From the NCBI GenBank assembly GCA_014728085.1, contig WJMF01000178.1:1-64000 (forward strand): 64,000 nt of DNA, in the 5' to 3' direction. How positions within the stretch are numbered: the stretch's first letter is position 1; every line of letters starts with the position of its first letter. Below the pieces are notes generated by a model. The model was given only the letters and a program-made list of their open reading frames with translations. It was not told the DNA's origin and ran no database searches. Source of the DNA: Candidatus Zhuqueibacterota bacterium (GTDB taxonomy: Bacteria; Zhuqueibacterota; Zhuqueibacteria; Residuimicrobiales; Oceaniaggregativiventaceae). The translations under genes and the position numbers were made by a program. This document shows, one piece after another, positions 1 through 64,000 of this stretch.

Positions 1-549
1 CATTGGGACTATGGCTGGAATGCCGTCTATTTTGTCACCATCTGCACGAAAAACCATACCTGTTATTTTGGCAATGTTATCGACGGTAAAATGGTATTAT
101 CGGAAATCGGTAACTTGGCGGAAAAATATTGGCGGGAAATACCCCGCCATTTTCCCTTTGTAAAATTGAATGCATTTGTGGTAATGCCCAATCACGTGCA
201 TGGTATTATTATAATCGATAAACCGGATGACGAATTCGACACAAAAACGTCTGGGGCATCTGTAGAGACGCCCGAGTCGGGCGTCTCTACAATGACGGTG
301 GACAAAATTCAAAAACATTACCCCCGAAACCTGGCTGCATCGAAAAAATGGAAATCCGGCATATTGGGGGTTGTTATCAATCAATACAAACGCATCTGTA
401 CGCTACGCGCCCGCAAAATCAATCCCGGGTTCACCTGGCAATCCCGATATCACGATCACATCATTCGCAACGATAAATCATTGCAGCGAATCACCGATTA
501 TATCATCCACAATGCACAAAAATGGCAGGATGACAGATATTTTGTCTGA
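1..549 (+). CDS. REP-associated tyrosine transposase (RAYT/Y1_Tnp), 5' end outside window
   Basis: The reading frame is open from base 1, so the start codon lies upstream. The encoded protein has the Y1-transposase pattern: a VYFVTICT strand near the beginning, the metal-binding HUH motif in MPNHVHG (bases 184-204), and the catalytic tyrosine in QSRYHDHIIRN (Tyr codon 448-450), ending in a typical NAQKWQDDRYFV tail. RAYTs are single-strand endonucleases/transposases related to IS200/IS605 that mobilise REP palindromes. Between the HUH and Tyr halves lies an in-frame insertion containing a perfect palindrome (262-290). The key residues are intact, so this copy may be active. Two related broken copies occur at 41701-42041 and 42862-43160. 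Confidence 0.88.
   Translation, partial: HWDYGWNAVYFVTICTKNHTCYFGNVIDGKMVLSEIGNLAEKYWREIPRHFPFVKLNAFVVMPNHVHGIIIIDKPDDEFDTKTSGASVETPESGVSTMTVDKIQKHYPRNLAASKKWKSGILGVVINQYKRICTLRARKINPGFTWQSRYHDHIIRNDKSLQRITDYIIHNAQKWQDDRYFV
262..290. repeat. REP-like perfect palindrome inside the RAYT gene
   Basis: A 14-base arm, GTAGAGACGCCCGA, is followed by one G and then its exact reverse complement. It sits in frame in the RAYT coding region and is translated as roughly SVETPESGVST. The same palindrome, differing only in the central base, occurs at 43123-43151 in a degenerate RAYT copy. RAYTs recognise and process such hairpins, so this may be the element's own cognate REP. Confidence 0.85.
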
Positions 550-1024
550 AAAGACCAGGACGGAACGTTTTTCGAAAACCCCAAATGACTTGTCCTGAAA
601 TGTACTGAACAAACTTTCAACATCTCAACAAATTCGAAAGCATCGCTTCTCTTTTTACCCTAAATCGTGCGAAACGAGACCCCGCAGGCCCGATCCCCGA
701 CTTTATACTGTTGACGAGTTTGGCATCTTAGAAACAAACTCGATTAAAAAAGAAAGGATCGGGGCGAGGAGGCTCGCGGAGCCGCCGCAGGATCCTGGCT
801 TTTGCCTTCCATCGGGCGAACCCCTGATAAAACCAGAATAATGATCATATAAGAGACGAAACATCACCACCCTTGCAAAAGCCAGAGCCGAAGGCGACCC
901 GAATGAGTGACAAGCGGAATTTTATTCCTTCCGGCAGTTGACCATCGAAAATTACAGAAACACCATCCAGATCTAAAATGTCAAAGTAATACGCTATTTT
1001 TGATCCACAACTATTGACAATACC
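550..1024. other. Non-coding spacer with RAYT 3' flank and an inverted repeat
   Basis: The first part (to about 665) is the RAYT 3' flank, since it is repeated downstream of the RAYT fragment at 41701-42041. The remainder holds no convincing gene. It contains a perfect 11-base inverted repeat, CTGGCTTTTGC (795-805) and GCAAAAGCCAG (875-885), separated by 69 bases, and a G+C-rich patch at about 755-795 unlike the AT-rich surroundings. This could be a remnant of a small mobile element, but I cannot assign it. Confidence 0.4.
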
Positions 1025-2587
1025 TCATTTATTTTTTTTGTTCGCCTTTTTCCTTCTGTCCCACCAGGCATAAACAGTTAAATCCTCATGCACTTCGGCT
1101 GAGGGGAATAAAAAGCTCGCCAGATATCCCACAACGAGTATGATCAAGTGAGAATAAACCCCTATCATATATTCATGGTGCGGAAAATTCCATCTGCCCA
1201 GGTCTAACAAGATCACCCCGTTGAAATCCTTTGATGTCAGTACGGCATAAGCTGTAAACAGAATGGTAACCACAATGGCGATGTACAGACCCTGTTTGTT
1301 CGCCCGTTTCGACAGCGTACCCAGAATAAAGATACCGGCTATGCCGCCGGAAAAAATAGCGTACAATCCAAAAATGATACCCAGTATCCCTTCGCTGCCC
1401 AGATGAACATACAGAGTAGCAACCAGTAAACTGATAAAGCCAAATACAACAATAACACCCTTGCCGAATTTAAGCTTTTGCTGATCTGTTGCATTCTTTT
1501 TAAAGCGGATATAGTAATCCTCAACCACAATGGCGGATAAACAATTCAGATCAGAATCCAGACTGGAAATAGAAGCAGCCATCAAAGCAGAGATAATGAG
1601 GCCGGTCAAACCAACAGGAATTTGAGTCATAATAAAGTACGGAAAAACAGCATCCGAAGAAATATTGGCCGGCAGCAGTTCCGGTGTCGCTTTATAATAT
1701 ACAAACAAGGCCGTTCCGATAAACATAAACAAAGTCCAGACCGGCAAACTGACAAACAGTCCGATTAAAGAGGCCCGTTCGGCTTCCTTTGCTGATTTTG
1801 CCGTCAGATACCTTTGAACGATCGTCTGATCGGTCCCGTATTTCTGAATACCGTAAAACAACCCGTTAAAAACCATGACAAAAAAGGTCAACCGGGTAAA
1901 ATCCCATGCATAGGGGGCAAAACTGATCCTTTTATGTTTAATGGCTACGTCAAAAAGATGAATGATGCCGCCGTCTATGGAAAATACAATGATCCCCACA
2001 GCCAGCAAACCGCCGCCGATTAACAAAAAACCCTGAATCACATCCAGCCAAATAACACCCTCAATGCCGCCTCTCAGGGTGATAAAGATAACAGCCAGTC
2101 CAACAACCCAGATAATAACAAGGGTATTGATTCCCGTCAAGCTGGCAAGGGCAAGACCCATTAAAAAGAAAACTGTGCCCATTTTAGCGCCGTGGGCAAA
2201 CGCAAACGCCAGTGAACTATAGAGGCGGGCCAAAAAACCGAATCGTTTTTCAAAATACTCGTATGCGCTTATGCCGATTACTTTTCGGTACAGCGGCACA
2301 ACAAACCATACAAATCCAATCAGAACAAGAACCACCATGATTCCTTGCACCAGCAAAAGCCAGTTATCGCTGAATCCTTCCCCGGGATATGCCAAAAAAG
2401 TAACACTGCTTATGAGCGTCGCCATTATTGATAATCCAACAGCCCAGGAAGGAATGGAACCTCCGGCAGCGTAATAATTATTTGTGCTTGTTTGCTTTTT
2501 GGCAAAATGATTCCCGATATACAGAGAAACCAATAAAGATAGTCCTATCACCACATAATCCAGCCAATGCAAAGTTTGATCGTACAT
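1025..2587 (-). CDS. Sodium/solute symporter (SSS/SLC5 family)
   Basis: The 520-residue, very hydrophobic protein has about 13 predicted membrane helices. The N-terminal segment (LHWLDYVVIGLSLLVSLYIG, then an AAGGSIPSWAVGLSIMAT loop) is characteristic of Na+-coupled sugar, sialic acid or organic-acid symporters of the SSS family. Length and the short charged C-terminal tail (RRKKANKKNK) fit the family. The ATG is preceded by TTGGAGGACAC, a good ribosome site. It is the last gene of the long minus-strand catabolic island and lies 119 bases downstream of the split transketolase, so it probably imports a monomer released by the secreted enzymes of the island. The substrate cannot be told from sequence. 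Confidence 0.9.
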   Translation of the reverse strand: MYDQTLHWLDYVVIGLSLLVSLYIGNHFAKKQTSTNNYYAAGGSIPSWAVGLSIMATLISSVTFLAYPGEGFSDNWLLLVQGIMVVLVLIGFVWFVVPLYRKVIGISAYEYFEKRFGFLARLYSSLAFAFAHGAKMGTVFFLMGLALASLTGINTLVIIWVVGLAVIFITLRGGIEGVIWLDVIQGFLLIGGGLLAVGIIVFSIDGGIIHLFDVAIKHKRISFAPYAWDFTRLTFFVMVFNGLFYGIQKYGTDQTIVQRYLTAKSAKEAERASLIGLFVSLPVWTLFMFIGTALFVYYKATPELLPANISSDAVFPYFIMTQIPVGLTGLIISALMAASISSLDSDLNCLSAIVVEDYYIRFKKNATDQQKLKFGKGVIVVFGFISLLVATLYVHLGSEGILGIIFGLYAIFSGGIAGIFILGTLSKRANKQGLYIAIVVTILFTAYAVLTSKDFNGVILLDLGRWNFPHHEYMIGVYSHLIILVVGYLASFLFPSAEVHEDLTVYAWWDRRKKANKKNK

Positions 2588-2706
2588 GTGTCCTCCAATA
2601 GATTCCGGTTTAAATAAGACAATATTTATAATTTTTATGTTTGCGATGCCGTATTAACAGAAAAGTCAGCATGGTATTGATATCCTGCATATATATTACT
2701 CTTATT

Positions 2707-3642
2707 TTATTGCTGCAATAAAGTCAATGCTTCATTGGCGATATCAGTATGTGTCAAACCGAATTTCTTTTTCATTTCCTCATTCGAGCCGGACTTGCCG
2801 AACACATCGCGAACTCCCACACGTCTCATTTTTGCAGGACGGTTTTCAGACAGCACTTCTGCAACAGCAGAGCCCACACCGCCGTATATATTATGATTGT
2901 CCACCGTTAAGATACGACCGGTATCCTCAGCAGCCTGTATGATCGCTTGTTCGTCAATCGGTTTGATAGAGCTCATATTCAGCACACGTGCTTTAATGCC
3001 TTTCTGGCTCAGGATATCTGCTGCTTTAAGCGTATCACCAATCAAATCTCCATAAACGATCAATGTGATATCCGTCCCGTCGCGAAGCGTCAATGCTTTG
3101 CCCAATTCAAATTCATAATCATTCGGAACATATTGCGGCACCGGATCCCGGCCTATACGAATGTACACAGGGCCGTCATAGGTCAGGGCAAAGTTCAACA
3201 GTAACCGGGTTTCCCTTGCATCCGCCGGCTGAAGAACCGTCATATTGGCAATGGCTCTCATAATGGCGATATCTTCCAATGATTGATGAGAAGCTCCGTT
3301 CTTGCCGACAAAAAGCCCGGCATATAATCCGATAATTTTTACATTCAGCCGCGGCAAGGCAATCGAAGTTGTAACCTGATCACAAGCGCGTCTGGAACAA
3401 AACGTACAAATTGTGGAAACAAACGGAATCAGGCCCACTGTGCTCAATCCGGCCGCTATCCCCATCATGTTTTGCTCTGCAATACCGATCTGGAAAAACC
3501 GTTCAGGGAATCGTTCTTTGAATGCGGTTATTTTGGAGGCCGGATTAAAATCCGCATCCAGCAAAACAATATCATCATTCTGTTCTGCCATTTCAATAAA
3601 GGTTTGCCCCAGAACATCCCGGGGTGCAATTTCCCGATTCAT
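2707..3642 (-). CDS. Transketolase family protein, C-terminal (Pyr plus C-domain) subunit
   Basis: This 311-residue protein is the pyrimidine-binding and C-terminal half of a split transketolase. It contains the FFQIGIAEQNMMGIAAGLS segment with the glutamate that activates thiamine diphosphate, and a C-terminal domain with TVDNHNIYGGVGSAVAEVL. The ATG follows directly on the stop codon of the N-terminal subunit gene, and its ribosome site (AAGGAG) lies inside that gene, so the two subunits are translationally coupled. Split transketolases in catabolic clusters often act on unusual ketose phosphates (apulose phosphate and sulfofructose enzymes are known examples) rather than in the pentose phosphate pathway. 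That specificity is not decided here. Confidence 0.9.
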   Translation of the reverse strand: MNREIAPRDVLGQTFIEMAEQNDDIVLLDADFNPASKITAFKERFPERFFQIGIAEQNMMGIAAGLSTVGLIPFVSTICTFCSRRACDQVTTSIALPRLNVKIIGLYAGLFVGKNGASHQSLEDIAIMRAIANMTVLQPADARETRLLLNFALTYDGPVYIRIGRDPVPQYVPNDYEFELGKALTLRDGTDITLIVYGDLIGDTLKAADILSQKGIKARVLNMSSIKPIDEQAIIQAAEDTGRILTVDNHNIYGGVGSAVAEVLSENRPAKMRRVGVRDVFGKSGSNEEMKKKFGLTHTDIANEALTLLQQ

Positions 3643-4518
3643 CTATTTTACTCCTTCCATAATGTCAATGGTCGCTCGTATCTCCTGTGCTGAACAACCA
3701 AAGTGACGCAGTGTGTTCCTGACCTGCTCTTTTGTAAACGACACTGAATGACTTTCTGCCTGATCTTCTACATGGGTAATCTTGAAGCCTTTGACTGTAT
3801 GGGCGATGATTATCACCGGCTTGCCCTTGATTTGCCTGGCCTGATCAAACGCGTTAACAAGCTGGGCAATCGAATGCCCATTCACCTCAACCACATGCCA
3901 GCCGAATGCCAGCCATTTATCATGTAATGGTTCGAGCGGCATTACATTCTGGACCCGGTCGGATAGTGAAAATTTGTTATAATCCATAACAACACACAGG
4001 TTATCAAGTTTGAATTTGGGCGCGCTCATGGCCGCTTCCCAGATCTGTCCTTCATTTGACTCGCCGTCTCCTATAACCACATAAACGCGGTTGTCCTTTT
4101 TTCTCATCCGCAAGCCCAGCGCCATACCGATACCGGCCGAAAGCCCCTGTCCCAGGGCACCGGTGCTCATCTCGATTCCCGGACAAAAACCCAATTCCGG
4201 ATGCATTTGCAGCGGACTGTCGATATGATGCAGCGTCCACAACATGTCTTTGGGGATATATCCCAATTCCGCAAAAGCAGCATATTGAGCAGGGCAGGCA
4301 TGACCTTTGGACAGCACAAAGCGGTCCCGTTGCTCGGAACATGGATTTTTCTTGTCTATTTTCATTTCATGAAAGTATAATACAGTAACGATTTCAGTTA
4401 TCGATGACGATCCACCGGCGTGACCAGTACCGGATTTCGCAATCATTTTCACCAAATGCGTCCGAATGGTGTTTGCTGTCTTTTCCAATTCTTCTAATTT
4501 TTGAACAGACACGTTCAT
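3643..4518 (-). CDS. Transketolase family protein, N-terminal (TPP-binding) subunit
   Basis: The 291-residue protein carries the thiamine-diphosphate binding half of transketolase. Visible motifs are SGTGHAGGSSSITEIV near residue 30, RDRFVLSKGHACPAQYAAF near residue 65, and the diphosphate/Mg2+ motif GDGESNEGQIWEAAM ending in the conserved DYNKFS. The start is supported by AGGAG seven bases upstream. It forms an obligate pair with the downstream C-terminal subunit gene, with no gap between them. It would transfer a two-carbon ketol unit between sugars in the cytoplasm. Its position between a PhoD-like lipoprotein gene and the SSS symporter gene suggests use for the island's own sugar. Confidence 0.9.
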   Translation of the reverse strand: MNVSVQKLEELEKTANTIRTHLVKMIAKSGTGHAGGSSSITEIVTVLYFHEMKIDKKNPCSEQRDRFVLSKGHACPAQYAAFAELGYIPKDMLWTLHHIDSPLQMHPELGFCPGIEMSTGALGQGLSAGIGMALGLRMRKKDNRVYVVIGDGESNEGQIWEAAMSAPKFKLDNLCVVMDYNKFSLSDRVQNVMPLEPLHDKWLAFGWHVVEVNGHSIAQLVNAFDQARQIKGKPVIIIAHTVKGFKITHVEDQAESHSVSFTKEQVRNTLRHFGCSAQEIRATIDIMEGVK

Positions 4519-4705
4519 CAGATTAACTCCTATTTATATAACAATTGACATTGAAATTCGATCACCGACTTTGGCTCTCCGGACACAGACAATGCAGGTC
4601 ATTGATGCAGGCGGACATATTATGATTATTGTTTCACGCCTTTTTTGCTATCGCCTGCCGCTTGCTTGTCTGCTTGGCTGTTTTGACAAAGCTTGTAAAG
4701 GATCC

Positions 4706-6406
4706 TTATCTGTTTATTTGAAGTTCATCCAGATCAACCGTGATACGACCCTTTGACTGGTTATCTATACTGATAATATTAAAAACGATAATATTTTTTA
4801 TAAAATCAAATTCGAGTAACCCGAAAGAACATTTTTCATTATAAGCAAGTAACGCCCCGGGCATGACCGGGTGAGTATGAATATTCGTCAGTCGCGAACT
4901 CTGAAATTCGTAAAGCGGATAATCATTCTCACGTTCGATCTTCCAGACATCGGTTCTATGGCGATCCGCTGAAAGCAGAATGACTCTGTCAATACTATTG
5001 TCTGTCAAAAATTTAAAAATCTCCCGCCTTTCAGCTTCAAATCCTGCCCAGGTATCTTTACTTCCCGGTTTTGCGGCTAACGCCCACGGCACAGAAGAAA
5101 CGATTACTTTAACGTTTGCGTTGGATTCTAGAATTTTTTCTTTCAACCATTCTTTTTGATCCGGCCCGAGCATTGTTCGCTCTTCCTTAAAAGGATTCGT
5201 TCTGTAAAAACGGCAGTCGAGCATAAACAACTCGACGTTACCTACTGAAAAATTGAAATAACAGCCGGGCGCTTTCTCCAGTCCGTTAAATGGATTGACC
5301 CATTGTCGTTCAAAATGTCGCAGCATCGGCAGTTTCCATTCAGGCTTGTCGATATAAGGTCCCATCCAAATGTCATCTATTGCTGCATCGTGATCATCCC
5401 AAATTGCATAGATGTTTGTGCTTTGCAGAAATCGTCTGTATTCCGGTCTTGATTGTCTTCGATAATAAGTATAATCATGAAAAGCGCCGGGCATTTCGGG
5501 AAGATCGACATACACATTGTCGCCGAGCATTAAAAACGCATCCAACGAATACGTCGCAAGCGTATCCCAGATTCTTTCATGTTTATCAGTATAGCCTGCA
5601 CCACCGCCAAAACCTATTGCAATTTTATCCTCATCACGTTCCGGATAAGTTTTGAAAGAATAGTTTTTTGCTGTTTGCCTTCCGTCAATTATGATTTGAA
5701 AAGTGTATTCAGTGCTCGGTTCTAAATCGGTAACAGGAATTTCCACGCTGTAATCCTTCTCTGCTTTTGTGTCCCCGCTAAAAGTACCAATCACATTACC
5801 ATTGTTCTTGCTGACAACAATCTTCACATCGGATTCGTCAACAGTACGCAGCCATATTTTTGCACTTTTGGTTGTAATAGCGCCTTTCATTGGACCGTGA
5901 ATCAATATTGTATCTTTTCCTTTTTTGAGATTTTTGAAATAGTCGGTTTCGTAAATCGGTTGAAGCAACTCTTTGGGGCCGGCCAGGTATCTTGTAAACG
6001 GAAGCCCGTTATCTAAAGCAAGCTTCATATAATACAATGCCGAATCGATTTCGCTTTTCCGGGAAAATGCAATTGATAAATTGAAATATGATTCCAAATC
6101 TTGAGGCTGTACATCAAGTGTATTTTTACAAATGCGAATGGCGGTATCAAAACGACCATCGAGGATTTCCAGCAATTGTCTTTGCCCCTGCCGCTTGTAA
6201 TACTTTGATGTGGCATTTTCTGAAAACATTCGCCTGTTCCATTCGTTTTCACTGCCGTAATAAGCGTATTCAGAATTTTCTTCAAAAGCATCGGAAGGAG
6301 CAAATTGTCCGTATTCACTTAATGATTTATATTTATACTCTTCCTGCTGACAACCGCCTAGAAAAAAAAGGATCCAGGCAACGGCAAGAACTTGGCAACA
6401 TTTCAC
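4706..6406 (-). CDS. PhoD-like metallophosphatase lipoprotein
   Basis: The 566-residue protein begins with a lipoprotein signal ending in FFLGGCQQ, so it is probably anchored in the envelope. The start is GTG with GGAGGT five bases upstream; the next in-frame ATG would lose the signal. Residues about 60-150 look like a short TPR-type helical region (DVQPQDLESYFNLSIAFSRK). Then come a fibronectin-like strand region and a PhoD catalytic domain with LMLGDNVYVD, YAIWDDHDA and LLSADRHRTD, the metal-binding signatures of alkaline phosphatase D. PhoD enzymes are phosphodi- or monoesterases using Ca2+/Fe3+. In a polysaccharide cluster it might remove phosphate esters or act on an unknown phosphorylated substrate. 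The TPR-like N-terminus is unusual for PhoD. Confidence 0.85.
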   Translation of the reverse strand: MKCCQVLAVAWILFFLGGCQQEEYKYKSLSEYGQFAPSDAFEENSEYAYYGSENEWNRRMFSENATSKYYKRQGQRQLLEILDGRFDTAIRICKNTLDVQPQDLESYFNLSIAFSRKSEIDSALYYMKLALDNGLPFTRYLAGPKELLQPIYETDYFKNLKKGKDTILIHGPMKGAITTKSAKIWLRTVDESDVKIVVSKNNGNVIGTFSGDTKAEKDYSVEIPVTDLEPSTEYTFQIIIDGRQTAKNYSFKTYPERDEDKIAIGFGGGAGYTDKHERIWDTLATYSLDAFLMLGDNVYVDLPEMPGAFHDYTYYRRQSRPEYRRFLQSTNIYAIWDDHDAAIDDIWMGPYIDKPEWKLPMLRHFERQWVNPFNGLEKAPGCYFNFSVGNVELFMLDCRFYRTNPFKEERTMLGPDQKEWLKEKILESNANVKVIVSSVPWALAAKPGSKDTWAGFEAERREIFKFLTDNSIDRVILLSADRHRTDVWKIERENDYPLYEFQSSRLTNIHTHPVMPGALLAYNEKCSFGLLEFDFIKNIIVFNIISIDNQSKGRITVDLDELQINR

Positions 6407-6507
6407 GGGACCTCCAAACTGAAAATCATATAATTGTATCTCACAGAACGGATAAAGATCTGTTCATCTTTTTATCAAGACAACCGCAAGCCGGGCTATA
6501 ATCAGAT

Positions 6508-7590
6508 TTATTGGCTGTTTTCAGAAAACTCCTTGCATAGATCCATAGTAAACATAATCTTTTCATCAGGGACATCACACTCTATATCGGGCATTCCAAC
6601 ATCGCATGGAGCGAGGTTTTCTGCAATATATTTAAAATCATTTCTGATTTCCTGGTTGGTTTTATTCTTTAGATCTATAGATTTATACAGACAATTTCTT
6701 CTCGCTTCAGGAAACACCTCACGCGCCTTGTTTAAATCAGAATCAATACCCATGTCAATATAAGCGACATTGGGTATTTGTGAATAAATATCCAAATAGG
6801 GTGTAACCGTCCATGCGCAGTTGTGTATACCAATAATCGGGAACTCACTCGCGATCTTTTGATCGTATTTCAATAATCCGGATGTATATACCTCGGGGCC
6901 AACCATGTTGACAGTACAATTGGCTATTGTAGAAAAATCATACCTCTGACCGTATTCCCGCTGTTTCGTATACAGCATTTTTACGCCCTGGATGAAGGTG
7001 TCGGAAATCACATCAAGCAGGTGGTTTACAGGCCCGGTCTGATCCATAAGATCAAGAAAAACCGAATTACCTCTGAATCTAAAAGCCGTGTTCAGGTTTC
7101 CCTGCCAATTGAGAAAGCCTCTCACACATCCTGTATACCTGTAAATCCGGTCAATCTGATCAAGAATATTCATGAAAAATGTATTATTTGATAAATCAGG
7201 TGCTTTGAGTGATAAAATATCATCATCGGTGAGTTTTGCACCTGTCGGCACCGGCCATTGGCTCCGGGAATATTGCAACGGTCTATTAAAAATAGAGTCA
7301 AGGATTCCAATCCCATAAATACCGGTTAACAGATCATAAGGTTCGTCTTGCAATGCCTCGCCGATATTATAGCCCGGAAAGCGCTTCCTGATTTCCCGGC
7401 GCATCGTTTCATGACTTTTCAGTCTAAATCCAACATCTGTATGCCACTTTTCAGAAAAATCAATACCGCAAAATTCATAAAACCATGATGGATTAAAACC
7501 AACTTCGGGGCGCATGAACGGTTCATCTCCTGTTGCGGGCGTTCGAATTGGAGGCGCCCCCAGAGCAATGTAATATTTCAAGTTTTCCAC
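6508..7590 (-). CDS. Uroporphyrinogen decarboxylase (URO-D)-fold protein
   Basis: The 360-residue cytoplasmic protein resembles the URO-D/methyltransferase superfamily. The late segment IGIHNCAWTVTPYLDIYSQI, followed by a DMGIDSDLNKAREVFPEARR stretch, matches the usual pattern of a His/Cys strand and then a DLxxAKExxG helix. It does not look like a true haem enzyme: the N-terminal substrate-binding arginines of HemE are not visible. Such URO-D-like proteins are common in catabolic clusters and may be corrinoid or cofactor-linked enzymes. The start is GTG, four bases after the stop of the DapA-family gene, with an AAGGAA ribosome site, so it is coupled to it. Function in the pathway is unknown. 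Confidence 0.7.
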   Translation of the reverse strand: MENLKYYIALGAPPIRTPATGDEPFMRPEVGFNPSWFYEFCGIDFSEKWHTDVGFRLKSHETMRREIRKRFPGYNIGEALQDEPYDLLTGIYGIGILDSIFNRPLQYSRSQWPVPTGAKLTDDDILSLKAPDLSNNTFFMNILDQIDRIYRYTGCVRGFLNWQGNLNTAFRFRGNSVFLDLMDQTGPVNHLLDVISDTFIQGVKMLYTKQREYGQRYDFSTIANCTVNMVGPEVYTSGLLKYDQKIASEFPIIGIHNCAWTVTPYLDIYSQIPNVAYIDMGIDSDLNKAREVFPEARRNCLYKSIDLKNKTNQEIRNDFKYIAENLAPCDVGMPDIECDVPDEKIMFTMDLCKEFSENSQ

Positions 7591-7594
7591 ACTG

Positions 7595-8506
7595 TCATTC
7601 CTTTTCTACATTTTCACCTAGCTGGATAGCATAATCAATCAGTTCATCGGCTATATTTTCATGATACTCGTCAAATTTCAAAATGGGTTCTCTTACATTC
7701 GGTGTGGCGAACATTCCCTGGCGATGCACCAGCCTCTTGTTAAAGTGAATAGAAATATCAAGATGCTGATGAGAGAAAGAAATAATCGGAAGTAGTTTAT
7801 TAAATATCATCTTTGCTTCTTCTCTTTTTCCATTGCTGTGTAAATGATATATCATTCCATAAACATCATGCAAAATAGTTGGCATAAAAGCATCCACACC
7901 TCTATCAAGAGCTTCAATCATCTGCGTTCCCGCCCATCCACCCGAAAGATGTAGTTTCCCATTTGTTGCATCCCCGACTTGAGAATATTTGATACCGGCA
8001 GGTACAACTTCAATTTTAAGACATTTGAAATTATCCAGTTCACTGAATAATTTGCTAATTATATTTATCGGGATGCCATGGCCATGAAAATCCCAATCCT
8101 GAAGCATCATGAATCCGGAAATATTATTTGAAATTGCTTTCACATCTGAAATAAAGCTATGCTCATTTTCAAATGGAATATTAACAAGTATCCCATCACA
8201 TCCTGACTCTGAAAATTCTTTTGCAAGATTTATTCTTTCATTTTGGCATGTTGCTGCCGTGCCGCCAATTACCGGCACTTTTCCATCAGTCTTTTTAACC
8301 ACTGTCTCTGCAATTAAAAGTTTTTCATCATGAGCAAGTTTATGTACTTCTGCAGCCAACCCTAAAACAAGAAATCCTGCAACCTTGCACTTTAAGGAAT
8401 GCTCAACATATTTTTCAAGCGAGTCGGTATCAATTTTGTTCTCGGATGTAAATGGGGTGTTTATGACCCCAATAATGCCTTTAATATTCCGAACGCTTAT
8501 ACTCAT
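7595..8506 (-). CDS. DapA/NAL family lyase lacking the usual catalytic tyrosine
   Basis: The protein is a dihydrodipicolinate synthase/N-acetylneuraminate lyase family TIM barrel of about 303 residues. The N-terminal GVINTPFTSENKIDTDSLEKY segment and the Schiff-base lysine region (FKCLKIEVVPAG) are present. The family usually has a YNxP motif supplying the proton-shuttling tyrosine. Here the corresponding strand reads GFMMLQDWDFHGHGIPI, with no tyrosine, so the chemistry may differ or activity may be lost. I chose the ATG at 8506 over the TTG one codon upstream. It lies between FAH-family and URO-D-like genes with gaps of only a few bases, so the three form one translational unit. A 2-keto-3-deoxy sugar acid aldolase or dehydratase role is inferred. 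Confidence 0.8.
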   Translation of the reverse strand: MSISVRNIKGIIGVINTPFTSENKIDTDSLEKYVEHSLKCKVAGFLVLGLAAEVHKLAHDEKLLIAETVVKKTDGKVPVIGGTAATCQNERINLAKEFSESGCDGILVNIPFENEHSFISDVKAISNNISGFMMLQDWDFHGHGIPINIISKLFSELDNFKCLKIEVVPAGIKYSQVGDATNGKLHLSGGWAGTQMIEALDRGVDAFMPTILHDVYGMIYHLHSNGKREEAKMIFNKLLPIISFSHQHLDISIHFNKRLVHRQGMFATPNVREPILKFDEYHENIADELIDYAIQLGENVEKE

Positions 8507-8512
8507 CAAATT

Positions 8513-9337
8513 TTACTCATTTTTAACGGATATGTAATTGGTTAATCGACAAAGTCCTTCAATCTCAACGGAAACGATATCCTTATGAGATGCGACAAAT
8601 GACTTAAAAGTGCCGGTCATTATGACATCACCGGGATATAATTTTACGATCCGGGATAAATCAGAAACAATTTTGGCCGGTGAATAGAGTAGATCATTGG
8701 TACTGCCATGATAAAAAGCATTCATATTCGTTTCAGGATTTTGGATAGAAACAGTCAAGTTCTTATCCAGCCAGTCAACGTTTGTCAAAACAAAAGGTCC
8801 AAATGGGGCAAATCCATCACCTATTTTTAAAGCGGCTGCAAGCGAAGGATCCTTATAATCAAGGGTATCTCCGGTTGCCTCTACAAAAGAATCGGCATAT
8901 CCCATAATATCGTTACCAACGGTAAAACCAAAAATGGCTGCTTCCGCGCCCTGTTCATCTGAATTTGCAATCGATTTGCCGATAATTATTGTCAATTCAC
9001 ATTCTACTTTAACTTTTTTTAGCAACGGCGGCAAAATGATTTCATCTCCGTCTGATGCGGCAGAAGAAGCAGGCTTTAAAAACCATCTTGTAAACTTTGG
9101 CGGAGTCTGGTTTTGCCATGCTTGTTTATAGGCTTTTACCAAACCGAATATTTTCGCAGGTTCGCTTGGATGCAAAAGTTTTACCTGGGACAAGTCAAAA
9201 GTAATTCCAGTGAATTCAAGGCCAAACCAGGGCTCCTTTTCAAGCTGATGAATGACATTATCATCACACTTGCCATAATACGAATTGCCATCTTTTTCGA
9301 ATCTGCAAAAAATTGATTGTTGTGTGGTTTGGGCCAT
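8513..9337 (-). CDS. Fumarylacetoacetate hydrolase (FAH) family protein
   Basis: The 274-residue protein has the FAH fold signatures. These are an AKIFGLVKAYKQ strand, the metal-binding glutamates in KVECELTIIIG, the downstream aspartate in VGNDIMGYADSF, and a C-terminal LYPGDVIMTGTFKSF loop replacing the usual GDVIxTGTPxG. Members hydrolyse C-C bonds of diketo acids or hydrate and decarboxylate 2-keto acids. In non-phosphorylated deoxysugar pathways, a FAH-family enzyme hydrolyses 2,4-diketo-3-deoxy-L-fuconate or -rhamnonate. Together with the DapA-family and HpcH/HpaI aldolases nearby, that kind of role is plausible, but it is inference. The gene is first in a tight three-gene group. Confidence 0.88.
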   Translation of the reverse strand: MAQTTQQSIFCRFEKDGNSYYGKCDDNVIHQLEKEPWFGLEFTGITFDLSQVKLLHPSEPAKIFGLVKAYKQAWQNQTPPKFTRWFLKPASSAASDGDEIILPPLLKKVKVECELTIIIGKSIANSDEQGAEAAIFGFTVGNDIMGYADSFVEATGDTLDYKDPSLAAALKIGDGFAPFGPFVLTNVDWLDKNLTVSIQNPETNMNAFYHGSTNDLLYSPAKIVSDLSRIVKLYPGDVIMTGTFKSFVASHKDIVSVEIEGLCRLTNYISVKNE

Positions 9338-9387
9338 TTCGGATAGTTCCCTTAGAAAATGTCAATTCTGCGCGAAACTTTTAAAGT

Positions 9388-9985
9388 TCAACATATCTCG
9401 ATTGTATTAATTATATCAAGTAGAAATTTATACTCGTTAAAATTATCTGAATTATAGGTCTGGGCTAACCTTACAACAACCAGATTTCTTGCCGGAACTA
9501 TAAATATAAATTGCCCATAATGACCGGCAGCATAAAACATATCATTGGGAAGTTGCCTAATGATTTCCCAATCTATAAATTTTTTTGCACAAGACGGCTT
9601 GATCCAAAAATGTGCACCGTGTTTTTGATATCGGGAATCTTTATTAGGCGTCGTTGAATAATCAAGCCACCATTCCGGCAAAAACATTTGATCATTCCAG
9701 ATTCCATTTTGATAAAGAAACTTTCCAAAGCGCGCCCACTCTTTTGCTGTTGCCTACAATCCTGTTGAAAGCAACATTGTTCCGGCTTTCAGATTCTACA
9801 AGTGCAGTGTTCATCCCAATTTTGTTTAGTATTTCTCTTTTAACAAATTGATACGGATGAATATTATTTTGAGCTAATTTAATGTGAACAAATTTTGCTA
9901 GAATATTTGATGTTCCGCTTGAGTAATTCCACTGTGTGCCGGGAGAATGAATCAAGTCTTTACCGGCTGCATACTTGTTTTTTTA
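9388..9985 (-). pseudogene. Degenerate beta-lactamase-family serine hydrolase fragment
   Basis: Two minus-strand segments in different frames together encode the C-terminal half of a class C beta-lactamase-like hydrolase. The upstream segment has IHSPGTQWNYSSGTSNILAK, with the Tyr-Ser-x catalytic motif. After a frameshift near 9750, the other frame reads ATAKEWARFGKFLYQNG and then a FLPEWWLDYSTTP tail ending at 9388. The N-terminal half with the SxxK nucleophile is missing, because the next gene (10074-11048) begins where it should be. It is therefore both truncated and frameshifted. It lies between the exported aldolase and the FAH gene and is probably a decayed member of the island. Confidence 0.8.
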
Positions 9986-10073
9986 AATTGTTTCATCATC
10001 CTAAACCGGAAGCAATAAAAATTCAATCGTTTGCCCAATATGGTCATAAGCTAACTTTTAAGACACTAAATCT

Positions 10074-11048
10074 TTACCAGGGCATCTTTCGTTTGGTATA
10101 GACTCTGCCGACTTGCGCCGCCTGCTCATTACTTCCGGCTCCAATCATTACACCTTTATCAACACGTTTTTTAACATTATCCGGCAAAACATTGTCCAGA
10201 AAATAAAGTCCATTTTTTTTACACAATGCAAGAACACGATCGCCGGCTTCGGCAACGCCTTCCGGTACGGGAGGATCAGCTCTGCCTTCAAGGTAGCCAA
10301 GTGAAAATCCGAAATCTCGAGGGCCGTGTTCTGCGAATGCCAGTCCGGGTATTTGTAATGTTTCTTTTGCATTTTGCAAGGCGTGCGGATCTTCAATCTT
10401 TACACCAAGCATTATTTCACCTTCCGGATTAAGCGGCCAAACATCGGCTTTTTTCAGGTATTCTTCCTCATCAAGACCCCAAACCCATGCTGCAAATTTA
10501 TGACTTCCCCAGCCGCGCATTCCTTCTCCAATCACATCCATTTTTTGTTTGTGAACAGGATAACGTGCAGTTTGAACGTATTTTAAAACTGCCTGCGGAT
10601 CGCGGGACCGCGGCAAATGCACCCCGTGAACTCCCGTTGCCAATGCTTGCTGTACAATCCAGGAGCCTCCCATAAATGAAAGCGTATCCGTACCGAGAAC
10701 CGGTACGACAACGATAACGGTCGGCGTTCTATGTCCGCTTGGCGTGGGGCCTCCGTCTACCAGTCCGCGCATGAAATCCCGCAAACGCGCAAAATCAAGC
10801 GGACGATGTTCCATATCATATACAATATAATCCGCCCAGGTTTGCGCCATTTTCACGCCTTCCTCATAACCGCCGGTGGTTTGAGTGTATTTGTAATAGA
10901 CCGGTTGTCCGGCTTTGAACAGCTCAATGCATTTGTTTATCCTTTGCGGTGTATAGTTTGCATCCACAAAGCTCTGCTGAGCGATTGTTAATGACGTACA
11001 GGTAATCAGAATCATAAAAACGATACTTTTTGCCTTTTTCAAATACAT
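10074..11048 (-). CDS. HpcH/HpaI aldolase family protein with an N-terminal signal peptide
   Basis: The 324-residue protein belongs to the HpcH/HpaI (2-keto-3-deoxy acid, class II) aldolase family. It has the catalytic DMEHRPLDFARLR motif, the GVHLPRSRDPQAV segment, and the metal-ligand strand IMLGVKIEDPHALQNAKE followed by FAEHGPRDFGFSLG. These enzymes are normally cytoplasmic. This one starts with a clear Sec signal (SIVFMILITCTSLTIAQQ), and the ATG is preceded by GGAGGAACCCT, so the signal is not an artefact of a wrong start. It is therefore probably exported to the periplasm, where its substrate and role are unclear. It is about 40 residues longer than a usual family member, mostly by the signal and an insertion around residue 190. 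Confidence 0.85.
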   Translation of the reverse strand: MYLKKAKSIVFMILITCTSLTIAQQSFVDANYTPQRINKCIELFKAGQPVYYKYTQTTGGYEEGVKMAQTWADYIVYDMEHRPLDFARLRDFMRGLVDGGPTPSGHRTPTVIVVVPVLGTDTLSFMGGSWIVQQALATGVHGVHLPRSRDPQAVLKYVQTARYPVHKQKMDVIGEGMRGWGSHKFAAWVWGLDEEEYLKKADVWPLNPEGEIMLGVKIEDPHALQNAKETLQIPGLAFAEHGPRDFGFSLGYLEGRADPPVPEGVAEAGDRVLALCKKNGLYFLDNVLPDNVKKRVDKGVMIGAGSNEQAAQVGRVYTKRKMPW

Positions 11049-11060
11049 AGGGTTCCTCCA

Positions 11061-12638
11061 TTAATAATTCAAAGTAAATGTTGGCAGTATTTTTATGGAT
11101 GTAACACGGGAAAGATCTCCCCAAACTTCCAGAATGTGATTGTCATAATTCTTCACCACCCCCCAACGGCCCTCAGCATTGACGATCCGATCCGATAAAT
11201 TTTCGGGTAAAAGTTCCCGGCCGTCTTGAATAACCAGTTCGGAGTAATTTTCAGCCTTTCGGTAACAGGCCGACAAAACAGATAAATCAATTCCGTTGTC
11301 AAGAAATCCGGGGAATTCGTTTTTATTGCCATCGTACTTGCTTGCCTGCAACATATAATTATCGTAAATCTCTGCAACGGTTTCCCGCAAAACAAAATCA
11401 GCCCAGATGATATTATTTTTTATTAAGGTTTGATCCAGGTAATCTTTGCTTTCAATCACAAGCATATTGTCTAAAATAACATTGTCCCTGATCTCGGCTT
11501 CGCTTCTTTGAAAATAAATACCATTGTTCTGTGCAACAATGTTATTGACAAACTCCCCTCTGCTTTCCATGGTAAAGCGCATGGCGCCTGAATTCATAGA
11601 CGGATTTCGATTGGCGATGAAATAATTATTCTCAATTATAACGTAATAATTTTCTCTGGGCGGGAATGGATCGAGCGCTGAATCATACCGATGCTCTTGC
11701 CCACCGACGAACAAAGCTCCTGCATCATCGGTACATTCATTATCAACAAATATGTTATTTCCAACAATGGTCGAACTCCATAAAGCAATAAAAACAGCAC
11801 CGGCATCATTCCTGGAGCCGGCATAATTGCCCAGAAAAATATTTCCGTTAATAAAGCCTTTACTCCAGCGAAAAATCGAAACAGCACCACCATCACTGCT
11901 TCTCATTGGATCATCCAATCCACTCTCGTTTTTAAAGAAAACATTATTGATAATCCGAGGATCACATTCGTTATCGAAAGCAATGGCAGCGCCTCTTCCG
12001 TTCTCCGTTTTGTTATTAACAAACAGATTGTTTTTAATCAAGGGTGCGGCGCCATCTTTGCCGTAGATTGCCCCGCCATCATTTGCCGTTTCGTGCCAAT
12101 ATTTAGGATTCCAGTCAAGGGGTTTTAGTGATTTGTTATTTATAAATTTGTTGTTCGAAATTGTTGGCGAAGCAGTATCACAATATATTGCTGCTCCTTT
12201 TCCGCGGTACTCTGAGTTGCTTATGATAAAACCATCTATAACGCAGTTATCCTCTGCTACGATTGCTCTTTGCTCTTGTTTTATATTTATTTCAGTAGGG
12301 TATAACCCAACATCTCTTTCCCAGGATTCACGATTAAAACCGCCATATAAATCGATAAACGGTTTCAGAACAATTGTCTCTCCATCATATATCCCTTCAG
12401 AAACGAATAGTGCGGTTCTATTTGATTCCGTTGGATGATCAGCTTTTGATACTGCATATTGAATGGTTTTAAAAGGATTATCCTTTGTTCCCCTGTTCAT
12501 CTCGTCAGAACCGTCTTTGGTTATAAAGAATATTCGTGAATATCCATCACGTTCAATTCGATGGGTTGCAGGCCCCTTTACCTGAGCAAAGGAATAAACT
12601 GCAGCCAATAAAATGAATAGTGCAAGTTTTGTTTTCAT
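11061..12638 (-). CDS. Secreted right-handed parallel beta-helix protein
   Basis: A 525-residue protein with a Sec signal (KLALFILLAAVYSFAQ). After a DUF1565-like start (FFITKDGSDEMNRGTKDNPF) it contains many short rungs of the type ISNNKFINN, IKNNLFVNN, INNVFFKNES and IVGNNIFVDNE between residues about 120 and 420, which is the pattern of right-handed parallel beta-helices. Such proteins include pectate, alginate and chondroitin lyases, epimerases and non-catalytic surface proteins. I see no diagnostic active site, so the class is uncertain. It lies 12 bases upstream of the exported aldolase gene and downstream of the PA14-sialidase, so it is part of the secreted degradative set. The start is supported by CGGAGAAAG. 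Confidence 0.75.
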   Translation of the reverse strand: MKTKLALFILLAAVYSFAQVKGPATHRIERDGYSRIFFITKDGSDEMNRGTKDNPFKTIQYAVSKADHPTESNRTALFVSEGIYDGETIVLKPFIDLYGGFNRESWERDVGLYPTEINIKQEQRAIVAEDNCVIDGFIISNSEYRGKGAAIYCDTASPTISNNKFINNKSLKPLDWNPKYWHETANDGGAIYGKDGAAPLIKNNLFVNNKTENGRGAAIAFDNECDPRIINNVFFKNESGLDDPMRSSDGGAVSIFRWSKGFINGNIFLGNYAGSRNDAGAVFIALWSSTIVGNNIFVDNECTDDAGALFVGGQEHRYDSALDPFPPRENYYVIIENNYFIANRNPSMNSGAMRFTMESRGEFVNNIVAQNNGIYFQRSEAEIRDNVILDNMLVIESKDYLDQTLIKNNIIWADFVLRETVAEIYDNYMLQASKYDGNKNEFPGFLDNGIDLSVLSACYRKAENYSELVIQDGRELLPENLSDRIVNAEGRWGVVKNYDNHILEVWGDLSRVTSIKILPTFTLNY

Positions 12639-12676
12639 AAAACTTTCTCCGAATTTATATCTGTTCCAAGTGGGGA

Positions 12677-14284
12677 CTAAAGTTTAACATCAGCCGGATC
12701 CCATATTGTTGTCGCGATATGCTGTTCGGTATTGTTTTCAGTTGTAAAATAATACAGAGTAACAATTTTTCCATCGGGTCTTAGAACCGATTGAGTATAG
12801 CCAACATCTTTATCAATTGCGTCGTCACGCAGAATAATTTCTTTACTCCATGTTTTCCCTTTATCTCTGCTTATCTTGGCTCTAATTCCGTAGGGGACTC
12901 CACGATAACCATAAGTTACACAAAGCCCTCCATTTTGCAGTAATACAATGCTCGGAGGATTTCCATTTCGTGTACCATTATCAGTATCGGCAACTTTGGA
13001 AAGAAATTGCCAGGAATTACCATTATCAAAAGATTCATATACATCAATCCAATTTTTTTGAGGAAGCGGTTTTAAACTTTGGTCAGGATCATATCGCCTT
13101 CGCATTGCAGAAATCAAATGGTCCTCACTCATCCTTACCGTTGAAGACATTACTGATCTAACAGTGTCTGTTTCAGTCATCCAGGAAATAAAATTAAACG
13201 TTTTTCCGCCATCAGTTGTTTTAGCTGTGAATGCTCTATCGGGAAGATTGGCTTTTACACGATTATCTATATGCGATAGAAACAACAAGCAGGTGCCTTG
13301 ATCAACAACATCATAGTCAGTTCGTGAAGTTAACTCCCCCATGTCTAAGCCGGTAAAGGTAAAAGGTCCTTGCCATGTTTTACCGCGGTTATACGAATAA
13401 TAAAATCTGTCGCGTTCATGCCTTATTGCAAGATCGGGATGAGAATAATCTATACTTTCTTTGAGAGGAAGCGCTTTTCCCCCATCAGTTGCAAAATTAT
13501 CCGGGTCTTCGATACTCCAGGTTTGGCCGCCATCCAGACTTCTGCCCAGAAGTGCTGTTTGATTTTTTTTGTCGTAGGAATGATGAAGCACATCAAAGAC
13601 GAACGGAGCTTTAATAAATCCGACAAGAATTTCACTGCCCCAACTCCATATTCCGTTATTCGCCGGCCATCCCATGAAATAACCTGGTTCATCGGCAATA
13701 ATAATATTTTGAGTATCAACATAACTGAACTGTTTTTTATCTACTTTATCTTTATTGGGCTCTTTAACCCAAATCCAATTTTTTTCATTTTCATCAGAGT
13801 AAACTAAATAGGGTTCGGCAATAATTGTTTTTTCTTGAGCGCTCCAACTCCAATAAACATTGAAATACCCTTCTCCACCACCGTAATGCATATAATAAAT
13901 TTCAAGTGGAATTTTTTCATTTTTGTTCATGTCGATAGTTATAACTTTTTTATTTCTGGAATTGTCAATTGTTAAAACGTCGCTGCCGAATACCAATTTC
14001 GCCTGTTTATTTGTTTCAACATGAATTTTAACTTTACCATCAGTTGGGGCAATGAGAAAGCCAAGCCATTCTAATCCCCATTCTGTGGCAAAACCGTTCT
14101 CTTTACCCCATCGATGCTCAAGTTTGTCAACAACTGAAAATAGCTTTGGTGTTGTTAAATCCGGATTGCTATAATAAACTCCAACCAATCCTTCATTAAA
14201 CCTGGTTTCTTTGGAACAACCGATCATTAAGCCACACAAAAGCAAAAGAACTATATTGGTTATTACCCGACCCGTTTTTAACAT
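12677..14284 (-). CDS. Secreted lipoprotein with PA14 and sialidase-like (Asp-box) domains
   Basis: The protein of about 535 residues begins with a lipoprotein signal (LLLLCGLMIGCSKE). Residues about 30-155 form a PA14-like carbohydrate-binding domain (EGLVGVYYSNPDL, FATEWGLEWLGFLIAPTDG, EIYYMHYGGGEGYFNVYWSW). The rest is a six-bladed sialidase-type propeller with Asp boxes SLDGGQTWS, SYNRGKTWQ, TTDGGKTFN, SFDNGNSWQ and SRDKGKTWS. The propeller is paralogous to 19363-20496; both start with GWPANNG followed by a W-G-EILVGF strand. Sialidase is only the fold name: databases call many such proteins exo-alpha-sialidase without proof. It is probably a surface glycosidase or binding protein. ATG at 14284 is preferred over the GTG codon before it. 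Confidence 0.82.
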   Translation of the reverse strand: MLKTGRVITNIVLLLLCGLMIGCSKETRFNEGLVGVYYSNPDLTTPKLFSVVDKLEHRWGKENGFATEWGLEWLGFLIAPTDGKVKIHVETNKQAKLVFGSDVLTIDNSRNKKVITIDMNKNEKIPLEIYYMHYGGGEGYFNVYWSWSAQEKTIIAEPYLVYSDENEKNWIWVKEPNKDKVDKKQFSYVDTQNIIIADEPGYFMGWPANNGIWSWGSEILVGFIKAPFVFDVLHHSYDKKNQTALLGRSLDGGQTWSIEDPDNFATDGGKALPLKESIDYSHPDLAIRHERDRFYYSYNRGKTWQGPFTFTGLDMGELTSRTDYDVVDQGTCLLFLSHIDNRVKANLPDRAFTAKTTDGGKTFNFISWMTETDTVRSVMSSTVRMSEDHLISAMRRRYDPDQSLKPLPQKNWIDVYESFDNGNSWQFLSKVADTDNGTRNGNPPSIVLLQNGGLCVTYGYRGVPYGIRAKISRDKGKTWSKEIILRDDAIDKDVGYTQSVLRPDGKIVTLYYFTTENNTEQHIATTIWDPADVKL

Positions 14285-14354
14285 CACTTTTCTCCCACAT
14301 ATTTACGTATGTTCACTCGACTTCTTGAAATCCTATCATTGATTACGCACTGTG

Positions 14355-15086
14355 TCATCTTGATTCATAGACTTGATTAGCCGACACGTCAGGACTAGTA
14401 ATATATTTTTTAGAGTTTTCATCAAGATAATTCCCCCTAAATATAATTTTTTTTGTATCGGATCCATCTATTTTTGCTAGCACCTCGAGTGAACCAACAG
14501 GGATTGAACCGGATACTATTCCGTCTATAAGAAGATCATCACATTCAACATAGTGCTGTACCCAGGCGGCTGAATTGCGCAGCGTGATATCTTTTATATT
14601 AACAAAATTGCACCTGATGAAACGAATGATATAAGGTCTGTAAAAACCTTTCTTGTGTGGATAGTAAATTTCGTATCCCTGGCCGTCAATTATTCCATCA
14701 CCAATAATTGAAATATTATTGGCTTCTTTGGCAAAAACGAGTGCAGTTCCGAATTTCCGTCCACCGCTATCTACAAATGAACCAAAAGAGGAGTCAAATC
14801 TATTTAGATCGGTTGTGGCTAAAAGTTTGCATCCATTGGACAAGTAGAGAGTGACATTATCTTTCAACACAATCGTGCGAGTTAAAAAATTACCTGCCGG
14901 GAAAAATATGATTCCGCCACCGTTTTCAGCCGCTTTATCGATTGCGGATTGAATTGAGAATGTATTAATAGTTTTTCCATCATTTACAGCGCCATAATCC
15001 GTTATATTATAATATTCTTTGGCTACAAGCACGTTACTATAGAGAATAAACACCATTAACACATAATTAAACCGATTTTTAGTCAA
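14355..15086 (-). pseudogene. GH28-like polygalacturonase with central catalytic region missing
   Basis: The 243-residue product starts with a signal peptide and a typical GH28/pectin-lyase-fold N-terminus (ITDYGAVNDGKTINTFSIQS, IDKAAENGGGIIFFPAGNF, IIGDGIIDGQG, IKDITLRNSAAWVQHYVECD). A normal family member has about 420-480 residues, and after this point contains the catalytic aspartates (NDGID and GDDAI rungs). Here the sequence goes straight from LLIDGI to a C-terminal type segment (KIDGSDTKKIIFRGNYLDEN). The simplest reading is an in-frame internal deletion of around 200 residues that removed the active site. It may be expressed as a non-catalytic binding protein or may be a decaying gene. 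The start codon is TTG with AAGGA upstream. Confidence 0.65.
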
Positions 15087-15181
15087 TTTGAGAATCCTTG
15101 TTTAATTGGAAAATATTCTACACTGATAGTTTTTCTGATTATTATTGCATTTGTGATTATGGTAATATCTGATATTTCTAC

Positions 15182-16510
15182 TTATCTGGTCATTAATTGA
15201 TTCAACTCTGATTCAAAATATTCTCTCACACGTAAACTCTCCCGGGTATCCTCATTATGCTGATATGGTCGCTTCTCCGAGAAATCGTGTTTCATATCAA
15301 ATAGATTTCCGTTACTATAGAATTTCCAATTTTGATTTCTTATCCATGATTCTCCATCCCACTCGACATAAACCCAATCTCTAATATTCTCATTTTTATT
15401 AAATAGTGACGGCAAAAAACTTTTTCCATCAATAATTCTATCATCAGGGATTTCTGCTCCAGCCAATTTAGCGAACGTCGGTAAAAAATCACTAAAATCA
15501 ATTAAGGAATTATTTATGCTTCCCGGTTGAGTAACTCCTTTCCAATCAACAACAAGCGGAACATGGGTTCCGGCATTCGTCATAAAACCTTTACCGCCTC
15601 GTACAAGTGAACCTCCAATTTCAGAGTAAACCGGTTCACGTATGTATTTTCCGTTTTCATATTTTGTAATAAAGTGATATGGTGTACCGTTATCGGCGGT
15701 GAAGATGATTACCGTATTTTCTAAAAGCTTCTGTTTCGTTAACGCTTCCATTAATCGACCGATTAAAATATCGGCATATTCGACTAATTCTTTGTACGAT
15801 TGGTAATTACCGGTTGGACCCTTTGGTGGCGGAGTAGGCAAATCATTACTTATCTCGTGAACCAGTGCCATTGAATAATAAGCCAGAAATTTTCGGTCTT
15901 TATTTTCTCTAATAAAATCGATTAGAAAACCTAGATAGACATCCGGTCCATATTCATCTTTAACATCATCTCTAACCTTGCCGTTTTGGTAAATCATCGG
16001 TTCATAATAACGTGGCCCTTCGTGCCATCCGAACACGCAGCTTTCATCAAATCCCGATTCAGCAATATGATCGGGATTATCTTTTAGCAGAGCCATTTGC
16101 CATTTTCCGGCAATTGCCGTTTTATATCCTGCATCCTGCAAAATATGACCAAAAGTCATTTCATCTTCCGGCAGATGCCCCCAGTCCTGACCGGTTCGAA
16201 ACCCATACCTACCCGTTAAAAGATTCTGACGCGAAGGAGAACAGACAGGCGAACTATAACAGTGATTAAACTGCATTCCGTTTAAAGCAAGTTTATCAAT
16301 ATTAGGAGTGTGGTACGCTGTTCCGCCATAACATCCCGGTACTTCAGTTCCCATATCATCAACTAAAATAAAGACAATATTCGGAGATTGATTTGTTTCT
16401 TTTTTCGCACACCCTGTTAAAAAAAAGAAAAAAATAAAAAAACCAAAAATTCTAAACTTGAAATATGAAATTATTTGTCCCAGGATGTCGCTCAAAAATG
16501 GATTGTTCAT
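15182..16510 (-). CDS. Sulfatase lipoprotein (S1 family, Cys-type)
   Basis: The 442-residue protein has a lipoprotein signal ending in FFFFLTGCAKK and an alkaline phosphatase-fold sulfatase domain. The metal-binding start is NIVFILVDDMGTEVPGCYGG. The formylglycine signature is SSPVCSPSRQNLLTGRY, a C-x-P-x-R motif whose cysteine must be converted to formylglycine. Further conserved parts are AGKWQMAL, IIFTADNGTPYH and RGGKGFMTNAGTHVPLVV. It would remove sulfate esters from a sugar in the periplasm or at the outer surface. Its presence, with a second sulfatase at 34193-35659, is the main reason to suspect a sulfated polysaccharide substrate. It is clustered with the GH28 remnant and the cupin gene. 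Confidence 0.93.
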   Translation of the reverse strand: MNNPFLSDILGQIISYFKFRIFGFFIFFFFLTGCAKKETNQSPNIVFILVDDMGTEVPGCYGGTAYHTPNIDKLALNGMQFNHCYSSPVCSPSRQNLLTGRYGFRTGQDWGHLPEDEMTFGHILQDAGYKTAIAGKWQMALLKDNPDHIAESGFDESCVFGWHEGPRYYEPMIYQNGKVRDDVKDEYGPDVYLGFLIDFIRENKDRKFLAYYSMALVHEISNDLPTPPPKGPTGNYQSYKELVEYADILIGRLMEALTKQKLLENTVIIFTADNGTPYHFITKYENGKYIREPVYSEIGGSLVRGGKGFMTNAGTHVPLVVDWKGVTQPGSINNSLIDFSDFLPTFAKLAGAEIPDDRIIDGKSFLPSLFNKNENIRDWVYVEWDGESWIRNQNWKFYSNGNLFDMKHDFSEKRPYQHNEDTRESLRVREYFESELNQLMTR

Positions 16511-16532
16511 TATTACTCTCGTTCAAATTTGA

Positions 16533-17309
16533 CTAGTCGATTAAAGCACTTAGACACAAGCATAACATATCTTCATTGCCAACTTTAATATCATATGCTG
16601 TATCTCCTGGTATAAAGAAAACATTTCCCGAATTCGCTTTCTCGGTAGTATCATTTTCAATTGTCAACAACGCTTTTCCTCGTAAAACGAAAAAGGTTTG
16701 CTCAACAGATTTGGTTTTAGCATTATGAATTGATTCACCGGCAGAATATGATAGTAATTTCAGTTGAATACGGCTTGCTTTTTCATCCAGTAAAGTTATT
16801 TTTAAATTTGCAGTGTCCTTTGTTATGAATGAAAAAAGATCTTTGTAAAATTTTCCCGGTCTTGTTTCAAAATTTGTTTCTTCGTTATCAGCATCAACTT
16901 TTCCTGATACAGCTTGCCGCTTTCTGATTTGTTTAACTTTTTCAATATGGTCTGCAAAAGTAGAGTGTCCTTCTTTTTCAGAATTCAGGAATACGTTGAA
17001 TAGAATATAACACAAGCGTTTCTCCGTCGTTGTGATGGTCTGATGTACCAATCCGGCAGGTACACAAGCAAGTGAACCCGGTTTGGCATCAAACACTTTT
17101 TTGCCCAAATGTATTTTTCCGACTCCATTCGTTACATAAAATATCTGGCTTTTATCATTATGTCTATGAGGGGGTCCATCCTGGTTTGGTGTCCAGCAAT
17201 TCCAACCGATTTCAGTTAACTCGGTTTCACTTCTATCAATCAAAACTGTTATTTCATTAAGTCCCGCTACATCTAGTTTTTGTCCTTGTTTGTAAAATCG
17301 ATTTATCAT
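16533..17309 (-). CDS. Double-cupin domain protein
   Basis: The protein of about 258 residues has two cupin barrels. The first carries GPPHRHNDKSQIFYVTNGVG and the second cupin motif PGSLACVPAGLVHQT, so a metal site is likely. The second barrel (YSAGESIHNAKTKSVEQTFF, then SGNVFFIPGDTAYDI) has lost most of the metal-binding histidines. I place the start at 17309, where an ATG sits one base after the stop of the preceding gene with GCGGAGA upstream. A longer reading from 17381 would overlap that gene by 71 bases. It is probably cytoplasmic: an isomerase, a binding protein or a sensor of the sugar product. Exact function is not recognisable. Confidence 0.75.
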   Translation of the reverse strand: MINRFYKQGQKLDVAGLNEITVLIDRSETELTEIGWNCWTPNQDGPPHRHNDKSQIFYVTNGVGKIHLGKKVFDAKPGSLACVPAGLVHQTITTTEKRLCYILFNVFLNSEKEGHSTFADHIEKVKQIRKRQAVSGKVDADNEETNFETRPGKFYKDLFSFITKDTANLKITLLDEKASRIQLKLLSYSAGESIHNAKTKSVEQTFFVLRGKALLTIENDTTEKANSGNVFFIPGDTAYDIKVGNEDMLCLCLSALID

Positions 17310-17310
17310 T

Positions 17311-19254
17311 TCATTCTCCGCTTTTAACAGGATCATCATTTGTTGTCTGAATATTATCGATTTCAAAAATACTTGCGCCAACTTTTAAATCAGCACCCGG
17401 CAAATCTTCCTGGTACAAGCCCGGATTACCGGGTTCTCCATCAACGATGAAAGGTCTTACGTCACCGCGCCAGGGTCCGGTTCTAAATACAATTCTCTGT
17501 AAAGACTCTGTTTTGACAGCAAAAGGAATTTTTTCTTTGACCAACTCTTTGTCTACATAGACATCGTAGGATTGAGTTTCACAATCCAGTTTTAACTCGA
17601 TATCCCGCCAATCCCCCACTGAATATTCAACGGGATCAATTTCCAGAGGGCCTCTGTCGAACATAAGCCACTCTTCCGAAAAGAGAAGACGCAGCGGTCT
17701 TTTACCCTTGATATCATGAATTTCAAATTCCAATTTGGCGGAACCGAGCCGGACTTGGTTTATGCTGAATTTGACTGAAAGCTTTTTGCTCGCCGGAATG
17801 AGTTTTTCAACTCGCAGGTAATCACAGGGTTCTTCGTCTGTTAATCTTAGAACGTTATCAGCAGATTGATCATTCTTTGATGTGATTTCGGCAGGGGCCC
17901 ATTTAGGCACATAAAAACTCCACTCTGCTAAATCGGCTATCTCATTGATATCATCAAATGATTCGTTAATGTGCTCATCAGCAATTCCGGTGACGGGAAC
18001 TTTTATTTTCGATATCCAGATATCTTCTTTGTTGACACTATATGTAATCCATATATCATTCCCCGGCGGATTACCATTACCCGGCACAATCCCGCGAATA
18101 TATTGCGGTCCTAAACTTTTATGAATGCCCTGATATCTCAACGGTGGCACTTGACCATTAATGCAAAGCATATCATCAAAACAATGACCATCTTTACCTG
18201 TGATAACAACCAGCGGAAATCGATTTCTCAATGAAGCCGAATGGTTATAAATCAGAGCGTATCTGTTATCCTCCGTTCTCTGTCCCCAGACTTTTGCCCC
18301 GCAGGTTTTAAGAGTAGGACAGGTTGCAATACTTGTCCACGTTTTACCGTAATCTGAACTCAGTGCAGCAAGATTATACTTCCATAACCCAACCACTATA
18401 TCATCAGGTCTTTGATAATAACAAAGCGCCTTAATTACATGTTCACCAATATCAATAGTGTAAAATCCATCTTTAGCTCTATCCATTTCCCACCATTGCA
18501 GAGTTGCCACTTTATCGGCAAGCAAATCCTCACATGCCTGGCGAAATGCCTGATCATCACTTTTTTTGTAAAAGGGGTAATCCGTATTGGTTTCATTCCA
18601 TCCGGCATGCCGGTTATAACGAATAAAGTAAATCGGACCAAATGAGCCGTCTTTATAGATTTCTCTGACAACTCTTCCCGGTCCTTGCCCCAGGTTCGGG
18701 CTATGTCTGGGTGTGGCACAATAACTGTAAAACCCTATTGTAAGAAGTTTACCACTGGGCGCCACATAAAATCCCATCCGCTGATGCATCACTGAAGCCA
18801 TACCTTTCGGTATATATCCAAAGCCGGCATCAATCTCAGGGAGTACATAAACAGGAAAAACAACTTTAGGAGCAGTCCAATCATATCCGTTTTCCGAAAC
18901 AGCAATCAAAGTTCTGCCGGGAGCACCGTGTTCTTCTTTCAAATTACTTAAATACTGCAAATAAAATTTACCATTCCAAAATGTCAACATCGGAGCATGG
19001 CTGTATGTCCACCCAATCAAGCCCCCCTCTGCCGGATTGGAACGGTTGGCTCTAAAGACCTGAAAAGTATGTACACCAACGGCATGCGGTAATTTTCCAT
19101 CATAGAAATACTTGTTTGTTTGACGGTTTCCGATATATTTGACCGGTTCACCTTTGCTTTCTTCTATTGAGGGCGGATACTCTTTTTGAGCCGGAATGCC
19201 AATATTGAAAAACAAAATTACTATTATAATTATCTTTGGAAATAGTTTTCGCAT
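17311..19254 (-). CDS. Secreted beta-propeller protein with C-terminal jelly-roll domain (paralogue of 26470-28428)
   Basis: The 647-residue protein has a Sec signal (IIIIVILFFNIGIPAQ). Residues about 55-430 form a propeller-type domain with HAVGVHTFQVFRANRSNP, RTLIAVSENGYDWTAP, MHQRMGFYVAPSGKLLTIGF, RVVREI followed by FGPIYFIRYNRHAGWNE, and SSDYGKTWTSIA. Residues about 450-640 look like a concanavalin-type jelly roll (KLDCETQSYDVYVDKELV, RIVFRTGPWRGDV). The same two-domain layout and many identical motifs occur in 26470-28428. I know no characterised function. Seven-bladed propellers of this general kind include rhamnosidases and polysaccharide lyases, so a glycan-active enzyme is plausible. 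It is translationally linked to the cupin gene. Confidence 0.7.
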   Translation of the reverse strand: MRKLFPKIIIIVILFFNIGIPAQKEYPPSIEESKGEPVKYIGNRQTNKYFYDGKLPHAVGVHTFQVFRANRSNPAEGGLIGWTYSHAPMLTFWNGKFYLQYLSNLKEEHGAPGRTLIAVSENGYDWTAPKVVFPVYVLPEIDAGFGYIPKGMASVMHQRMGFYVAPSGKLLTIGFYSYCATPRHSPNLGQGPGRVVREIYKDGSFGPIYFIRYNRHAGWNETNTDYPFYKKSDDQAFRQACEDLLADKVATLQWWEMDRAKDGFYTIDIGEHVIKALCYYQRPDDIVVGLWKYNLAALSSDYGKTWTSIATCPTLKTCGAKVWGQRTEDNRYALIYNHSASLRNRFPLVVITGKDGHCFDDMLCINGQVPPLRYQGIHKSLGPQYIRGIVPGNGNPPGNDIWITYSVNKEDIWISKIKVPVTGIADEHINESFDDINEIADLAEWSFYVPKWAPAEITSKNDQSADNVLRLTDEEPCDYLRVEKLIPASKKLSVKFSINQVRLGSAKLEFEIHDIKGKRPLRLLFSEEWLMFDRGPLEIDPVEYSVGDWRDIELKLDCETQSYDVYVDKELVKEKIPFAVKTESLQRIVFRTGPWRGDVRPFIVDGEPGNPGLYQEDLPGADLKVGASIFEIDNIQTTNDDPVKSGE

Positions 19255-19362
19255 ATACTAAATTATCCAAATTTATTGGTTATATAACTTGTTTTTCGTT
19301 TTTAATAACATCTCTGTGAAATATAAATAATAAAAATTCGCATTCAAGTACGAATACTTGAA

Positions 19363-20496
19363 TTATGGCTTCCAAATGGATGCAGCGATATGCTGCTGCG
19401 GATGCTCACTTGTTGCCCAATAATATATGGCTACCAAATTACCCTCTGCGGTTTGTACAATTCTCGGGTAGCCGAGATCTCTCATTCTTCCGGTTTCTGT
19501 TCTGATAAAATCATCCCGAATAACAAATTCGGGTTCCCAGGTTTCTCCATGATCGTTGCTGTATCTTCCAAGTATTTGAAGCGTTGTCCGGTTTCCGTAT
19601 ATTGCGCATAATCTGCCGTCATCAAGTTTAACCAAAGCGGCAGGATTACCGTTGTGTTCTCCTGTATCGCCAACCTTGCTCAAAAATCTCCAAGTATATC
19701 CGCCATCAGTCGATTTGTATGCATCAATCCAGCATTGATTCCTGTCGGAGATATTTCTTCGCCTTGCAACCATAACAAATTCATTTTCGGAAATTTGAAC
19801 CGTATTGGGCATGGCATTTCTATATGGATCTTCACAAGGAACGACCCAGGGTGAAATGATTTCAAACGTCAAACCGCCATCGTTCGTTTTTATAACCGAA
19901 ATGTCATCGGATAATCCCGTACCGTCAATTCGAGACGTAATAAAAATCAAACATTCATTTTCACTCAATACAATGTAATCCGTTCTTGGAGTAAGAATGC
20001 GGGCCTCGAATCTTTTATGTTTATGAATATCCCCAAGGCAAAAAGGGCCATTCCATGTATTTCCTTTATCATAAGAATAATAGAAAGCGCCTTCTGGATC
20101 TTTATTACCGTGATAAGTAGAACCCAATATCCGCATTGCAAAATTTTCATGCTTGAAATTAACGGGTTCTTGTAATTTTGATTTTGTGCCACCATCATCA
20201 ACAAAATTTTCAGGATCAAACATAGTCCATGTTTTTCCGCCATCTTTACTTCGTGTCAGCAGACTTGAAAAAGGCGCATTTTCCTTTATATTGTGACCAT
20301 CAGCTTTTGCATATTCTACCTGGGTAAACCCGACTAGTATTTCATTCCCCCAAACCCAGACACCATTATTAGCAGGCCAACCATGAAAATGATCTTTTTC
20401 AACAGCGGCTATGGTATGTTCAAACTCTGATGGTTGCGCAACAAGACTATACAGAGAAAAAAGAAAAACTAAAATTGACAAATAAAATATTTTCAT
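19363..20496 (-). CDS. Secreted sialidase-like (Asp-box) propeller protein
   Basis: The 377-residue protein has a Sec signal (LSILVFLFSLYSLVAQ) and a single sialidase-type propeller. Asp boxes are visible as SKDGGKTWT, SYDKGNTWN, TNDGGLTFE, STDGGYTWR and SNDHGETWE. It is the stand-alone paralogue of the propeller in 12677-14284, sharing GWPANNG, EILVGF, SENEFVMVARRR-type and LVAIYYW strands, but it lacks the PA14 domain and the lipid anchor. Glycan hydrolase activity is likely from the family, but true sialidase activity is not shown. A BNR protein gene and a LamG protein gene flank it in the same orientation. Confidence 0.82.
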   Translation of the reverse strand: MKIFYLSILVFLFSLYSLVAQPSEFEHTIAAVEKDHFHGWPANNGVWVWGNEILVGFTQVEYAKADGHNIKENAPFSSLLTRSKDGGKTWTMFDPENFVDDGGTKSKLQEPVNFKHENFAMRILGSTYHGNKDPEGAFYYSYDKGNTWNGPFCLGDIHKHKRFEARILTPRTDYIVLSENECLIFITSRIDGTGLSDDISVIKTNDGGLTFEIISPWVVPCEDPYRNAMPNTVQISENEFVMVARRRNISDRNQCWIDAYKSTDGGYTWRFLSKVGDTGEHNGNPAALVKLDDGRLCAIYGNRTTLQILGRYSNDHGETWEPEFVIRDDFIRTETGRMRDLGYPRIVQTAEGNLVAIYYWATSEHPQQHIAASIWKP

Positions 20497-20537
20497 TAAA
20501 TATTCCTTTAGATTTTATTGATATTCCAATCCGGTTT

Positions 20538-23033
20538 TTACTGGTTCAAAAACTGCATAGAATAGAGTTTTGTACCTCTCATTCGAAAAACAAGTTTTAC
20601 CACTTTACCTTCAAGCGGAGAAACATCTTTTGTCGTTTTTACTTTTTTCAATATTTCAGTAGATTCACCTTCACCAATACTCACATCTGTAAATTCCTCG
20701 CGATTTTGAATCCATTCAACTTTTTCATTAATAAAATCACCATTGATGTAAATACAATCATCCACTGAAAAACCTTTAATCGGATTATCATGCGCATCCA
20801 CAAAACCAACCTGGGTATAACCTACCGCATCGGTGTCAATATTGAGAACAAGTCTATTTCCCTCAAAAATAAACGGCTTTGTTTGTATAACTGCTTCTTT
20901 TTCATAGGGACTGTCAATCGATATGAATCCGTCCAGCCTTTGTACCAATCGAAATACGGCTCTCTTGTCATCATACTTTACCCAGGCGGAATGATAATGC
21001 GGTTCAGCAAAATAATACTGCCACAGTTCATTTCCACGCCGGACCATACCATGCGCGATATAGGCTGTTTTTACGTCAATTCCCTCATGCTTTCCAATGG
21101 GAACATAGGCGGGTTGATAATACCTTGTCCAGTTCAGCCCGTTGCGACTCACGGCGATCTGGGTCTCAATCGGCCCGGCGCCCCGCAGTCGTGTCGAATC
21201 TATTAATATCTGCCGTGTCAGCGGTCCATCCTCTTCGTAATGAAAATAGGTGATCGGAAAAGAGATATACGTATCCGGAGCATACTCGTATTTTATAGCT
21301 TTGGTAATATAAATGTCCATTCCAACGGGGTCGTCCAAGGTTGGATCAAAGATGTGCGGAAATTCCAGACCAAAATCACCGGGCGTCAACGGACCATTGT
21401 CAAGCCACCAGGGCTGGGGTTCGCGTAGCCTGTATTTTTTGTCGAGCTTCCAATAGTCGTTTTGGCTTAAAGGTTCATATTTTACAGGTTCGAAAAGATT
21501 TTCAGCTTGAGTAATGACCGTACTTCTTTGAGTGGCGCCGCCCGGTGTGTGAAATATACCGGTCCGGTGGGTTGAAACATACATCTGTCGCTGGTCATCA
21601 TAAAATGTACAGGATTGCGTACCACTTCTAAAGGGTATTAAAGCCATTTTCTGCCGGCTCCAGCTCCAGCCGTCCGCAGAGGTATAAAGATAGACACCAC
21701 GGTTATGATAACTGGATATATATTTCCATCGATGCTTATCTTTGCCATTCGGATCGATAAAAGGGTTGCCTTTACCGCCAACAGGTTCGGCAATAACAAT
21801 ATTATTCCTGCCGCGATATGTTATGCCGGTATTGGGCGCTTTAAAATTCACCCCGTCGCGGGATGTATGAACAATCATATAATCATCATGGGCGGAATTA
21901 TAGATCCGGATTAATCCGTCCTCATCTTCGATAACGGTTAAATGTTTTCTAAAGGGGCCTTTAATGTTCCCGATAACCAGTTCTTTTTTTTCCGGAGGAT
22001 TGACTGTAAACTCGACATCGCCGACGGTCTCAAGAAACGCATCATCGATAAACAGATGTTTTCTGCCGCCCAATTGTATCGGCGTATCATCTTTGGATTC
22101 ATCATCAAACAACAAAGGCGGTCCTTTTGCAAGTTGATCCGCAACGTATCCCTCCTGATAAATACTGGAAAAGCTTGGAGGCGGATTAAATTCATTTGTA
22201 TAAACCGGATCAGCAGAAAATCTCAATTCATCTATTTTGCCTTGCAGAGGATTTTCCCACAGACCATCCCGGCCAATACTCATATAATCTTCTTCAGTAG
22301 ACTCGAGTTTCCTGATCGTGACGTTATTCACCGAGGACAGTAATTTTCCATCCACAAAATGATCAATTTTTTCTTCATCAGCGAAATGCACAAATGCAAC
22401 ATGATGCCACTTTTTAAATGTGAGCTTTGTGGGCAGAGTAACAGTGCTTTGTATCATCGGATTAAGGAAATTAAATGAATTATTCTTTAGATTCAGACTT
22501 AGACGTGTTACTTTTTCATTCTCACCTCTTGGTCCCGCTCCAATTTCAAAGACCGTTCCGGTGTCAGTATCTCGATGTAAATAAAACCAGAATTCTACAG
22601 TCCAGTCAAAATCACCCAGATTCATCGCAGTCGCTGTCGGACGTTTAAATCCAACCTCTTTACGCAAATGTGTTTCACCGCTGGTCATCAAAGCCGCAAA
22701 TTCGGCATTATACCAGGTCAAAGGTGCAATTGTTCGCCCTGGAGGAGGGTCGAGCTTTACAAGTCCGAACTTTCGCTCACCGTCGGGCAGCCTAATTTCA
22801 GGATGCATCAGGGGCTGAAGCGCATTTCCGAATTTGCCCCTAACAATTCTCCCACCCAGACCGAGCACAAGCGGCAGGTTGTGTGCCGAGCTGTTTTCTA
22901 AAACCTGACTCGGGTATAAATCGCATTGTTCATCAAACAGCCAAAGAGAAACAGTATGATCCTCCTTTGGGGCAGATAACAGGGTTACGTAAAAAAATAA
23001 AATGACAGCAAACAACACGTTGTGATTCAACAT
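20538..23033 (-). CDS. Secreted LamG plus five-bladed propeller protein (paralogue of 23054-25495)
   Basis: An 831-residue secreted protein with a signal (VLFAVILFFYVTLLSAP). Residues about 25-290 form a LamG/concanavalin-like module (LGDFDWTVEFWFYL, KKWHHVAFVHFADEEKIDHF, GKIDELRFS). Residues about 320-720 form a GH32/GH43-like propeller region (RKHLFIDDAFLETV, GPFRKHLTVIEDEDGLIRIY, HRWKYISSYHNRGVYLYTSA, PLTPGDFGLEFPHIFDP). A terminal beta domain with NIDTDAVGYTQVGFVD follows. Numerous acidic residues in blade strands are compatible with a glycosidase, but I cannot name the family. The next upstream gene encodes a close relative. The ATG is preceded by AGAGGT. Confidence 0.7.
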   Translation of the reverse strand: MLNHNVLFAVILFFYVTLLSAPKEDHTVSLWLFDEQCDLYPSQVLENSSAHNLPLVLGLGGRIVRGKFGNALQPLMHPEIRLPDGERKFGLVKLDPPPGRTIAPLTWYNAEFAALMTSGETHLRKEVGFKRPTATAMNLGDFDWTVEFWFYLHRDTDTGTVFEIGAGPRGENEKVTRLSLNLKNNSFNFLNPMIQSTVTLPTKLTFKKWHHVAFVHFADEEKIDHFVDGKLLSSVNNVTIRKLESTEEDYMSIGRDGLWENPLQGKIDELRFSADPVYTNEFNPPPSFSSIYQEGYVADQLAKGPPLLFDDESKDDTPIQLGGRKHLFIDDAFLETVGDVEFTVNPPEKKELVIGNIKGPFRKHLTVIEDEDGLIRIYNSAHDDYMIVHTSRDGVNFKAPNTGITYRGRNNIVIAEPVGGKGNPFIDPNGKDKHRWKYISSYHNRGVYLYTSADGWSWSRQKMALIPFRSGTQSCTFYDDQRQMYVSTHRTGIFHTPGGATQRSTVITQAENLFEPVKYEPLSQNDYWKLDKKYRLREPQPWWLDNGPLTPGDFGLEFPHIFDPTLDDPVGMDIYITKAIKYEYAPDTYISFPITYFHYEEDGPLTRQILIDSTRLRGAGPIETQIAVSRNGLNWTRYYQPAYVPIGKHEGIDVKTAYIAHGMVRRGNELWQYYFAEPHYHSAWVKYDDKRAVFRLVQRLDGFISIDSPYEKEAVIQTKPFIFEGNRLVLNIDTDAVGYTQVGFVDAHDNPIKGFSVDDCIYINGDFINEKVEWIQNREEFTDVSIGEGESTEILKKVKTTKDVSPLEGKVVKLVFRMRGTKLYSMQFLNQ

Positions 23034-23053
23034 ATTCAGACCTCTTTTTCACT

Positions 23054-25495
23054 CTATTTATTTATAAATTGCAGGGCGTATAACTTTGATCCTCTCATCT
23101 TGAAAACAAGTTGCACTGTTTTTCCAGCCAGTTTTGATATATCTTTACCTTTATACATCCACTCAATTTCTTTTTTCAAGAAATCGCCATTGATATAAAC
23201 GCACTCATCAACTGCGAATCCTTCTATTGGGTTTCCATTCTCATCCAAAAATCCGACTTGAGCATAGCCTGTCGCATCGGTGTCTATATTTATTGCAAGT
23301 CTGTTGCCTTTAAAAACCAGCGGCTTTGTTATAACCGTTATCTCTTTCTCATAAGGAGAATCGACTGACACAAAACCGTCAGGTCTCTGAACCAGTTTTA
23401 TCACGGATCTTTTTTCATTATACTTTACCCAGGGTGAATGGTAATGCGGTTCACAGAACACATATTGCCAGATTTGGTTTTCACGTTGCACCATGCCATA
23501 GGCGATATAAGCGGTTTTAAAATCAATCCCCTGATGTCTTCCGATGCCGACATACGCGGGCCGTGGATATCTTTGCCAGTCAATGCCGTTGCGGCTTGCA
23601 GAGAATTGAGTCTCAAGCGGCCCGGAGCCGAGCTGTCGGTTCTCATCGCCAAGAGTCCGTCTTTCTTCCGGCAATGATTCTTCATAATGAAAATACATAA
23701 CAGGAAAAGCCACATACGTATCAGGGGCCCAGGCGTATTTATGAGCTTTGGGGACATAAACATCCGTTTCCCGTGGATCGAGGCTATCGATTGGCGAAAA
23801 AATCCAGGGATATTCCAGAGCAAAACCGCCGGGAGTAAGAGGCCCGTTATCAAGATACCAGGGAATGAGTTCAGCAACCCGTTTCCCCTCGGCCCTTTTT
23901 TTTGTTTCAGCCGGAGTAAGAGGATTGAACGGCCAGGGTCTTAATAAATCCTTTGTTTCCGTCATTACAAAGTCGCGCTGAGTATCTCCTGTTCTGGTGC
24001 GGCCGAAATCTGATCTGTGAAATGCCGTATAGACCTGTTTTTGATCATCATAATAAATATTGGCCTGTGAGCCCGAACGGAAAGGCAACACCGGTTGTTT
24101 ATAGCGTTGAAAGCTCAAACCGTCTTTGGAATGGAATATGGAAACAGCCCTGCGGTGATAGTCACTTATATATTTCCAGCGTTGATTGTCAGGCGCATTT
24201 GGATCCAGAAAAACAATCCCCATGCCTACGTTTTCATGCAGAACGATGTTGGTATGACCTTTATAGTGACCCTTTGGCAAATCGGGAGCTGTAAAATGAA
24301 CACCGTCCCTCGAAATCCATACAGCCAAATAGTCATCATCAACCGTGGTATAGATACGAATGTTTCCGTCTTTATCTTCAACAACACTGAGATGTTTTCG
24401 AAAAGGCCCCTTGATATTTTTCATAACGATTTCAGCCATGCGGGGGGGATTGACCACAAATTCAGCTTCTCCGGCTGTTTCAAGAAGGGCATCATCAATA
24501 AAAAGGTGTTTTCTAGAGCCCAGTTTGACAGGTAGAGCCGGTTTATCACCATCGAATAACAGTTCAGGCCCGGCAATCAATTCATTTGTTCTTTCCAGAT
24601 CATGCAGATAAGAAAAACTGGAAGGTGGCGTGAATTTGTCTGTATATATCATACCGTGAGAAAACCGCAATTCATCAATCCGGCCTTGCAGGGGTTCCTT
24701 CCACAGACCGTTTCTTCCCACACTCATATAATCCTGCTCACCCGCAGGCAGTTGTTTCAACTCTGCAGGATTCGCCCGGCTTGTCATCCTGCCATTGACA
24801 AAATGAGTTAAACGGTTTTCTCTTGAATCATATACAAATGCAAGATGCTGCCAAACCTCCGGTTCAAGTGACGAAGGGAGCTCAATCAGAGTTCTGCTCG
24901 GTTGATTATAGAAGATAAACCGGTTCATATCCCGGTCAAGTTTTAATGTTGTATATATCCGGTTCTCACCCCTGGGTCCCGAACCTGTTTCAAAGACTGT
25001 TCCCTTTGCATCCGCTTTGCGCAACGGATAAAACCAGAATTCCACAGTCCAGTCAAAATCACCGAGATTCAGATCTGTCCGGGTAACCCGGGGAAAACCG
25101 ACCTGCTTGCGGAGATGGGATTCTCCGCTCGTCATTAAAGCGGCAAAATCTGCATTGAACCAGGACATCGGTTCAACAGTCCGCCCATCAGGTACGGGTA
25201 TTTTTGTCAATCCAAATCTTACCGCATCCTTGATCTCTACAAAATCAAACTCTGCTTGTCTGACCGGCTCCAACGCATTTCCATATTTACCTTTTACCAT
25301 TTTCCCGCCCGAACCGATCACCATAGGGTAATCATTGTCAGACAAATTGGACAGAACACAACTCGGATAAATACCCTGTTGTTCATCGAATGGCCAGAAA
25401 GCGATTGTGCTTTTATCGGTTTCCCGGGAATTGGTGCTGGTGGTCAGCATAAACAGGATTCCGATTATCAAAAAAACCGTGATTTGTTTCATCAT
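23054..25495 (-). CDS. Secreted LamG plus five-bladed propeller protein (paralogue of 20538-23033)
   Basis: This protein of about 813 residues has the same domain order as its neighbour: signal peptide, LamG module (LGDFDWTVEFWFYPLRK, EVWQHLAFVYDSRENRL), propeller (SRKHLFIDDALLETAGEAEF, GPFRKHLSVVEDKDGNIRIY, QRWKYISDYHRRAVSIFHS) and terminal domain (INIDTDATGYAQVGFLDENG). The two genes are 20 bases apart, so they arose by tandem duplication or serve as a pair. By eye this copy is clearly richer in G+C than the other, which suggests old divergence or separate origins rather than a recent duplication. I placed the start at the ATG at 25495 with AAAGGT upstream; a TTG seven codons earlier is less likely. 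Function unknown, probably glycan-active. Confidence 0.7.
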   Translation of the reverse strand: MMKQITVFLIIGILFMLTTSTNSRETDKSTIAFWPFDEQQGIYPSCVLSNLSDNDYPMVIGSGGKMVKGKYGNALEPVRQAEFDFVEIKDAVRFGLTKIPVPDGRTVEPMSWFNADFAALMTSGESHLRKQVGFPRVTRTDLNLGDFDWTVEFWFYPLRKADAKGTVFETGSGPRGENRIYTTLKLDRDMNRFIFYNQPSRTLIELPSSLEPEVWQHLAFVYDSRENRLTHFVNGRMTSRANPAELKQLPAGEQDYMSVGRNGLWKEPLQGRIDELRFSHGMIYTDKFTPPSSFSYLHDLERTNELIAGPELLFDGDKPALPVKLGSRKHLFIDDALLETAGEAEFVVNPPRMAEIVMKNIKGPFRKHLSVVEDKDGNIRIYTTVDDDYLAVWISRDGVHFTAPDLPKGHYKGHTNIVLHENVGMGIVFLDPNAPDNQRWKYISDYHRRAVSIFHSKDGLSFQRYKQPVLPFRSGSQANIYYDDQKQVYTAFHRSDFGRTRTGDTQRDFVMTETKDLLRPWPFNPLTPAETKKRAEGKRVAELIPWYLDNGPLTPGGFALEYPWIFSPIDSLDPRETDVYVPKAHKYAWAPDTYVAFPVMYFHYEESLPEERRTLGDENRQLGSGPLETQFSASRNGIDWQRYPRPAYVGIGRHQGIDFKTAYIAYGMVQRENQIWQYVFCEPHYHSPWVKYNEKRSVIKLVQRPDGFVSVDSPYEKEITVITKPLVFKGNRLAINIDTDATGYAQVGFLDENGNPIEGFAVDECVYINGDFLKKEIEWMYKGKDISKLAGKTVQLVFKMRGSKLYALQFINK

Positions 25496-25517
25496 TTGAC
25501 CTTTATAACAAGACAAC

Positions 25518-26465
25518 TCAATTCTTTATAAACTCGTGCCGGGTTACGTTTATTAAATTTTTTGTTGTATCAATATCGACCAGGTGAAACGGACTTTTGC
25601 CATTATCGGCAAATGAGTCCGTTTCATAGACCGGGACTGTTTCAAAAAGGTCATCATTCACCCACCTGTGCCCATGACCCACAAATATTCCTTTTATTTG
25701 CTTATGATGTGCTTTAACCAGTGAGAAAAATTGCGGCTCTGTGTCAGGGGTGACAAGGTCTTTTGGCTTGCACCAAATTTTTATATGATCGGTTTTGACA
25801 GGATGATGAAAGAAAAGTAAAACCGGCAGCTCTTTTTGCAATTCCTTTTCCAGCCATTGCATTTGTTGGTCATCAAAAAACCGATCAAGATATCTTCCAC
25901 GCATACTGTTGAGAACCAGTAAATTCCATCCTTTATGTTCAATCGAATAATAGGGTTCAACATCCGCCAATTCATGCCATAGCACTTCCATTGTATCAAT
26001 ATCTTGAAATGAAAAAGGAGCATCGGAATCCCTGTCGCTGTCAATTTTATAATCATGGTTGCCGAGAGCGATATACCAGGGGATTTCAAGCCGGCTTGCT
26101 ATCTGTATAAACTTTGCCGCTCTTTGATTTTCAAGTTCATCCCCCCTATCTCTGAAACGTTGAAAGCTTGATACGACATCACCGGTTATTATGAGCATAT
26201 CCGGATTTTCAAACATCCCGTTATTAACTGCGCTGATTATATCAGCCAGACGTTGATCTTTTGTCTCATCGTTGCTGATATGAATATCACTGAGAATGAG
26301 CAGCGAATAGTCTTTATCAACCGGCTGTTTTCGAGTGTGCGTATTATTCTCACATGATATAAACAACCAGAATATGGCTATAAATACCAGGGTTACTAAT
26401 TGACATGTTTTTGGGCGATTGAACACAGTTGTGACCTCAATTTTTGATTTGACTTTTCCGGCCAA
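25518..26465 (-). CDS. Calcineurin-like metallophosphoesterase lipoprotein
   Basis: The 315-residue protein has all metallophosphoesterase motifs: LSDIHIS, IITGDVVSS, ALGNHDYKID, LFFHHPVK and VGHGHRWVND. The N-terminus contains a membrane segment ending in WLFISCENN, so it is probably a lipoprotein, although the first 20 residues are charged and the start is uncertain. The TTG used here lies four bases after the stop of the preceding propeller gene; a GTG 13 codons downstream is an alternative. It is the second envelope phosphoesterase of the island, after the PhoD-like protein, which suggests that phosphate diesters or esters are part of the substrate or its processing. Confidence 0.87.
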   Translation of the reverse strand: MAGKVKSKIEVTTVFNRPKTCQLVTLVFIAIFWLFISCENNTHTRKQPVDKDYSLLILSDIHISNDETKDQRLADIISAVNNGMFENPDMLIITGDVVSSFQRFRDRGDELENQRAAKFIQIASRLEIPWYIALGNHDYKIDSDRDSDAPFSFQDIDTMEVLWHELADVEPYYSIEHKGWNLLVLNSMRGRYLDRFFDDQQMQWLEKELQKELPVLLFFHHPVKTDHIKIWCKPKDLVTPDTEPQFFSLVKAHHKQIKGIFVGHGHRWVNDDLFETVPVYETDSFADNGKSPFHLVDIDTTKNLINVTRHEFIKN

Positions 26466-26469
26466 ATCG

Positions 26470-28428
26470 TTAATGACTCCGGGTTACAAAATCATCAATC
26501 CAGTAAATAATGGGTTTGACTTTTTGTCCGGAAAAAGGCAGATCTTCACCAAACATTCCAACGGCATCCGGATAACCATCGACGTAATCGAGCGGCACAA
26601 TATTCCTGTACGGACCCGTTCTGAATACGATACGGTTTACATTGCTGACCGGCTCAGCAAAGTCAATGCCTTTTCTTTGCATCTTTTCATCAAGATAAAA
26701 ATCATACGATTGTGAATCACAATCGAGAACGAGCTTGATTTGATGCCATGCCAGCGGTTTCATATCAACACCTTCCAGTTCAACATCTAACAAATCGAAA
26801 CGAACATTATCATGGTCGATGCGCAACCGCGCCGCCCTTTCTCCTGTTTCACTGTGCACCTCAATTTCCAGCGCTTTTCCAAGCCTCACACCATAGGGAT
26901 ATATTCTAAAACTGATCTCGATACGTTGACTCTTTGGGAATATCCTTTCAGCTCGCGCATAATCATAAGGTTCTTCATCTTTGAGTTGTAACACCTTGTT
27001 TATGCCGTCCAGATCATTGACAATATCAATAGATGCCCATTGGGGAACATATAGATTCCAGTAATCCAGTGCATCAGCATGGACGACCGAGTTGAAATTC
27101 TGATCAATATCTTTGGCAACCTTGCCTGTTATAGGTGTTGTTATATTTGCAATCCACATATCTTCTTTATTGTTGCTGAACACAACCCACATTTTATCAC
27201 CGGGTGGATTACCATTTCCTTCAGAAATGCCGCGGAAATACTGAGGGCCAAAATTCTTGTTTAATCCGGTGTAGCGCTGCGGCGGGACTTGTCCGCTGAC
27301 ACATAACATTTCCGTAAATTCATATCCGTCCTCACTTGTCATCACAACCATGGGAAAACGATTTCGCCATGTGGGTGACTGGTTATGAACAAGCGCATAT
27401 CTGCCATCATCCGTTTTTTGGGCCCATGTTTTTGAACCAGCCGTGATCAGCGTGTTATTTTTCGTAATCGACGTCCAGGTATTTCCTTTATCCGTTGTCA
27501 AAGCCGCATACTGATTTTTCCACAATCCCACCACCACACCGTCAGGCCGGGTATACCAGTCAAACGCCTTCCCCGCACCCTTTGACGTGGTAATTTTTTG
27601 ATGAAAATCAAACGCATTTTCAATATTCCCGGGATTAATCGTATAAAAGCCATCGTCAGCCCGATCTTCTTCCCACCACTGCAGGGTCATCAGTTTGTTT
27701 TCCAGGAGAGCGTCACAGGCGTCGATAAACTCCGGCTCATCACTCTCCATATAGAAAGGATATTTTGTATTCCTCTCATTGAAACCGGCATGCCGGTTAT
27801 ATCGAATAAAATAGACCGGCCCAAATGTACCGTCGCTTTTAATTTCTCTGACGACTCGTCCCAAACCTTTACCGACATTAGGAGAATGCTGCGGGTTTTG
27901 ACAGTAACTATAAAAACCCAATGTCAGCAACATGCCGTTCGGTGCAACATAAAAACCCATGCGTTGATGCATAACCGCCGGCATTCCTTCAGGAATATAA
28001 ATATCGTCTCTTTTAATTTCCGGCAATGTATAAACAGGGAAAACCACAGTCGGATCGCTCCAGTTTACTCCATCTTTTGATGTTGATATCGACGTTCGGG
28101 TTGGCGGTGTATGCTCCTGATACAAACCGGACAAATATTGGTAATAAAACCGGTCGTTCCAATAGGCCAGATACGGCTGATGATTATATGTGTAGCCGAT
28201 GCCTCCTTCACCCGGAGGATGTTCTCGGTTCGCTCTTACGACTTGATATTGATGCACACCGACTGCATGCGGCAGCTTGCCGTCAAAATAATGTTTATCC
28301 ACGGTTCGTTTGCCCGAGTAAACAATGGGTTCATTTTTTGATTCTTTTACTCCGGGAGGCATTTTTTGCTGCGAAACGGTCAAACTTGAAATCAGCAGCA
28401 CAAATGAGAGTATTAATTTGTAGATCAT
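26470..28428 (-). CDS. Secreted beta-propeller protein with C-terminal jelly-roll domain (paralogue of 17311-19254)
   Basis: A secreted protein of about 652 residues with a signal (LILSFVLLISSLTVSQQ). It shares with 17311-19254 the segments HAVGVHQYQVVRANREHPP, MHQRMGFYVAPNGMLLTLGF, YFIRYNRHAGFNE, VSGQVPPQRYTGLNK and GNGNPPGDKMW, and the C-terminal lectin-like module with LDCDSQSYDFYLDEKM and RIVFRTGPYRN. The strict conservation of His, Arg and Asn in these stretches between diverged paralogues suggests a catalytic or ligand-binding centre in the propeller. I know no characterised family. ATG at 28428 has GGAAAGG upstream. It lies just downstream of the GntP permease gene. Confidence 0.7.
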   Translation of the reverse strand: MIYKLILSFVLLISSLTVSQQKMPPGVKESKNEPIVYSGKRTVDKHYFDGKLPHAVGVHQYQVVRANREHPPGEGGIGYTYNHQPYLAYWNDRFYYQYLSGLYQEHTPPTRTSISTSKDGVNWSDPTVVFPVYTLPEIKRDDIYIPEGMPAVMHQRMGFYVAPNGMLLTLGFYSYCQNPQHSPNVGKGLGRVVREIKSDGTFGPVYFIRYNRHAGFNERNTKYPFYMESDEPEFIDACDALLENKLMTLQWWEEDRADDGFYTINPGNIENAFDFHQKITTSKGAGKAFDWYTRPDGVVVGLWKNQYAALTTDKGNTWTSITKNNTLITAGSKTWAQKTDDGRYALVHNQSPTWRNRFPMVVMTSEDGYEFTEMLCVSGQVPPQRYTGLNKNFGPQYFRGISEGNGNPPGDKMWVVFSNNKEDMWIANITTPITGKVAKDIDQNFNSVVHADALDYWNLYVPQWASIDIVNDLDGINKVLQLKDEEPYDYARAERIFPKSQRIEISFRIYPYGVRLGKALEIEVHSETGERAARLRIDHDNVRFDLLDVELEGVDMKPLAWHQIKLVLDCDSQSYDFYLDEKMQRKGIDFAEPVSNVNRIVFRTGPYRNIVPLDYVDGYPDAVGMFGEDLPFSGQKVKPIIYWIDDFVTRSH

Positions 28429-28444
28429 AATCAACCTTTCCTTT

Positions 28445-29761
28445 TTATAACAAAATGAGCGATAACAGCAAAATAATAATCATACCGAATACCCCCTGCA
28501 AGAGGGTGGCAATCGTATGCGTTTTCAGGGCAGTGGGGGTATCCATATTGGAAAACTGTGACACTACCCAAAAATAACTGTCATTAATATGAGAAACGGT
28601 CATTGCTCCGGCTCCTATTGCCAAAACAGTTAATGCTTTGGCTGTTTCACCATCCATTTCCAGCGGACCCAGCAGGGGCGAAACAATCGCTGCGGTAGTT
28701 ATTATGGCAACAGTTGATGAACCCTGGGATGTCTTTAATAATGCGGCAATCATAAAAGGAAGAAGCAAGCCCGCGTTCCAATTCGACAATGTATGGCCTA
28801 AATATTCTCCCAAATCCGTTGTTCTCAAAACATTACCAAATGCACCACCCGCTCCTGTTATCAAAATGATGACACCCGCATTTTTTAACCCATCTGATAT
28901 CCAACTGTTATGACTGGTCGATCTTTTTCTTTTCAAAAAAAATGAAATAAAAACCGCACTGAATAAAGCAATGAACGGATCACCTGTAAAATCGATAACT
29001 TTATATATGATACCCTCGCCAAAAGGAGTTGATGGATAATTTGCAATAGATTTGCAGGCTATCAGGATTATCGGAATCATAACTGGGGCAAAAGAAAGTG
29101 GTGTGGAAGGCAAAACGCGATCATCGTTCTGAGGTTCATCGGTGTCGGGGACAATTTTGAATTTTTTAGCAAAACTCTTGGCCCAAAACAAACCCGCCAA
29201 AGCCGAGGGTATGGCCACAACCAAGCCCAAAACAATGACCAGTCCGATATCCGCACCTAAAGCTGCAGCTGCAGCCAATGGCCCGGGGGTTGGCGGCACA
29301 AAAACATGTGTTGCATACAAACCTGTTGCCAGTGCGACACTTAAAACCGCTAGTGATATTCCTGTTTTTTTGCTGATTGCTTTGTTAAGCGATGAAAGAA
29401 TTATAAAACCGGAATCACAGAAAACAGGAATGGAAACAATAAATCCGGTAAGATTCATTACAAGAGGAGATTTCTTTTCTCCGATCATTCCTAACAGGGT
29501 TTCGGCTATTTTTTTGGTTCCGCCGCTTTTTTCCAGATATTGACCTATAATTGCGCCAAATACAATAATCAGGCCGATACTTTTCAATGTATCGCCAAAT
29601 CCCTTCTCTATCGATTCAATGATTACTGTTGATTCAAGACCGGATAAAAAGCCGATGACTATAGAAGCCAATAACAACGATATAAAAGGATGCAATTTGT
29701 ATTTTGCTGAGGCAATGACAACAATTATCAAAACAATAATTAAACTTATCAAAGTAGTCAT
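28445..29761 (-). CDS. GntP family sugar-acid permease
   Basis: The 438-residue integral membrane protein has about 12 helices and the GntP-type features ASAKYKLHPFISLLLASIVI, GFGDTLKSIGLIIVFGAIIG, a GGTKKIAETLL loop, VFVPPTPGPLAAAAALGAD and TSQGSSTVAIITTAAIVSPL. The family takes up gluconate and related aldonic acids with protons. In the inner membrane it would bring in the four-carbon or six-carbon acid used by the adjacent kinase, PdxA2-like and DapA-family enzymes. Gene order permease, DUF1537 kinase and PdxA homologue is that of D-threonate/D-erythronate pathways. Confidence 0.92.
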   Translation of the reverse strand: MTTLISLIIVLIIVVIASAKYKLHPFISLLLASIVIGFLSGLESTVIIESIEKGFGDTLKSIGLIIVFGAIIGQYLEKSGGTKKIAETLLGMIGEKKSPLVMNLTGFIVSIPVFCDSGFIILSSLNKAISKKTGISLAVLSVALATGLYATHVFVPPTPGPLAAAAALGADIGLVIVLGLVVAIPSALAGLFWAKSFAKKFKIVPDTDEPQNDDRVLPSTPLSFAPVMIPIILIACKSIANYPSTPFGEGIIYKVIDFTGDPFIALFSAVFISFFLKRKRSTSHNSWISDGLKNAGVIILITGAGGAFGNVLRTTDLGEYLGHTLSNWNAGLLLPFMIAALLKTSQGSSTVAIITTAAIVSPLLGPLEMDGETAKALTVLAIGAGAMTVSHINDSYFWVVSQFSNMDTPTALKTHTIATLLQGVFGMIIILLLSLILL

Positions 29762-29856
29762 AATAGTATCTGTTTATAATCCTGTTATTCATTCGTTTTC
29801 AAAGCCATCGCATCTTCTTACAATGGCCCTTTTATCCTGATTTTAATTTATAAAAA

Positions 29857-31026
29857 TTATCGAGCACCTAAATAATGTAACAATAATGTCGGCCATGAAT
29901 AGCTGCCGGGTTTAATCGTCACAAAAAAATGCTCGCGTGATTGTACACGCATTCTAATAACACCCGGAGAAAGTTCTTGAACCGGAAACAATTTTTCAAA
30001 CCCGACTTTTTCCGTGATCGCATAAACGGTGGCTCCTCCATCAATCAATAGCTCGTTAACTTCTACCCGCTGTAAAACAGCATGTACCAATCTTGCCATC
30101 TCTTTTCGTAAACGCACGGGATAATTTTTATCACGAACGACCTGTTGATCTATTTCAATAATGACAACACGATGTTCCCGAAAAGCCTGTACAGCTTTTT
30201 CTTCCCACTTTTTTAAAGATTGCTCCGTATCAGAATCATGATAAAACACGCTATCAGGCATCGGTATTGCTTTTAAAGCACTATTCCTTATACCTTTAAA
30301 CCCGGCTTTTCCCTTTGAATGTGCGCTGCCGCATATAATTAATATATTTTTGCCGAACTTTATGGTTTTCTCTGTTTTTGCAATGACATTTTCATATCCT
30401 TTTATCTCAAGCAAAGCTTTGAAAAATTCGGCTCCACCGGCCGGAAGAATTGTGTTATCAACTTTAAAAGCCCAGTCTTTCAAGTCTTGCTCATATAATG
30501 CCTCACCGATTAATATTCCTTGCCTGGTAATTTTTTGACCGGGCGCTAATACCTGGACATTATTGCGATCATTACCATTTAATAAATCAAGCACATTGGA
30601 TGTGGTTATAGGGTAATCAGGATCATCTGCAAAGCTTGTTTCGTGCAGATATCGATTGTTTAAATAATAGATACCATCTTTTAGAACCCTGCCACGAGAA
30701 GGATTTGCCGGCACCAAAAGGACTTTATCATAAACATCTGCTTTTACTATAGCCCAAAGTTCTTGATAAATATTGCCTCGAAATACCGAATCGGCTTTTT
30801 TAAATGTTATGCCACGACCAAACTTTAATAATTGTTTTGTGATTGAATAAACTTCATCATAAGCATCCTCCGGTTTCATGGATCTCGTATCTGTGGCAAT
30901 AATTAATAAATCAGATTCGGATCGACTATGAACATGCGGTTCAATTTCGACCCCAAGTCCGTATCGTAAACCCAGTCCGGCAATTTCAGCTGCACCAGTA
31001 AAGTCATCTGCAACGACTGTCATCAT
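29857..31026 (-). CDS. Four-carbon acid sugar kinase family protein (DUF1537)
   Basis: The 389-residue protein shows the N-terminal sugar-acid binding start VVADDFTGAAEIAGLGLRYG and the central FKKADSVFRGNIYQEL and VPANPSRGRVLKDGIYYLN segments. It also has the ATP-binding C-terminal half with LIICGSAHSKGK, LIDGGATVYAITE and LSPGVIRM, ending near FVTIKPGSYSWPTLL. DUF1537 kinases phosphorylate D-threonate, D-erythronate, L-threonate or 3-oxo-tetronates at the 4 position. The next gene encodes a PdxA homologue; such pairs convert the phosphorylated tetronate to dihydroxyacetone phosphate and CO2. The exact acid used cannot be told here. The GGDTA-type loop is GGATV in this protein. Confidence 0.9.
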   Translation of the reverse strand: MMTVVADDFTGAAEIAGLGLRYGLGVEIEPHVHSRSESDLLIIATDTRSMKPEDAYDEVYSITKQLLKFGRGITFKKADSVFRGNIYQELWAIVKADVYDKVLLVPANPSRGRVLKDGIYYLNNRYLHETSFADDPDYPITTSNVLDLLNGNDRNNVQVLAPGQKITRQGILIGEALYEQDLKDWAFKVDNTILPAGGAEFFKALLEIKGYENVIAKTEKTIKFGKNILIICGSAHSKGKAGFKGIRNSALKAIPMPDSVFYHDSDTEQSLKKWEEKAVQAFREHRVVIIEIDQQVVRDKNYPVRLRKEMARLVHAVLQRVEVNELLIDGGATVYAITEKVGFEKLFPVQELSPGVIRMRVQSREHFFVTIKPGSYSWPTLLLHYLGAR

Positions 31027-31042
31027 CTTTTCTTTCCATACT

Positions 31043-32080
31043 TTATAATAATTTATGATCGGACATTTTTACTGCATATTTTATTGCCAGCACCAGAGTA
31101 TCTTCTCTGGCTATTCCTTTACCTGCGATATCAAAAGCTGTACCATGATCGACCGATGTTCGAATGATGGGTAAACCCAGGGTAATATTCACACCTGTTA
31201 TGCTCTTCATATTCTTCACCGCCTGATCCCATTGAAAAGCGGCCATCTTGAATGGTATATGACCTTGATCATGATACATAGCAACGCAACCGTCAAAGGC
31301 TCCGGCCTTTGCAATAGCAAATAAGGTGTCAGCCGGACAGGGCCCTTTAGCATTAATTCCCAGCTCTTTCGCTTTTTCGACGGCTGGTAGTATTTCTCTG
31401 ATTTCTTCATCGCCAAACAAGCCACCATCACCTGCATGAGGGTTAAGAGCGGCTATCCCTATTCGGGGTTCAGCTATATCAAATTGTTTGCACGCATTGT
31501 TTAATAATTCAGTTACCTCGACAATTCTTTCTTTTTTTACTGCGTCACATGCTTTTTTTAAGGAAACATGGGTAGAAACGTGAACCACCCGAAAATTTTC
31601 ATCAACCAGGAGCATTGCATATTTTTTTGCTTGAGTAAAGTGGGCATAAATTTCAGTATGCCCGGAAAATCTATGACCCGCCAGGTTTATAGATTTTTTG
31701 TTGATCGGTGCGGTTACAGTGGCATCAATTTCTTTAGCCAGAGCGAGATCAATGACTGTTTTTACACATTGAAATGCAGCTTCTCCAGCCATGGGTGATA
31801 TTTTTCCCATTTCAAGTTTGTCTACATCTATCAGATCAAGAGAGTAAACATGTATTGTATTTCGATCAAATTCGGCTTTGTCAATATTTTCGACTGATTT
31901 AATTTGTTTTTGAACACGTTGCCCGGCAGCGGCTTTTTGAATAACTCTCAAATCGCCTATTATAAGGGGGTTACACCATCCTGTTACTCTGTCATCACAT
32001 AATGCTTTCACAACAATTTCAGGACCTATGCCTGCAGGATCCCCCATTGTGATTCCAATTGTAGGCTTCTTTTTCGCCAT
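31043..32080 (-). CDS. pdxA2: PdxA2-like 4-phosphotetronate dehydrogenase (PdxA family)
   Basis: The 345-residue protein has the complete PdxA pattern: GITMGDPAGIGPEIVVKAL at the start, INLAGHRFSGHTEIYAHF, the metal and phosphate region AALNPHAGDGGLFGDEE, CPADTLFAIAKAGAFDGCV, AMYHDQGHIPFKM and IRTSVDHGTAFDIAGKG. PdxA proper acts in vitamin B6 synthesis. PdxA2 homologues next to DUF1537 kinases oxidise and decarboxylate 4-phospho-D-threonate or -erythronate to dihydroxyacetone phosphate. The context here (kinase 16 bases away, GntP permease beyond) favours the catabolic role. The family assignment is sure; PdxA2 rather than PdxA is inferred from neighbours. Confidence 0.88.
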   Translation of the reverse strand: MAKKKPTIGITMGDPAGIGPEIVVKALCDDRVTGWCNPLIIGDLRVIQKAAAGQRVQKQIKSVENIDKAEFDRNTIHVYSLDLIDVDKLEMGKISPMAGEAAFQCVKTVIDLALAKEIDATVTAPINKKSINLAGHRFSGHTEIYAHFTQAKKYAMLLVDENFRVVHVSTHVSLKKACDAVKKERIVEVTELLNNACKQFDIAEPRIGIAALNPHAGDGGLFGDEEIREILPAVEKAKELGINAKGPCPADTLFAIAKAGAFDGCVAMYHDQGHIPFKMAAFQWDQAVKNMKSITGVNITLGLPIIRTSVDHGTAFDIAGKGIAREDTLVLAIKYAVKMSDHKLL

Positions 32081-32090
32081 TATATACGCA

Positions 32091-33014
32091 TCAAATCCAG
32101 GTTAGGTTATATTTATCAATTAAATGACGAGTTTGTTGATGAATTACCATTTCTTCATTTTCCGGCAATTCTGTAAAAGGCAATAAAACTTTCTTACCGC
32201 ACAAACCCGCTTCATTCATCATAATTTTTAATGCGGGTAAGGATTGACCAAGGATTTTATTTTTTTGATAAACATTTGCAATTTCCATTGAAATATCTTG
32301 ACACCGTTCACCGTTTTCTTTATTATTTTCAATAACGGCTTGATACATATCCTTATAGACCGGCGCATAAAAGTTTCCTGTGCTCGGAACAATACCATCC
32401 ACGCCGCTCCTTAATCCGCTTAAAGACTGCGCCCCCCAGCCGATAAAGTATGAAAAATCCTTCCGATGCGACCACAAATCAATTGATTCTTCCAGTCTGG
32501 CATAATCACGCTCAGAGTCCTTTAGCCCAACTATTCTTTCATGGTAACTCAACTTTTCAATTACTTCAAGTGGAATGGACATATGGGTTGTCGCCGGAAT
32601 ATTATAAATAAACATTTTTCCATGAATTGCATCAACAAAACGCTCGTAATAATTCAACATCTGATCACGGGTTATGGGATAATAACCGGGAAGTAAAACA
32701 ACCACAGCCTCTACCCCTGAATCATAATAACGGTTTGCGGCTGTTACTGCATCATCAAAGCAATTATCCGATATTGCGACATAAATTCTATGTTGATCTG
32801 TGTGTTTTTTTAGCGTTTCTACAACTTTTGTTTTTGCAGATTGAGGTATTGAAGCTGTTTCTCCGGTGGTTCCAAATAGAAGGGTCTCGCAGTCATTTGT
32901 TATGAAATTTTCAATAATTCTTTCTATTGCAGGGGTATCTATTTTTCCATCATCATCGAACGGAGTTACCACAGGAATAATAATGCCTGAATATTCTTTT
33001 CGCTTTTGTATCAT
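32091..33014 (-). CDS. DapA/NAL family lyase with intact catalytic residues
   Basis: This protein of about 307 residues belongs to the dihydrodipicolinate synthase/N-acetylneuraminate lyase family. It has IIIPVVTPFDDDGKIDTPAI, the LLFGTTGETASIP loop, the catalytic tyrosine in MFIYNIPATTHMSIPLEVI and the Schiff-base lysine in IVGLKDSERDY. It is probably a 2-keto-3-deoxy sugar-acid aldolase or dehydratase, not lysine biosynthesis, given its position next to Fe-ADH and PdxA2 genes. I use the ATG at 33014; a TTG six codons upstream would overlap the previous gene. It differs from the second family member at 7595-8506, which lacks the tyrosine. Confidence 0.88.
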   Translation of the reverse strand: MIQKRKEYSGIIIPVVTPFDDDGKIDTPAIERIIENFITNDCETLLFGTTGETASIPQSAKTKVVETLKKHTDQHRIYVAISDNCFDDAVTAANRYYDSGVEAVVVLLPGYYPITRDQMLNYYERFVDAIHGKMFIYNIPATTHMSIPLEVIEKLSYHERIVGLKDSERDYARLEESIDLWSHRKDFSYFIGWGAQSLSGLRSGVDGIVPSTGNFYAPVYKDMYQAVIENNKENGERCQDISMEIANVYQKNKILGQSLPALKIMMNEAGLCGKKVLLPFTELPENEEMVIHQQTRHLIDKYNLTWI

Positions 33015-33028
33015 AAATTTCGCCTTTT

Positions 33029-34174
33029 TCAATAAGCTGCATGATAAATTCTTTTTGCATCCTCGAGAGTAACCTGACGAGGATTGTTTTTCAAAAGTCT
33101 TTCTACTCTCATTGCCGCCTCTGCCAATCTATTAAGAGCAGTTTTGGGGATATTCAGAGCAGAAAGTTTTACCTTTACGTTCAAGGATTCACAAAGTTGA
33201 AATATCATATCCACGCCATTCTTTGCAGTTTCATAATCATCTTTTCCTTCTTCCGCACCCAGTGCCCGGGCAACACTTGCATACCGTTCAGTAGATTCTA
33301 CCATATTGAATTGAATGACATAGGGAAACAAAAGGGCATTGGACAATCCATGCGCTATGTGATATTCACCCCCCAAAGGATAAGATAAAGCATGAACTGC
33401 GGCGGTATTGACAGAGCCAAGTCCAATTCCGCCATAAAGACTGCCAAGAGCAACATTTTGCCGCGCCTTTTCATCATTGCCGTCATTATAAGCACGCCAC
33501 AAAGAACTACCGATTAATCGAATGCCTTCCAAAGCAAACATGTCGATAACGGGATGAGCATAAAGGTTGGTATATTCTTCAATGCAGTGAATGAGTGCAT
33601 CCAAACCAGTGGCCGCAGTAACAGAAGGAGGAACGGTTTTTGTGAACAAGGGGTTCACATATGCTCCATCAGGAACCAGGTAAGGGCTTGTCACTCCTTT
33701 TTTAAGATTGTCACTCTCATCAAGCAATAATGCGTTGGGTGATACCTCACTTCCGGTTCCCGATGTTGTCGGCAGACAAGCCAAATATATTTGCCGTTGC
33801 TTATCAAGGCCACACTCGAGTACCTCCTGAATATTTTGGGCGTTATAAAGCATGGCGGCAATTAATTTAGCAAGGTCTAATACGCTTCCTCCTCCAATAC
33901 CGGCTACACTATCAATGCTTTTCCTTCCGGCAAATTGTAGAGCCTTTTGAAAATCCTCAATAGTTGGTTCGCTGTTGACATCTTCATAGACAAAAACATC
34001 AGCACCATCTGCTTTTATTTTTTGAGCTACAGGATAAATACATTTAAGCAATGGTTCAGCAGTAATCAGCAAAAGCGTTTTACAACCCGTTGTTTTATAA
34101 TCAACAATAAACCGCTCACTGCAACCATTTCCAAATACCAGATTTTTGGGAAAATTGAGAGAAATTGTTCGCAT
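33029..34174 (-). CDS. Iron-containing (group III) alcohol dehydrogenase
   Basis: The 381-residue protein shows the NAD-binding GIGGGSVLDLAKLIAAM, PTTSGTGSEVSPNALL, and metal ligands in TGLDALIHCIEEYTN and HALSYPLGGEYHIAHGLSN. Members reduce aldehydes or oxidise alcohols and hydroxy acids with NAD(P). In sugar-acid clusters they often reduce aldehyde products of aldolases (lactaldehyde, glycolaldehyde, tartronate semialdehyde) or oxidise the entry substrate. Directly downstream is the DapA-family lyase, so reduction of the aldehyde half released by that lyase is a reasonable guess. Confidence 0.9.
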   Translation of the reverse strand: MRTISLNFPKNLVFGNGCSERFIVDYKTTGCKTLLLITAEPLLKCIYPVAQKIKADGADVFVYEDVNSEPTIEDFQKALQFAGRKSIDSVAGIGGGSVLDLAKLIAAMLYNAQNIQEVLECGLDKQRQIYLACLPTTSGTGSEVSPNALLLDESDNLKKGVTSPYLVPDGAYVNPLFTKTVPPSVTAATGLDALIHCIEEYTNLYAHPVIDMFALEGIRLIGSSLWRAYNDGNDEKARQNVALGSLYGGIGLGSVNTAAVHALSYPLGGEYHIAHGLSNALLFPYVIQFNMVESTERYASVARALGAEEGKDDYETAKNGVDMIFQLCESLNVKVKLSALNIPKTALNRLAEAAMRVERLLKNNPRQVTLEDAKRIYHAAY

Positions 34175-34192
34175 TCTTTTTTCCAGTTAGAA

Positions 34193-35659
34193 TCAGGTTA
34201 CAACAATCCCGTCTTTTACTCTCCAGCCTTTTCTTCCTTTAAATCGCCAATCTGATTTATCAGGATCGTAATCGGGATTAACCGTCATTTCCCAGGCGCC
34301 GACTTTATCTCTCCACGTTATTAATTTTTTAAACAATTGCTCAGCAAGTTCAGGCATTTTATCCGACAGATCATTTATCTCACCAGGATCATTTTTCACA
34401 TTAAAAAGCTGATAAGGCTTTTCCTTACCGAATTTGCTTTGTTCAAACCATTCAATTAATTTATAATTGCCCTCCCTGATCGCAGCCGCAGGTTTATAAC
34501 CCAGGTGATGATAATGTGGAAAATGCCAGCATAAAAAGTCCCGTTCAACTTTGTTTTTCTGCTTGATCAACGGCAGCAAACTGACGCCGTCCAGATTCGA
34601 AGGCAACTTTTTTTCTCCGAGAATATCTGCAAACGTCGGATAAAAATCATCCGATATTACAAGTTCATTAGATATGGTTCCCGGTTCTATGACACCCGGC
34701 CATTTAATACAAAAAGGCACCTTAATCCCACCCTCATAAATCATCGCCTTTCCGCCGCGCAGTGGATCCTGTTCCTGATGCTGTTCAAATCCTCCGTTGT
34801 CGGAATAAAAAATTACAATCGTATTTTCAGTCAGATTATGTTCTTCAAGTTTATCGAGTATCCGGCCTATACCTGTATCCATTCTTTCGATCATTGCTCC
34901 CATTACGGGATTATTAACAGGATCGTTGGAATAAGGTTTGTTTTTATACTTTTGTACAAGATCATCTTCTTCCATTAACGGTCTATGAACGACATGATGG
35001 CTTGTATAACAGAAAAACGGCTCATCCTTATGCCTGTCGATAAAATCAAGGGTTCTGTTGGTGATTTCAACAGCGTGGTGTGCGTCATTGGGAGGGGCTT
35101 CATATTCCGGCTTGACGGTGGTTAATACTTCATCGAACCCCTGCGATCCCGGATCTCCGGGTCTTCCCGCCTGGTACTCTTTATCTTTACTGAGGTGCCA
35201 TTTACCGAAATGACCGGTACTGTATCCATGTTCTTTGAATAGCTCTGCCAACGTTTTTTCTTCAAGCGGCAACCCGACACTCAACAGGTACTCGGGTACT
35301 TTTGGTCTGGATAACCGCGCATAGGGAAAGGGACTCCCGGGGATGTAATCGGTCAGATGCAATCTCGCAGGATTTTTCCCGGTCATCAAACTGGCCCGGG
35401 TAGGAGAACAAACCGGCGCCGCAGAGTAAGCATCCCTAAACTGCATCCCGGCCGCAGCAATTTTATTGATATTGGGCGTTTCATAAAAACCGAATCCGTG
35501 ATAATTCACCTGATTCCAGCCCAAATCATCAGCCACGACAAGTACAACGTTCCATTTTTTTTCTGATTTTTCCGCACAACCTAAAGAACCCATCACAGAC
35601 AAACCTGTAACACACAATCCCGTTTTCCCGATATTTTTGAGAAATTCTCTTCGTTGCAT
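34193..35659 (-). CDS. Sulfatase with Tat-type signal (S1 family, Cys-type)
   Basis: The protein of about 488 residues is a formylglycine sulfatase with VVLVVADDLGWNQVNYHGFG, the activation motif AAPVCSPTRASLMTGKNPAR, FGKWHLS, IVIFYSDNGGFEQHQEQDP and RGGKAMIYEGGIKVPFCI. I start it at 35659: MQRREFLKNIGKTG is a twin-arginine signal, followed by a hydrophobic stretch ending in GSLGCAE. A longer reading from 35848 would add 63 unlikely residues and run into the TonB receptor gene. Tat export means it folds, and may be modified at its Cys, in the cytoplasm before export, unlike the Sec-lipoprotein sulfatase at 15182-16510. The substrate is unknown. Confidence 0.92.
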   Translation of the reverse strand: MQRREFLKNIGKTGLCVTGLSVMGSLGCAEKSEKKWNVVLVVADDLGWNQVNYHGFGFYETPNINKIAAAGMQFRDAYSAAPVCSPTRASLMTGKNPARLHLTDYIPGSPFPYARLSRPKVPEYLLSVGLPLEEKTLAELFKEHGYSTGHFGKWHLSKDKEYQAGRPGDPGSQGFDEVLTTVKPEYEAPPNDAHHAVEITNRTLDFIDRHKDEPFFCYTSHHVVHRPLMEEDDLVQKYKNKPYSNDPVNNPVMGAMIERMDTGIGRILDKLEEHNLTENTIVIFYSDNGGFEQHQEQDPLRGGKAMIYEGGIKVPFCIKWPGVIEPGTISNELVISDDFYPTFADILGEKKLPSNLDGVSLLPLIKQKNKVERDFLCWHFPHYHHLGYKPAAAIREGNYKLIEWFEQSKFGKEKPYQLFNVKNDPGEINDLSDKMPELAEQLFKKLITWRDKVGAWEMTVNPDYDPDKSDWRFKGRKGWRVKDGIVVT

Positions 35660-35750
35660 AATAAAATTCCTGATTTCAAAAATTCGAATTAATCCCCCCA
35701 AAAACCGGGGCGCAGTTGGCCATTGCCGGTAATTGGGGGGTATCAGAGGA

Positions 35751-38543
35751 CTAGAGAACCATTTTAATACCAGAACGCAGGGACCAGGAATAATACTGAT
35801 TTTCCCGGGGGCGAGAAGGTACATGATAATACACACGCTGAGGTTCATTTGTTAAATTAATGGCATCGATATAGAATTCAAAGCCGGGGATAAACTCGTA
35901 GGATCCTGAAAAGTCAACCTGGAGGCGCTCGTCGTTCCAGCGGTCGAATTCTTTCTCCGATTCAACCTGAACCAGGACTTTTGAAGAATAATTAACACTC
36001 AAACGGGCGGTCAAGTTGCCTTTTTCGAAACTCAATCCGAAATTACCAACATCACCCGCCTGGCCGGGAAGCACATCGCGTTCTTCATAGGTGAGATCAA
36101 CATCAGACTGGGTATAGGTATAGTTGGCATATATGCCGAATCCATTCCAAAATCCCGGTAAAAATGTAAACTGCTGCATCCATCCTATTTCAACCCCATA
36201 CAAATCCGCAGTTCCGCCATTAACCCGCTTTAGTTCATCATAACCATCATAGTTACCGCCTTCAATTCTGCTCGCCGCTTCATAGATCACCTTGTCCAGC
36301 TTTTTATAAAACAAGCCTAAATTTAAAGCGCCAACACTTTGGAAATAATGACCTAGCATTAAATCCATATTTTTTGATTCGGTCGGCTCGAGATCCGGAT
36401 TACCGGCAATGATCTCATTGTCATCCGGAATAATCCATCGGTACGGTGCCAAATCGAAATAATTGGGTCTGGCAATACCTTGAGTATAGGCAAGTCTGAC
36501 ATTGGTTAAAGAGGATAATTCGTACTTGAAATGCAAGGCGGGAAAAAAGTTAACATAATCATTGTCCGTGGAAACGGTTTTGCTGTTTACAATCGCTCCG
36601 TCATCATCCAGTTGAAGGTCAAGTCCTTCATAAGTCGTTTGCGTTAATTCACTTCGGACACCAGCCAGAACCATAAGATCACTGAAACGGATCGTGGTCA
36701 TTAAATAACCGGCATATATGCTTTCAGACGCATCATATCGGCCGCCGAGACCGTCTGTATCATCATTTACCGGCTCCACCCGGAAGCCATCGTCAGGATC
36801 TATATTGTTCTTTAAAAAATCGATTACTTTACCACCTTCCATCACTGGACCGAATCTATACTTGTCAAGTAAAAAATCATCTATCGTTTCTCCGGTTGTT
36901 CCAATCATTATGAGATCATCACCGCGCCAGTTGTAGTCAAAACGTTCACTGTTTCGTTCTTTCTGATCCATGGTTAATTTCCCACCGGCTTTAAACTCCG
37001 CCGGAAAAGAACCCAGATAGTAGGGATATTTCACATTAACGGCGCCGATAAAATTATCGTTCGAAGCAGACCTCTTTCTAAAGTCATGTCCGTCTTCATT
37101 CCAGTTTTCAGGGTTGAAATAGTAGCTTTGGTCAATATTTGTGGTATTAATGCCCGGGAAATTTCTATCCGACAGGTCCAATGCAAAATTTATTTTTTTC
37201 ATCTGCCATTCTGATTTTAGCTGTCCGTCATCACCGGTATCTTCTTCACCATGGCTGTAGGATAATGTATAATCCAGGTCCAAAAGCCCGAATTTATTTT
37301 GACCTCCTGCGGTAAAACCATAAAGATCCTGGATTTCATTCCGGTAATTCAATTCAAAAGCCACCCGTCCCTCACTAATCGTCGTCGCATTCAGGTAATC
37401 TCCCTTGTCAATACGATAACGAAGCATATTTCTTGTCAAATCATCGGTCCGTTTGTTGTACATTGCGGTAATGAAATATCTGTGATCTCTGGATGGTCTG
37501 AATTCCAATCCGGCATTCAAACCAATATGGTCTCGCGCCGTATCGTAGTTATAGAGTCTGTAATCAGCCAGCGCAGAAGGAATTTCGTTTCCGTTTACAT
37601 CTTCAACATCATCCCAATCAAATTCATTTGAATGCGACGTAATTGAATTTCTGTACCAGCTGGCTCCAATATTGACACCGATTGTTTTATCTTTGTTCAA
37701 AAAAGTGCTATAGTTAAGTGAAGTGCGATAAAGCGGAACACCTCCTAATTTTTGATAACCGCTGCCCAGATTAATCTTTAGGCGAGACTCTTGATAATCA
37801 AAGGCACTGCGTGTCACAAGGTTTACAGTACCACCGATTGCATTGCCATCCATGTCAGGTGTATTGGCTTTTGAGACGTCTACAGATGCCAATTGGCTCG
37901 CATTAACCACATTCAGGCCCATATATCTATCTTGCTCACGAGGCGTGGCAATTTTTTGTCCGTTTACTGTAACATTGGTAAGACGAGGCTCTGTCCCACG
38001 CAGCATAATAAACGCTCCTTCGCCAAGGCTGCGTTGAATCGATATGCCGGGAATCCGCTGTAAAACTTCGGCAGTGTTCATATCCGGGAATTTTTCCATT
38101 TCTTCATTCGAGACGACATTTTTTATGTTATACGCATTTTTCTGCTGATTCAAAGCCTTTACCTGTCCTTGCCTTAAACCCTCTACGACAAAAGCATCGA
38201 ATTCAAGTGCAGTAAAATTCATGGAGACATCGACAGATAACTTGGCAGTAGATGGTGTCAATTCTACTTCTTTTGAATACTCTTTGTATCCAATGTAAGT
38301 AACTTTTAATGTGTAATCTCCGAAAGGCACATTTTCTATTCTAAAATTTCCGTTTTCATCACTGGCCACGCCAATCTTTGTCCCTTCAAGGAAAATGTTT
38401 GCCCCTGGTAAAAATTCTCCGGTTTCCGCGTCCGTAACCCTGCCTTCGATACTTCCGCTTCTTTGAGCATACAGCTGCGGTTGCAGAATGATCCCCGTTA
38501 AGAGGATAACAAAAACTTGAAATAACAGAAAATAAGACTTCAT
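35751..38543 (-). CDS. TonB-dependent outer-membrane receptor with carboxypeptidase-regulatory-like domain
   Basis: The 930-residue protein has a signal peptide and a CarboxypepD_reg-like domain (residues about 30-100: GSIEGRVTDAETGEFLPGAN, DENGNFRIENVPFGDYTLKV). The plug contains NVVSNEEMEKFPDMNTAEVL, QRIPGISIQRSLGEGAFIML and ANTPDMDGNAIGGTVNLVTR, and a long 22-strand-type barrel follows. The plug pattern is that of the Xanthomonas/Caulobacter-type TonB receptors (TIGR01782-like) that import oligosaccharides, not of classical SusC. No SusD partner is present in the window. It is the probable importer of the oligosaccharides made by the island's surface enzymes. AGGAGGCTCAACC precedes the ATG. 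Confidence 0.93.
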   Translation of the reverse strand: MKSYFLLFQVFVILLTGIILQPQLYAQRSGSIEGRVTDAETGEFLPGANIFLEGTKIGVASDENGNFRIENVPFGDYTLKVTYIGYKEYSKEVELTPSTAKLSVDVSMNFTALEFDAFVVEGLRQGQVKALNQQKNAYNIKNVVSNEEMEKFPDMNTAEVLQRIPGISIQRSLGEGAFIMLRGTEPRLTNVTVNGQKIATPREQDRYMGLNVVNASQLASVDVSKANTPDMDGNAIGGTVNLVTRSAFDYQESRLKINLGSGYQKLGGVPLYRTSLNYSTFLNKDKTIGVNIGASWYRNSITSHSNEFDWDDVEDVNGNEIPSALADYRLYNYDTARDHIGLNAGLEFRPSRDHRYFITAMYNKRTDDLTRNMLRYRIDKGDYLNATTISEGRVAFELNYRNEIQDLYGFTAGGQNKFGLLDLDYTLSYSHGEEDTGDDGQLKSEWQMKKINFALDLSDRNFPGINTTNIDQSYYFNPENWNEDGHDFRKRSASNDNFIGAVNVKYPYYLGSFPAEFKAGGKLTMDQKERNSERFDYNWRGDDLIMIGTTGETIDDFLLDKYRFGPVMEGGKVIDFLKNNIDPDDGFRVEPVNDDTDGLGGRYDASESIYAGYLMTTIRFSDLMVLAGVRSELTQTTYEGLDLQLDDDGAIVNSKTVSTDNDYVNFFPALHFKYELSSLTNVRLAYTQGIARPNYFDLAPYRWIIPDDNEIIAGNPDLEPTESKNMDLMLGHYFQSVGALNLGLFYKKLDKVIYEAASRIEGGNYDGYDELKRVNGGTADLYGVEIGWMQQFTFLPGFWNGFGIYANYTYTQSDVDLTYEERDVLPGQAGDVGNFGLSFEKGNLTARLSVNYSSKVLVQVESEKEFDRWNDERLQVDFSGSYEFIPGFEFYIDAINLTNEPQRVYYHVPSRPRENQYYSWSLRSGIKMVL

Positions 38544-38561
38544 GGTTGAGCCTCCTTTTGG

Positions 38562-38612
38562 TTACGTAACTGCACTCTTTTTATATGCTGCCTGTAAAAC
38601 AATCGTTTCCAA
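38562..38612 (-). CDS. Possible 16-codon leader peptide upstream of the TonB receptor
   Basis: On the minus strand a near-perfect ribosome site (GAGGAGGTGA) is followed by TTG and an open frame of 16 codons ending in TAA, which stops 18 bases before the receptor gene's start codon. No other start codon fits this strong site. It could be a regulatory leader peptide or the scar of a deleted gene. No terminator hairpin with a T run was seen behind it. Confidence 0.25.
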   Translation of the reverse strand: METIVLQAAYKKSAVT

Positions 38613-38686
38613 ATCACCTCCTCTGATTTTTTAAGACCACCACTCTTTCTTCCTGGTCCAGATATATTATTGTCGAGATGCTATTT

Positions 38687-40495
38687 TCAGTCAAGTAGAA
38701 TCATTTTTTTGGTGCAAACACTCTCGCCGGCTATTAATTGATAAAAGTACACGCCACTGGATAAATTCTTTGCGGTAAACTGTATTTCATAAACACCCGG
38801 CTTTTTCCTCGTGTCAAGCAGCGTGCTATTAATACGGCCTAAAATATCAATTAATCTTATTGATACACGTTGTTCAGGTTTGCCTTCAGGAATTGCAAAT
38901 TTTATTCGAGTTGAGGCATTAAAAGGGTTGGGATAATTCTGATATAACACAAAGTTTTCCGGACTTTTCTGTGAATTTTGCTTTTCTTGTATTGATGAAA
39001 TGATGCCGTCATCATTTACTTTAACCAGATAAATATCTCTGGATTTGCCAAAACTATGGGTATTTCCCAAATTGATATAACCGCCGTCGCTTGTATTTAA
39101 TATCTTGCCCAAACCATCAGATAAATTTCCGCCAAATTGTTTTGACCATATCTGATTACCATTCTTGTCGAGCTTGACCATATAAGCATCTGTATATTGT
39201 TCATTCTGCGTGATACGGGTGACAGTATTTCCAACGGCAATAAAATCACCGGCTGGTGTTTCTGTAATACCCCCAAATTGATCACTATTAACATTTCCAA
39301 ATACATTTTCCCACACCAGATTACCAGAGGCATCCAGCCTGACGACATAACCATCCCTGGCTCCCGCTCCCATACTGGAAGTATAACCGCAGATCACAAA
39401 ACCGCCGTCACGAGTCTGCCGTACTGATGATCCGAAATCATACGCTGAACCACCGTATGTTTTTTCCAAAATCATATCTCCGTTGGCAGCTATCGTAATA
39501 AAATAAACCTGGAAATCATCACCTTGGGTAATAAAACCGACAATGGCAAAATTCCCGTCAGACAATTGTATAATATCATCACCGCCCGTGCCGCTTTCTC
39601 CACCATATGTTGTCGTCCATTGCTCTGTACCCTCTGCGTCTGTTTTAACCAAAAATATATTCTTGCCGATCCCCGATTGAGGAACAGTCTGTCCTAATAA
39701 AAAACACCCTCCATCATCAGTGGGGATTATTCGCGATCCCGACTCGTCATTGACAGACCCATACGTTTTTTTCCACTGATACTCTCCGTCTGAATTGTAT
39801 CTCACCAATATGATATCAAAACCGCCGACTCCATAATTTTCTGTACGGCCGAGGACAAGGTAACCGCCATCCTCTGTTTGAATCACATCAGCACCAGAGT
39901 CAACTCCGTCATCATCACCATAAATTACAGTCCATTCTATCTTCCCTGCGGCGTCTGTCTTGATCAAATAAATACTATAGTATTCTTCGCCGGGCGGCGT
40001 TGTTCTTCCGACGATGACAAACCCGCCGTCTATTGTTTGCTTGATATTTCGCCCACCATCATCTTCATTCGTCCCCAATATTCTCTCAAAAGGCTGAACA
40101 CCATCCACCTCATGAATACCATATCCGGACAACGTATCCGAAAATGTACCAGCGCTGCTTTCAACCTTGAAAATCACAGTATTTTCAGCAGCGCTGTCGG
40201 GCTTGTACTTTATTGATATTGTTTTTTTCTCAATAGGTCCCAGGGTGAAATTCCCGGGATTTTCTACCAGGGTAAACAGCGTTTGATCTGCCCCCTCAAT
40301 CGTAATCGACCTCACTGTTATTGAATTTACAGTAGTGTTGTAAAGAATTATTTGTCGTTCTGATGAACTGCCGACCGGAATTTTACCCATATATAATGGA
40401 GAAGGCGATAAAAGGAGATCTTGAGCATTTACAAAAGAAGATAAAACCACTCCGGTTAAAACAAATAAGAAAATTTTATTGACTAATTTGTGCAT
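38687..40495 (-). CDS. T9SS-sorted secreted protein with repeated DGG propeller units
   Basis: The protein of about 602 residues has a signal peptide (KIFLFVLTGVVLSSFVNAQ) and an N-terminal ASPM/HYDIN-like Ig domain (SPLYMGKIPVGSSSERQI). At least six repeats of about 55 residues follow, of the type QTIDGGFVIVGRT, then YLIKTDAAGKIEWTVIYG, which would form a propeller. The last 85 residues are a type IX secretion sorting domain (FVLYQNYPNPFNASTRIKFA, then SSGVYFYQLIAGE). The start at 40495 is chosen because AGGAGG lies five bases before it; a reading from 40537 would overlap the LacI gene. It is probably a surface-anchored glycan-binding or structural protein encoded with the receptor. Confidence 0.85.
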   Translation of the reverse strand: MHKLVNKIFLFVLTGVVLSSFVNAQDLLLSPSPLYMGKIPVGSSSERQIILYNTTVNSITVRSITIEGADQTLFTLVENPGNFTLGPIEKKTISIKYKPDSAAENTVIFKVESSAGTFSDTLSGYGIHEVDGVQPFERILGTNEDDGGRNIKQTIDGGFVIVGRTTPPGEEYYSIYLIKTDAAGKIEWTVIYGDDDGVDSGADVIQTEDGGYLVLGRTENYGVGGFDIILVRYNSDGEYQWKKTYGSVNDESGSRIIPTDDGGCFLLGQTVPQSGIGKNIFLVKTDAEGTEQWTTTYGGESGTGGDDIIQLSDGNFAIVGFITQGDDFQVYFITIAANGDMILEKTYGGSAYDFGSSVRQTRDGGFVICGYTSSMGAGARDGYVVRLDASGNLVWENVFGNVNSDQFGGITETPAGDFIAVGNTVTRITQNEQYTDAYMVKLDKNGNQIWSKQFGGNLSDGLGKILNTSDGGYINLGNTHSFGKSRDIYLVKVNDDGIISSIQEKQNSQKSPENFVLYQNYPNPFNASTRIKFAIPEGKPEQRVSIRLIDILGRINSTLLDTRKKPGVYEIQFTAKNLSSGVYFYQLIAGESVCTKKMILLD

Positions 40496-40530
40496 GTTTA
40501 CCTCCTGCTTTATATGGCACAAGTTGTGAT

Positions 40531-41538
40531 TTAACAAGAATCACGTATAATCAATTTTGCATTCAACATCATTTTAACCGACGGTTTCTCCGGTTCAATA
40601 ATCTTTTGATACAATAAATCAGCAGCTCTTTTGCCGATTTCGTATCCGGGTTGCTTTACGGCTGTAAGTGGAGGGTTCAAGGATATAGACCACGGCATAT
40701 CATCAAATCCAATGATGGCCACATCGCCCGGAATAACCAGATTCATTGCATGTATAGTCTCCAGTGCACCCAGAGTAATAAGATTATTTCCTGTAAAAAA
40801 AGCTGTGGGTCTTTTTTCGAGCTGAAGCAGTTCCCGCACAATAACCTTACCGCTGTCATGTTTCGAATCACCAAAATTAATCAGCTCATTGTCGACCGGC
40901 ATATTATATTTCTGAAGAGCCTTTACATAGCCATCTTTGCGTTGCTGACTTGTTGGAATGGAAGGCAAACCGCCTACGTAAGCTATTCTCTCATAACCCT
41001 GCTCAATCAAATAACTCACAGCCTCAAATGCCCCTCTTTCATTATCAACCAAAACAATATCCACGTCCTGATAATCAGCCAATCCCCTGTCAACACAAAC
41101 AATTGGAAAGTCTTTTTCCAAAAGATTGATAACATCCTGATCATATTTATCAAATGGTGCTAAAATCATCCCGTCAACGGATTCAGATACCATGATGTCC
41201 AGATACATTCTCTCCTTTTCCTTGTTTTGTGCAAAGTTGCACATCAACAGAGCATAATTTCTGCTATAAGCATAATCTTCTACTCCTCTGACAACATCCA
41301 CATAAAAAGGATTTTGAATATCCGGAATCAACAATCCGATAATCTTTCGATGTCCCTCTTTAATGCGTAATCTTTGCGCCACCCTGTTGGGACGATAATT
41401 AAGCTCTTTGATAACTTTATTGATTCTGCCCAGGGTTTTCGTGTCTACCTTTTCAGGATAATTGAGCGATCGGGAAACCGTCGATATCGACACATTGGCT
41501 TTTTCAGCAACATCCTTCAAACTTGGAGTCTTATTCAT
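40531..41538 (-). CDS. LacI family transcriptional regulator
   Basis: The 335-residue regulator has an N-terminal LacI helix-turn-helix (SLKDVAEKANVSISTVSRSL, with hinge helix NRVAQRLRIKEG) and a periplasmic-binding-protein-like effector domain (IIGLLIPDIQNPFYVDVVRG, VAIIGFDDMPWSISLNPPLT). It is the first gene of the 40-kb minus-strand island, directly followed by the T9SS protein and the TonB receptor, so it is the obvious local repressor. Two operator-like palindromes centred on ACGTT lie in its own upstream region, one overlapping the -10 box, which points to autoregulation and control of the transcript. Confidence 0.93.
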   Translation of the reverse strand: MNKTPSLKDVAEKANVSISTVSRSLNYPEKVDTKTLGRINKVIKELNYRPNRVAQRLRIKEGHRKIIGLLIPDIQNPFYVDVVRGVEDYAYSRNYALLMCNFAQNKEKERMYLDIMVSESVDGMILAPFDKYDQDVINLLEKDFPIVCVDRGLADYQDVDIVLVDNERGAFEAVSYLIEQGYERIAYVGGLPSIPTSQQRKDGYVKALQKYNMPVDNELINFGDSKHDSGKVIVRELLQLEKRPTAFFTGNNLITLGALETIHAMNLVIPGDVAIIGFDDMPWSISLNPPLTAVKQPGYEIGKRAADLLYQKIIEPEKPSVKMMLNAKLIIRDSC

Positions 41539-41540
41539 TT

Positions 41541-41556
41541 ATGATAACGTTTTCAT
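41541..41556. promoter_or_regulatory. LacI-type operator candidate 1
   Basis: The sequence ATGATAACGTTTTCAT is a nearly perfect palindrome around a central CG, close to the TGAAAACGTTTTCA pattern bound by many LacI-family proteins. It lies two bases upstream of the regulator's start codon, in the presumed untranslated leader, and about 68 bases from the second site. Confidence 0.6.
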
Positions 41557-41610
41557 TGATTTAAATTTTTGTTTTTTTTAACTTTAATTTTTTATATATA
41601 TTAATTTTAT

Positions 41611-41625
41611 AATAACGTTTTTATT
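41611..41625. promoter_or_regulatory. LacI-type operator candidate 2
   Basis: AATAACGTTTTTATT is a second palindromic ACGTT site. It overlaps the end of the -10 box of the minus-strand promoter at 41623-41651, a position suited for repression. The two sites could act together by looping. Confidence 0.55.
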
Positions 41626-41651
41626 TTATCCAATATTACTTACAATGTCAA
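41623..41651 (-). promoter_or_regulatory. Sigma70-type promoter of the LacI gene and island
   Basis: On the minus strand TTGACA (41651-41646) is followed by a 17-base spacer and TAAAAT (41628-41623). This is a near-consensus housekeeping promoter facing the LacI gene. The start of transcription would fall in the operator at 41611-41625. Confidence 0.7.
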
Positions 41652-41700
41652 GCTTTTTTTGAAAAAGTTTTAATTGAAGTTTTTTATATCAGGTTTCATG

Positions 41701-42041
41701 GACCACCCCCGAAACCAGGCTGCATCGAAAAAATGGAAATCCGGCATAGTGGGGGTTGTTATCAATCAATGCAAACGCATCTGTACATTACGCGCCCGCA
41801 AAATCAACTCCGGGTTCACCCGGCAATCCCGATATCACGATCACATCATCCGCAACGATAAATCCTTGCAACGAATCGCTGATTAGATCACTTACAATAC
41901 GCAAAAATGGCAGGATGACAGATATTTTGTCTGAAAAGACCCGGACGGAACGTTTTTCAAAAACCTCAAATGACTTGTCCTGAACAAATTTTCAACACCG
42001 CAACAGATCCTAAAGCATTGCTTCTCTTTTTACCCTAAATC
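41701..42041 (+). pseudogene. RAYT 3'-half fragment with flank (direct repeat of the copy at window start)
   Basis: This segment matches bases about 320-665 with only scattered differences, including the non-coding part after the stop. It encodes the RAYT C-terminal half (AASKKWKSGIVGVVINQ, QSRYHDHIIRNDKSLQRI), but a TAT codon has become TAG, so it ends early after IAD. The first half with the HUH motif is missing. The match starts just after the point where the palindrome lies in the intact copy. It is in the same orientation as the copy at the window start, about 41 kb away. Confidence 0.85.
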
Positions 42042-42066
42042 AAGAGGAAATAACAGTAAATTTTTG

Positions 42067-42095
42067 TTGACATAAGTCAAATTTATAACTAAAAT
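42067..42095 (+). promoter_or_regulatory. Promoter of the toxin-antitoxin operon with overlapping dyad
   Basis: TTGACA (42067-42072), a 17-base spacer and TAAAAT (42090-42095) form a near-consensus promoter 45 bases before the antitoxin start. The -35 box is part of the dyad TTGACATAAGTCAA, a likely operator for the ribbon-helix-helix antitoxin. Confidence 0.65.
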
Positions 42096-42139
42096 ATAAC
42101 CATAATAATTCTAAAATATAATCAATTTCAAGGCAGATA

Positions 42140-42424
42140 ATGAATATCACAATTCGAAATATCCCCGATCAGGTCGTCAACAAGATTCGCGCCCTTGCAA
42201 AAAGGGAGCGCCGCAGCCTGAACAATGAAATACTGATGATTTTAGAAAAAGGTCTTGATGAGAAACTCGGACGCCTGTTCGATTTCCACAGCAACCTCTC
42301 AAAAGACCTCCAGGTCGATATCTGGAAAAACCTGTCGTTGAAATGGCAGGATGATCGTTCGTCCGATGAGATTATAAAAGATATTTACCAGCATCGAACA
42401 ATGGGACGAGAGGTTGAATTATGA
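42140..42424 (+). CDS. Ribbon-helix-helix antitoxin (FitA/VapB-like)
   Basis: The 94-residue protein begins MNITIRNIPDQVVNKIRALA, then KRERRSLNNEILMILEKGL, the classic Arc/FitA-type ribbon-helix-helix DNA-binding fold, in which the first strand contacts the operator. The C-terminal half (from about residue 55) would bind and block the toxin. Its stop overlaps the toxin start by four bases (ATGA), the normal arrangement for translational coupling. It probably represses its own operon at the dyad in the promoter. The pair sits between two RAYT fragments. Confidence 0.88.
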   Translation: MNITIRNIPDQVVNKIRALAKRERRSLNNEILMILEKGLDEKLGRLFDFHSNLSKDLQVDIWKNLSLKWQDDRSSDEIIKDIYQHRTMGREVEL

Positions 42425-42813
42425 TTCTGCTGGATACGGATACTTGCGTTGAAATCCTGCATGGCAATCAGAATGTAATCGACAAACGACTTGAAAGCGA
42501 TGACCGTGTTGCGGTTTCCTTTATGACCGTCGGCGAGCTATATTATGGAGCTGCAAAGTCAAAACATCGGCTGAGAAACAAGCATGTCGTCGACGAGTTT
42601 ATTCTCAGCATTGATGTGATCAATACAGACCTGGATATTTTGCAACGATTCGGTGAGATCAAAGCCGGATTGATCGCAATGAGACATCCCCTTGCAGACG
42701 CTGATATTCTCATTGCAGCAACCTGCCTGTCAAAGTGTGACCGCCTGGTGACGGGAAATGTAAAACATTTTGAACGGATAGAAGGTTTAACGATTGAAAA
42801 CTGGATTCGTTAA
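42421..42813 (+). CDS. vapC: PIN-domain ribonuclease toxin (VapC family)
   Basis: The 130-residue protein is a PIN-domain toxin with the acidic active-site set: LLDTDTCVEIL (Asp near residue 5), VGELYYGAAKS (Glu near 40), HPLADADILIAATC (Asp near 95) and LVTGNVKHFERI near the end. VapC toxins cut tRNA or rRNA in a sequence-specific way when freed from the antitoxin. All key residues are present, so it should be active. Together with the upstream antitoxin gene it can stabilise the surrounding DNA, which fits its position at the edge of the catabolic island. Confidence 0.92.
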   Translation: MILLDTDTCVEILHGNQNVIDKRLESDDRVAVSFMTVGELYYGAAKSKHRLRNKHVVDEFILSIDVINTDLDILQRFGEIKAGLIAMRHPLADADILIAATCLSKCDRLVTGNVKHFERIEGLTIENWIR

Positions 42814-42861
42814 AAGAGACCATCTTATGTGATATACAGCCAACTTTTTTCAGCCTGTTTA

Positions 42862-43160
42862 TAATATTGGTCTACGGCTACAACAGCCACTATTCCATTA
42901 CCATCTGCATAAAAACCGGCCCGTCATTTTGGCAATACTATCGATAGTGAAATAGTATGATTCAAATTCGGTTACCTACCACAAAAATATGATCTAGAAA
43001 TACCGCATCGTTTCCTGTTGATAACATTAAATGCATTTGTGGTAATGCCCAATCATGTGCATGGTACTATTTTTATCAATAAACCGGATGATGAATTCGA
43101 CACAGAAACGCCTGGGTCACCTGTAGAGACGCCCGACTCGGGCGTCTCTACAACTTGTGC
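42862..43160 (+). pseudogene. RAYT 5'-half fragment, strongly degenerate
   Basis: This segment corresponds to bases 1 to about 292 of the intact RAYT. It keeps the HUH region (NAFVVMPNHVHG) and the following palindrome, but has several frameshifts and stops in the first part. The similarity stops right after the palindrome. With the 3'-half fragment at 41701-42041, the order of halves is reversed around the toxin-antitoxin genes. It is more diverged from the intact copy than the 3' fragment is. Confidence 0.8.
43123..43151. repeat. REP-like palindrome, second copy
   Basis: Same 14-base arms as at 262-290 (GTAGAGACGCCCGA and its reverse complement), with C instead of G at the centre. It marks the end of the degenerate RAYT 5' fragment, so the copy was broken at or near the hairpin. 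Confidence 0.85.
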
Positions 43161-43392
43161 ATCTTTTTAAAAATCCCAAAGATGAAAAAAATAAAAAGAT
43201 TCCAGCCGGGCAGATAACGATAAACCACCGCAGTTTGTTTCTTTGCTGGCAAGCCAATTTTTAAATAAACTGTCTTTACCATTTATTTCACTCAACAAAT
43301 TCATTGCTTTTATAAACAAACCTTTTAGTTTATAAGGTGAAAAATCAATCTTGTATATATAGTATAACTCGTAAAATAATAAAGGCCCTATC

Positions 43393-45039
43393 ATGTTCAT
43401 CATTCGACTTTGCTATTTGTTCTTTTTATTGCTTTTTTCGATTCTGCTTTTATCTTCCTGCCATCAGAACGATAAACCCGATTTTGCCAATCAGGCCAGG
43501 GAGGAATCCATGCAACCCATCCGTCCCGGCATTCCCGAAGAACGACCATTCTGGAACCAGTACTCGAAACGCTTTATCCATGCGCCGGCGTTTAATTTCA
43601 AACCGGTTGTTGCTGCAGACGCGTATCGCTTTACCGTCCATTCCAAAGAGGACAGCCAGTCTTTTTCTTTTGACGCCCCCAAACCGTGGATGCCGTTAAC
43701 GCCTATATGGAAAGACATGCCGGTTGGCCGCTATCAACTCAAAGTAAAATCCCTGGGAACAAAAACGGCTGAATATACGGTTGTCGGCCAAAGAACATTT
43801 ATCAAAAGTCCCTCTTTCCCGGGCATCGAAAACGAACCGGCCTATCCCTATCGCGAAAGCGGCTATCGCTGTCTGCACAATGTCCTGCATCAGTCCAAAG
43901 TTCAGCACTGGCTCGAGCACGGCCGGCCGGGTCCGGACTATCCCCTCTGGTGCCATCCCACCAAGATTATGAGCAGCCTCATCGTCGGTATGATCAGCTA
44001 TGCCAACTATTTTCCAGATGCTAAAGACAGAGACCAGGCGGTTCGCATCGCCGATATCGTTGTCGACTTTTTTATGGACATGGCCGAGCCGGCAGGCAAA
44101 CCGCTCGAATACTGGACACCGACCCACTGGGACGGCGTCGACCGCGGCGATCATCCCTATTTTCACAATGAAATTATGACCAATGTACCCACCGCAGCAG
44201 CAGAGATGCTGCTGGATTTGTACGAATTTAATAATAAAGAGAAACACCTGCTGGCGGCAAAAGGCATTGCCGACACCTATGTCAAAACCCAGGGCGATGA
44301 CGGCACCTGGCCGCTGCTCATCAACAGCAAAACCGGTCAAGCAAAAAAAGCGGACAAGCTGATACCCGCCGAGGTCATCCGTCTCTTCGACCGTCTTGTC
44401 GACCATTACCATTGCACAGAGTACGCCGCTCCGCGACAAAAGGCGTTCGACTATATCATGGAGAATCCGGTTAAAACCTTCAACTGGCAGGCACAATTCG
44501 AGGATACGCGTCCGCAGGCGCTCTATAAAAACCTCGCCTTTCGCGAACCAACGGTGTTTTGCTGGATATTGCTCGACGACAGTGACGAGCATCCCGACTA
44601 TATTCCTCTGGCCGAAGAGATCCTTCGCTTTGTCGAGGATCAATTCGTCGTCTGGACGGCGGATGATCCCCTCATCCATCACCATCCCTGGTTCAAAAAA
44701 GAGTGGAAATGGCACCCTAAAGTGCCGGCCGGGGAACCGGACTGGTTCGTCCCCGGCGTACTGGAGCAATACAAGTTTTACACCCCGATTGCGCGCAGTT
44801 CCGACATGTTGTTCAAAGCCTATCTCAAGGCGTATGAACGTACCGGCAAGGAGATTTACCGCGCCAAAGCCGTGGCTCTGGCCAATACACTCACCATTGC
44901 ACAGGAATACCACGGCGGCGGCGAAATCCCGACCCATCTGCGCAAAAATCTTCCGGAAAAGAACTGGCTCAACTGCAGCATCTATCCGGCCATTCTGTTG
45001 ATCGAACATGCAGAACAACTTGAACAGGCGGCCGGATAA
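43393..45039 (+). CDS. Lipoprotein with predicted (alpha/alpha)-barrel, unknown enzyme
   Basis: The 548-residue protein has a lipoprotein signal (LLFSILLLSSCHQN). Residues about 40-130 form a beta domain, and from about 145 on it looks like an (alpha/alpha)6-type barrel, with paired helices rich in Trp, His and Tyr (GDDGTWPLLINSKTGQ, FNWQAQFEDTRPQALYKN, FTPIARSSDM-like and IAQEYHGGGEIPTHL segments). Such barrels are found in uronate hydrolases, polysaccharide lyases, epimerases and cellobiose 2-epimerase-like enzymes. The sequence GDDGTWPL resembles those families, but I cannot name one. It is the only plus-strand gene near the island and may serve the same glycan. A 450-residue antisense frame over it is rejected. 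Confidence 0.65.
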   Translation: MFIIRLCYLFFLLLFSILLLSSCHQNDKPDFANQAREESMQPIRPGIPEERPFWNQYSKRFIHAPAFNFKPVVAADAYRFTVHSKEDSQSFSFDAPKPWMPLTPIWKDMPVGRYQLKVKSLGTKTAEYTVVGQRTFIKSPSFPGIENEPAYPYRESGYRCLHNVLHQSKVQHWLEHGRPGPDYPLWCHPTKIMSSLIVGMISYANYFPDAKDRDQAVRIADIVVDFFMDMAEPAGKPLEYWTPTHWDGVDRGDHPYFHNEIMTNVPTAAAEMLLDLYEFNNKEKHLLAAKGIADTYVKTQGDDGTWPLLINSKTGQAKKADKLIPAEVIRLFDRLVDHYHCTEYAAPRQKAFDYIMENPVKTFNWQAQFEDTRPQALYKNLAFREPTVFCWILLDDSDEHPDYIPLAEEILRFVEDQFVVWTADDPLIHHHPWFKKEWKWHPKVPAGEPDWFVPGVLEQYKFYTPIARSSDMLFKAYLKAYERTGKEIYRAKAVALANTLTIAQEYHGGGEIPTHLRKNLPEKNWLNCSIYPAILLIEHAEQLEQAAG

Positions 45040-45081
45040 ACCCGGCACAATTATAGCGGATTTGTTGTTTGATGCGACAAA
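45031..45081. terminator. Weak hairpins between convergent genes
   Basis: GCCGG (45031-45035) can pair with CCGGC (45042-45046) across the plus-strand stop codon. A second stem TTTGTTG/CGACAAA (45061-45067 and 45075-45081) follows in the short gap before the converging 1522-residue gene. There is no long T run, so termination is only suggested by position. Confidence 0.25.
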
Positions 45082-45116
45082 CTTTTACTGGTGAATACAA
45101 AAGGAACATACATACC

Positions 45117-48100
45117 TTATTGCTCAGTGACGCTAAGGCCTTTGACGGCATTTTGTTTCCAGATACAATAGTCGGCATTATCGACCTGTCCGTCAAAGTT
45201 GAGATCAGCATTATAATAGCCGGTCCTATCCTGTGACCATACTGATTTTTCGTTATACAGCTCGACATAGTCTTTGCTGGTAATATAACCGTCGCCATTG
45301 ATATCGCCACTGACCATTGCCCATTGTCCCGAATCCATCCGCCGTGCCGGTGTTGAGGCATGAAACCGCTCCTCTGAATGCACAAAGGAATAGATAACCG
45401 ATCCTTCCGAGCGCAAAGGAATAGTGCCTGAGCTCAAAACGCATAAATGGTTTCGATGGCGGATTCGTATCCAGTAATTGCCGGTGGCAATGTCGGGTAC
45501 AAATTCCGGCTCGCCGTCCGGGGTAATCAGCCATCCCTGTTCTCCCAGCAACATGCCGGACTGCCATACCACCTCCCTGCCAGGGTCGGAGAGGAGCTCG
45601 ACACAAACCCAATCCACCAATGTGTCGGGAACACCTTCCATGCTGATGCTGGATTCATCGTAGGGGGAATCAAAGGGGAGTTGATTCTGATCATTCAGCG
45701 CCGTGGACATGTTGCTGTTAGCCGCATCATCAGCGCCTTGCAGCCAGGTACGGATGGAAACGTTGCTGGCCTGATTCTGGCCAGCCCCGCCATCATCCTC
45801 TATCACAAACATGCCATAAGTGCCCGGTTCGCTGATTTGAGCTTTAAACACCGTATCACCGGCAGCCAGCGAGGCGGGGATTTCACTCCAGTCGCCTGCC
45901 TGGTTGCGATGAAACATGGCGGTGCGCTCATCAATGCCCAGTTCGGCGCCATGCGTATAGGCAAAACAGAGAGTTCCGCCGATCTGTTGTTCAGCGGCAA
46001 AATGAATGAGAAAATTATAGCGTGTGCCTATATCGCTCTCACCATAGCTTTCCCTTCCCTGTTTGGCGACAAACACCTTTTGATCGATGTCGCAGGTGCC
46101 GGCATCCGGCATCCATTCCACGTATCCCGGTTCGAGAACAATGGTATCCTGATCGGCTTGCGGAAACAGGTAAAATTGGTAATCCAGGGAGGAATAGACG
46201 CTATCCTGGCCGAGGCATCCCTGTACCATAAAAGTCGTTGTTTCGAGTGTATCCAGAGAAATCTCAAAGGTGGCAAATTGATCAGCGCTTTCCTCGACCG
46301 GATCAAGGCTTTGTCCGTTACTCAAAACAAGCTCCAGGTCTGTTGCAAATTCTTCATTCTCGCCGTCGAAAAGTCGGGTGGTCACGATAAAATGGGTTGC
46401 CCCTTCGCTGTGCAAAATTTTGTTCATGGTATCAGTAGGCGAAAACACACCGGCAGTGGTGGAACCATGGCCAAAATTAAAAGAGGATTGCGTTTGTAGC
46501 GAAGCCATATGGGATGTAAAATGAATCGAATAAAAAGGCGAGCCAGGTCTATGTTCACGGGATTTCTCATGCCAGCCGTGTTTGGCAAACACGGCGGCCG
46601 CATTTTCCAGGTGATTTAATCGGGGACGGTAGTGACCGGAATTATTATCAATAGAAATGGGCCTGCCATCGCGGGCAGTTATCGAGCCGGCGCATATTAC
46701 ACCGGCTCCACCTAAAAGCTGCGAATGTATCCTGACCTGGGGAGTCGAGACTAACCCCTCGATAGGATCAAAGCCAAATATCTGCTCATTACACGCCATG
46801 ACGAATCTTAACATTGTACCTGTGGTTAATAGCGCACCGCTCTGTCGATGCACAAGCTTGTCCGAAGTGGGATTGAAATAGTATTCATACCTTTCCCGCT
46901 CTTCAGGATCTTTGAAATACGGAGCACCTCCCAGACGATTTATTTCATCGGTACGCCACATTCCCAATACCATGTTCGTGAGCGTAAGCTCTCTGTCGTC
47001 AAACAGATCGCCCGGAGCAGGCATATTGGGATGTTCCTGTCCCGGCTCAAAGGGAAGCAGCTCGATATAAGCATTGGTGGCAATATAAAAGTCATTCCAA
47101 CGCAGATGAGGATTTTCCTGTACGAATGCTTCCCAGGCCCAAACGAGTCGAGTGGATGTAAACTCGTCCTTTTGACTGTAGGGCTCTGCTCCCCGCGAAG
47201 CATCGGTTATGAAAAAATAGTCCTTGGTCTTAGATTTGAGGGTATTATCATGAAGCCTCCAGGGACCATAGGAGATCCAGCCGCTGAAAACCTCACCAAA
47301 GCATTCGGGATCATCGGCAAAAAGCGGCATCAGTTCAGCAAAGGATATCGATGTCCTGCTCTCATAAGTGAGCGGTTTGCTGACATAACATCGATAATAA
47401 TTGCCCAAATAGCTGTCCTTGACCTCCACCAGAAAAAACTTGGAAAAATGCGCCCCAATGCATTCCCGGTTGGCGCAGCGCGGTTGATCAAAAGGGGATA
47501 ATCCATTTTTAGCAAGATCTTGATAGACATCAAAAGTAAAAAAGTTCTCAGTAAAAAAATCATCCTCCACCTGACATCTTTTTTGTTTCAATTCAGGGGT
47601 CAGGGTTTTGGGAATAGGTACAACCGGATCGACAAACGGTTTTGGCCCGGGAACAGGAGTATAATCCTCATCAAAATCAAAATTGCGCAACAGCCAGCGA
47701 AGCGAACCATAACGAAATTCCTTTATGGTTTCCTCGATGACCACCTCCTTTTCGAGAAAATACTCTACCGATCCGAGATAGTATTCCGGATAATAGATGT
47801 CCACATCCAGCAACGAAGAGATCGCAACTGCAGCAATAGCGGTAAATGCCAGGGTACCGGCAGCACCGACCAGCAGCATCTCATCGGCCGGTGTCATGGG
47901 CAGAACAGTGGCCGCTGCCAGCGCCAGGCTTCCGGTAAAGGGATTGTCGAATTGCTCCCCTTGCCATTGCGGAACCACTGAAGAAGTGACCGCTTCATAA
48001 GCGTTGGTGGCCGACAAAACCTGCAATTCCTGTTCATTTGTCATAAACAGGGTGCCGGAATCCGTAAACGTCAGATTCAAAGGCCGGCCAAAATCCACCG

Positions 48101-49685
48101 GCATGTCGAGTTCTGTGTTGTAATTGTTACCATAGCTGCCCCACAAGCCATAGGTGGGTGAAAAATAGACCATCTCCCCGGTAACCGGATTCACCGCCAT
48201 ATCGGTAATGCCCTCCTGGGTGGTGATTTCGGGCAACTGTGCAATCGGCAATTTCGTCGCACCATCGGTATGAAACACCACGATGCGGCTATAGGTGTTT
48301 GCCGCCCCATCGCTATAATTTTCAGCGCAATAGACCAGATTATCGCCCACGGTAAGAAGATCACAACCACTGGCAATATCCGGATGATAAAAGCGACCCA
48401 ACTGATCCATAGCAGGATCAAGAATCCCCAGAGCCGGCTGAGAGCCACCCATAACATAATCAGCATGCTTGATGGCCATAAAAATCTTGCCATGGCGGTA
48501 CTCCATATCCTTGACATGACCGCCCTCTAAATCAACATTGAGCGGCTGAATGGCAGTGCTGTTGTCATCGGGCAGAAAGATCTTAAAAATATCCTCCTGA
48601 GTGTGGCTGACATAAATGGCATCGCCGGAAACCGCGACATCGGTGACAAAGACTTCATCCGGGGTGTCAGACCGGAACAATTCGACCAGGGTAAAGGCAC
48701 CGCTGCGCCGTTTGATCAACAGGTAATCATAATAATAAGTTTCCGTTTCATAATCCCAACCATAGACATAGGTATAGGCGATCAAACCATCGTCTGAGGC
48801 CACACCGGTGATTTCGCCCTGGGGCAGATAATGAAGATAATCCATCTCCGCCGGATCTTGCAGGGGATGGCTTTTGACCACATTTAATAGTGTATCCGCC
48901 TCTGCAACCCCCAAAGGATAAGTCTCGACAAGATAAAGCGATGAAGGGTCGACGCCGTTTATACAATAGCCGCTGGTATTTGGCGGCAGGGTAATGTTCA
49001 TTGCAGCGCTCCATTCCTCTGCAGCGTCCGACCATTTTTTACAGGTGAGTTTATACCCGCTTTCCGTTTCCATTGTGTCATCCCACATAGCGCACAGCGT
49101 CGTCGGGCCCAGCGCCACCAAATCCAGTAACGGAAATTCAATCCGATCATACATGCGTTCCGCACCATTCAATTCCACCCTTGAATAATCAAAATCACCA
49201 TCATCATCATAAAACGCTTCAGCAGTCATATACTCGCCGGGCTCGCCATTCCACATGTCCCAGCAATATCCCAATCCACAGGGAAAATGAAAATCAAATG
49301 TATTGGTCGACTGTTGCAGCACGGTTTGGCTGTCCTCAAAAGCGATAAAAAAGTTTTCGCGCCATTCGCCATAATCACGGGTAACGTGCAACACGTAATA
49401 ATCGATCTGCGGAACGTGGTTCTGAATGGTGAACACCAACGTTTGATCGTTGATTTGCTCATGTTCAAAAATCTCGTTGTTGATTCCTACTATTGAATCG
49501 GCTTGCGGAAATCGCTGTATGGCGTAGATGTTGTAAATTTCGATCTCGTTCAAATAGTCATCCGGATTAACATCATACCCACCGTCGCTGTTGCGTTCAT
49601 AAGTCACCTGTAATTGATAAAAATCACCTTCGTTCAATCCAAATACCGTTCCCGCAAAGAGAAAAAGCATTATCCATTTGGCCAT
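45117..49685 (-). CDS. Very large secreted protein with dockerin-like C-terminus and SGHYRP motif
   Basis: A 1522-residue protein with a signal peptide (WIMLFLFAGTVFGLNEGD) and GACAGGAGGGACCG before the ATG. Residues about 30-560 are rich in beta strands and look like a propeller (repeated GDNLVYCAEN and NPVTGEMVYFSPTYG type units). A hydrophobic segment follows at about 602-622 (LLVGAAGTLAFTAIAAVAI). The middle part (about 700-1050) has no family that I can name, but contains CAGSITARDGRP and DNNSGHYRPRLNHL (about 1016), a motif I associate with C-terminal effector-type domains. The end (about 1461-1519) has two calcium loops, GDINGDGYITSKDYVELY and ADLNFDGQVDNADYCIWKQN, as in dockerin type I. 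No immunity or cohesin gene was recognised nearby. Confidence 0.6.
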   Translation of the reverse strand: MAKWIMLFLFAGTVFGLNEGDFYQLQVTYERNSDGGYDVNPDDYLNEIEIYNIYAIQRFPQADSIVGINNEIFEHEQINDQTLVFTIQNHVPQIDYYVLHVTRDYGEWRENFFIAFEDSQTVLQQSTNTFDFHFPCGLGYCWDMWNGEPGEYMTAEAFYDDDGDFDYSRVELNGAERMYDRIEFPLLDLVALGPTTLCAMWDDTMETESGYKLTCKKWSDAAEEWSAAMNITLPPNTSGYCINGVDPSSLYLVETYPLGVAEADTLLNVVKSHPLQDPAEMDYLHYLPQGEITGVASDDGLIAYTYVYGWDYETETYYYDYLLIKRRSGAFTLVELFRSDTPDEVFVTDVAVSGDAIYVSHTQEDIFKIFLPDDNSTAIQPLNVDLEGGHVKDMEYRHGKIFMAIKHADYVMGGSQPALGILDPAMDQLGRFYHPDIASGCDLLTVGDNLVYCAENYSDGAANTYSRIVVFHTDGATKLPIAQLPEITTQEGITDMAVNPVTGEMVYFSPTYGLWGSYGNNYNTELDMPVDFGRPLNLTFTDSGTLFMTNEQELQVLSATNAYEAVTSSVVPQWQGEQFDNPFTGSLALAAATVLPMTPADEMLLVGAAGTLAFTAIAAVAISSLLDVDIYYPEYYLGSVEYFLEKEVVIEETIKEFRYGSLRWLLRNFDFDEDYTPVPGPKPFVDPVVPIPKTLTPELKQKRCQVEDDFFTENFFTFDVYQDLAKNGLSPFDQPRCANRECIGAHFSKFFLVEVKDSYLGNYYRCYVSKPLTYESRTSISFAELMPLFADDPECFGEVFSGWISYGPWRLHDNTLKSKTKDYFFITDASRGAEPYSQKDEFTSTRLVWAWEAFVQENPHLRWNDFYIATNAYIELLPFEPGQEHPNMPAPGDLFDDRELTLTNMVLGMWRTDEINRLGGAPYFKDPEERERYEYYFNPTSDKLVHRQSGALLTTGTMLRFVMACNEQIFGFDPIEGLVSTPQVRIHSQLLGGAGVICAGSITARDGRPISIDNNSGHYRPRLNHLENAAAVFAKHGWHEKSREHRPGSPFYSIHFTSHMASLQTQSSFNFGHGSTTAGVFSPTDTMNKILHSEGATHFIVTTRLFDGENEEFATDLELVLSNGQSLDPVEESADQFATFEISLDTLETTTFMVQGCLGQDSVYSSLDYQFYLFPQADQDTIVLEPGYVEWMPDAGTCDIDQKVFVAKQGRESYGESDIGTRYNFLIHFAAEQQIGGTLCFAYTHGAELGIDERTAMFHRNQAGDWSEIPASLAAGDTVFKAQISEPGTYGMFVIEDDGGAGQNQASNVSIRTWLQGADDAANSNMSTALNDQNQLPFDSPYDESSISMEGVPDTLVDWVCVELLSDPGREVVWQSGMLLGEQGWLITPDGEPEFVPDIATGNYWIRIRHRNHLCVLSSGTIPLRSEGSVIYSFVHSEERFHASTPARRMDSGQWAMVSGDINGDGYITSKDYVELYNEKSVWSQDRTGYYNADLNFDGQVDNADYCIWKQNAVKGLSVTEQ

Positions 49686-49936
49686 CGGTCCCTCCTGTCA
49701 TCGCTATTTTATTCCTGTTCATTCCCCCGATCTGCAAAAATTCAACAAATTTTATGCCAGCCAATACCCGTAAAAGTCAATCGTTTTGCAGTTATTTTAC
49801 AAACCTAAAACATTAATTTTTATTGGATTAGCCCTGATCAAGCTAACCGCCGTTCAAATGCATCCGCCGACAGAATCGTATATTGATAATAAAAGACTTG
49901 TGCAGTGAGCGCGCCTGCAAAATATCATTTTTATGG

Positions 49937-50068
49937 AAGGCTATATTCGATGAAATAGAGTGGGCATTTGACGAACCGATTTTGTGATTTGACCTTTGTA
50001 TCTGAGGAATGCAGGGGCAGGTAACTCTCTTTATGATAATCGGTTCAAAAAAATTTGAGTATAGCCTT
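49937..50068. repeat. 132-bp inverted-repeat element (MITE-like) in a gene-free stretch
   Basis: The ends AAGGCTATATTC (49937-49948) and GAGTATAGCCTT (50057-50068) are inverted repeats with one mismatch. A second inner pair GAACCGATT (49973-49981) and AATCGGTTC (50038-50046) is exact. The unit contains no coding sequence. The surrounding gap 49686-50325 otherwise shows no gene. Confidence 0.5.
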
Positions 50069-50325
50069 TATTGTCAACAAGACCAACCCTCCGCTCAATC
50101 ATGCCGACACGACAAAAAGAGGCTAAAACACCGGAAAAACAAAGCGATGCTCAGCGGTAATGCTTTTATGCCAGGATCAGTGTTGTAATAAAAACACGAC
50201 ATTTTATTAAAAAAAATATTCGCGAAATAAGTTTAAAATATTGTATTTACATCAAAAACTTTTGGTATAATTGTTGAGAGGTGAATTGCAACCAAATCCG
50301 AAATTCCCAAATCAAGGAAAAAAAT

Positions 50326-50970
50326 ATGAAATACAAAATTTTCATTCTGCTTTTATGCACTGCCTTGCCGGCACAGATGGTAGTGAGGAACAGCGGTAAT
50401 GTAGAGGTCATGCGAGTAAGCGAAAACGGGCTTGTGACAATGCAAAGCGCACAGGTCAAATCCAACAGTCAGGGGGCCGGACAGCTGCTATTTACGCAAG
50501 ACACAGAAGGGACGCTGGACTATACGGCTCCCCCGGTTACTGCCGGCGATGTACTCACATGGAGCGGAACCGCCTGGCAAGCGCAATATCCCTCTGTGTG
50601 GTACGAGAGTCAATTCATGCCCTATGGAAGCGATGTCGAACTGTCAACCGGCGTCTTCACCGACATGCCGGGTACGAGGATTACCGTGCCGGTCGACGGC
50701 ACCTATATGATTTCAGCCACGATTTTACTCAAGGTACAGGATGCGGCCTATTGCTGGGCACAGGTAAGACAAAGCAGCGGCGGTATCAGCGATCAGATTA
50801 ATTTTACCACCACCTCTGCGGCAACCTTTGAAATACCGGTACAAAAAACCTATTTCCGCACCCTGAGCGCCGGTACCGAGTTGTATCTGCAGGGATATAA
50901 ATCGAGTGCTGCCGGAAGATGCTGGATCAAAACCGTGCATACCGGCCTGACCATGTTCAGGATTGAATAA
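50326..50970 (+). CDS. Small secreted protein with C1q/TNF-like jelly-roll domain
   Basis: The protein of 214 residues starts at ATG 50326 with CAAGGAAAAA upstream and has a short signal (KIFILLLCTALPAQ). Residues about 15-80 read like a structural spacer (VVRNSGNVEVMRVSENGLVT, TWSGTAWQAQYPSVW) of the kind seen in tail-fibre or adhesin stalks. The last 125 residues resemble a C1q-type jelly roll (RITVPVDGTYMISATILLKV, FRTLSAGTELYLQGYKSSAA, CWIKTVHTGLTMFRIE). Such proteins often trimerise and bind surfaces. Its job is unknown. It lies alone between two gene-poor stretches. Confidence 0.6.
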   Translation: MKYKIFILLLCTALPAQMVVRNSGNVEVMRVSENGLVTMQSAQVKSNSQGAGQLLFTQDTEGTLDYTAPPVTAGDVLTWSGTAWQAQYPSVWYESQFMPYGSDVELSTGVFTDMPGTRITVPVDGTYMISATILLKVQDAAYCWAQVRQSSGGISDQINFTTTSAATFEIPVQKTYFRTLSAGTELYLQGYKSSAAGRCWIKTVHTGLTMFRIE

Positions 50971-51740
50971 GCCAGGTCGTTAAAATGGGCATTATTCATG
51001 AGCGAATTTACCACGAAACCGGCAAATCATGCAGAAAACGGTTGATTCCTTCCGTGATATTGATACGTTTTGCCACCAAATAGCCAACTGGTTTCTCTGT
51101 TGGTGTAATAAACATGATAATATCGCGTTTCGAGTCCCTGAGAGTGTGTGAAATCGAAAAATTTTATATCAAGAGGGTCCGGTAAGAAATATAACTAACC
51201 GCCGAGCCCGCGAAGGAAAAATGAACAAATAAAATAAAAACAACCCATTAAAATATTTCCCTTCGCGATCTTCGCGGTTTATCCTTTGTCAAATAAAACA
51301 CACTTGATAAAAATGACTCTTTTCACACGCTCTCTCCCACGTTCCCACGTTCTCACGTTCTCACGTTCCCACGTTCTCACGTTTCCAGACCTTCGCGGTT
51401 TATCCTTTGTCAAATAAAACACAATTGATAAAAATGACTTTTTTCACACACTCTCCCGGCGTGCAAAAACGACCTGTAAAAGCAGAGTGGCTTTACCTGC
51501 AAAGTTCTGAACAGGCAAAAAGCAATGCTTTTGGTCAACAATTCTTGCCTAAATGAGGATAAATCTATATCTTGTGGTAAATGCTTTGATCATCAGAACG
51601 ACTTTCGGTGGCCATAATAAAATGGCAAAGCTATACGGCATTAAAAACAAAAAATTGATGAGTGGCGATTCGAATAATTTCTCCATTTCCAAAAGTGTTA
51701 GAATTATCGTAAAATATATGGCAATGAAATAAAAACGGTT
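50971..51740. repeat. Gene-free spacer with a 65-bp direct repeat and an 8-bp tandem repeat
   Basis: A segment starting CTTCGCGGTTTATCCTTTGT occurs at 51270-51334 and again at 51391-51455, with few differences. Between the copies lie six tandem units of CACGTTCY (51338-51385). A shorter relative of the CTTCGNGGTTTA string appears at about 54747. No open frame in this 770-base stretch is convincing. Confidence 0.7.
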
Positions 51741-53186
51741 ATGAATCGAGAAACAAAAACACAGAAGCGCCTGTATGAGAGCGAGCGCCGTCTGGAGACA
51801 TTGTTGAGCAATCTGCCGGGGATGGCATACCGTTGTCTCAACGACGACCACTGGACCATGCTGTTCGTCAGCCAGGGATGTGATAAATTAACCGGATATC
51901 AGCCGGCAGAGCTGACCGATAACCGGACGGTTGCTTACAACCAACTTGTATATCCGGAAGATAGACCCCGGGTCAGGGAAGAGGTGCGTGCAAAGCTCGG
52001 AAAGGGTCAGCACTTTGAAATTAAATACCGCATCCGAACGCGCTCTGGTGCGATCCGTTGGGTCTGGGAGCGCGGCACAAAGGTTCCATGCCAGCAGTCG
52101 GATTGTCAGGTTATTGAAGGGTTTATCACCGACATCACAGAGATGAAAAGTGCCGAGAAAGCCCTGATCGAAAAAGAAAAAACGCTGCAAAAACTCAAGG
52201 ACCGGCTGCAGGAAGAGACCATTCATTTGCGCCGGGAGATACAGATCTCCAGCAATTTTGAGGAGATCATTTCCCGCAGTGATATTTTCCGCCAGGTACT
52301 GCGTGCAGTGGAAAAGGTAGCGGACACGGACAGCACGGTGTTGATTCTCGGTGAGACCGGTACGGGCAAGGAGCTCATCGCCCGTGCGCTGCACAACAAC
52401 AGCAGTCGCAGCAACCGCTCGCTGATCACCGTCAACTGCGCCGCATTGCCGCCGGACATCATCGAAAGCGAACTATTCGGGCATGAAAAAGGCGCATTTA
52501 CCGGTGCCTATGAACAGAAATCGGGTCGGTTCGAGGTCGCGCATGAGGGAACACTTTTTCTCGATGAAATCGGCGATCTGCCGCTTGCGCTGCAAACAAA
52601 ACTGTTACGCGTATTGCAGAACGGAGAATTTCAGCGACTCGGTAGCTCCAGGACCACGAAAACAGATGTTCGGGTCATCGCCGCCACCAACCGGGACATA
52701 GAGACAGCCGTCCGCAACGGGGCGTTTAGAGAGGATCTCTATTACCGGCTCTATGTTTTTCCCATTCGCGTTCCGCCATTGCGCCAACGCAAAGAAGACA
52801 TCCCGCTCCTCGTGCAGCATTTTATCAAGAAATATACAACCAAAACCGGTAAAACGGTTGGGGAAACCTCACAAAAATTCATGCAACAACTGATGAGCTA
52901 TGACTGGCCCGGCAATGTCCGCGAGCTGGAAAACATCATCGAACGCGCCGTGATACTCAGCGAAGATGAACGCATCCGGGCCAGCGACTGGATTCCATCC
53001 CCCCGACCGGACTCCGATCATTGTATCACCAGCCTTGCAGAAAATGAACGCGAGCACATTCTTAAAACGCTTCAGGCCACCAACTGGCGTCTCGGCGGTG
53101 AGAACGGTGCGGCCAAATTGCTTAAAATCAAACGCACCACCCTGCAGTCCCGCATGAAAAAACTGGGGATAAAACGAGCCCAATAG
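51741..53186 (+). CDS. PAS-domain sigma54-dependent transcriptional activator
   Basis: The 481-residue regulator has an N-terminal PAS domain (residues about 10-130: LLSNLPGMAYRCLNDDHWTM, KLTGYQPAEL, YRIRTRSGAIRWVWERGT) and a coiled linker. Its AAA+ domain has Walker A GETGTGKELIARALHNNSS, the sigma54-contacting ELFGHEKGAFTGAYEQ, Walker B GTLFLDEIGDLPL and RLGSSRTTKTDVRVIAATNR. A Fis-type helix-turn-helix (GGENGAAKLLKIKRTTLQSR) ends the protein. It senses a signal, perhaps redox or a small ligand, through PAS and opens sigma54 promoters. A sigma54-like promoter lies 120 bases downstream, before the thioredoxin-like gene, so it probably controls that group. No response-regulator receiver domain is present. 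Confidence 0.93.
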   Translation: MNRETKTQKRLYESERRLETLLSNLPGMAYRCLNDDHWTMLFVSQGCDKLTGYQPAELTDNRTVAYNQLVYPEDRPRVREEVRAKLGKGQHFEIKYRIRTRSGAIRWVWERGTKVPCQQSDCQVIEGFITDITEMKSAEKALIEKEKTLQKLKDRLQEETIHLRREIQISSNFEEIISRSDIFRQVLRAVEKVADTDSTVLILGETGTGKELIARALHNNSSRSNRSLITVNCAALPPDIIESELFGHEKGAFTGAYEQKSGRFEVAHEGTLFLDEIGDLPLALQTKLLRVLQNGEFQRLGSSRTTKTDVRVIAATNRDIETAVRNGAFREDLYYRLYVFPIRVPPLRQRKEDIPLLVQHFIKKYTTKTGKTVGETSQKFMQQLMSYDWPGNVRELENIIERAVILSEDERIRASDWIPSPRPDSDHCITSLAENEREHILKTLQATNWRLGGENGAAKLLKIKRTTLQSRMKKLGIKRAQ

Positions 53187-53194
53187 CTGTCGAT

Positions 53195-53222
53195 ATATCG
53201 GCAATCCGCCAAAATATCGGCA
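53195..53222. promoter_or_regulatory. Candidate upstream activator sites
   Basis: ATATCGGCA occurs twice, at 53195-53203 and 53214-53222, 19 bases apart (about two helical turns). The pair lies about 90-115 bases before the sigma54-like promoter, the usual distance for enhancer sites of the activator encoded just upstream. This is inference from position. Confidence 0.4.
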
Positions 53223-53307
53223 GTTTGATCAGCGCCTCATTCCGTATTTTAATGTTTTTCAAAAGTCATCCTATTATTTATCATAGAGTTGTAAAACTAT
53301 AACTTTC

Positions 53308-53324
53308 TTGGCACAAAAATTGTC
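53308..53324 (+). promoter_or_regulatory. Sigma54-like (-24/-12) promoter
   Basis: TTGGCAC (53308-53314), five A and TTGTC (53320-53324) match the sigma54 pattern TGGCAC-N5-TTGC, with correct spacing and one change (T for C in the -12 element). It is 67 bases before the thioredoxin-like gene and behind a sigma54 activator gene. Confidence 0.65.
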
Positions 53325-53390
53325 TTATAAAAAGCAATATCTGAATAAAAACGGTTAATTTAAAATGTATATTATCGGAGATGACTATAG

Positions 53391-53696
53391 ATGGATGCGG
53401 AAAAAAAGATACAAGAACATCAAAACGTCATTATTGTCTTTTATACGCAATCAAATGCTTCCTCATTTATCATTGGCGAACTGGTCAGGGAACTCGAACG
53501 TGAATATGGCGGCCGGATAAAAGTTCTTTTAATGGATGCAGACGATTCCACTCACTATTCCGAAACTTATAGAATCAAAAAAATTCCTACGCTGGTCTTT
53601 ATTAAAAAGGGCGAGGTGATCACAACGTTACAAGGTATTTCAACACGCGCGGAAATCATAGATTCTATAAAAGCCGTATTTTTTAACAATAAATGA
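53391..53696 (+). CDS. Thioredoxin-fold protein without the CXXC active site
   Basis: The 101-residue protein has the thioredoxin outline: VIIVFYTQSNASSFIIGELV, then IKVLLMDADDSTHYSETYRI, the cis-proline strand KKIPTLVFIKKGEVITTLQG and a last helix. Where thioredoxins have WCGPC it reads TQSNASS, so it has no redox cysteines and cannot be a disulfide reductase. It may be a structural or chaperone-like relative. It is first behind the sigma54-like promoter and is followed by the nitroreductase remnant 60 bases later. No signal peptide, so it is cytoplasmic. Confidence 0.82.
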   Translation: MDAEKKIQEHQNVIIVFYTQSNASSFIIGELVRELEREYGGRIKVLLMDADDSTHYSETYRIKKIPTLVFIKKGEVITTLQGISTRAEIIDSIKAVFFNNK

Positions 53697-53756
53697 TATT
53701 ATATTTTTAGCACCATAACAAATCAGAACCTGCTATTAATAAAAAAGAGGTGTAAA

Positions 53757-54239
53757 ATGCAATCCCGGCAATCTTCAATCGAATCACCATCTGATTTTGT
53801 GGAGATGATACGGTTTGCAACCATGGCGCCTTCCGGTCACAATACCCAACCCTGGAAATTCTCCCTTCATGAGAATACGATCACGATTTTCCCGGACTAT
53901 AAAAGAAGACTTGCAGTGGTGGATCCGGATGATCATGCCCTCTTCATCAGTCTGGGCTGCGCTCTGGAGAATTTGATCATCACCGAAAGCAATGACAAAC
54001 AACGCTGGATAGAGCTGGGAAAAAGTTTCGAAAAGGTGGTGCTGACAGCTACCCAAAGAAATATCAAACATGCCCACCTTAATATGCCGTGCGAAGAAGA
54101 GAGTGTTCGGAAAAAGCTGCAAAAGCATCTGGGATTGACATCCGAACACCCCTTGCTGCTTCTGCGGATAGGCTATGCCGGGAGTCTGCCCGATTCGTTG
54201 AGAAGACCGGTCGAAGATGTAGTAACAGAGAGGAGGTAA
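53757..54239 (+). pseudogene. Nitroreductase/Acg-family FMN protein with a large internal deletion
   Basis: The 160-residue product joins two ends of a normally about 320-residue family. The N-terminal part has the FMN-binding FATMAPSGHNTQPWKF and LFISLGCALENLIIT. At once the sequence continues with DKQRWIELGKSFEKVVLTAT, then RNIKHAHLNMPCEE and LPDSLRRPVEDVV, which are C-terminal family elements. About 150 residues between them are missing, without breaking the frame. A good ribosome site (AAGAGGTG) remains, so the short product may be made, but the flavin pocket should be incomplete. It lies between the thioredoxin-like and the membrane-protein gene and overlaps neither. Confidence 0.7.
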
Positions 54240-54243
54240 TCAA

Positions 54244-54690
54244 ATGATGCAAAAAAACTCACGCCCCGTCGCGGTTTATTTAATAATGTTCCTGATGCTG
54301 TTTCAGGGTTTTAGCGGAATTGGCGGAGGTATTGGTTTGATTCTCGATCCAACGGGTGAGTCGATGCAGATCCCGTTGAACTGGCTGAATGGGTCTCCGT
54401 TTCAGAATTATTTAATTCCCGGTATTGTTCTTTTCGTGGTGCTGGGTCTTTTACCGCTTTTGATCCTCTACAAACTGTGGAGAAAATGGCCGTACGCATG
54501 GTATGCGAGTCTGCTCATCGGCATCGCTCTGATCATCTGGATCACCGTTGAAATAACCATCATCGGTTATCAGACCCAACCGCCTTTACAAGCTGTTTAT
54601 GGAACGGCAGGATTACTGTTGCTGATTCTGCTGTTTTTACCCTCTGTTAAGAATTATTATGCTGAAAAACCACAGGATTTTGATAATTAG
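54244..54690 (+). CDS. Small membrane protein with four predicted helices
   Basis: The 148-residue protein has four hydrophobic segments: AVYLIMFLMLFQGFSGIGGG, LIPGIVLFVVLGLLPLLIL, WYASLLIGIALIIWITVEI and GTAGLLLLILLFLPSV. The segment GLILDPTGESMQIPLNWLNG between the first two is a pattern I have seen in other small uncharacterised membrane proteins, but no function is known to me. Its ribosome site (GAGGAGGTAATCAA) lies in the end of the preceding gene, four bases before the start, so the two are coupled. Confidence 0.7.
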   Translation: MMQKNSRPVAVYLIMFLMLFQGFSGIGGGIGLILDPTGESMQIPLNWLNGSPFQNYLIPGIVLFVVLGLLPLLILYKLWRKWPYAWYASLLIGIALIIWITVEITIIGYQTQPPLQAVYGTAGLLLLILLFLPSVKNYYAEKPQDFDN

Positions 54691-54850
54691 ACTGTAATAA
54701 TTATTTTTTTCATTCTTACAAACCGGTAAATGATAAATAGCGTACCTTCGTGGTTTACAAAGGTCTCAGGCTGAAAAAGCCGTCAAAACTCATACAGCGA
54801 ATTCATTTGCAATTCAACGCACCGCTCTAACGATAAAAGAGGATAAAAAC

Positions 54851-55975
54851 ATGAAAGCCGGCAAAATGCTTTCTCCAGACTCTGCATTCAAAATCATTAC
54901 ACTGATCAGTCTGATTTTTCTCGTCAACAGCCGGGCGATGAGTGACGCCAAAGTCCGAAACGAAAAATCCAGCGGCTATGTTTTTCTGCCGGTGTTGGGA
55001 TATACGCCAAAAACAGAATTGGCGGCTGGCGCCGTCCTGAATTACTATTATCGCCAGTCAGAAGGTGTTGAAAAGAGCCGGCCGTCAAATCTCATGCTGT
55101 CATTTATTTATACCCAAAAGCATCAGATCTCATGTGAATTGCCGGCAGAACTATATTGGGATGATGAAACGTACTGTCTGAGCGGCTATGTCAGTTATTC
55201 GAAATTCCCTGATCTCTTTTTTGGCATCGGAAACAACACACAAAAAGAAAACGAGGAAAATTATACCCCGCAAACCCTGCAACTGCGTTCCAATCTGCAA
55301 AGAAAAGTGTCAGGACATACCTATCTCGGTATTGTATACAATATCAAATACAATAATCTCCTGGAGGTGGATAAAAATGGCTTGCTGGTCAACGGCAATA
55401 TTACAGGGCATGATGAAGGCAGGGCTTCCGGATTGGGCCTGACCCTTTTCCGCGATTCCCGTAACCATGTTTTTTATCCAACGCAGGGTACCGTGTTTAA
55501 AACCTCATTGCAACGATATAATGGAACACTTGGCAGCGATTATACCTTTACCCGTTTTTTTCTCGATCTGCGGGCCTATTTCGAACCCATCCAGTCCCAT
55601 GCATTGGCGGTACAGGTGTTTACAAACCTGATGAGCGGAGCTCCTCCTTTTCATATGCTCTCCTTGCTGGGACAGGTAGGAGAACGAAATCTGATGCGGG
55701 GATATTATATGGGCAGATTTCGCGATAACAATATCTTTGTCCTGCAGACCGAATATCGTATGCCTGTGTGGTGGCGTTTTGGACTTGCTCTTTTTGCCGC
55801 TGCTGGTGAGGTGAGTCATACGATAAACGAATTTGGCCTCAACAAGTTAAAATACACTTTTGGAGGCGGGTTGCGTTTTCAGATCAACAGGAAAGAAAGA
55901 ATTAATCTGCGGATGGATTTCGGATTTGGCAAAAATTCATCCGGCTTTTACCTGACGATCGGAGAGGCAATTTAG
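54851..55975 (+). CDS. Omp85/BamA-type outer-membrane barrel protein without POTRA domains
   Basis: The 374-residue protein has a signal peptide (IITLISLIFLVNSRAMSD) followed directly by a barrel of the surface-antigen (D15) type, with no room for POTRA repeats. Visible elements are FLPVLGYTPKTELAAGAVLN, ASGLGLTLFRDSRNHVFYPT, RGYYMGRFRDNNIFVLQTEY (the RGxxxGRFRD substrate loop of Omp85 proteins) and a last strand RMDFGFGKNSSGFYLTIGEA. It is probably a short Omp85 relative that inserts or transports an unknown envelope component. AGAGGATAAAAAC precedes the ATG. The serine hydrolase fusion follows 10 bases later. Confidence 0.83.
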   Translation: MKAGKMLSPDSAFKIITLISLIFLVNSRAMSDAKVRNEKSSGYVFLPVLGYTPKTELAAGAVLNYYYRQSEGVEKSRPSNLMLSFIYTQKHQISCELPAELYWDDETYCLSGYVSYSKFPDLFFGIGNNTQKENEENYTPQTLQLRSNLQRKVSGHTYLGIVYNIKYNNLLEVDKNGLLVNGNITGHDEGRASGLGLTLFRDSRNHVFYPTQGTVFKTSLQRYNGTLGSDYTFTRFFLDLRAYFEPIQSHALAVQVFTNLMSGAPPFHMLSLLGQVGERNLMRGYYMGRFRDNNIFVLQTEYRMPVWWRFGLALFAAAGEVSHTINEFGLNKLKYTFGGGLRFQINRKERINLRMDFGFGKNSSGFYLTIGEAI

Positions 55976-55985
55976 AGGGATCACA

Positions 55986-57695
55986 ATGGCGAAACTGAAT
56001 AAAAACCGGATTTCAGGTGTCTGGTTGTTTTTTATTATGAATTTCACCCGGACCTGGATTCATAACAACACCCATAAAAGCATCCTCTCCGCGATTCTCT
56101 TCCATTTTATGGGCAATTATACCGGTGAGCTTTTTAACTTGTCGCCGCGAGCCGAGATCGTTCAGTGCATTGCAACCCTTTTATTGACGTTGATTGTTGT
56201 GTTTTATCAGGGCCCCAAAACATTGAAAAAAAGCGCTACTATGGTGGCCTTTATTCTGCTTCCCCTCATAGCGAGTGGTTATACCCCTCCCCCTTCCAAT
56301 AACACCAGATCTCTACGGCAATTCATTCAATATTGTGACAACCGTATTCCATATCTGATGGATCAATATGACATACCGGGAGTGAGCATAGCGCTCGTAC
56401 ACGCTGGAGAGCCTGTATGGTCGGCTGCCTGGGGCTATGCCGACCAGGAACACAATCGCAAGATGACGACTGATGCGATTTGTCGAGTAGAATCCATTTC
56501 CAAAAGCGTAACCGCCTGGGGTGCACTGAATTTGGTCGAAAAAGGGTTGCTCGATCCGGATGCAGCCGTACAGGAATATTTAAAAGATTTTAAGCTGCCC
56601 ACAAGCCCTTATGATGGAAAAAGCATCACCATCCGTACACTGTTAAGCAATACCTCCGGCATGCGGCTCGGAACTATCGGTAAAAGCGTTGAATATGAGC
56701 CCCATAGCGAAATGCCGTCTTTGCAGGAATTCATCAAGCATGAGGTTGGGCTTGTACGTGAGCCGGGCACGGGATTTTTATATTCCAATGTAGGATTCAA
56801 CCTGCTGCAGTTGGTTGTCGAGCAGGTAAGCGGCCTGGACTTTGCTGCCTATATGGACGAAGAAATCCTCAACCCGCTTGGAATGAATCGGGCGGGGTTT
56901 GACCTGCCTGATACTCTGCTCTCTTCTGTCCCTACCGGTTATGATTTGGAGGGAACTCCGGTTCCTGTATATGTCTACCCCGCAAGCGCTTCTGGTGGCC
57001 TCTTTGCGACGGCCGAGGATATCGCCCGCTTTGTCAGCGCAGGTATGACCGGACCATACGCCAAAAAACAAAGAGTACTCGAACCAGAAAGCATCAACAA
57101 ACTCTACACCCCCCAAGTGGAAATTCCAAGCCTGTTCGGAATCGTCGCTGATGCGTATGGATTCGGACATTTTATTGAGAATCTTTCCGATGGCCGAAAA
57201 GCGGTATGGCACGGCGGTCAGGGGCACGGCTGGATGACCCATTTTCATTCCGTGCCGGCATCCGGAGATGGCATCGTCATCTTGACCAACAGCCAGCGCA
57301 GCTGGCCTTTTATGGCCCGCTTGCTCAGTGACTGGGGAAAATGGTGCAAGGTTGGCCGCATAAAAATGGGTAGAATCACTTGTGGAATCATCGCCCTGAA
57401 AGTGTTCATCGCGATAGTGGTGTTGCTCTCTTTAGGGCTCTTGTTTCTGCTTTTCAGGGATTGGCGAAAGGGCAGGCGGCGCCCCGATGCAAAGCCCTGG
57501 CGCGCCAAAGGAAGGTTGCTGCAGCTGGCAGCGGGTTTGACCATCAGCAGCGTTTTGATATGGAGCTCGCTTCAGCCCTATTTGATGGTGGAATCGATCT
57601 TTCCCGGTGTTGTTGGTTATGCCGGATACGCCCTTTTGGGTTTTGCGCTCATACTTGTAACGTCTGCATTTTTTCGTCAGACAAAAAATGGATGA
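55986..57695 (+). CDS. Beta-lactamase-family serine hydrolase fused to the C-terminal part of a CPBP membrane protease
   Basis: The 569-residue protein has at its start a piece of a CAAX-protease-like (CPBP) domain: WIHNNTHKSILSAILFHFMG, then GELFNLSPRAEIVQCIATLL. The first CPBP motif, EExxxR, is absent, so that part is not catalytic. From about residue 110 follows a class C beta-lactamase-like hydrolase with nucleophile motif VESISKSVTAWG (SxxK), Tyr motif FLYSNVGFNLLQLVVE and third motif WHGGQGHGW. Three membrane helices close the protein. It is an envelope hydrolase of unknown substrate. The CPBP remnant now seems to serve as a membrane anchor. The ATG is preceded by TAGAGGGATCACA. Confidence 0.85.
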   Translation: MAKLNKNRISGVWLFFIMNFTRTWIHNNTHKSILSAILFHFMGNYTGELFNLSPRAEIVQCIATLLLTLIVVFYQGPKTLKKSATMVAFILLPLIASGYTPPPSNNTRSLRQFIQYCDNRIPYLMDQYDIPGVSIALVHAGEPVWSAAWGYADQEHNRKMTTDAICRVESISKSVTAWGALNLVEKGLLDPDAAVQEYLKDFKLPTSPYDGKSITIRTLLSNTSGMRLGTIGKSVEYEPHSEMPSLQEFIKHEVGLVREPGTGFLYSNVGFNLLQLVVEQVSGLDFAAYMDEEILNPLGMNRAGFDLPDTLLSSVPTGYDLEGTPVPVYVYPASASGGLFATAEDIARFVSAGMTGPYAKKQRVLEPESINKLYTPQVEIPSLFGIVADAYGFGHFIENLSDGRKAVWHGGQGHGWMTHFHSVPASGDGIVILTNSQRSWPFMARLLSDWGKWCKVGRIKMGRITCGIIALKVFIAIVVLLSLGLLFLLFRDWRKGRRRPDAKPWRAKGRLLQLAAGLTISSVLIWSSLQPYLMVESIFPGVVGYAGYALLGFALILVTSAFFRQTKNG

Positions 57696-58012
57696 GAACA
57701 TAAAATCATATTTAAAATTATTATCAGTCATTCAAGGTATACCGAGAATTAAATGCATTCTGGGCATTCTTGGATCGGACCAAATAATTTTATTAATGAT
57801 ATACAACTTTGCCTTTTTTCATCCAGAGACATCCTTGGATCACATTTTGAATATGCAAAAAGGCCTTTAACGTATTTTATCTCGCGCCTAAATCCTCTTG
57901 GGAAACCAAAACTCGGGTCGAATATTTTTTTCTTCGCGTGTCTCAGCGGTTCGATTTCTACAGCCCGTAAAGGGAATGCACTCCCGAAACTCGCAAATCA
58001 AAAGCAACGTTA
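57696..58012. other. Gene-free gap between convergent genes
   Basis: I see no gene, repeat or clear terminator here. A short plus-strand frame overlapping the end of the hydrolase gene has no ribosome site and no recognisable product. Confidence 0.5.
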
Positions 58013-59338
58013 TCAGGATTTTGGCTCTTCACCTGTAACCTTTGGCGAACCGTTATTTTTCTTTTCATACCACGATATTACTGTTTCCAGATATCTCGAT
58101 TTTATCTGCTTGCTCGCCAGCGCCTGTTTAATCGGAGGCAGCTTCAAAATCACCCCGAACACCGCCGCCAGAGCGCGGTGGCTGAAGAGAACGCGATTAT
58201 CGAACAATAAATGCTGCAGCTTGCCGCGCTCGATGGCCATAACCACGGCGCGATGCGCGCCGTTCAACGGCGTGATAACGCGTTTTTCACGACTCTTCAG
58301 TAAAATGGCATCTTTGCTGCAATTACGTACACAAACAGCGCAGCCCAGACAATAATTCTCATTCAGGCGGGCAATTTTGCGTTTGGGATGAGATGGATCG
58401 TTTGCCGACACCAGGCTCAACGCTTCAACCGGACAAATTTCAACGCATTTACCGCATCCGGTACATGCATGTTCGTCGATCTCGGGTAAAAAGTTGGTGG
58501 TGTGAACAGGATTGAGAATGGCAAAGCGCCGTGCAGCAATCATGGCTTCACAGCAACAGCCGCAACAGTTGCAGATAAAATTGACATCTCGACGCACGTT
58601 CTCGCCGAACTGAACCAGATTGTGGTCATAGGCCTGCTGTAATAAATCCATCCCTTCCTCTTGATCCACAAGCCGGGCGTGTCCGTATTTGCTCAACGAC
58701 TCTGCGGAACCGCCAAAAGTCATACAGATATCCAGCGGCGCATCGCAGGCTTTGTCCAGATGCTGCATTTTGTGCCTGCAGTAACACAGGCCGATGGCGC
58801 GGTGACTAGCGCTCTTGATGACCTCGCCGGCGCGCTCGTAATCGAGAACATGAAGGGCGTTCTCATCGGAAAGGGCCGGCTCATGCACAAACGTCCGGCC
58901 CAGCTGTGTCTCGCCGTCGGTAAAGAGAGCGCGGATAAACGCCTCTTCTTCGGTGATATACTGATAAAAGAGCTCGCTCAGCGCTTTCTGATCCAGATCT
59001 TTGCGGATTCGCATCAGGGAAAATTCGAAAAAACCTGCCATGGGTGGCGGCAATACATATCGGTGCGCCCCGTCCTGTTCTACATCGACAAGTAAAGCCC
59101 GGCCGGCCAGTTCGTCGAGTATCTTCTTCGCTCTTGTTTCGTCCAGCTTCCAGATTCGCGCCGCTTTGTTTACGGTAAAAGGCTTGATCGGGAGCTGCGC
59201 CACCAGCGCAGCTTCTTTTTCATTAAACAACACTTTTAATATTTGAAATAAAAGCTCTGACGGGGTAGCACCCTGCGGAAACCGATTGAGCCGTTCCACC
59301 AGCTGACCGTATCCCTGCTTTAAAGTGTGGTGTGCCAT
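58013..59338 (-). CDS. 4Fe-4S protein with two ferredoxin clusters and a dense cysteine motif
   Basis: The 441-residue protein begins with a winged-helix-like region (residues about 20-120: FTVNKAARIWKLDETRAKKI, LDELAGRALLVDVEQDG). It then has cysteine-rich motifs: LCYCRHKMQHLDKACDAPLD with ICM after it (about 190-210), FICNCCGCCCEAMIAARR (about 258-275), and two ferredoxin motifs CTGCGKCVEICPVEAL and CLGCAVCVRNCSKDAI. It is a known but poorly characterised family of electron-carrier or regulatory iron-sulfur proteins in anaerobes. It is cytoplasmic. The gene is monocistronic by spacing. GGAGAATT precedes the ATG. Confidence 0.82.
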   Translation of the reverse strand: MAHHTLKQGYGQLVERLNRFPQGATPSELLFQILKVLFNEKEAALVAQLPIKPFTVNKAARIWKLDETRAKKILDELAGRALLVDVEQDGAHRYVLPPPMAGFFEFSLMRIRKDLDQKALSELFYQYITEEEAFIRALFTDGETQLGRTFVHEPALSDENALHVLDYERAGEVIKSASHRAIGLCYCRHKMQHLDKACDAPLDICMTFGGSAESLSKYGHARLVDQEEGMDLLQQAYDHNLVQFGENVRRDVNFICNCCGCCCEAMIAARRFAILNPVHTTNFLPEIDEHACTGCGKCVEICPVEALSLVSANDPSHPKRKIARLNENYCLGCAVCVRNCSKDAILLKSREKRVITPLNGAHRAVVMAIERGKLQHLLFDNRVLFSHRALAAVFGVILKLPPIKQALASKQIKSRYLETVISWYEKKNNGSPKVTGEEPKS

Positions 59339-59505
59339 AATTCTCCAATCGTTTAGCTACAAATTGAGAACGTTTCAGTCGGTTTTTAAGAGTTGCATGT
59401 TTTCAATAAATAAACACCGCTTACTGACAATATAAAGAAACCGTGTCTTAATCAACAGCAATTTTAGCAAAAATTTTCATTTGTCGAAAAACGTGGATAC
59501 CGTCC

Positions 59506-59525
59506 GGGCCACCATCGTATGGCCC
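59506..59525. terminator. Hairpin downstream of the DDAH-like gene
   Basis: GGGCCA (59506-59511) and TGGCCC (59520-59525) can pair around an 8-base loop about 30 bases after the stop codon of the minus-strand gene. There is no T run on that strand, so this is a weak candidate. Confidence 0.25.
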
Positions 59526-59554
59526 GATCTCTTTGTTTCTGCAGAGGCTCCAGG

Positions 59555-60343
59555 CTATCTATTCCGCTCCTTTTCACCGATAAATTGAAAAATAAGGCTG
59601 CAGCAAGTCACCGCGCCTTCGGCTTTGGCCAGCTCTGAAAGATCCACAGTTCTGACCTTGATACCGGCATCTCGTAATTTCTTCAGCGTTTTCGGATAGG
59701 CAGAAGGATAGAGGACAAATTCATTCAGTAAAAGCGCATTGGCGGCGAAGGGTTCGCTTTTATCCACAGTTACGTGATCAAAGTGAAAGGCTGCGGGGTT
59801 GACCCAGTCGGGATTTATCAACAGTATGTTCCCGGAAATCAGAGTCACCGCTGTTTTCAAATGCAGACAACCGCCAAAGGGAATCGAAAGAACCGTATAG
59901 CCGAACGGATTAAGCATCTTTTGCAATTGGCTGACGGCATGGCGATTCGTCCGGTTCGATAATCCAACATAGACCTGCTTACCAACAGACAACACATCCC
60001 CTCCATCCAGAGTTGCGGGCGCCTGAATTAAAAAGAGACGTCGATAGGGAGACAACACTTCTTTAATACTCTCTATTTCCGGCCGGCGCGATAGCGCACC
60101 GGGACGGGTAATAATCGCAATCTCATTAAAAACCAGCGCTGTGTCTTCGACAAAACAAGAGTCCGGCAGTTGTGGCAGTTCCGGCAATCTCAGCAGACAA
60201 AATCCCGCTTCGCCAAGAATGTCTTCATAGTGTTTGTGTTGTTCGATCGCTTTTTTCACATCAATGGATTGACGCTGCAGGTGTAACAACTCACAATGTT
60301 CGATGGAACGGCTCACCATCCGGGTAATCGCCAGTCGTTGCAT
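59555..60343 (-). CDS. Dimethylarginine dimethylaminohydrolase (DDAH)-like amidinohydrolase
   Basis: The 262-residue protein has the DDAH set of the guanidine-modifying superfamily: the acidic LPDSCFVEDTALVFNEIAII motif, TLDGGDVLSVGKQVYVGLSN, the histidine in GGCLHLKTAVTLIS and the nucleophilic cysteine in EGAVTCCSLIFQF near the end. It would hydrolyse methylarginines or related amidines to citrulline-type products in the cytoplasm. The ATG follows AGGAGGTTAT and is only 15 bases from the stop of the SUMF1-domain gene, so the two are in one transcript. I cannot tell the natural substrate in this organism. Confidence 0.88.
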   Translation of the reverse strand: MQRLAITRMVSRSIEHCELLHLQRQSIDVKKAIEQHKHYEDILGEAGFCLLRLPELPQLPDSCFVEDTALVFNEIAIITRPGALSRRPEIESIKEVLSPYRRLFLIQAPATLDGGDVLSVGKQVYVGLSNRTNRHAVSQLQKMLNPFGYTVLSIPFGGCLHLKTAVTLISGNILLINPDWVNPAAFHFDHVTVDKSEPFAANALLLNEFVLYPSAYPKTLKKLRDAGIKVRTVDLSELAKAEGAVTCCSLIFQFIGEKERNR

Positions 60344-60358
60344 ATAACCTCCTGAAAA

Positions 60359-61243
60359 TTATTTTTCCGGTATCTCCCTGACAATGCGAAACCCCAGGCT
60401 GTAATGAAAATCAAAGGCCTGTTCATGGTGCCGTATAAAAGGGGTGCATTGTTGTAGCGGCAGATAAAAAGACCCACCGCGATTTACCCTGTCTGTAAAA
60501 AATGCCAGGAAGAGCCAGTCCGGACGGCTAAATAGCGGATCCACCCGGGAGTCCCGTTCATGAGGATCCTGATAACGGTCCGCACACCATTCCGAAACAT
60601 TTCCGAGCATATCATAGAGACCCCAGGCGTTGGGATGTTTACTGCCGACGAGGTGGTGCTGTGCGTCGCTGTTTCTCTTGAACCATATATAGGATTCAGC
60701 ACTATCCGGCAAAGCCGCCAATCCCTCGCTTTTTTGAGATCCGGCGCGACAGGCATATTCCCACTCGGCCTCTGTCGGCAGGCGATACAGTCCTTTGGTT
60801 GTTTTGTTCAACTTGTCGATAAAACGGCGGCAATCGATCCAGCTGACCTTTTCAACCGGATGATCGATACCGCGAAATTTGGAATGATGGCTCTTTTCGC
60901 CCATTACCGCTTCGTACTGGGCTTGAGTGATTTCATACTTGCCGATATAAAAGGGTTTGGAAATATAAACCCGGTGCGCCGGCCAGCTGTGCACGTCAGG
61001 CAGGCGCTCATCCTCTTCCTGCCCCATGATGAATTCACCAGCGGGCAATAAAACCAATTCCAGTTTTTTGGCCTTCAAAACCAGGTTGGGCAAATCGACG
61101 ATGACGTTGATTTCTCCGGCTGAAATCAAATCATTTTCCCGATCCGGTTTTTTACAGGGATCGGCCGTTTCTACAGCAAAAACCGAAATCCCTGCCCATA
61201 TGATTGTAATAACAAATACAAAAATTACTATCGTTGACTTCAT
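60359..61243 (-). CDS. Secreted SUMF1/formylglycine-generating-enzyme-like protein
   Basis: The protein of 294 residues has a signal (IVIFVFVITIIWAGISVFA) and a SUMF1 domain with LLPAGEFIMGQEEDERLP, KPFYIGKYEITQAQYEAVMG, RLPTEAEWEYACRAGSQ, LYDMLGNVSEWCADRYQ, RGGSFYLPLQQCTPFIRHH and GFRIVREI. Start 61243 is fixed by AGGAGGTTATAAA; a longer frame begins inside the upstream small gene. True formylglycine-generating enzymes have a cysteine pair near RGGSF and end in GFRC. Here only one cysteine is in that region and the end is GFRIV, so I doubt that it activates the two sulfatases of the window. It may be one of the many SUMF1-fold proteins of other function. Confidence 0.8.
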   Translation of the reverse strand: MKSTIVIFVFVITIIWAGISVFAVETADPCKKPDRENDLISAGEINVIVDLPNLVLKAKKLELVLLPAGEFIMGQEEDERLPDVHSWPAHRVYISKPFYIGKYEITQAQYEAVMGEKSHHSKFRGIDHPVEKVSWIDCRRFIDKLNKTTKGLYRLPTEAEWEYACRAGSQKSEGLAALPDSAESYIWFKRNSDAQHHLVGSKHPNAWGLYDMLGNVSEWCADRYQDPHERDSRVDPLFSRPDWLFLAFFTDRVNRGGSFYLPLQQCTPFIRHHEQAFDFHYSLGFRIVREIPEK

Positions 61244-61254
61244 TTTATAACCTC

Positions 61255-61438
61255 CTACAATTTGTTGTTGAAATAAAGCGTTGCTGCTGAAAACAAAAAC
61301 AGGACGAGAAAAATATAAAACGGATACCACATCAATCCTGCCGTTAAAAGACGAAAATAATCGAGAAAAAAAGAACCGTCATACAGGGCAAGGAAAACAA
61401 ACCATAAAACCGTTGGTAAGAATAGCACTTTTTTTCAT
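61255..61438 (-). pseudogene. Small membrane protein with frame broken in an A7 run
   Basis: On the minus strand GGAGGCATTT is followed by ATG and seven A, then a 57-codon frame without a proper start (GTG at 61428) encoding two hydrophobic stretches: LPTVLWFVFLALYDGSFF, and MWYPFYIFLVLFLFSAATLY before the stop. In the ATG frame the product ends after 19 residues. With one A fewer, the ATG would read MKK and join the membrane frame exactly. Either the homopolymer is a sequence error, or slippage makes the protein, or the gene is dead. It lies between the XRE regulator and SUMF1-domain genes. Confidence 0.5.
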
Positions 61439-61459
61439 AAATGCCTCCGAAAACAGGAT

Positions 61460-61666
61460 TTACTCTTCGATTAAAAAAAAGATTTCTTCAACCGAACTGT
61501 TGAAAAATTTTGCAATTTTCAAAGCCAGCAAGGTAGATGGTACAAACTTTTGATTCTCTATGGAATGAATGGTCAACCGAGTGACCCCGATCTTGTTCGC
61601 CAATGCCTGTTGCGACAACTCGCCGTGTTCAAAGCGGTAGCGACGCAAATGATTTCCGAGCTTCAA
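61460..61666 (-). CDS. Small XRE-family (Cro/CI) regulator
   Basis: The 68-residue protein is almost only a helix-turn-helix: NHLRRYRFEHGELSQQALAN, then KIGVTRLTIHSIENQKFVPS and LLALKIAKFFNSSVEEIF. This is the compact XRE type usually found with small membrane proteins. The start is TTG, supported by a strong GGAGGGG site. It is the first gene of a probable transcript with the small membrane protein, SUMF1-domain and DDAH-like genes. AT-rich dyads in the upstream region (61703-61762) could be its operators. Confidence 0.87.
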   Translation of the reverse strand: MKLGNHLRRYRFEHGELSQQALANKIGVTRLTIHSIENQKFVPSTLLALKIAKFFNSSVEEIFFLIEE

Positions 61667-61702
61667 GTCCCCTCCTTTGTTACAAATAAAAACCTATAAA
61701 AT

Positions 61703-61762
61703 AAGTATAGTATAATATATAAAATATATACTTTAATATACCATGTGTATATAAAAATATAC
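61703..61762. promoter_or_regulatory. AT-rich dyads upstream of the XRE gene
   Basis: AAGTATA (61703-61709) pairs with TATACTT (61727-61733), and GTATA (61747-61751) with TATAC (61758-61762). They lie 37-96 bases before the XRE start in an otherwise unusually AT-rich stretch that should also hold the promoter. Confidence 0.4.
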
Positions 61763-61836
61763 AAAAAGTCAAGACTTTTTTGAAACATTGCACTAATTTG
61801 GGAGGATAACGAAAGCAGTCCGGGGGGAAGAGAATA

Positions 61837-63423
61837 CTATTTTTCCGGAACTTTGTATATGCGCAGCTCCGAAACACAGCCCTTTGTCAGCTCTTCAAAA
61901 TCCTCGAGAAAAGGAAAGCGCGTCGGCGACAACCAAACGAAAAAGTAATCGATGCCATATTTATAGAGATCGGCATAAACCGCCTGTGGCGTATATGGCT
62001 TTTTTACCCTGCCGAAATAGCGGCAATCCAGATAAAAGGCAGTGAAAAAGGATTTTTGATAGCGCGTGTCCGAGGCGATATCGCCATCGAGTTCAACGCA
62101 GGCGTCAATTTTTTGAGAAAATTCGTATAGTTCTTTGCCCTTGTACCGATCTTTCCACAGGTTGCGCGAAGGAGCGAAAACAAAGCTCAGGGCAACCAGG
62201 TAAAGCAATCCATACTTAAACACAGGTGACACACCACTTTTTCTGAAAAGCAATGTCATTAAATGTCCGGTTACAAGCACACCGATAACAAATACCACCC
62301 ATAGGAAACGTTCCCGAATGACAAGTGGGGTATACCCCATGGCAAAAATAGCCGGACTGACGATCCACAACAGCCGATAAACATGGATTTTACCCAACGG
62401 AAATAGATAGAGAATCACATAAAGGACAAGGGCGATTGTAAAAACAGGTGTAAAGATCGTATAATAGGGCGCCCAGAGTCCGGAAATAATTTTTAAGGTG
62501 CCGTAATTTCTTTGTAAAATTTTATAAACGCTGTATTTAAACAATTCGGGTGAATCAAAAGGGCTCCATTGAATATGGGGCAAGTAAAAATGATCTTCAC
62601 CGATAGCGACAGCGGTGGCATTTGGCGGTTCGATAAACCCCATGTGATGTGCGTGAAAACCATCGAATCCCGGATAATTAATCGTTTGGTTAAATTGAGC
62701 CGCTGTACCGATTATTAATTTATCGTATTTGTTGCTGATGATAGAAATCCATGTTCCGCTGATGATGAAAAAGAGCAAAAATCCGGCTGCGGTGTGTTTA
62801 ATTACTTTACCGCGTTTTTCCGGCTCTTTAAAATAATAATACAGATTCATAAGGATAAAATGAACCAGAAAAAAGGGAAATCCATAAGCTTTGGAAAGGT
62901 AAAGCAATCCGCCCATTACTCCACACAGCGCCCCGCGATAGCGTTTTTGGCTATAGTGTTCATCAAAGATAAAATAGAAATAAAAAAGCAAGGTGGTCAG
63001 CAGAACCAGATCAGCGGTAATAAAGGCAAAGCTGAAGAAGAGCAAGGCTGGTATCATTGCCACAAAAAATACATTTCGAATGGTCTGTTTTATATCAAAG
63101 CGATGGCTCAGCAGCCGCGTTGCGATTAAAGTTGCCGATCCGAAGAGCAGGAGAACGAGTTTTGCAGCGATCAGAGAATCGATGCCAAGCCGGATAAAAA
63201 AACCCATAACCCAGATATAAAGTGGCCCCCAATAGCCATTGATGGCATCCTGCCACTCGCCGCGGCTGTATTTTTCCGCAATAGAGATATAGGAAACACC
63301 ATCCGGATTGATATGATATTGGTAAACCGGTATCAAAATCAAACCAATCAGAAAATAGATCGCAATCGTGACAAAAAGCAATTTATCTCTGGATAACCGG
63401 TAGTGTTTTCTGTTATTCGCCAT
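61837..63423 (-). CDS. Integral membrane glycosyltransferase-like protein (GT-C/ArnT/PMT type)
   Basis: The protein of 528 residues has about 11-12 membrane helices. After the first helix (LLFVTIAIYFLIGLILIPVY) comes the periplasmic HINPDGVSYISIAEKYSRGE, a first-loop Asp motif typical of GT-C enzymes, and later a GYWGPLYIWVMGFFIRLGID segment. Such proteins transfer sugars from polyprenyl-phosphate carriers in the envelope. I set the start at 63423, within the last codons of the GT2 gene and behind GGGGGAGAG. A longer frame from 63483 is less likely. The upstream GT2 gene probably makes the lipid-linked sugar donor. Confidence 0.78.
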   Translation of the reverse strand: MANNRKHYRLSRDKLLFVTIAIYFLIGLILIPVYQYHINPDGVSYISIAEKYSRGEWQDAINGYWGPLYIWVMGFFIRLGIDSLIAAKLVLLLFGSATLIATRLLSHRFDIKQTIRNVFFVAMIPALLFFSFAFITADLVLLTTLLFYFYFIFDEHYSQKRYRGALCGVMGGLLYLSKAYGFPFFLVHFILMNLYYYFKEPEKRGKVIKHTAAGFLLFFIISGTWISIISNKYDKLIIGTAAQFNQTINYPGFDGFHAHHMGFIEPPNATAVAIGEDHFYLPHIQWSPFDSPELFKYSVYKILQRNYGTLKIISGLWAPYYTIFTPVFTIALVLYVILYLFPLGKIHVYRLLWIVSPAIFAMGYTPLVIRERFLWVVFVIGVLVTGHLMTLLFRKSGVSPVFKYGLLYLVALSFVFAPSRNLWKDRYKGKELYEFSQKIDACVELDGDIASDTRYQKSFFTAFYLDCRYFGRVKKPYTPQAVYADLYKYGIDYFFVWLSPTRFPFLEDFEELTKGCVSELRIYKVPEK

Positions 63424-64000
63424 TTTGCTCTCCCCCGGTTTTATTCTGAAAAATGCGATAGGTAACGATTCCCCATTTGGCAAGACGGAACATCAGGGCG
63501 GTTTTGAGAACACCAAAACCGTATTTTACACTTGGCATGAAATTGATGGAAGATGCCTGTGGAAAGTATTTGGTCGGACAAGAAACTTCACCAACTGAAT
63601 AGCCGAAATAGATCGCCTGGGCGATCATTTCATTATCAAAAACAAAATCATTGGAATTTTTTTCCAACAACAGTTTGCTCAACAACTCACGTGAAAATGC
63701 CCGATAGCCGGTATGATATTCAGAAATCTTTTGATGCAGCAGAATATTTTCAATCAGGGTAAGAAACCGGTTGGCAATATATTTATACAAGGGCATACCG
63801 CTTTTCAACGCATCGCCTGAGATGATACGCGAGCCCAGTACCATTTGATATTGTCCGATAGCAACGAGGGATGCCATAGCGCCGATGAGTTTGGGGGTAT
63901 ATTGATAGTCCGGGTGTAACATCACCACCACATCTGCACCGGTCTTGAGCGCCTCCTTATAACAGGTTTTTTGATTGCCGCCATAGCCGAGATTGTTCGC
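63413..64000 (-). CDS. Glycosyltransferase family 2 (polyprenyl-phosphate sugar transferase type), start outside window
   Basis: The frame is open to the window end, so the N-terminus is missing. The visible 195 residues have NLGYGGNQKTCYKEALKTGA, the DVVVMLHPDYQYTPKLIGAM donor-binding Asp strand, VLGSRIISGDALKSGMPLYK and YHTGYRAFSRELLSKL, all typical of GT2 enzymes like dolichol- or undecaprenyl-phosphate mannosyl/glucosyltransferases. The C-terminal hydrophobic helices of some relatives are absent. Its end overlaps the start of the membrane glycosyltransferase gene by 11 bases, so the two are coupled. Confidence 0.88.
   Translation of the reverse strand, partial: ANNLGYGGNQKTCYKEALKTGADVVVMLHPDYQYTPKLIGAMASLVAIGQYQMVLGSRIISGDALKSGMPLYKYIANRFLTLIENILLHQKISEYHTGYRAFSRELLSKLLLEKNSNDFVFDNEMIAQAIYFGYSVGEVSCPTKYFPQASSINFMPSVKYGFGVLKTALMFRLAKWGIVTYRIFQNKTGGEQNGE

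What the first reader, a model, noticed from the sequence alone, without database searches (positions are those of the whole stretch)
17311..28428. Duplicated secreted architectures point to new glycan-active families
Seen: the propeller/jelly-roll pair (17311-19254 and 26470-28428) and the LamG/propeller pair (20538-23033 and 23054-25495) share strictly conserved His, Arg, Asn and Tyr motifs such as YFIRYNRHAG and RKHLFIDDA despite wide divergence. Paralogous pairs also occur for sialidase-like, sulfatase and DapA-family proteins. Conserved polar motifs in propellers normally mark active centres.
Basis: partly seen in the sequence, partly recalled or inferred. Interest (0 to 1): 0.55.

Follow-up and report, generated by a model that had tools for sequence, protein, structure and literature searches.

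The report
Gene cluster for eating sugar DHA
Two of the paired secreted proteins belong to a known enzyme family thought to cut the rare plant and algal acid sugar DHA off polysaccharides, and the genes beside them look like a pathway, not found in the papers searched, that breaks that sugar down for food.

Summary
The pairs are real. The 17311/26470 pair (50% identical) is not a new family: both match Pfam's BT_1020 N-terminal propeller (E~1e-96), and copy b the solved BT1020 structure 5mqr (435 bits; DHA hydrolase GH143 of RG-II, activity recalled). Fifteen near-invariant polar residues that I checked are kept in BT1020; the quoted motif YFIRYNRHAG is not. The LamG pair (20538/23054) has no Pfam propeller; its model (pLDDT 77) has the propeller fold of GH43/62/130/137 enzymes, so a new family remains possible.

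The stronger finding lies next door. Fe-alcohol dehydrogenase, DapA-type aldolase, PdxA-like dehydrogenase, C4-acid kinase and transporter genes recur with GH143. In 288 sampled Verrucomicrobiota all 12 genomes with strong GH143 carry the kinase (9 of 276 others do); in 11 of 12 it lies within 5 kb of GH143 with the other three enzymes. By hand stereochemistry, aldol cleavage of DHA gives pyruvate plus D-threuronate; reduction gives D-threonate, the substrate of the known kinase/PdxA2 route. I propose a DHA catabolic pathway. Against: 18 of 21 GH143 Bacteroidota and 6 of 11 in the own phylum lack the kinase type, two module genomes lack strong GH143, nothing is assayed.

The parts
17311..19254 (-). 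GH143-type secreted propeller + sialidase-like CBM domain, copy a
   Evidence: PF24067 E 5.8e-96, PF22585 E 3.1e-25; hydrophobic N-terminus
26470..28428 (-). GH143-type secreted propeller + sialidase-like CBM domain, copy b
   Evidence: PF24067 E 1.6e-98; 5mqr_A BT1020 435 bits over residues 33-625
20538..23033 (-). LamG + propeller protein, copy a
   Evidence: PF13385 only; relatives in the same setting in L012, L109/L110, L204
23054..25495 (-). LamG + propeller protein, copy b
   Evidence: model m1a4be3092541 of residues 318-820, pLDDT 77, pTM 0.81; Z 17-19 with glycosidase and phosphorylase propellers
19363..20496 (-). sialidase-like BNR protein with relatives beside GH143
   Evidence: PF13088 E 3e-14; relatives near GH143 (e.g. 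L010, L012, L019, L021, L022, L026, L027, L034)
25518..26465 (-). metallophosphoesterase with hydrophobic N-terminus
   Evidence: PF00149 E 4e-16; beside LamG relatives in L012, L023, L204
28445..29761 (-). GntP-family acid permease, candidate uptake
   Evidence: PF02447 E 5e-114
29857..31026 (-). DUF1537 four-carbon acid sugar kinase, candidate D-threonate kinase
   Evidence: PF07005 E 3e-33; best NCBIfam D-threonate kinase 105 bits, cut-off 450 not reached; ADD, KxDSxxRG and GGxT residues kept in 30 module members (their role recalled)
31043..32080 (-). PdxA-like dehydrogenase, candidate D-threonate-4-phosphate dehydrogenase (decarboxylating)
   Evidence: PF04166 E 5e-107; 2hi1 304 bits, 6e85 named D-threonate 4-phosphate dehydrogenase 281 bits
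32091..33032 (-). DapA-family aldolase, candidate DHA aldolase
   Evidence: PF00701 E 1e-40; GTTGE, Y143 and K171 kept in 31 module members
33029..34174 (-). iron-type alcohol dehydrogenase, candidate D-threuronate reductase
   Evidence: PF25137/PF00465; D192, H196, H261, H275 kept in 31 module members (metal-ligand role recalled)
1025..2587 (-). sodium:solute symporter; relatives adjoin the module elsewhere, candidate DHA uptake
   Evidence: PF00474; module neighbour
34193..35848 (-). sulfatase next to the module
   Evidence: PF00884 E 1e-53
35751..38543 (-). TonB-dependent outer-membrane receptor
   Evidence: PF00593, PF07715, PF13715
40531..41538 (-). LacI-family regulator, probable end of the cluster
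   Evidence: PF00356; same relative place in L109 and L217

Best explanation
The region (about 1025-41538) is a locus for using glycans that contain 3-deoxy-D-lyxo-hept-2-ulosaric acid (DHA). Outside the cytoplasm, sulfatases, propeller enzymes and the two GH143-type hydrolases release DHA (shown: homology; inferred: activity). A sodium symporter and/or the GntP permease import it (inferred). In the cytoplasm the DapA-type aldolase splits DHA into pyruvate and D-threuronate, the Fe-alcohol dehydrogenase reduces this to D-threonate, the DUF1537 kinase makes D-threonate 4-phosphate, and the PdxA-like enzyme oxidises and decarboxylates it to dihydroxyacetone phosphate and CO2 (all four reactions inferred). 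The last two steps are the established D-threonate route; the first two are new assignments. The LamG pair are glycosidase-like propeller proteins acting on the same glycan (inferred).
For: GH143 membership. Chosen by GH143 alone, 80 loci include 4 with FeADH, DapA1, PdxA2 and DUF1537 all in the fetched flank and 13 with at least one, one of these weak. In 9 of the 10 genomes where DUF1537 lies in the GH143 locus it is the only copy found, as in the window's own genome. Of 45 other DUF1537 places I fetched 20, mostly the weaker-scoring, shorter type: 11 have all four genes, 13 at least three. Verrucomicrobiota sample of 288: strong GH143 (E<1e-40, a line drawn after seeing the table) in 12, all 12 with DUF1537 against 9 of 276 others, Fisher p 5e-16; in 11 of 12 the two domain matches are 1.7-4.5 kb apart, each time with all four genes, versus 0 of 9 genomes with DUF1537 but no strong GH143, one neighbourhood each (p 3e-5). 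Own phylum: both in 5 of 82, p 8e-4. Catalytic residues kept. The hydrolases have hydrophobic N-termini, the four enzymes do not (simple scan). Hand stereochemistry gives D-threonate, not L-threonate or erythronate.
Against: No assay. In the sample around L061's genome (Bacteroidota, 395) 18 of 21 strong-GH143 genomes lack this kinase type: 12 have no DUF1537 and 6 only a longer one (four long-type neighbourhoods fetched lack the module; DapA1/FeADH were not searched by themselves). In the own phylum 6 of 11 GH143 genomes have no DUF1537, at 70-99% completeness. Two genomes carry the module without strong GH143 (G491, G593). Kinase and PdxA scores stay under NCBIfam's equivalog cut-offs, the D-threonate kinase match covers only residues 2-162, and a 3-oxo-tetronate kinase model matches the whole length with 76 bits. 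DapA, Fe-ADH and PdxA families are broad. Fisher values ignore relatedness of genomes. BT1020's DHA hydrolase activity is recalled; the paper is not held.
Confidence: 0.72

Rival explanations
1. The hydrolases release Kdo or another ulosonic acid, and the module handles that sugar.
For: Kdo accompanies DHA in RG-II and in green-algal walls (passages, PMC12168206, PMC7693365); the DapA superfamily includes sialic-acid and keto-deoxy-sugar aldolases.
Against: Kdo cleavage would give pyruvate and D-arabinose (recalled chemistry), which needs neither a C4-acid kinase nor PdxA2; yet both are tightly linked to GH143.
Confidence: 0.12
2. The kinase/PdxA pair serves free D-threonate or 4-hydroxythreonine salvage and sits beside GH143 only because carbohydrate genes cluster.
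For: DUF1537 kinases are known for these roles (passages, PMC10971088); control regions L133, L135, L136 and L117 carry PdxA and DUF1537 without DapA1/FeADH.
Against: Those four control genomes have no strong GH143; with strong GH143 in Verrucomicrobiota all four genes plus GH143 sit together in 11 of 12 genomes.
Confidence: 0.1
3. The propeller pairs are general glycosidases of a pectin or sulfated-glycan locus with no DHA specificity.
For: Sulfatases, a GH28-like fragment and other propeller genes around; no activity data.
Against: 435-bit match to BT1020 with the checked near-invariant polar residues kept and the pathway linkage.
Confidence: 0.06

Closest known systems
GH143, BT1020 N-terminal domain of Bacteroides thetaiotaomicron (PDB 5mqr)
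   Same: Same propeller + sialidase-like CBM architecture, 435 bits for copy b, checked near-invariant polar residues shared
   Different: No C-terminal (alpha/alpha)6-type domain (PF22422; GH142-like, recalled), which is fused in relatives L057 and L088 and has no convincing match in the window's genome (best E 6e-4, 24% identity); RYNRHAG loop differs
D-threonate catabolism: DtnK (DUF1537) + PdxA2
   Same: Both enzyme types adjacent, catalytic residues kept
   Different: Scores below NCBIfam equivalog cut-offs; here preceded by a DapA-type aldolase and Fe-ADH and tied to a glycosidase
D-glucarate/galactarate pathway, GarL-GarR-GarK (recalled)
   Same: Same logic: aldolase to pyruvate plus a semialdehyde acid, reductase, kinase
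   Different: One carbon more, unrelated aldolase and reductase families, extra oxidative decarboxylation by PdxA2
Propeller enzymes of GH43, GH62, GH130, GH32 and BT0996 (GH137, recalled)
   Same: Predicted fold of the LamG pair's propeller, Z 17-19
   Different: 7-13% identity, no sequence family match; extra N-terminal LamG and a C-terminal beta-rich part

Membership tests
GH143 (BT1020-like N-terminal propeller) | Sequence match to PF24067 above its curated cut-off | tested here: met
   321 and 330 bits, cut-off 27
GH143 (BT1020-like N-terminal propeller) | Homology over the whole propeller and CBM of the characterised BT1020 | tested here: met
   copy b against 5mqr_A residues 24-594, E 4e-129; copy a through its 50% identity to b
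GH143 (BT1020-like N-terminal propeller) | Near-invariant polar residues of the family present | tested here: met
   R67, Y83, H85, E107, R158, R193, R196, E197, K306, R359, Y399, R401, N422, K423, D425, also in the BT1020 alignment; which of them are catalytic was not established
GH143 (BT1020-like N-terminal propeller) | Hydrolysis of the DHA glycosidic bond | not testable with these tools
   needs enzyme assay; BT1020's own activity is recalled
D-threonate kinase DtnK (NF047819) | Score above curated equivalog cut-off | tested here: not met
   104.7 bits over residues 2-162, cut-off 450; best NCBIfam hit, next 3-oxo-tetronate kinase 75.9 over 2-376, cut-off 350
D-threonate 4-phosphate dehydrogenase PdxA2 (NF002891) | Score above curated equivalog cut-off | tested here: not met
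   332.7 bits, cut-off 583; a PdxA model NF002992 scores higher (375.9, cut-off 470); above cut-off only for the general pdxA model TIGR00557 (356.5 vs 290.35)
PdxA family | Metal-binding histidines and lysine kept (roles recalled) | tested here: met
   H141, H215, H270, K128 near-invariant in 29 members
DapA/NanA class I aldolases | GTTGE carboxylate motif, Tyr and Schiff-base Lys (roles recalled) | tested here: met
   G54-E58, Y143, K171 near-invariant in 31 members
GH43/GH62/GH130/GH137-type propeller fold (LamG pair) | Same propeller fold | tested here: met
   model pLDDT 77; Z 19.1, rmsd 3.6 over 258 residues with 9gph_A, Z 18.2, rmsd 3.7 over 275 with 5mt2; blades were not counted
GH43/GH62/GH130/GH137-type propeller fold (LamG pair) | Catalytic acid residues in the central pocket | not tested

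The most novel reading that the evidence does not exclude
Bacteria of at least five phyla share a dedicated DHA catabolic pathway (aldolase, reductase, D-threonate kinase, PdxA2) that is redox-neutral and yields pyruvate plus dihydroxyacetone phosphate; and the LamG/propeller proteins, which accompany the module even in a genome without a strong GH143 match (L204), are the founders of a new glycoside hydrolase family acting on DHA-containing glycans such as RG-II or green-algal scale and theca polysaccharides.
Probability: 0.35. Interest if true: 0.75.

Novelty: new variant of a known kind. Interest (0 to 1): 0.6.

Why it matters
DHA is a component of RG-II, present across plants, and of prasinophyte scales and Tetraselmis theca (abstract and passages of PMC12168206; passages of PMC10762512 and PMC7693365). 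A 2025 review tabulates the enzymes that make it in plants as unidentified (PMC12168206), and my literature searches listed no account of how microbes use it. A compact operon of five or six genes makes the question testable in one set of assays, and offers a genomic marker for organisms that consume DHA-containing glycans. It also gives a concrete substrate context for an unassigned propeller family.

Tried and rejected
Rejected: 'new family' for the propeller/jelly-roll pair. Rejected: YFIRYNRHAG as a family signature. Rejected: the pair as a recent local duplication; copies a and b fall in separate subclades of a 37-row clade (quick tree). Not settled: RG-II versus algal glycan; the genome has no convincing GH142-like domain and a single DUF1537, and the cluster has sulfatases, but I did not test the other RG-II families. 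Longer DUF1537 copies 7-50 kb from GH143 in seven Bacteroidota genomes may be 3-oxo-isoapionate kinases of apiose use (recalled; a paper search on the term gave nothing on point).

Led nowhere: PF15892 (BNR_4) search of the own genome, six matches, all on other contigs; full-length LamG model (pLDDT 52); viral-contig scan, whose 62 matches lie almost wholly in the LamG part; BFVD search, mostly unnamed or phage proteins; PDB sequence search with LamG copy b, no hit; HpcH/HpaI protein at 10074, only weak hits; sialidase-like 19363, only weak hits. Literature searches listed no paper on DHA catabolism as far as titles and opening abstracts show; the library holds open-access papers only.
Full report
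Observation. The four ORFs and both motifs are present. The pairs are 50% and 52% identical by BLAST, so shared long motifs are unsurprising. Pairing of sialidase-like (40%) and sulfatase (29%) genes is real; the two DapA-family proteins are only 22% identical.

What the propeller/jelly-roll pair is. Both match PF24067 (BT_1020-like N-terminal propeller) and PF22585 (sialidase-like CBM) far above cut-off, and phmmer with copy b finds one solved relative, 5mqr/5mqs (E 4e-129). From memory, this is BT1020 of B. thetaiotaomicron, the RG-II enzyme whose propeller is the DHA hydrolase GH143 and whose C-terminal domain is the beta-L-arabinofuranosidase GH142 (Ndeh et al. 2017, not held). The tools agree with that layout: fused relatives L057 and L088 carry an MGH1-like glycoside hydrolase domain after the propeller and CBM, and a co-occurrence study groups GH137, GH138, GH139, GH142 and GH143 and suggests RG-II debranching as the reason (passages of PMC7922503). 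In 109 GH143-like rows, some of them the same gene fetched twice, 66 columns are at least 97% conserved. Of the polar ones I compared fifteen with the BT1020 alignment (R67, Y83, H85, E107, R158, R193, R196, E197, K306, R359, Y399, R401, N422, K423, D425) and all are kept. YFIRYNRHAG is conserved only in part, and BT1020 reads YFIYYNH. The tree (102 rows, quick method) puts copies a and b in different subclades, so the duplication is probably old.

What the LamG pair is. Pfam sees only the LamG domain, and copy b has no sequence relative in the PDB. A model of residues 318-820 from 12 sequences reached pLDDT 77 and pTM 0.81. Its propeller matches glycosidases and phosphorylases of the GH130, GH62 and GH43 kind at Z 17-19 with 7-13% identity (Foldseek E down to 1.6e-10). 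The 8th row is BT0996 (5mt2); that it is the GH137 beta-L-arabinofuranosidase of RG-II, and that these propellers have five blades, is recalled. In the own phylum the LamG protein occurs in 8 of 82 genomes, 6 of which are among the 11 with GH143 (p 3e-5). It lies near the metabolic module described below in L089, L096, L101 and L105 and in L204, whose genome lacks strong GH143.

The metabolic module. Directly upstream in transcription order, on the same strand, lie Fe-ADH, DapA-type aldolase, PdxA-like dehydrogenase, DUF1537 kinase and GntP. I took GH143 as the only bait (556 relatives found, the best 80 kept) and then asked what else is there. All four core genes were within the fetched flanks in 4 of 80 loci (L019, L022, L026, L027) and at least one in 13 of 80, one of these weak (L046); many loci are cut by contig ends. 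I then searched DUF1537 genome-wide in 50 of the 80 genomes: 35 have it; in 10 it is inside the GH143 locus, and in 9 of these it is the only copy found. One search lists 55 matches; of the 45 outside those loci I fetched 20, leaning to the weaker-scoring, shorter type that resembles the window's, so this is not a random draw. All four genes were there in 11 and at least three in 13; the rest had one or two genes, partly on short contigs, or none (L106, L108).

Independent samples. Own phylum, 82 genomes: GH143 in 11, DUF1537 in 8, both in 5 (one-sided Fisher p 8e-4); in 4 of the 5 the two domain matches are within 4 kb, and the fifth (G123) has the four genes on a 4.4-kb contig (L099, fetched as G015; G123 and G015 report the same places). 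In one of the 5 (G095, L111) no Fe-ADH was found. Six of the 11 GH143 genomes have no DUF1537 (completeness 70-99%). Verrucomicrobiota, 288 genomes: 32 have some PF24067 match, 12 a strong one (E<1e-40, a line drawn after seeing the table). All 12 have DUF1537, against 9 of the other 276 (p 5e-16). In 11 of 12 the matches are 1.7-4.5 kb apart. I fetched 10 of the 11 and had the eleventh as L019; all have the four genes. Six (L122, L123, L124, L126, L127, L131) read symporter, Fe-ADH, DapA, kinase, PdxA, GH143 in one run. The exception, G291, has GH143 at the edge of a 6-kb contig. Phylum of L061's genome (Bacteroidota as the tool groups it), 395 genomes, threshold 1e-40: GH143 in 21, DUF1537 in 17, both in 9 (p 1e-8), but only 3 of 21 (G004, G042, G450) have this module; 12 have no DUF1537 and 6 only a longer copy.

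Controls. Of 20 DUF1537 genomes without strong GH143 in the three samples I fetched one neighbourhood each of 15 (3 of 3, 9 of 9, 3 of 8): Fe-ADH and DapA1 were present in 2 (L203, L204) and absent in 13. G141's second DUF1537 copy was not fetched. L204 has the LamG pair next to the module; L203 has a GH127-type gene and a GH43 match just under cut-off. These two are exceptions to GH143 linkage, though a weaker GH143-like gene in them is not excluded.

Chemistry. DHA is 3-deoxy-D-lyxo-hept-2-ulosaric acid. Worked out by hand: retro-aldol cleavage between C3 and C4 leaves C5 and C6 as the two stereocentres of a C4 aldehyde acid, which is D-threo; reduction gives D-threonate. DtnK as the D-threonate kinase of DUF1537 is stated in passages of PMC10971088; the PdxA2 step to dihydroxyacetone phosphate is recalled, and 6e85 is named D-threonate 4-phosphate dehydrogenase. 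The sum is DHA to pyruvate, dihydroxyacetone phosphate and CO2 for one ATP, redox-neutral. Kdo, the obvious rival, would give D-arabinose and leave kinase and PdxA unexplained. The residues recalled as catalytic in the four enzymes are conserved across 29-31 module members. In a simple hydrophobicity scan the GH143, LamG, sialidase-like and sulfatase proteins have hydrophobic N-termini, as do the membrane proteins, while the four enzymes do not. In NCBIfam the kinase and PdxA score below the specific equivalog cut-offs, so substrate names are inferences.

Extent and setting. G092 keeps most of the cluster in the same order, nearly all at 72-93% identity (DapA2 55%): LacI, TonB receptor, sulfatase, module, GntP, GH143b, LamG pair, 19363, GH143a, cupin, then the 11061 to 1025 genes; the genes 12677 to 16510 were not found there (L109, L110). 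Its LamG and GntP ORFs are split, perhaps by assembly errors. A Melioribacter MAG has most of the cluster too, with one GH143 in the fetched stretch and no GntP (L012, L217). Record titles place the core module in KSB1, Ignavibacteriota, Verrucomicrobiota, Planctomycetota and Bacteroidota. The own phylum is probably KSB1, since G123 matches the KSB1 MAG of L023. The glycan is undecided: RG-II contains DHA (passages, PMC12168206, PMC12282258), and so do prasinophyte scales and Tetraselmis walls, the latter reported with 17% Dha and 54% Kdo in T. suecica (passages, PMC10762512, PMC7693365). The genome lacks a convincing GH142-like domain, and sulfatases plus a sulfatase-activator gene lie in the window, which leans to a sulfated algal source but does not prove it.

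Verdict. The propeller/jelly-roll pair is a new member of a known family. The LamG pair is an uncharacterised propeller family. The cluster most likely encodes release and breakdown of DHA through a pathway I could not find described.

Noticed in passing
window 41545 and 41613: Two TAACGTTTT direct repeats 68 bp apart just upstream of the LacI gene, possible operators.
   Followed up: no
window 10074-11048: HpcH/HpaI-like protein with a hydrophobic N-terminus (possibly secreted), only weakly similar to solved aldolases; relatives lie with the beta-helix gene 11061 near the module in L096 and L101 and, in L204's genome, in L219.
   Followed up: partly
window 6508-9337: 6508 (no Pfam family above cut-off), DapA2 and FAA-hydrolase genes form a second set with relatives in L012 and L013 and in part in Bacteroidia loci L049 and L072; perhaps for a companion sugar such as Kdo.
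   Followed up: no
L018 2266-3834, L019 8328-9830: Weak, divergent matches to the LamG-pair propeller profile lie between the DUF1537 kinase and GH143.
   Followed up: partly
L109, L110: LamG, GntP and some other ORFs of the syntenic cluster in G092 are split by frameshifts or stops.
   Followed up: no
window 45117-49685: 1522-aa ORF with a dockerin type I match near its C-terminus.
   Followed up: no
window 60359-61330: Sulfatase-modifying factor (FGE-like) gene in the same window as the sulfatases.
   Followed up: no
L206-L209 and the genomes behind them: A longer DUF1537 kinase lies 7-50 kb from GH143 in 7 Bacteroidota genomes; perhaps an apiose-pathway kinase (recalled).
   Followed up: partly
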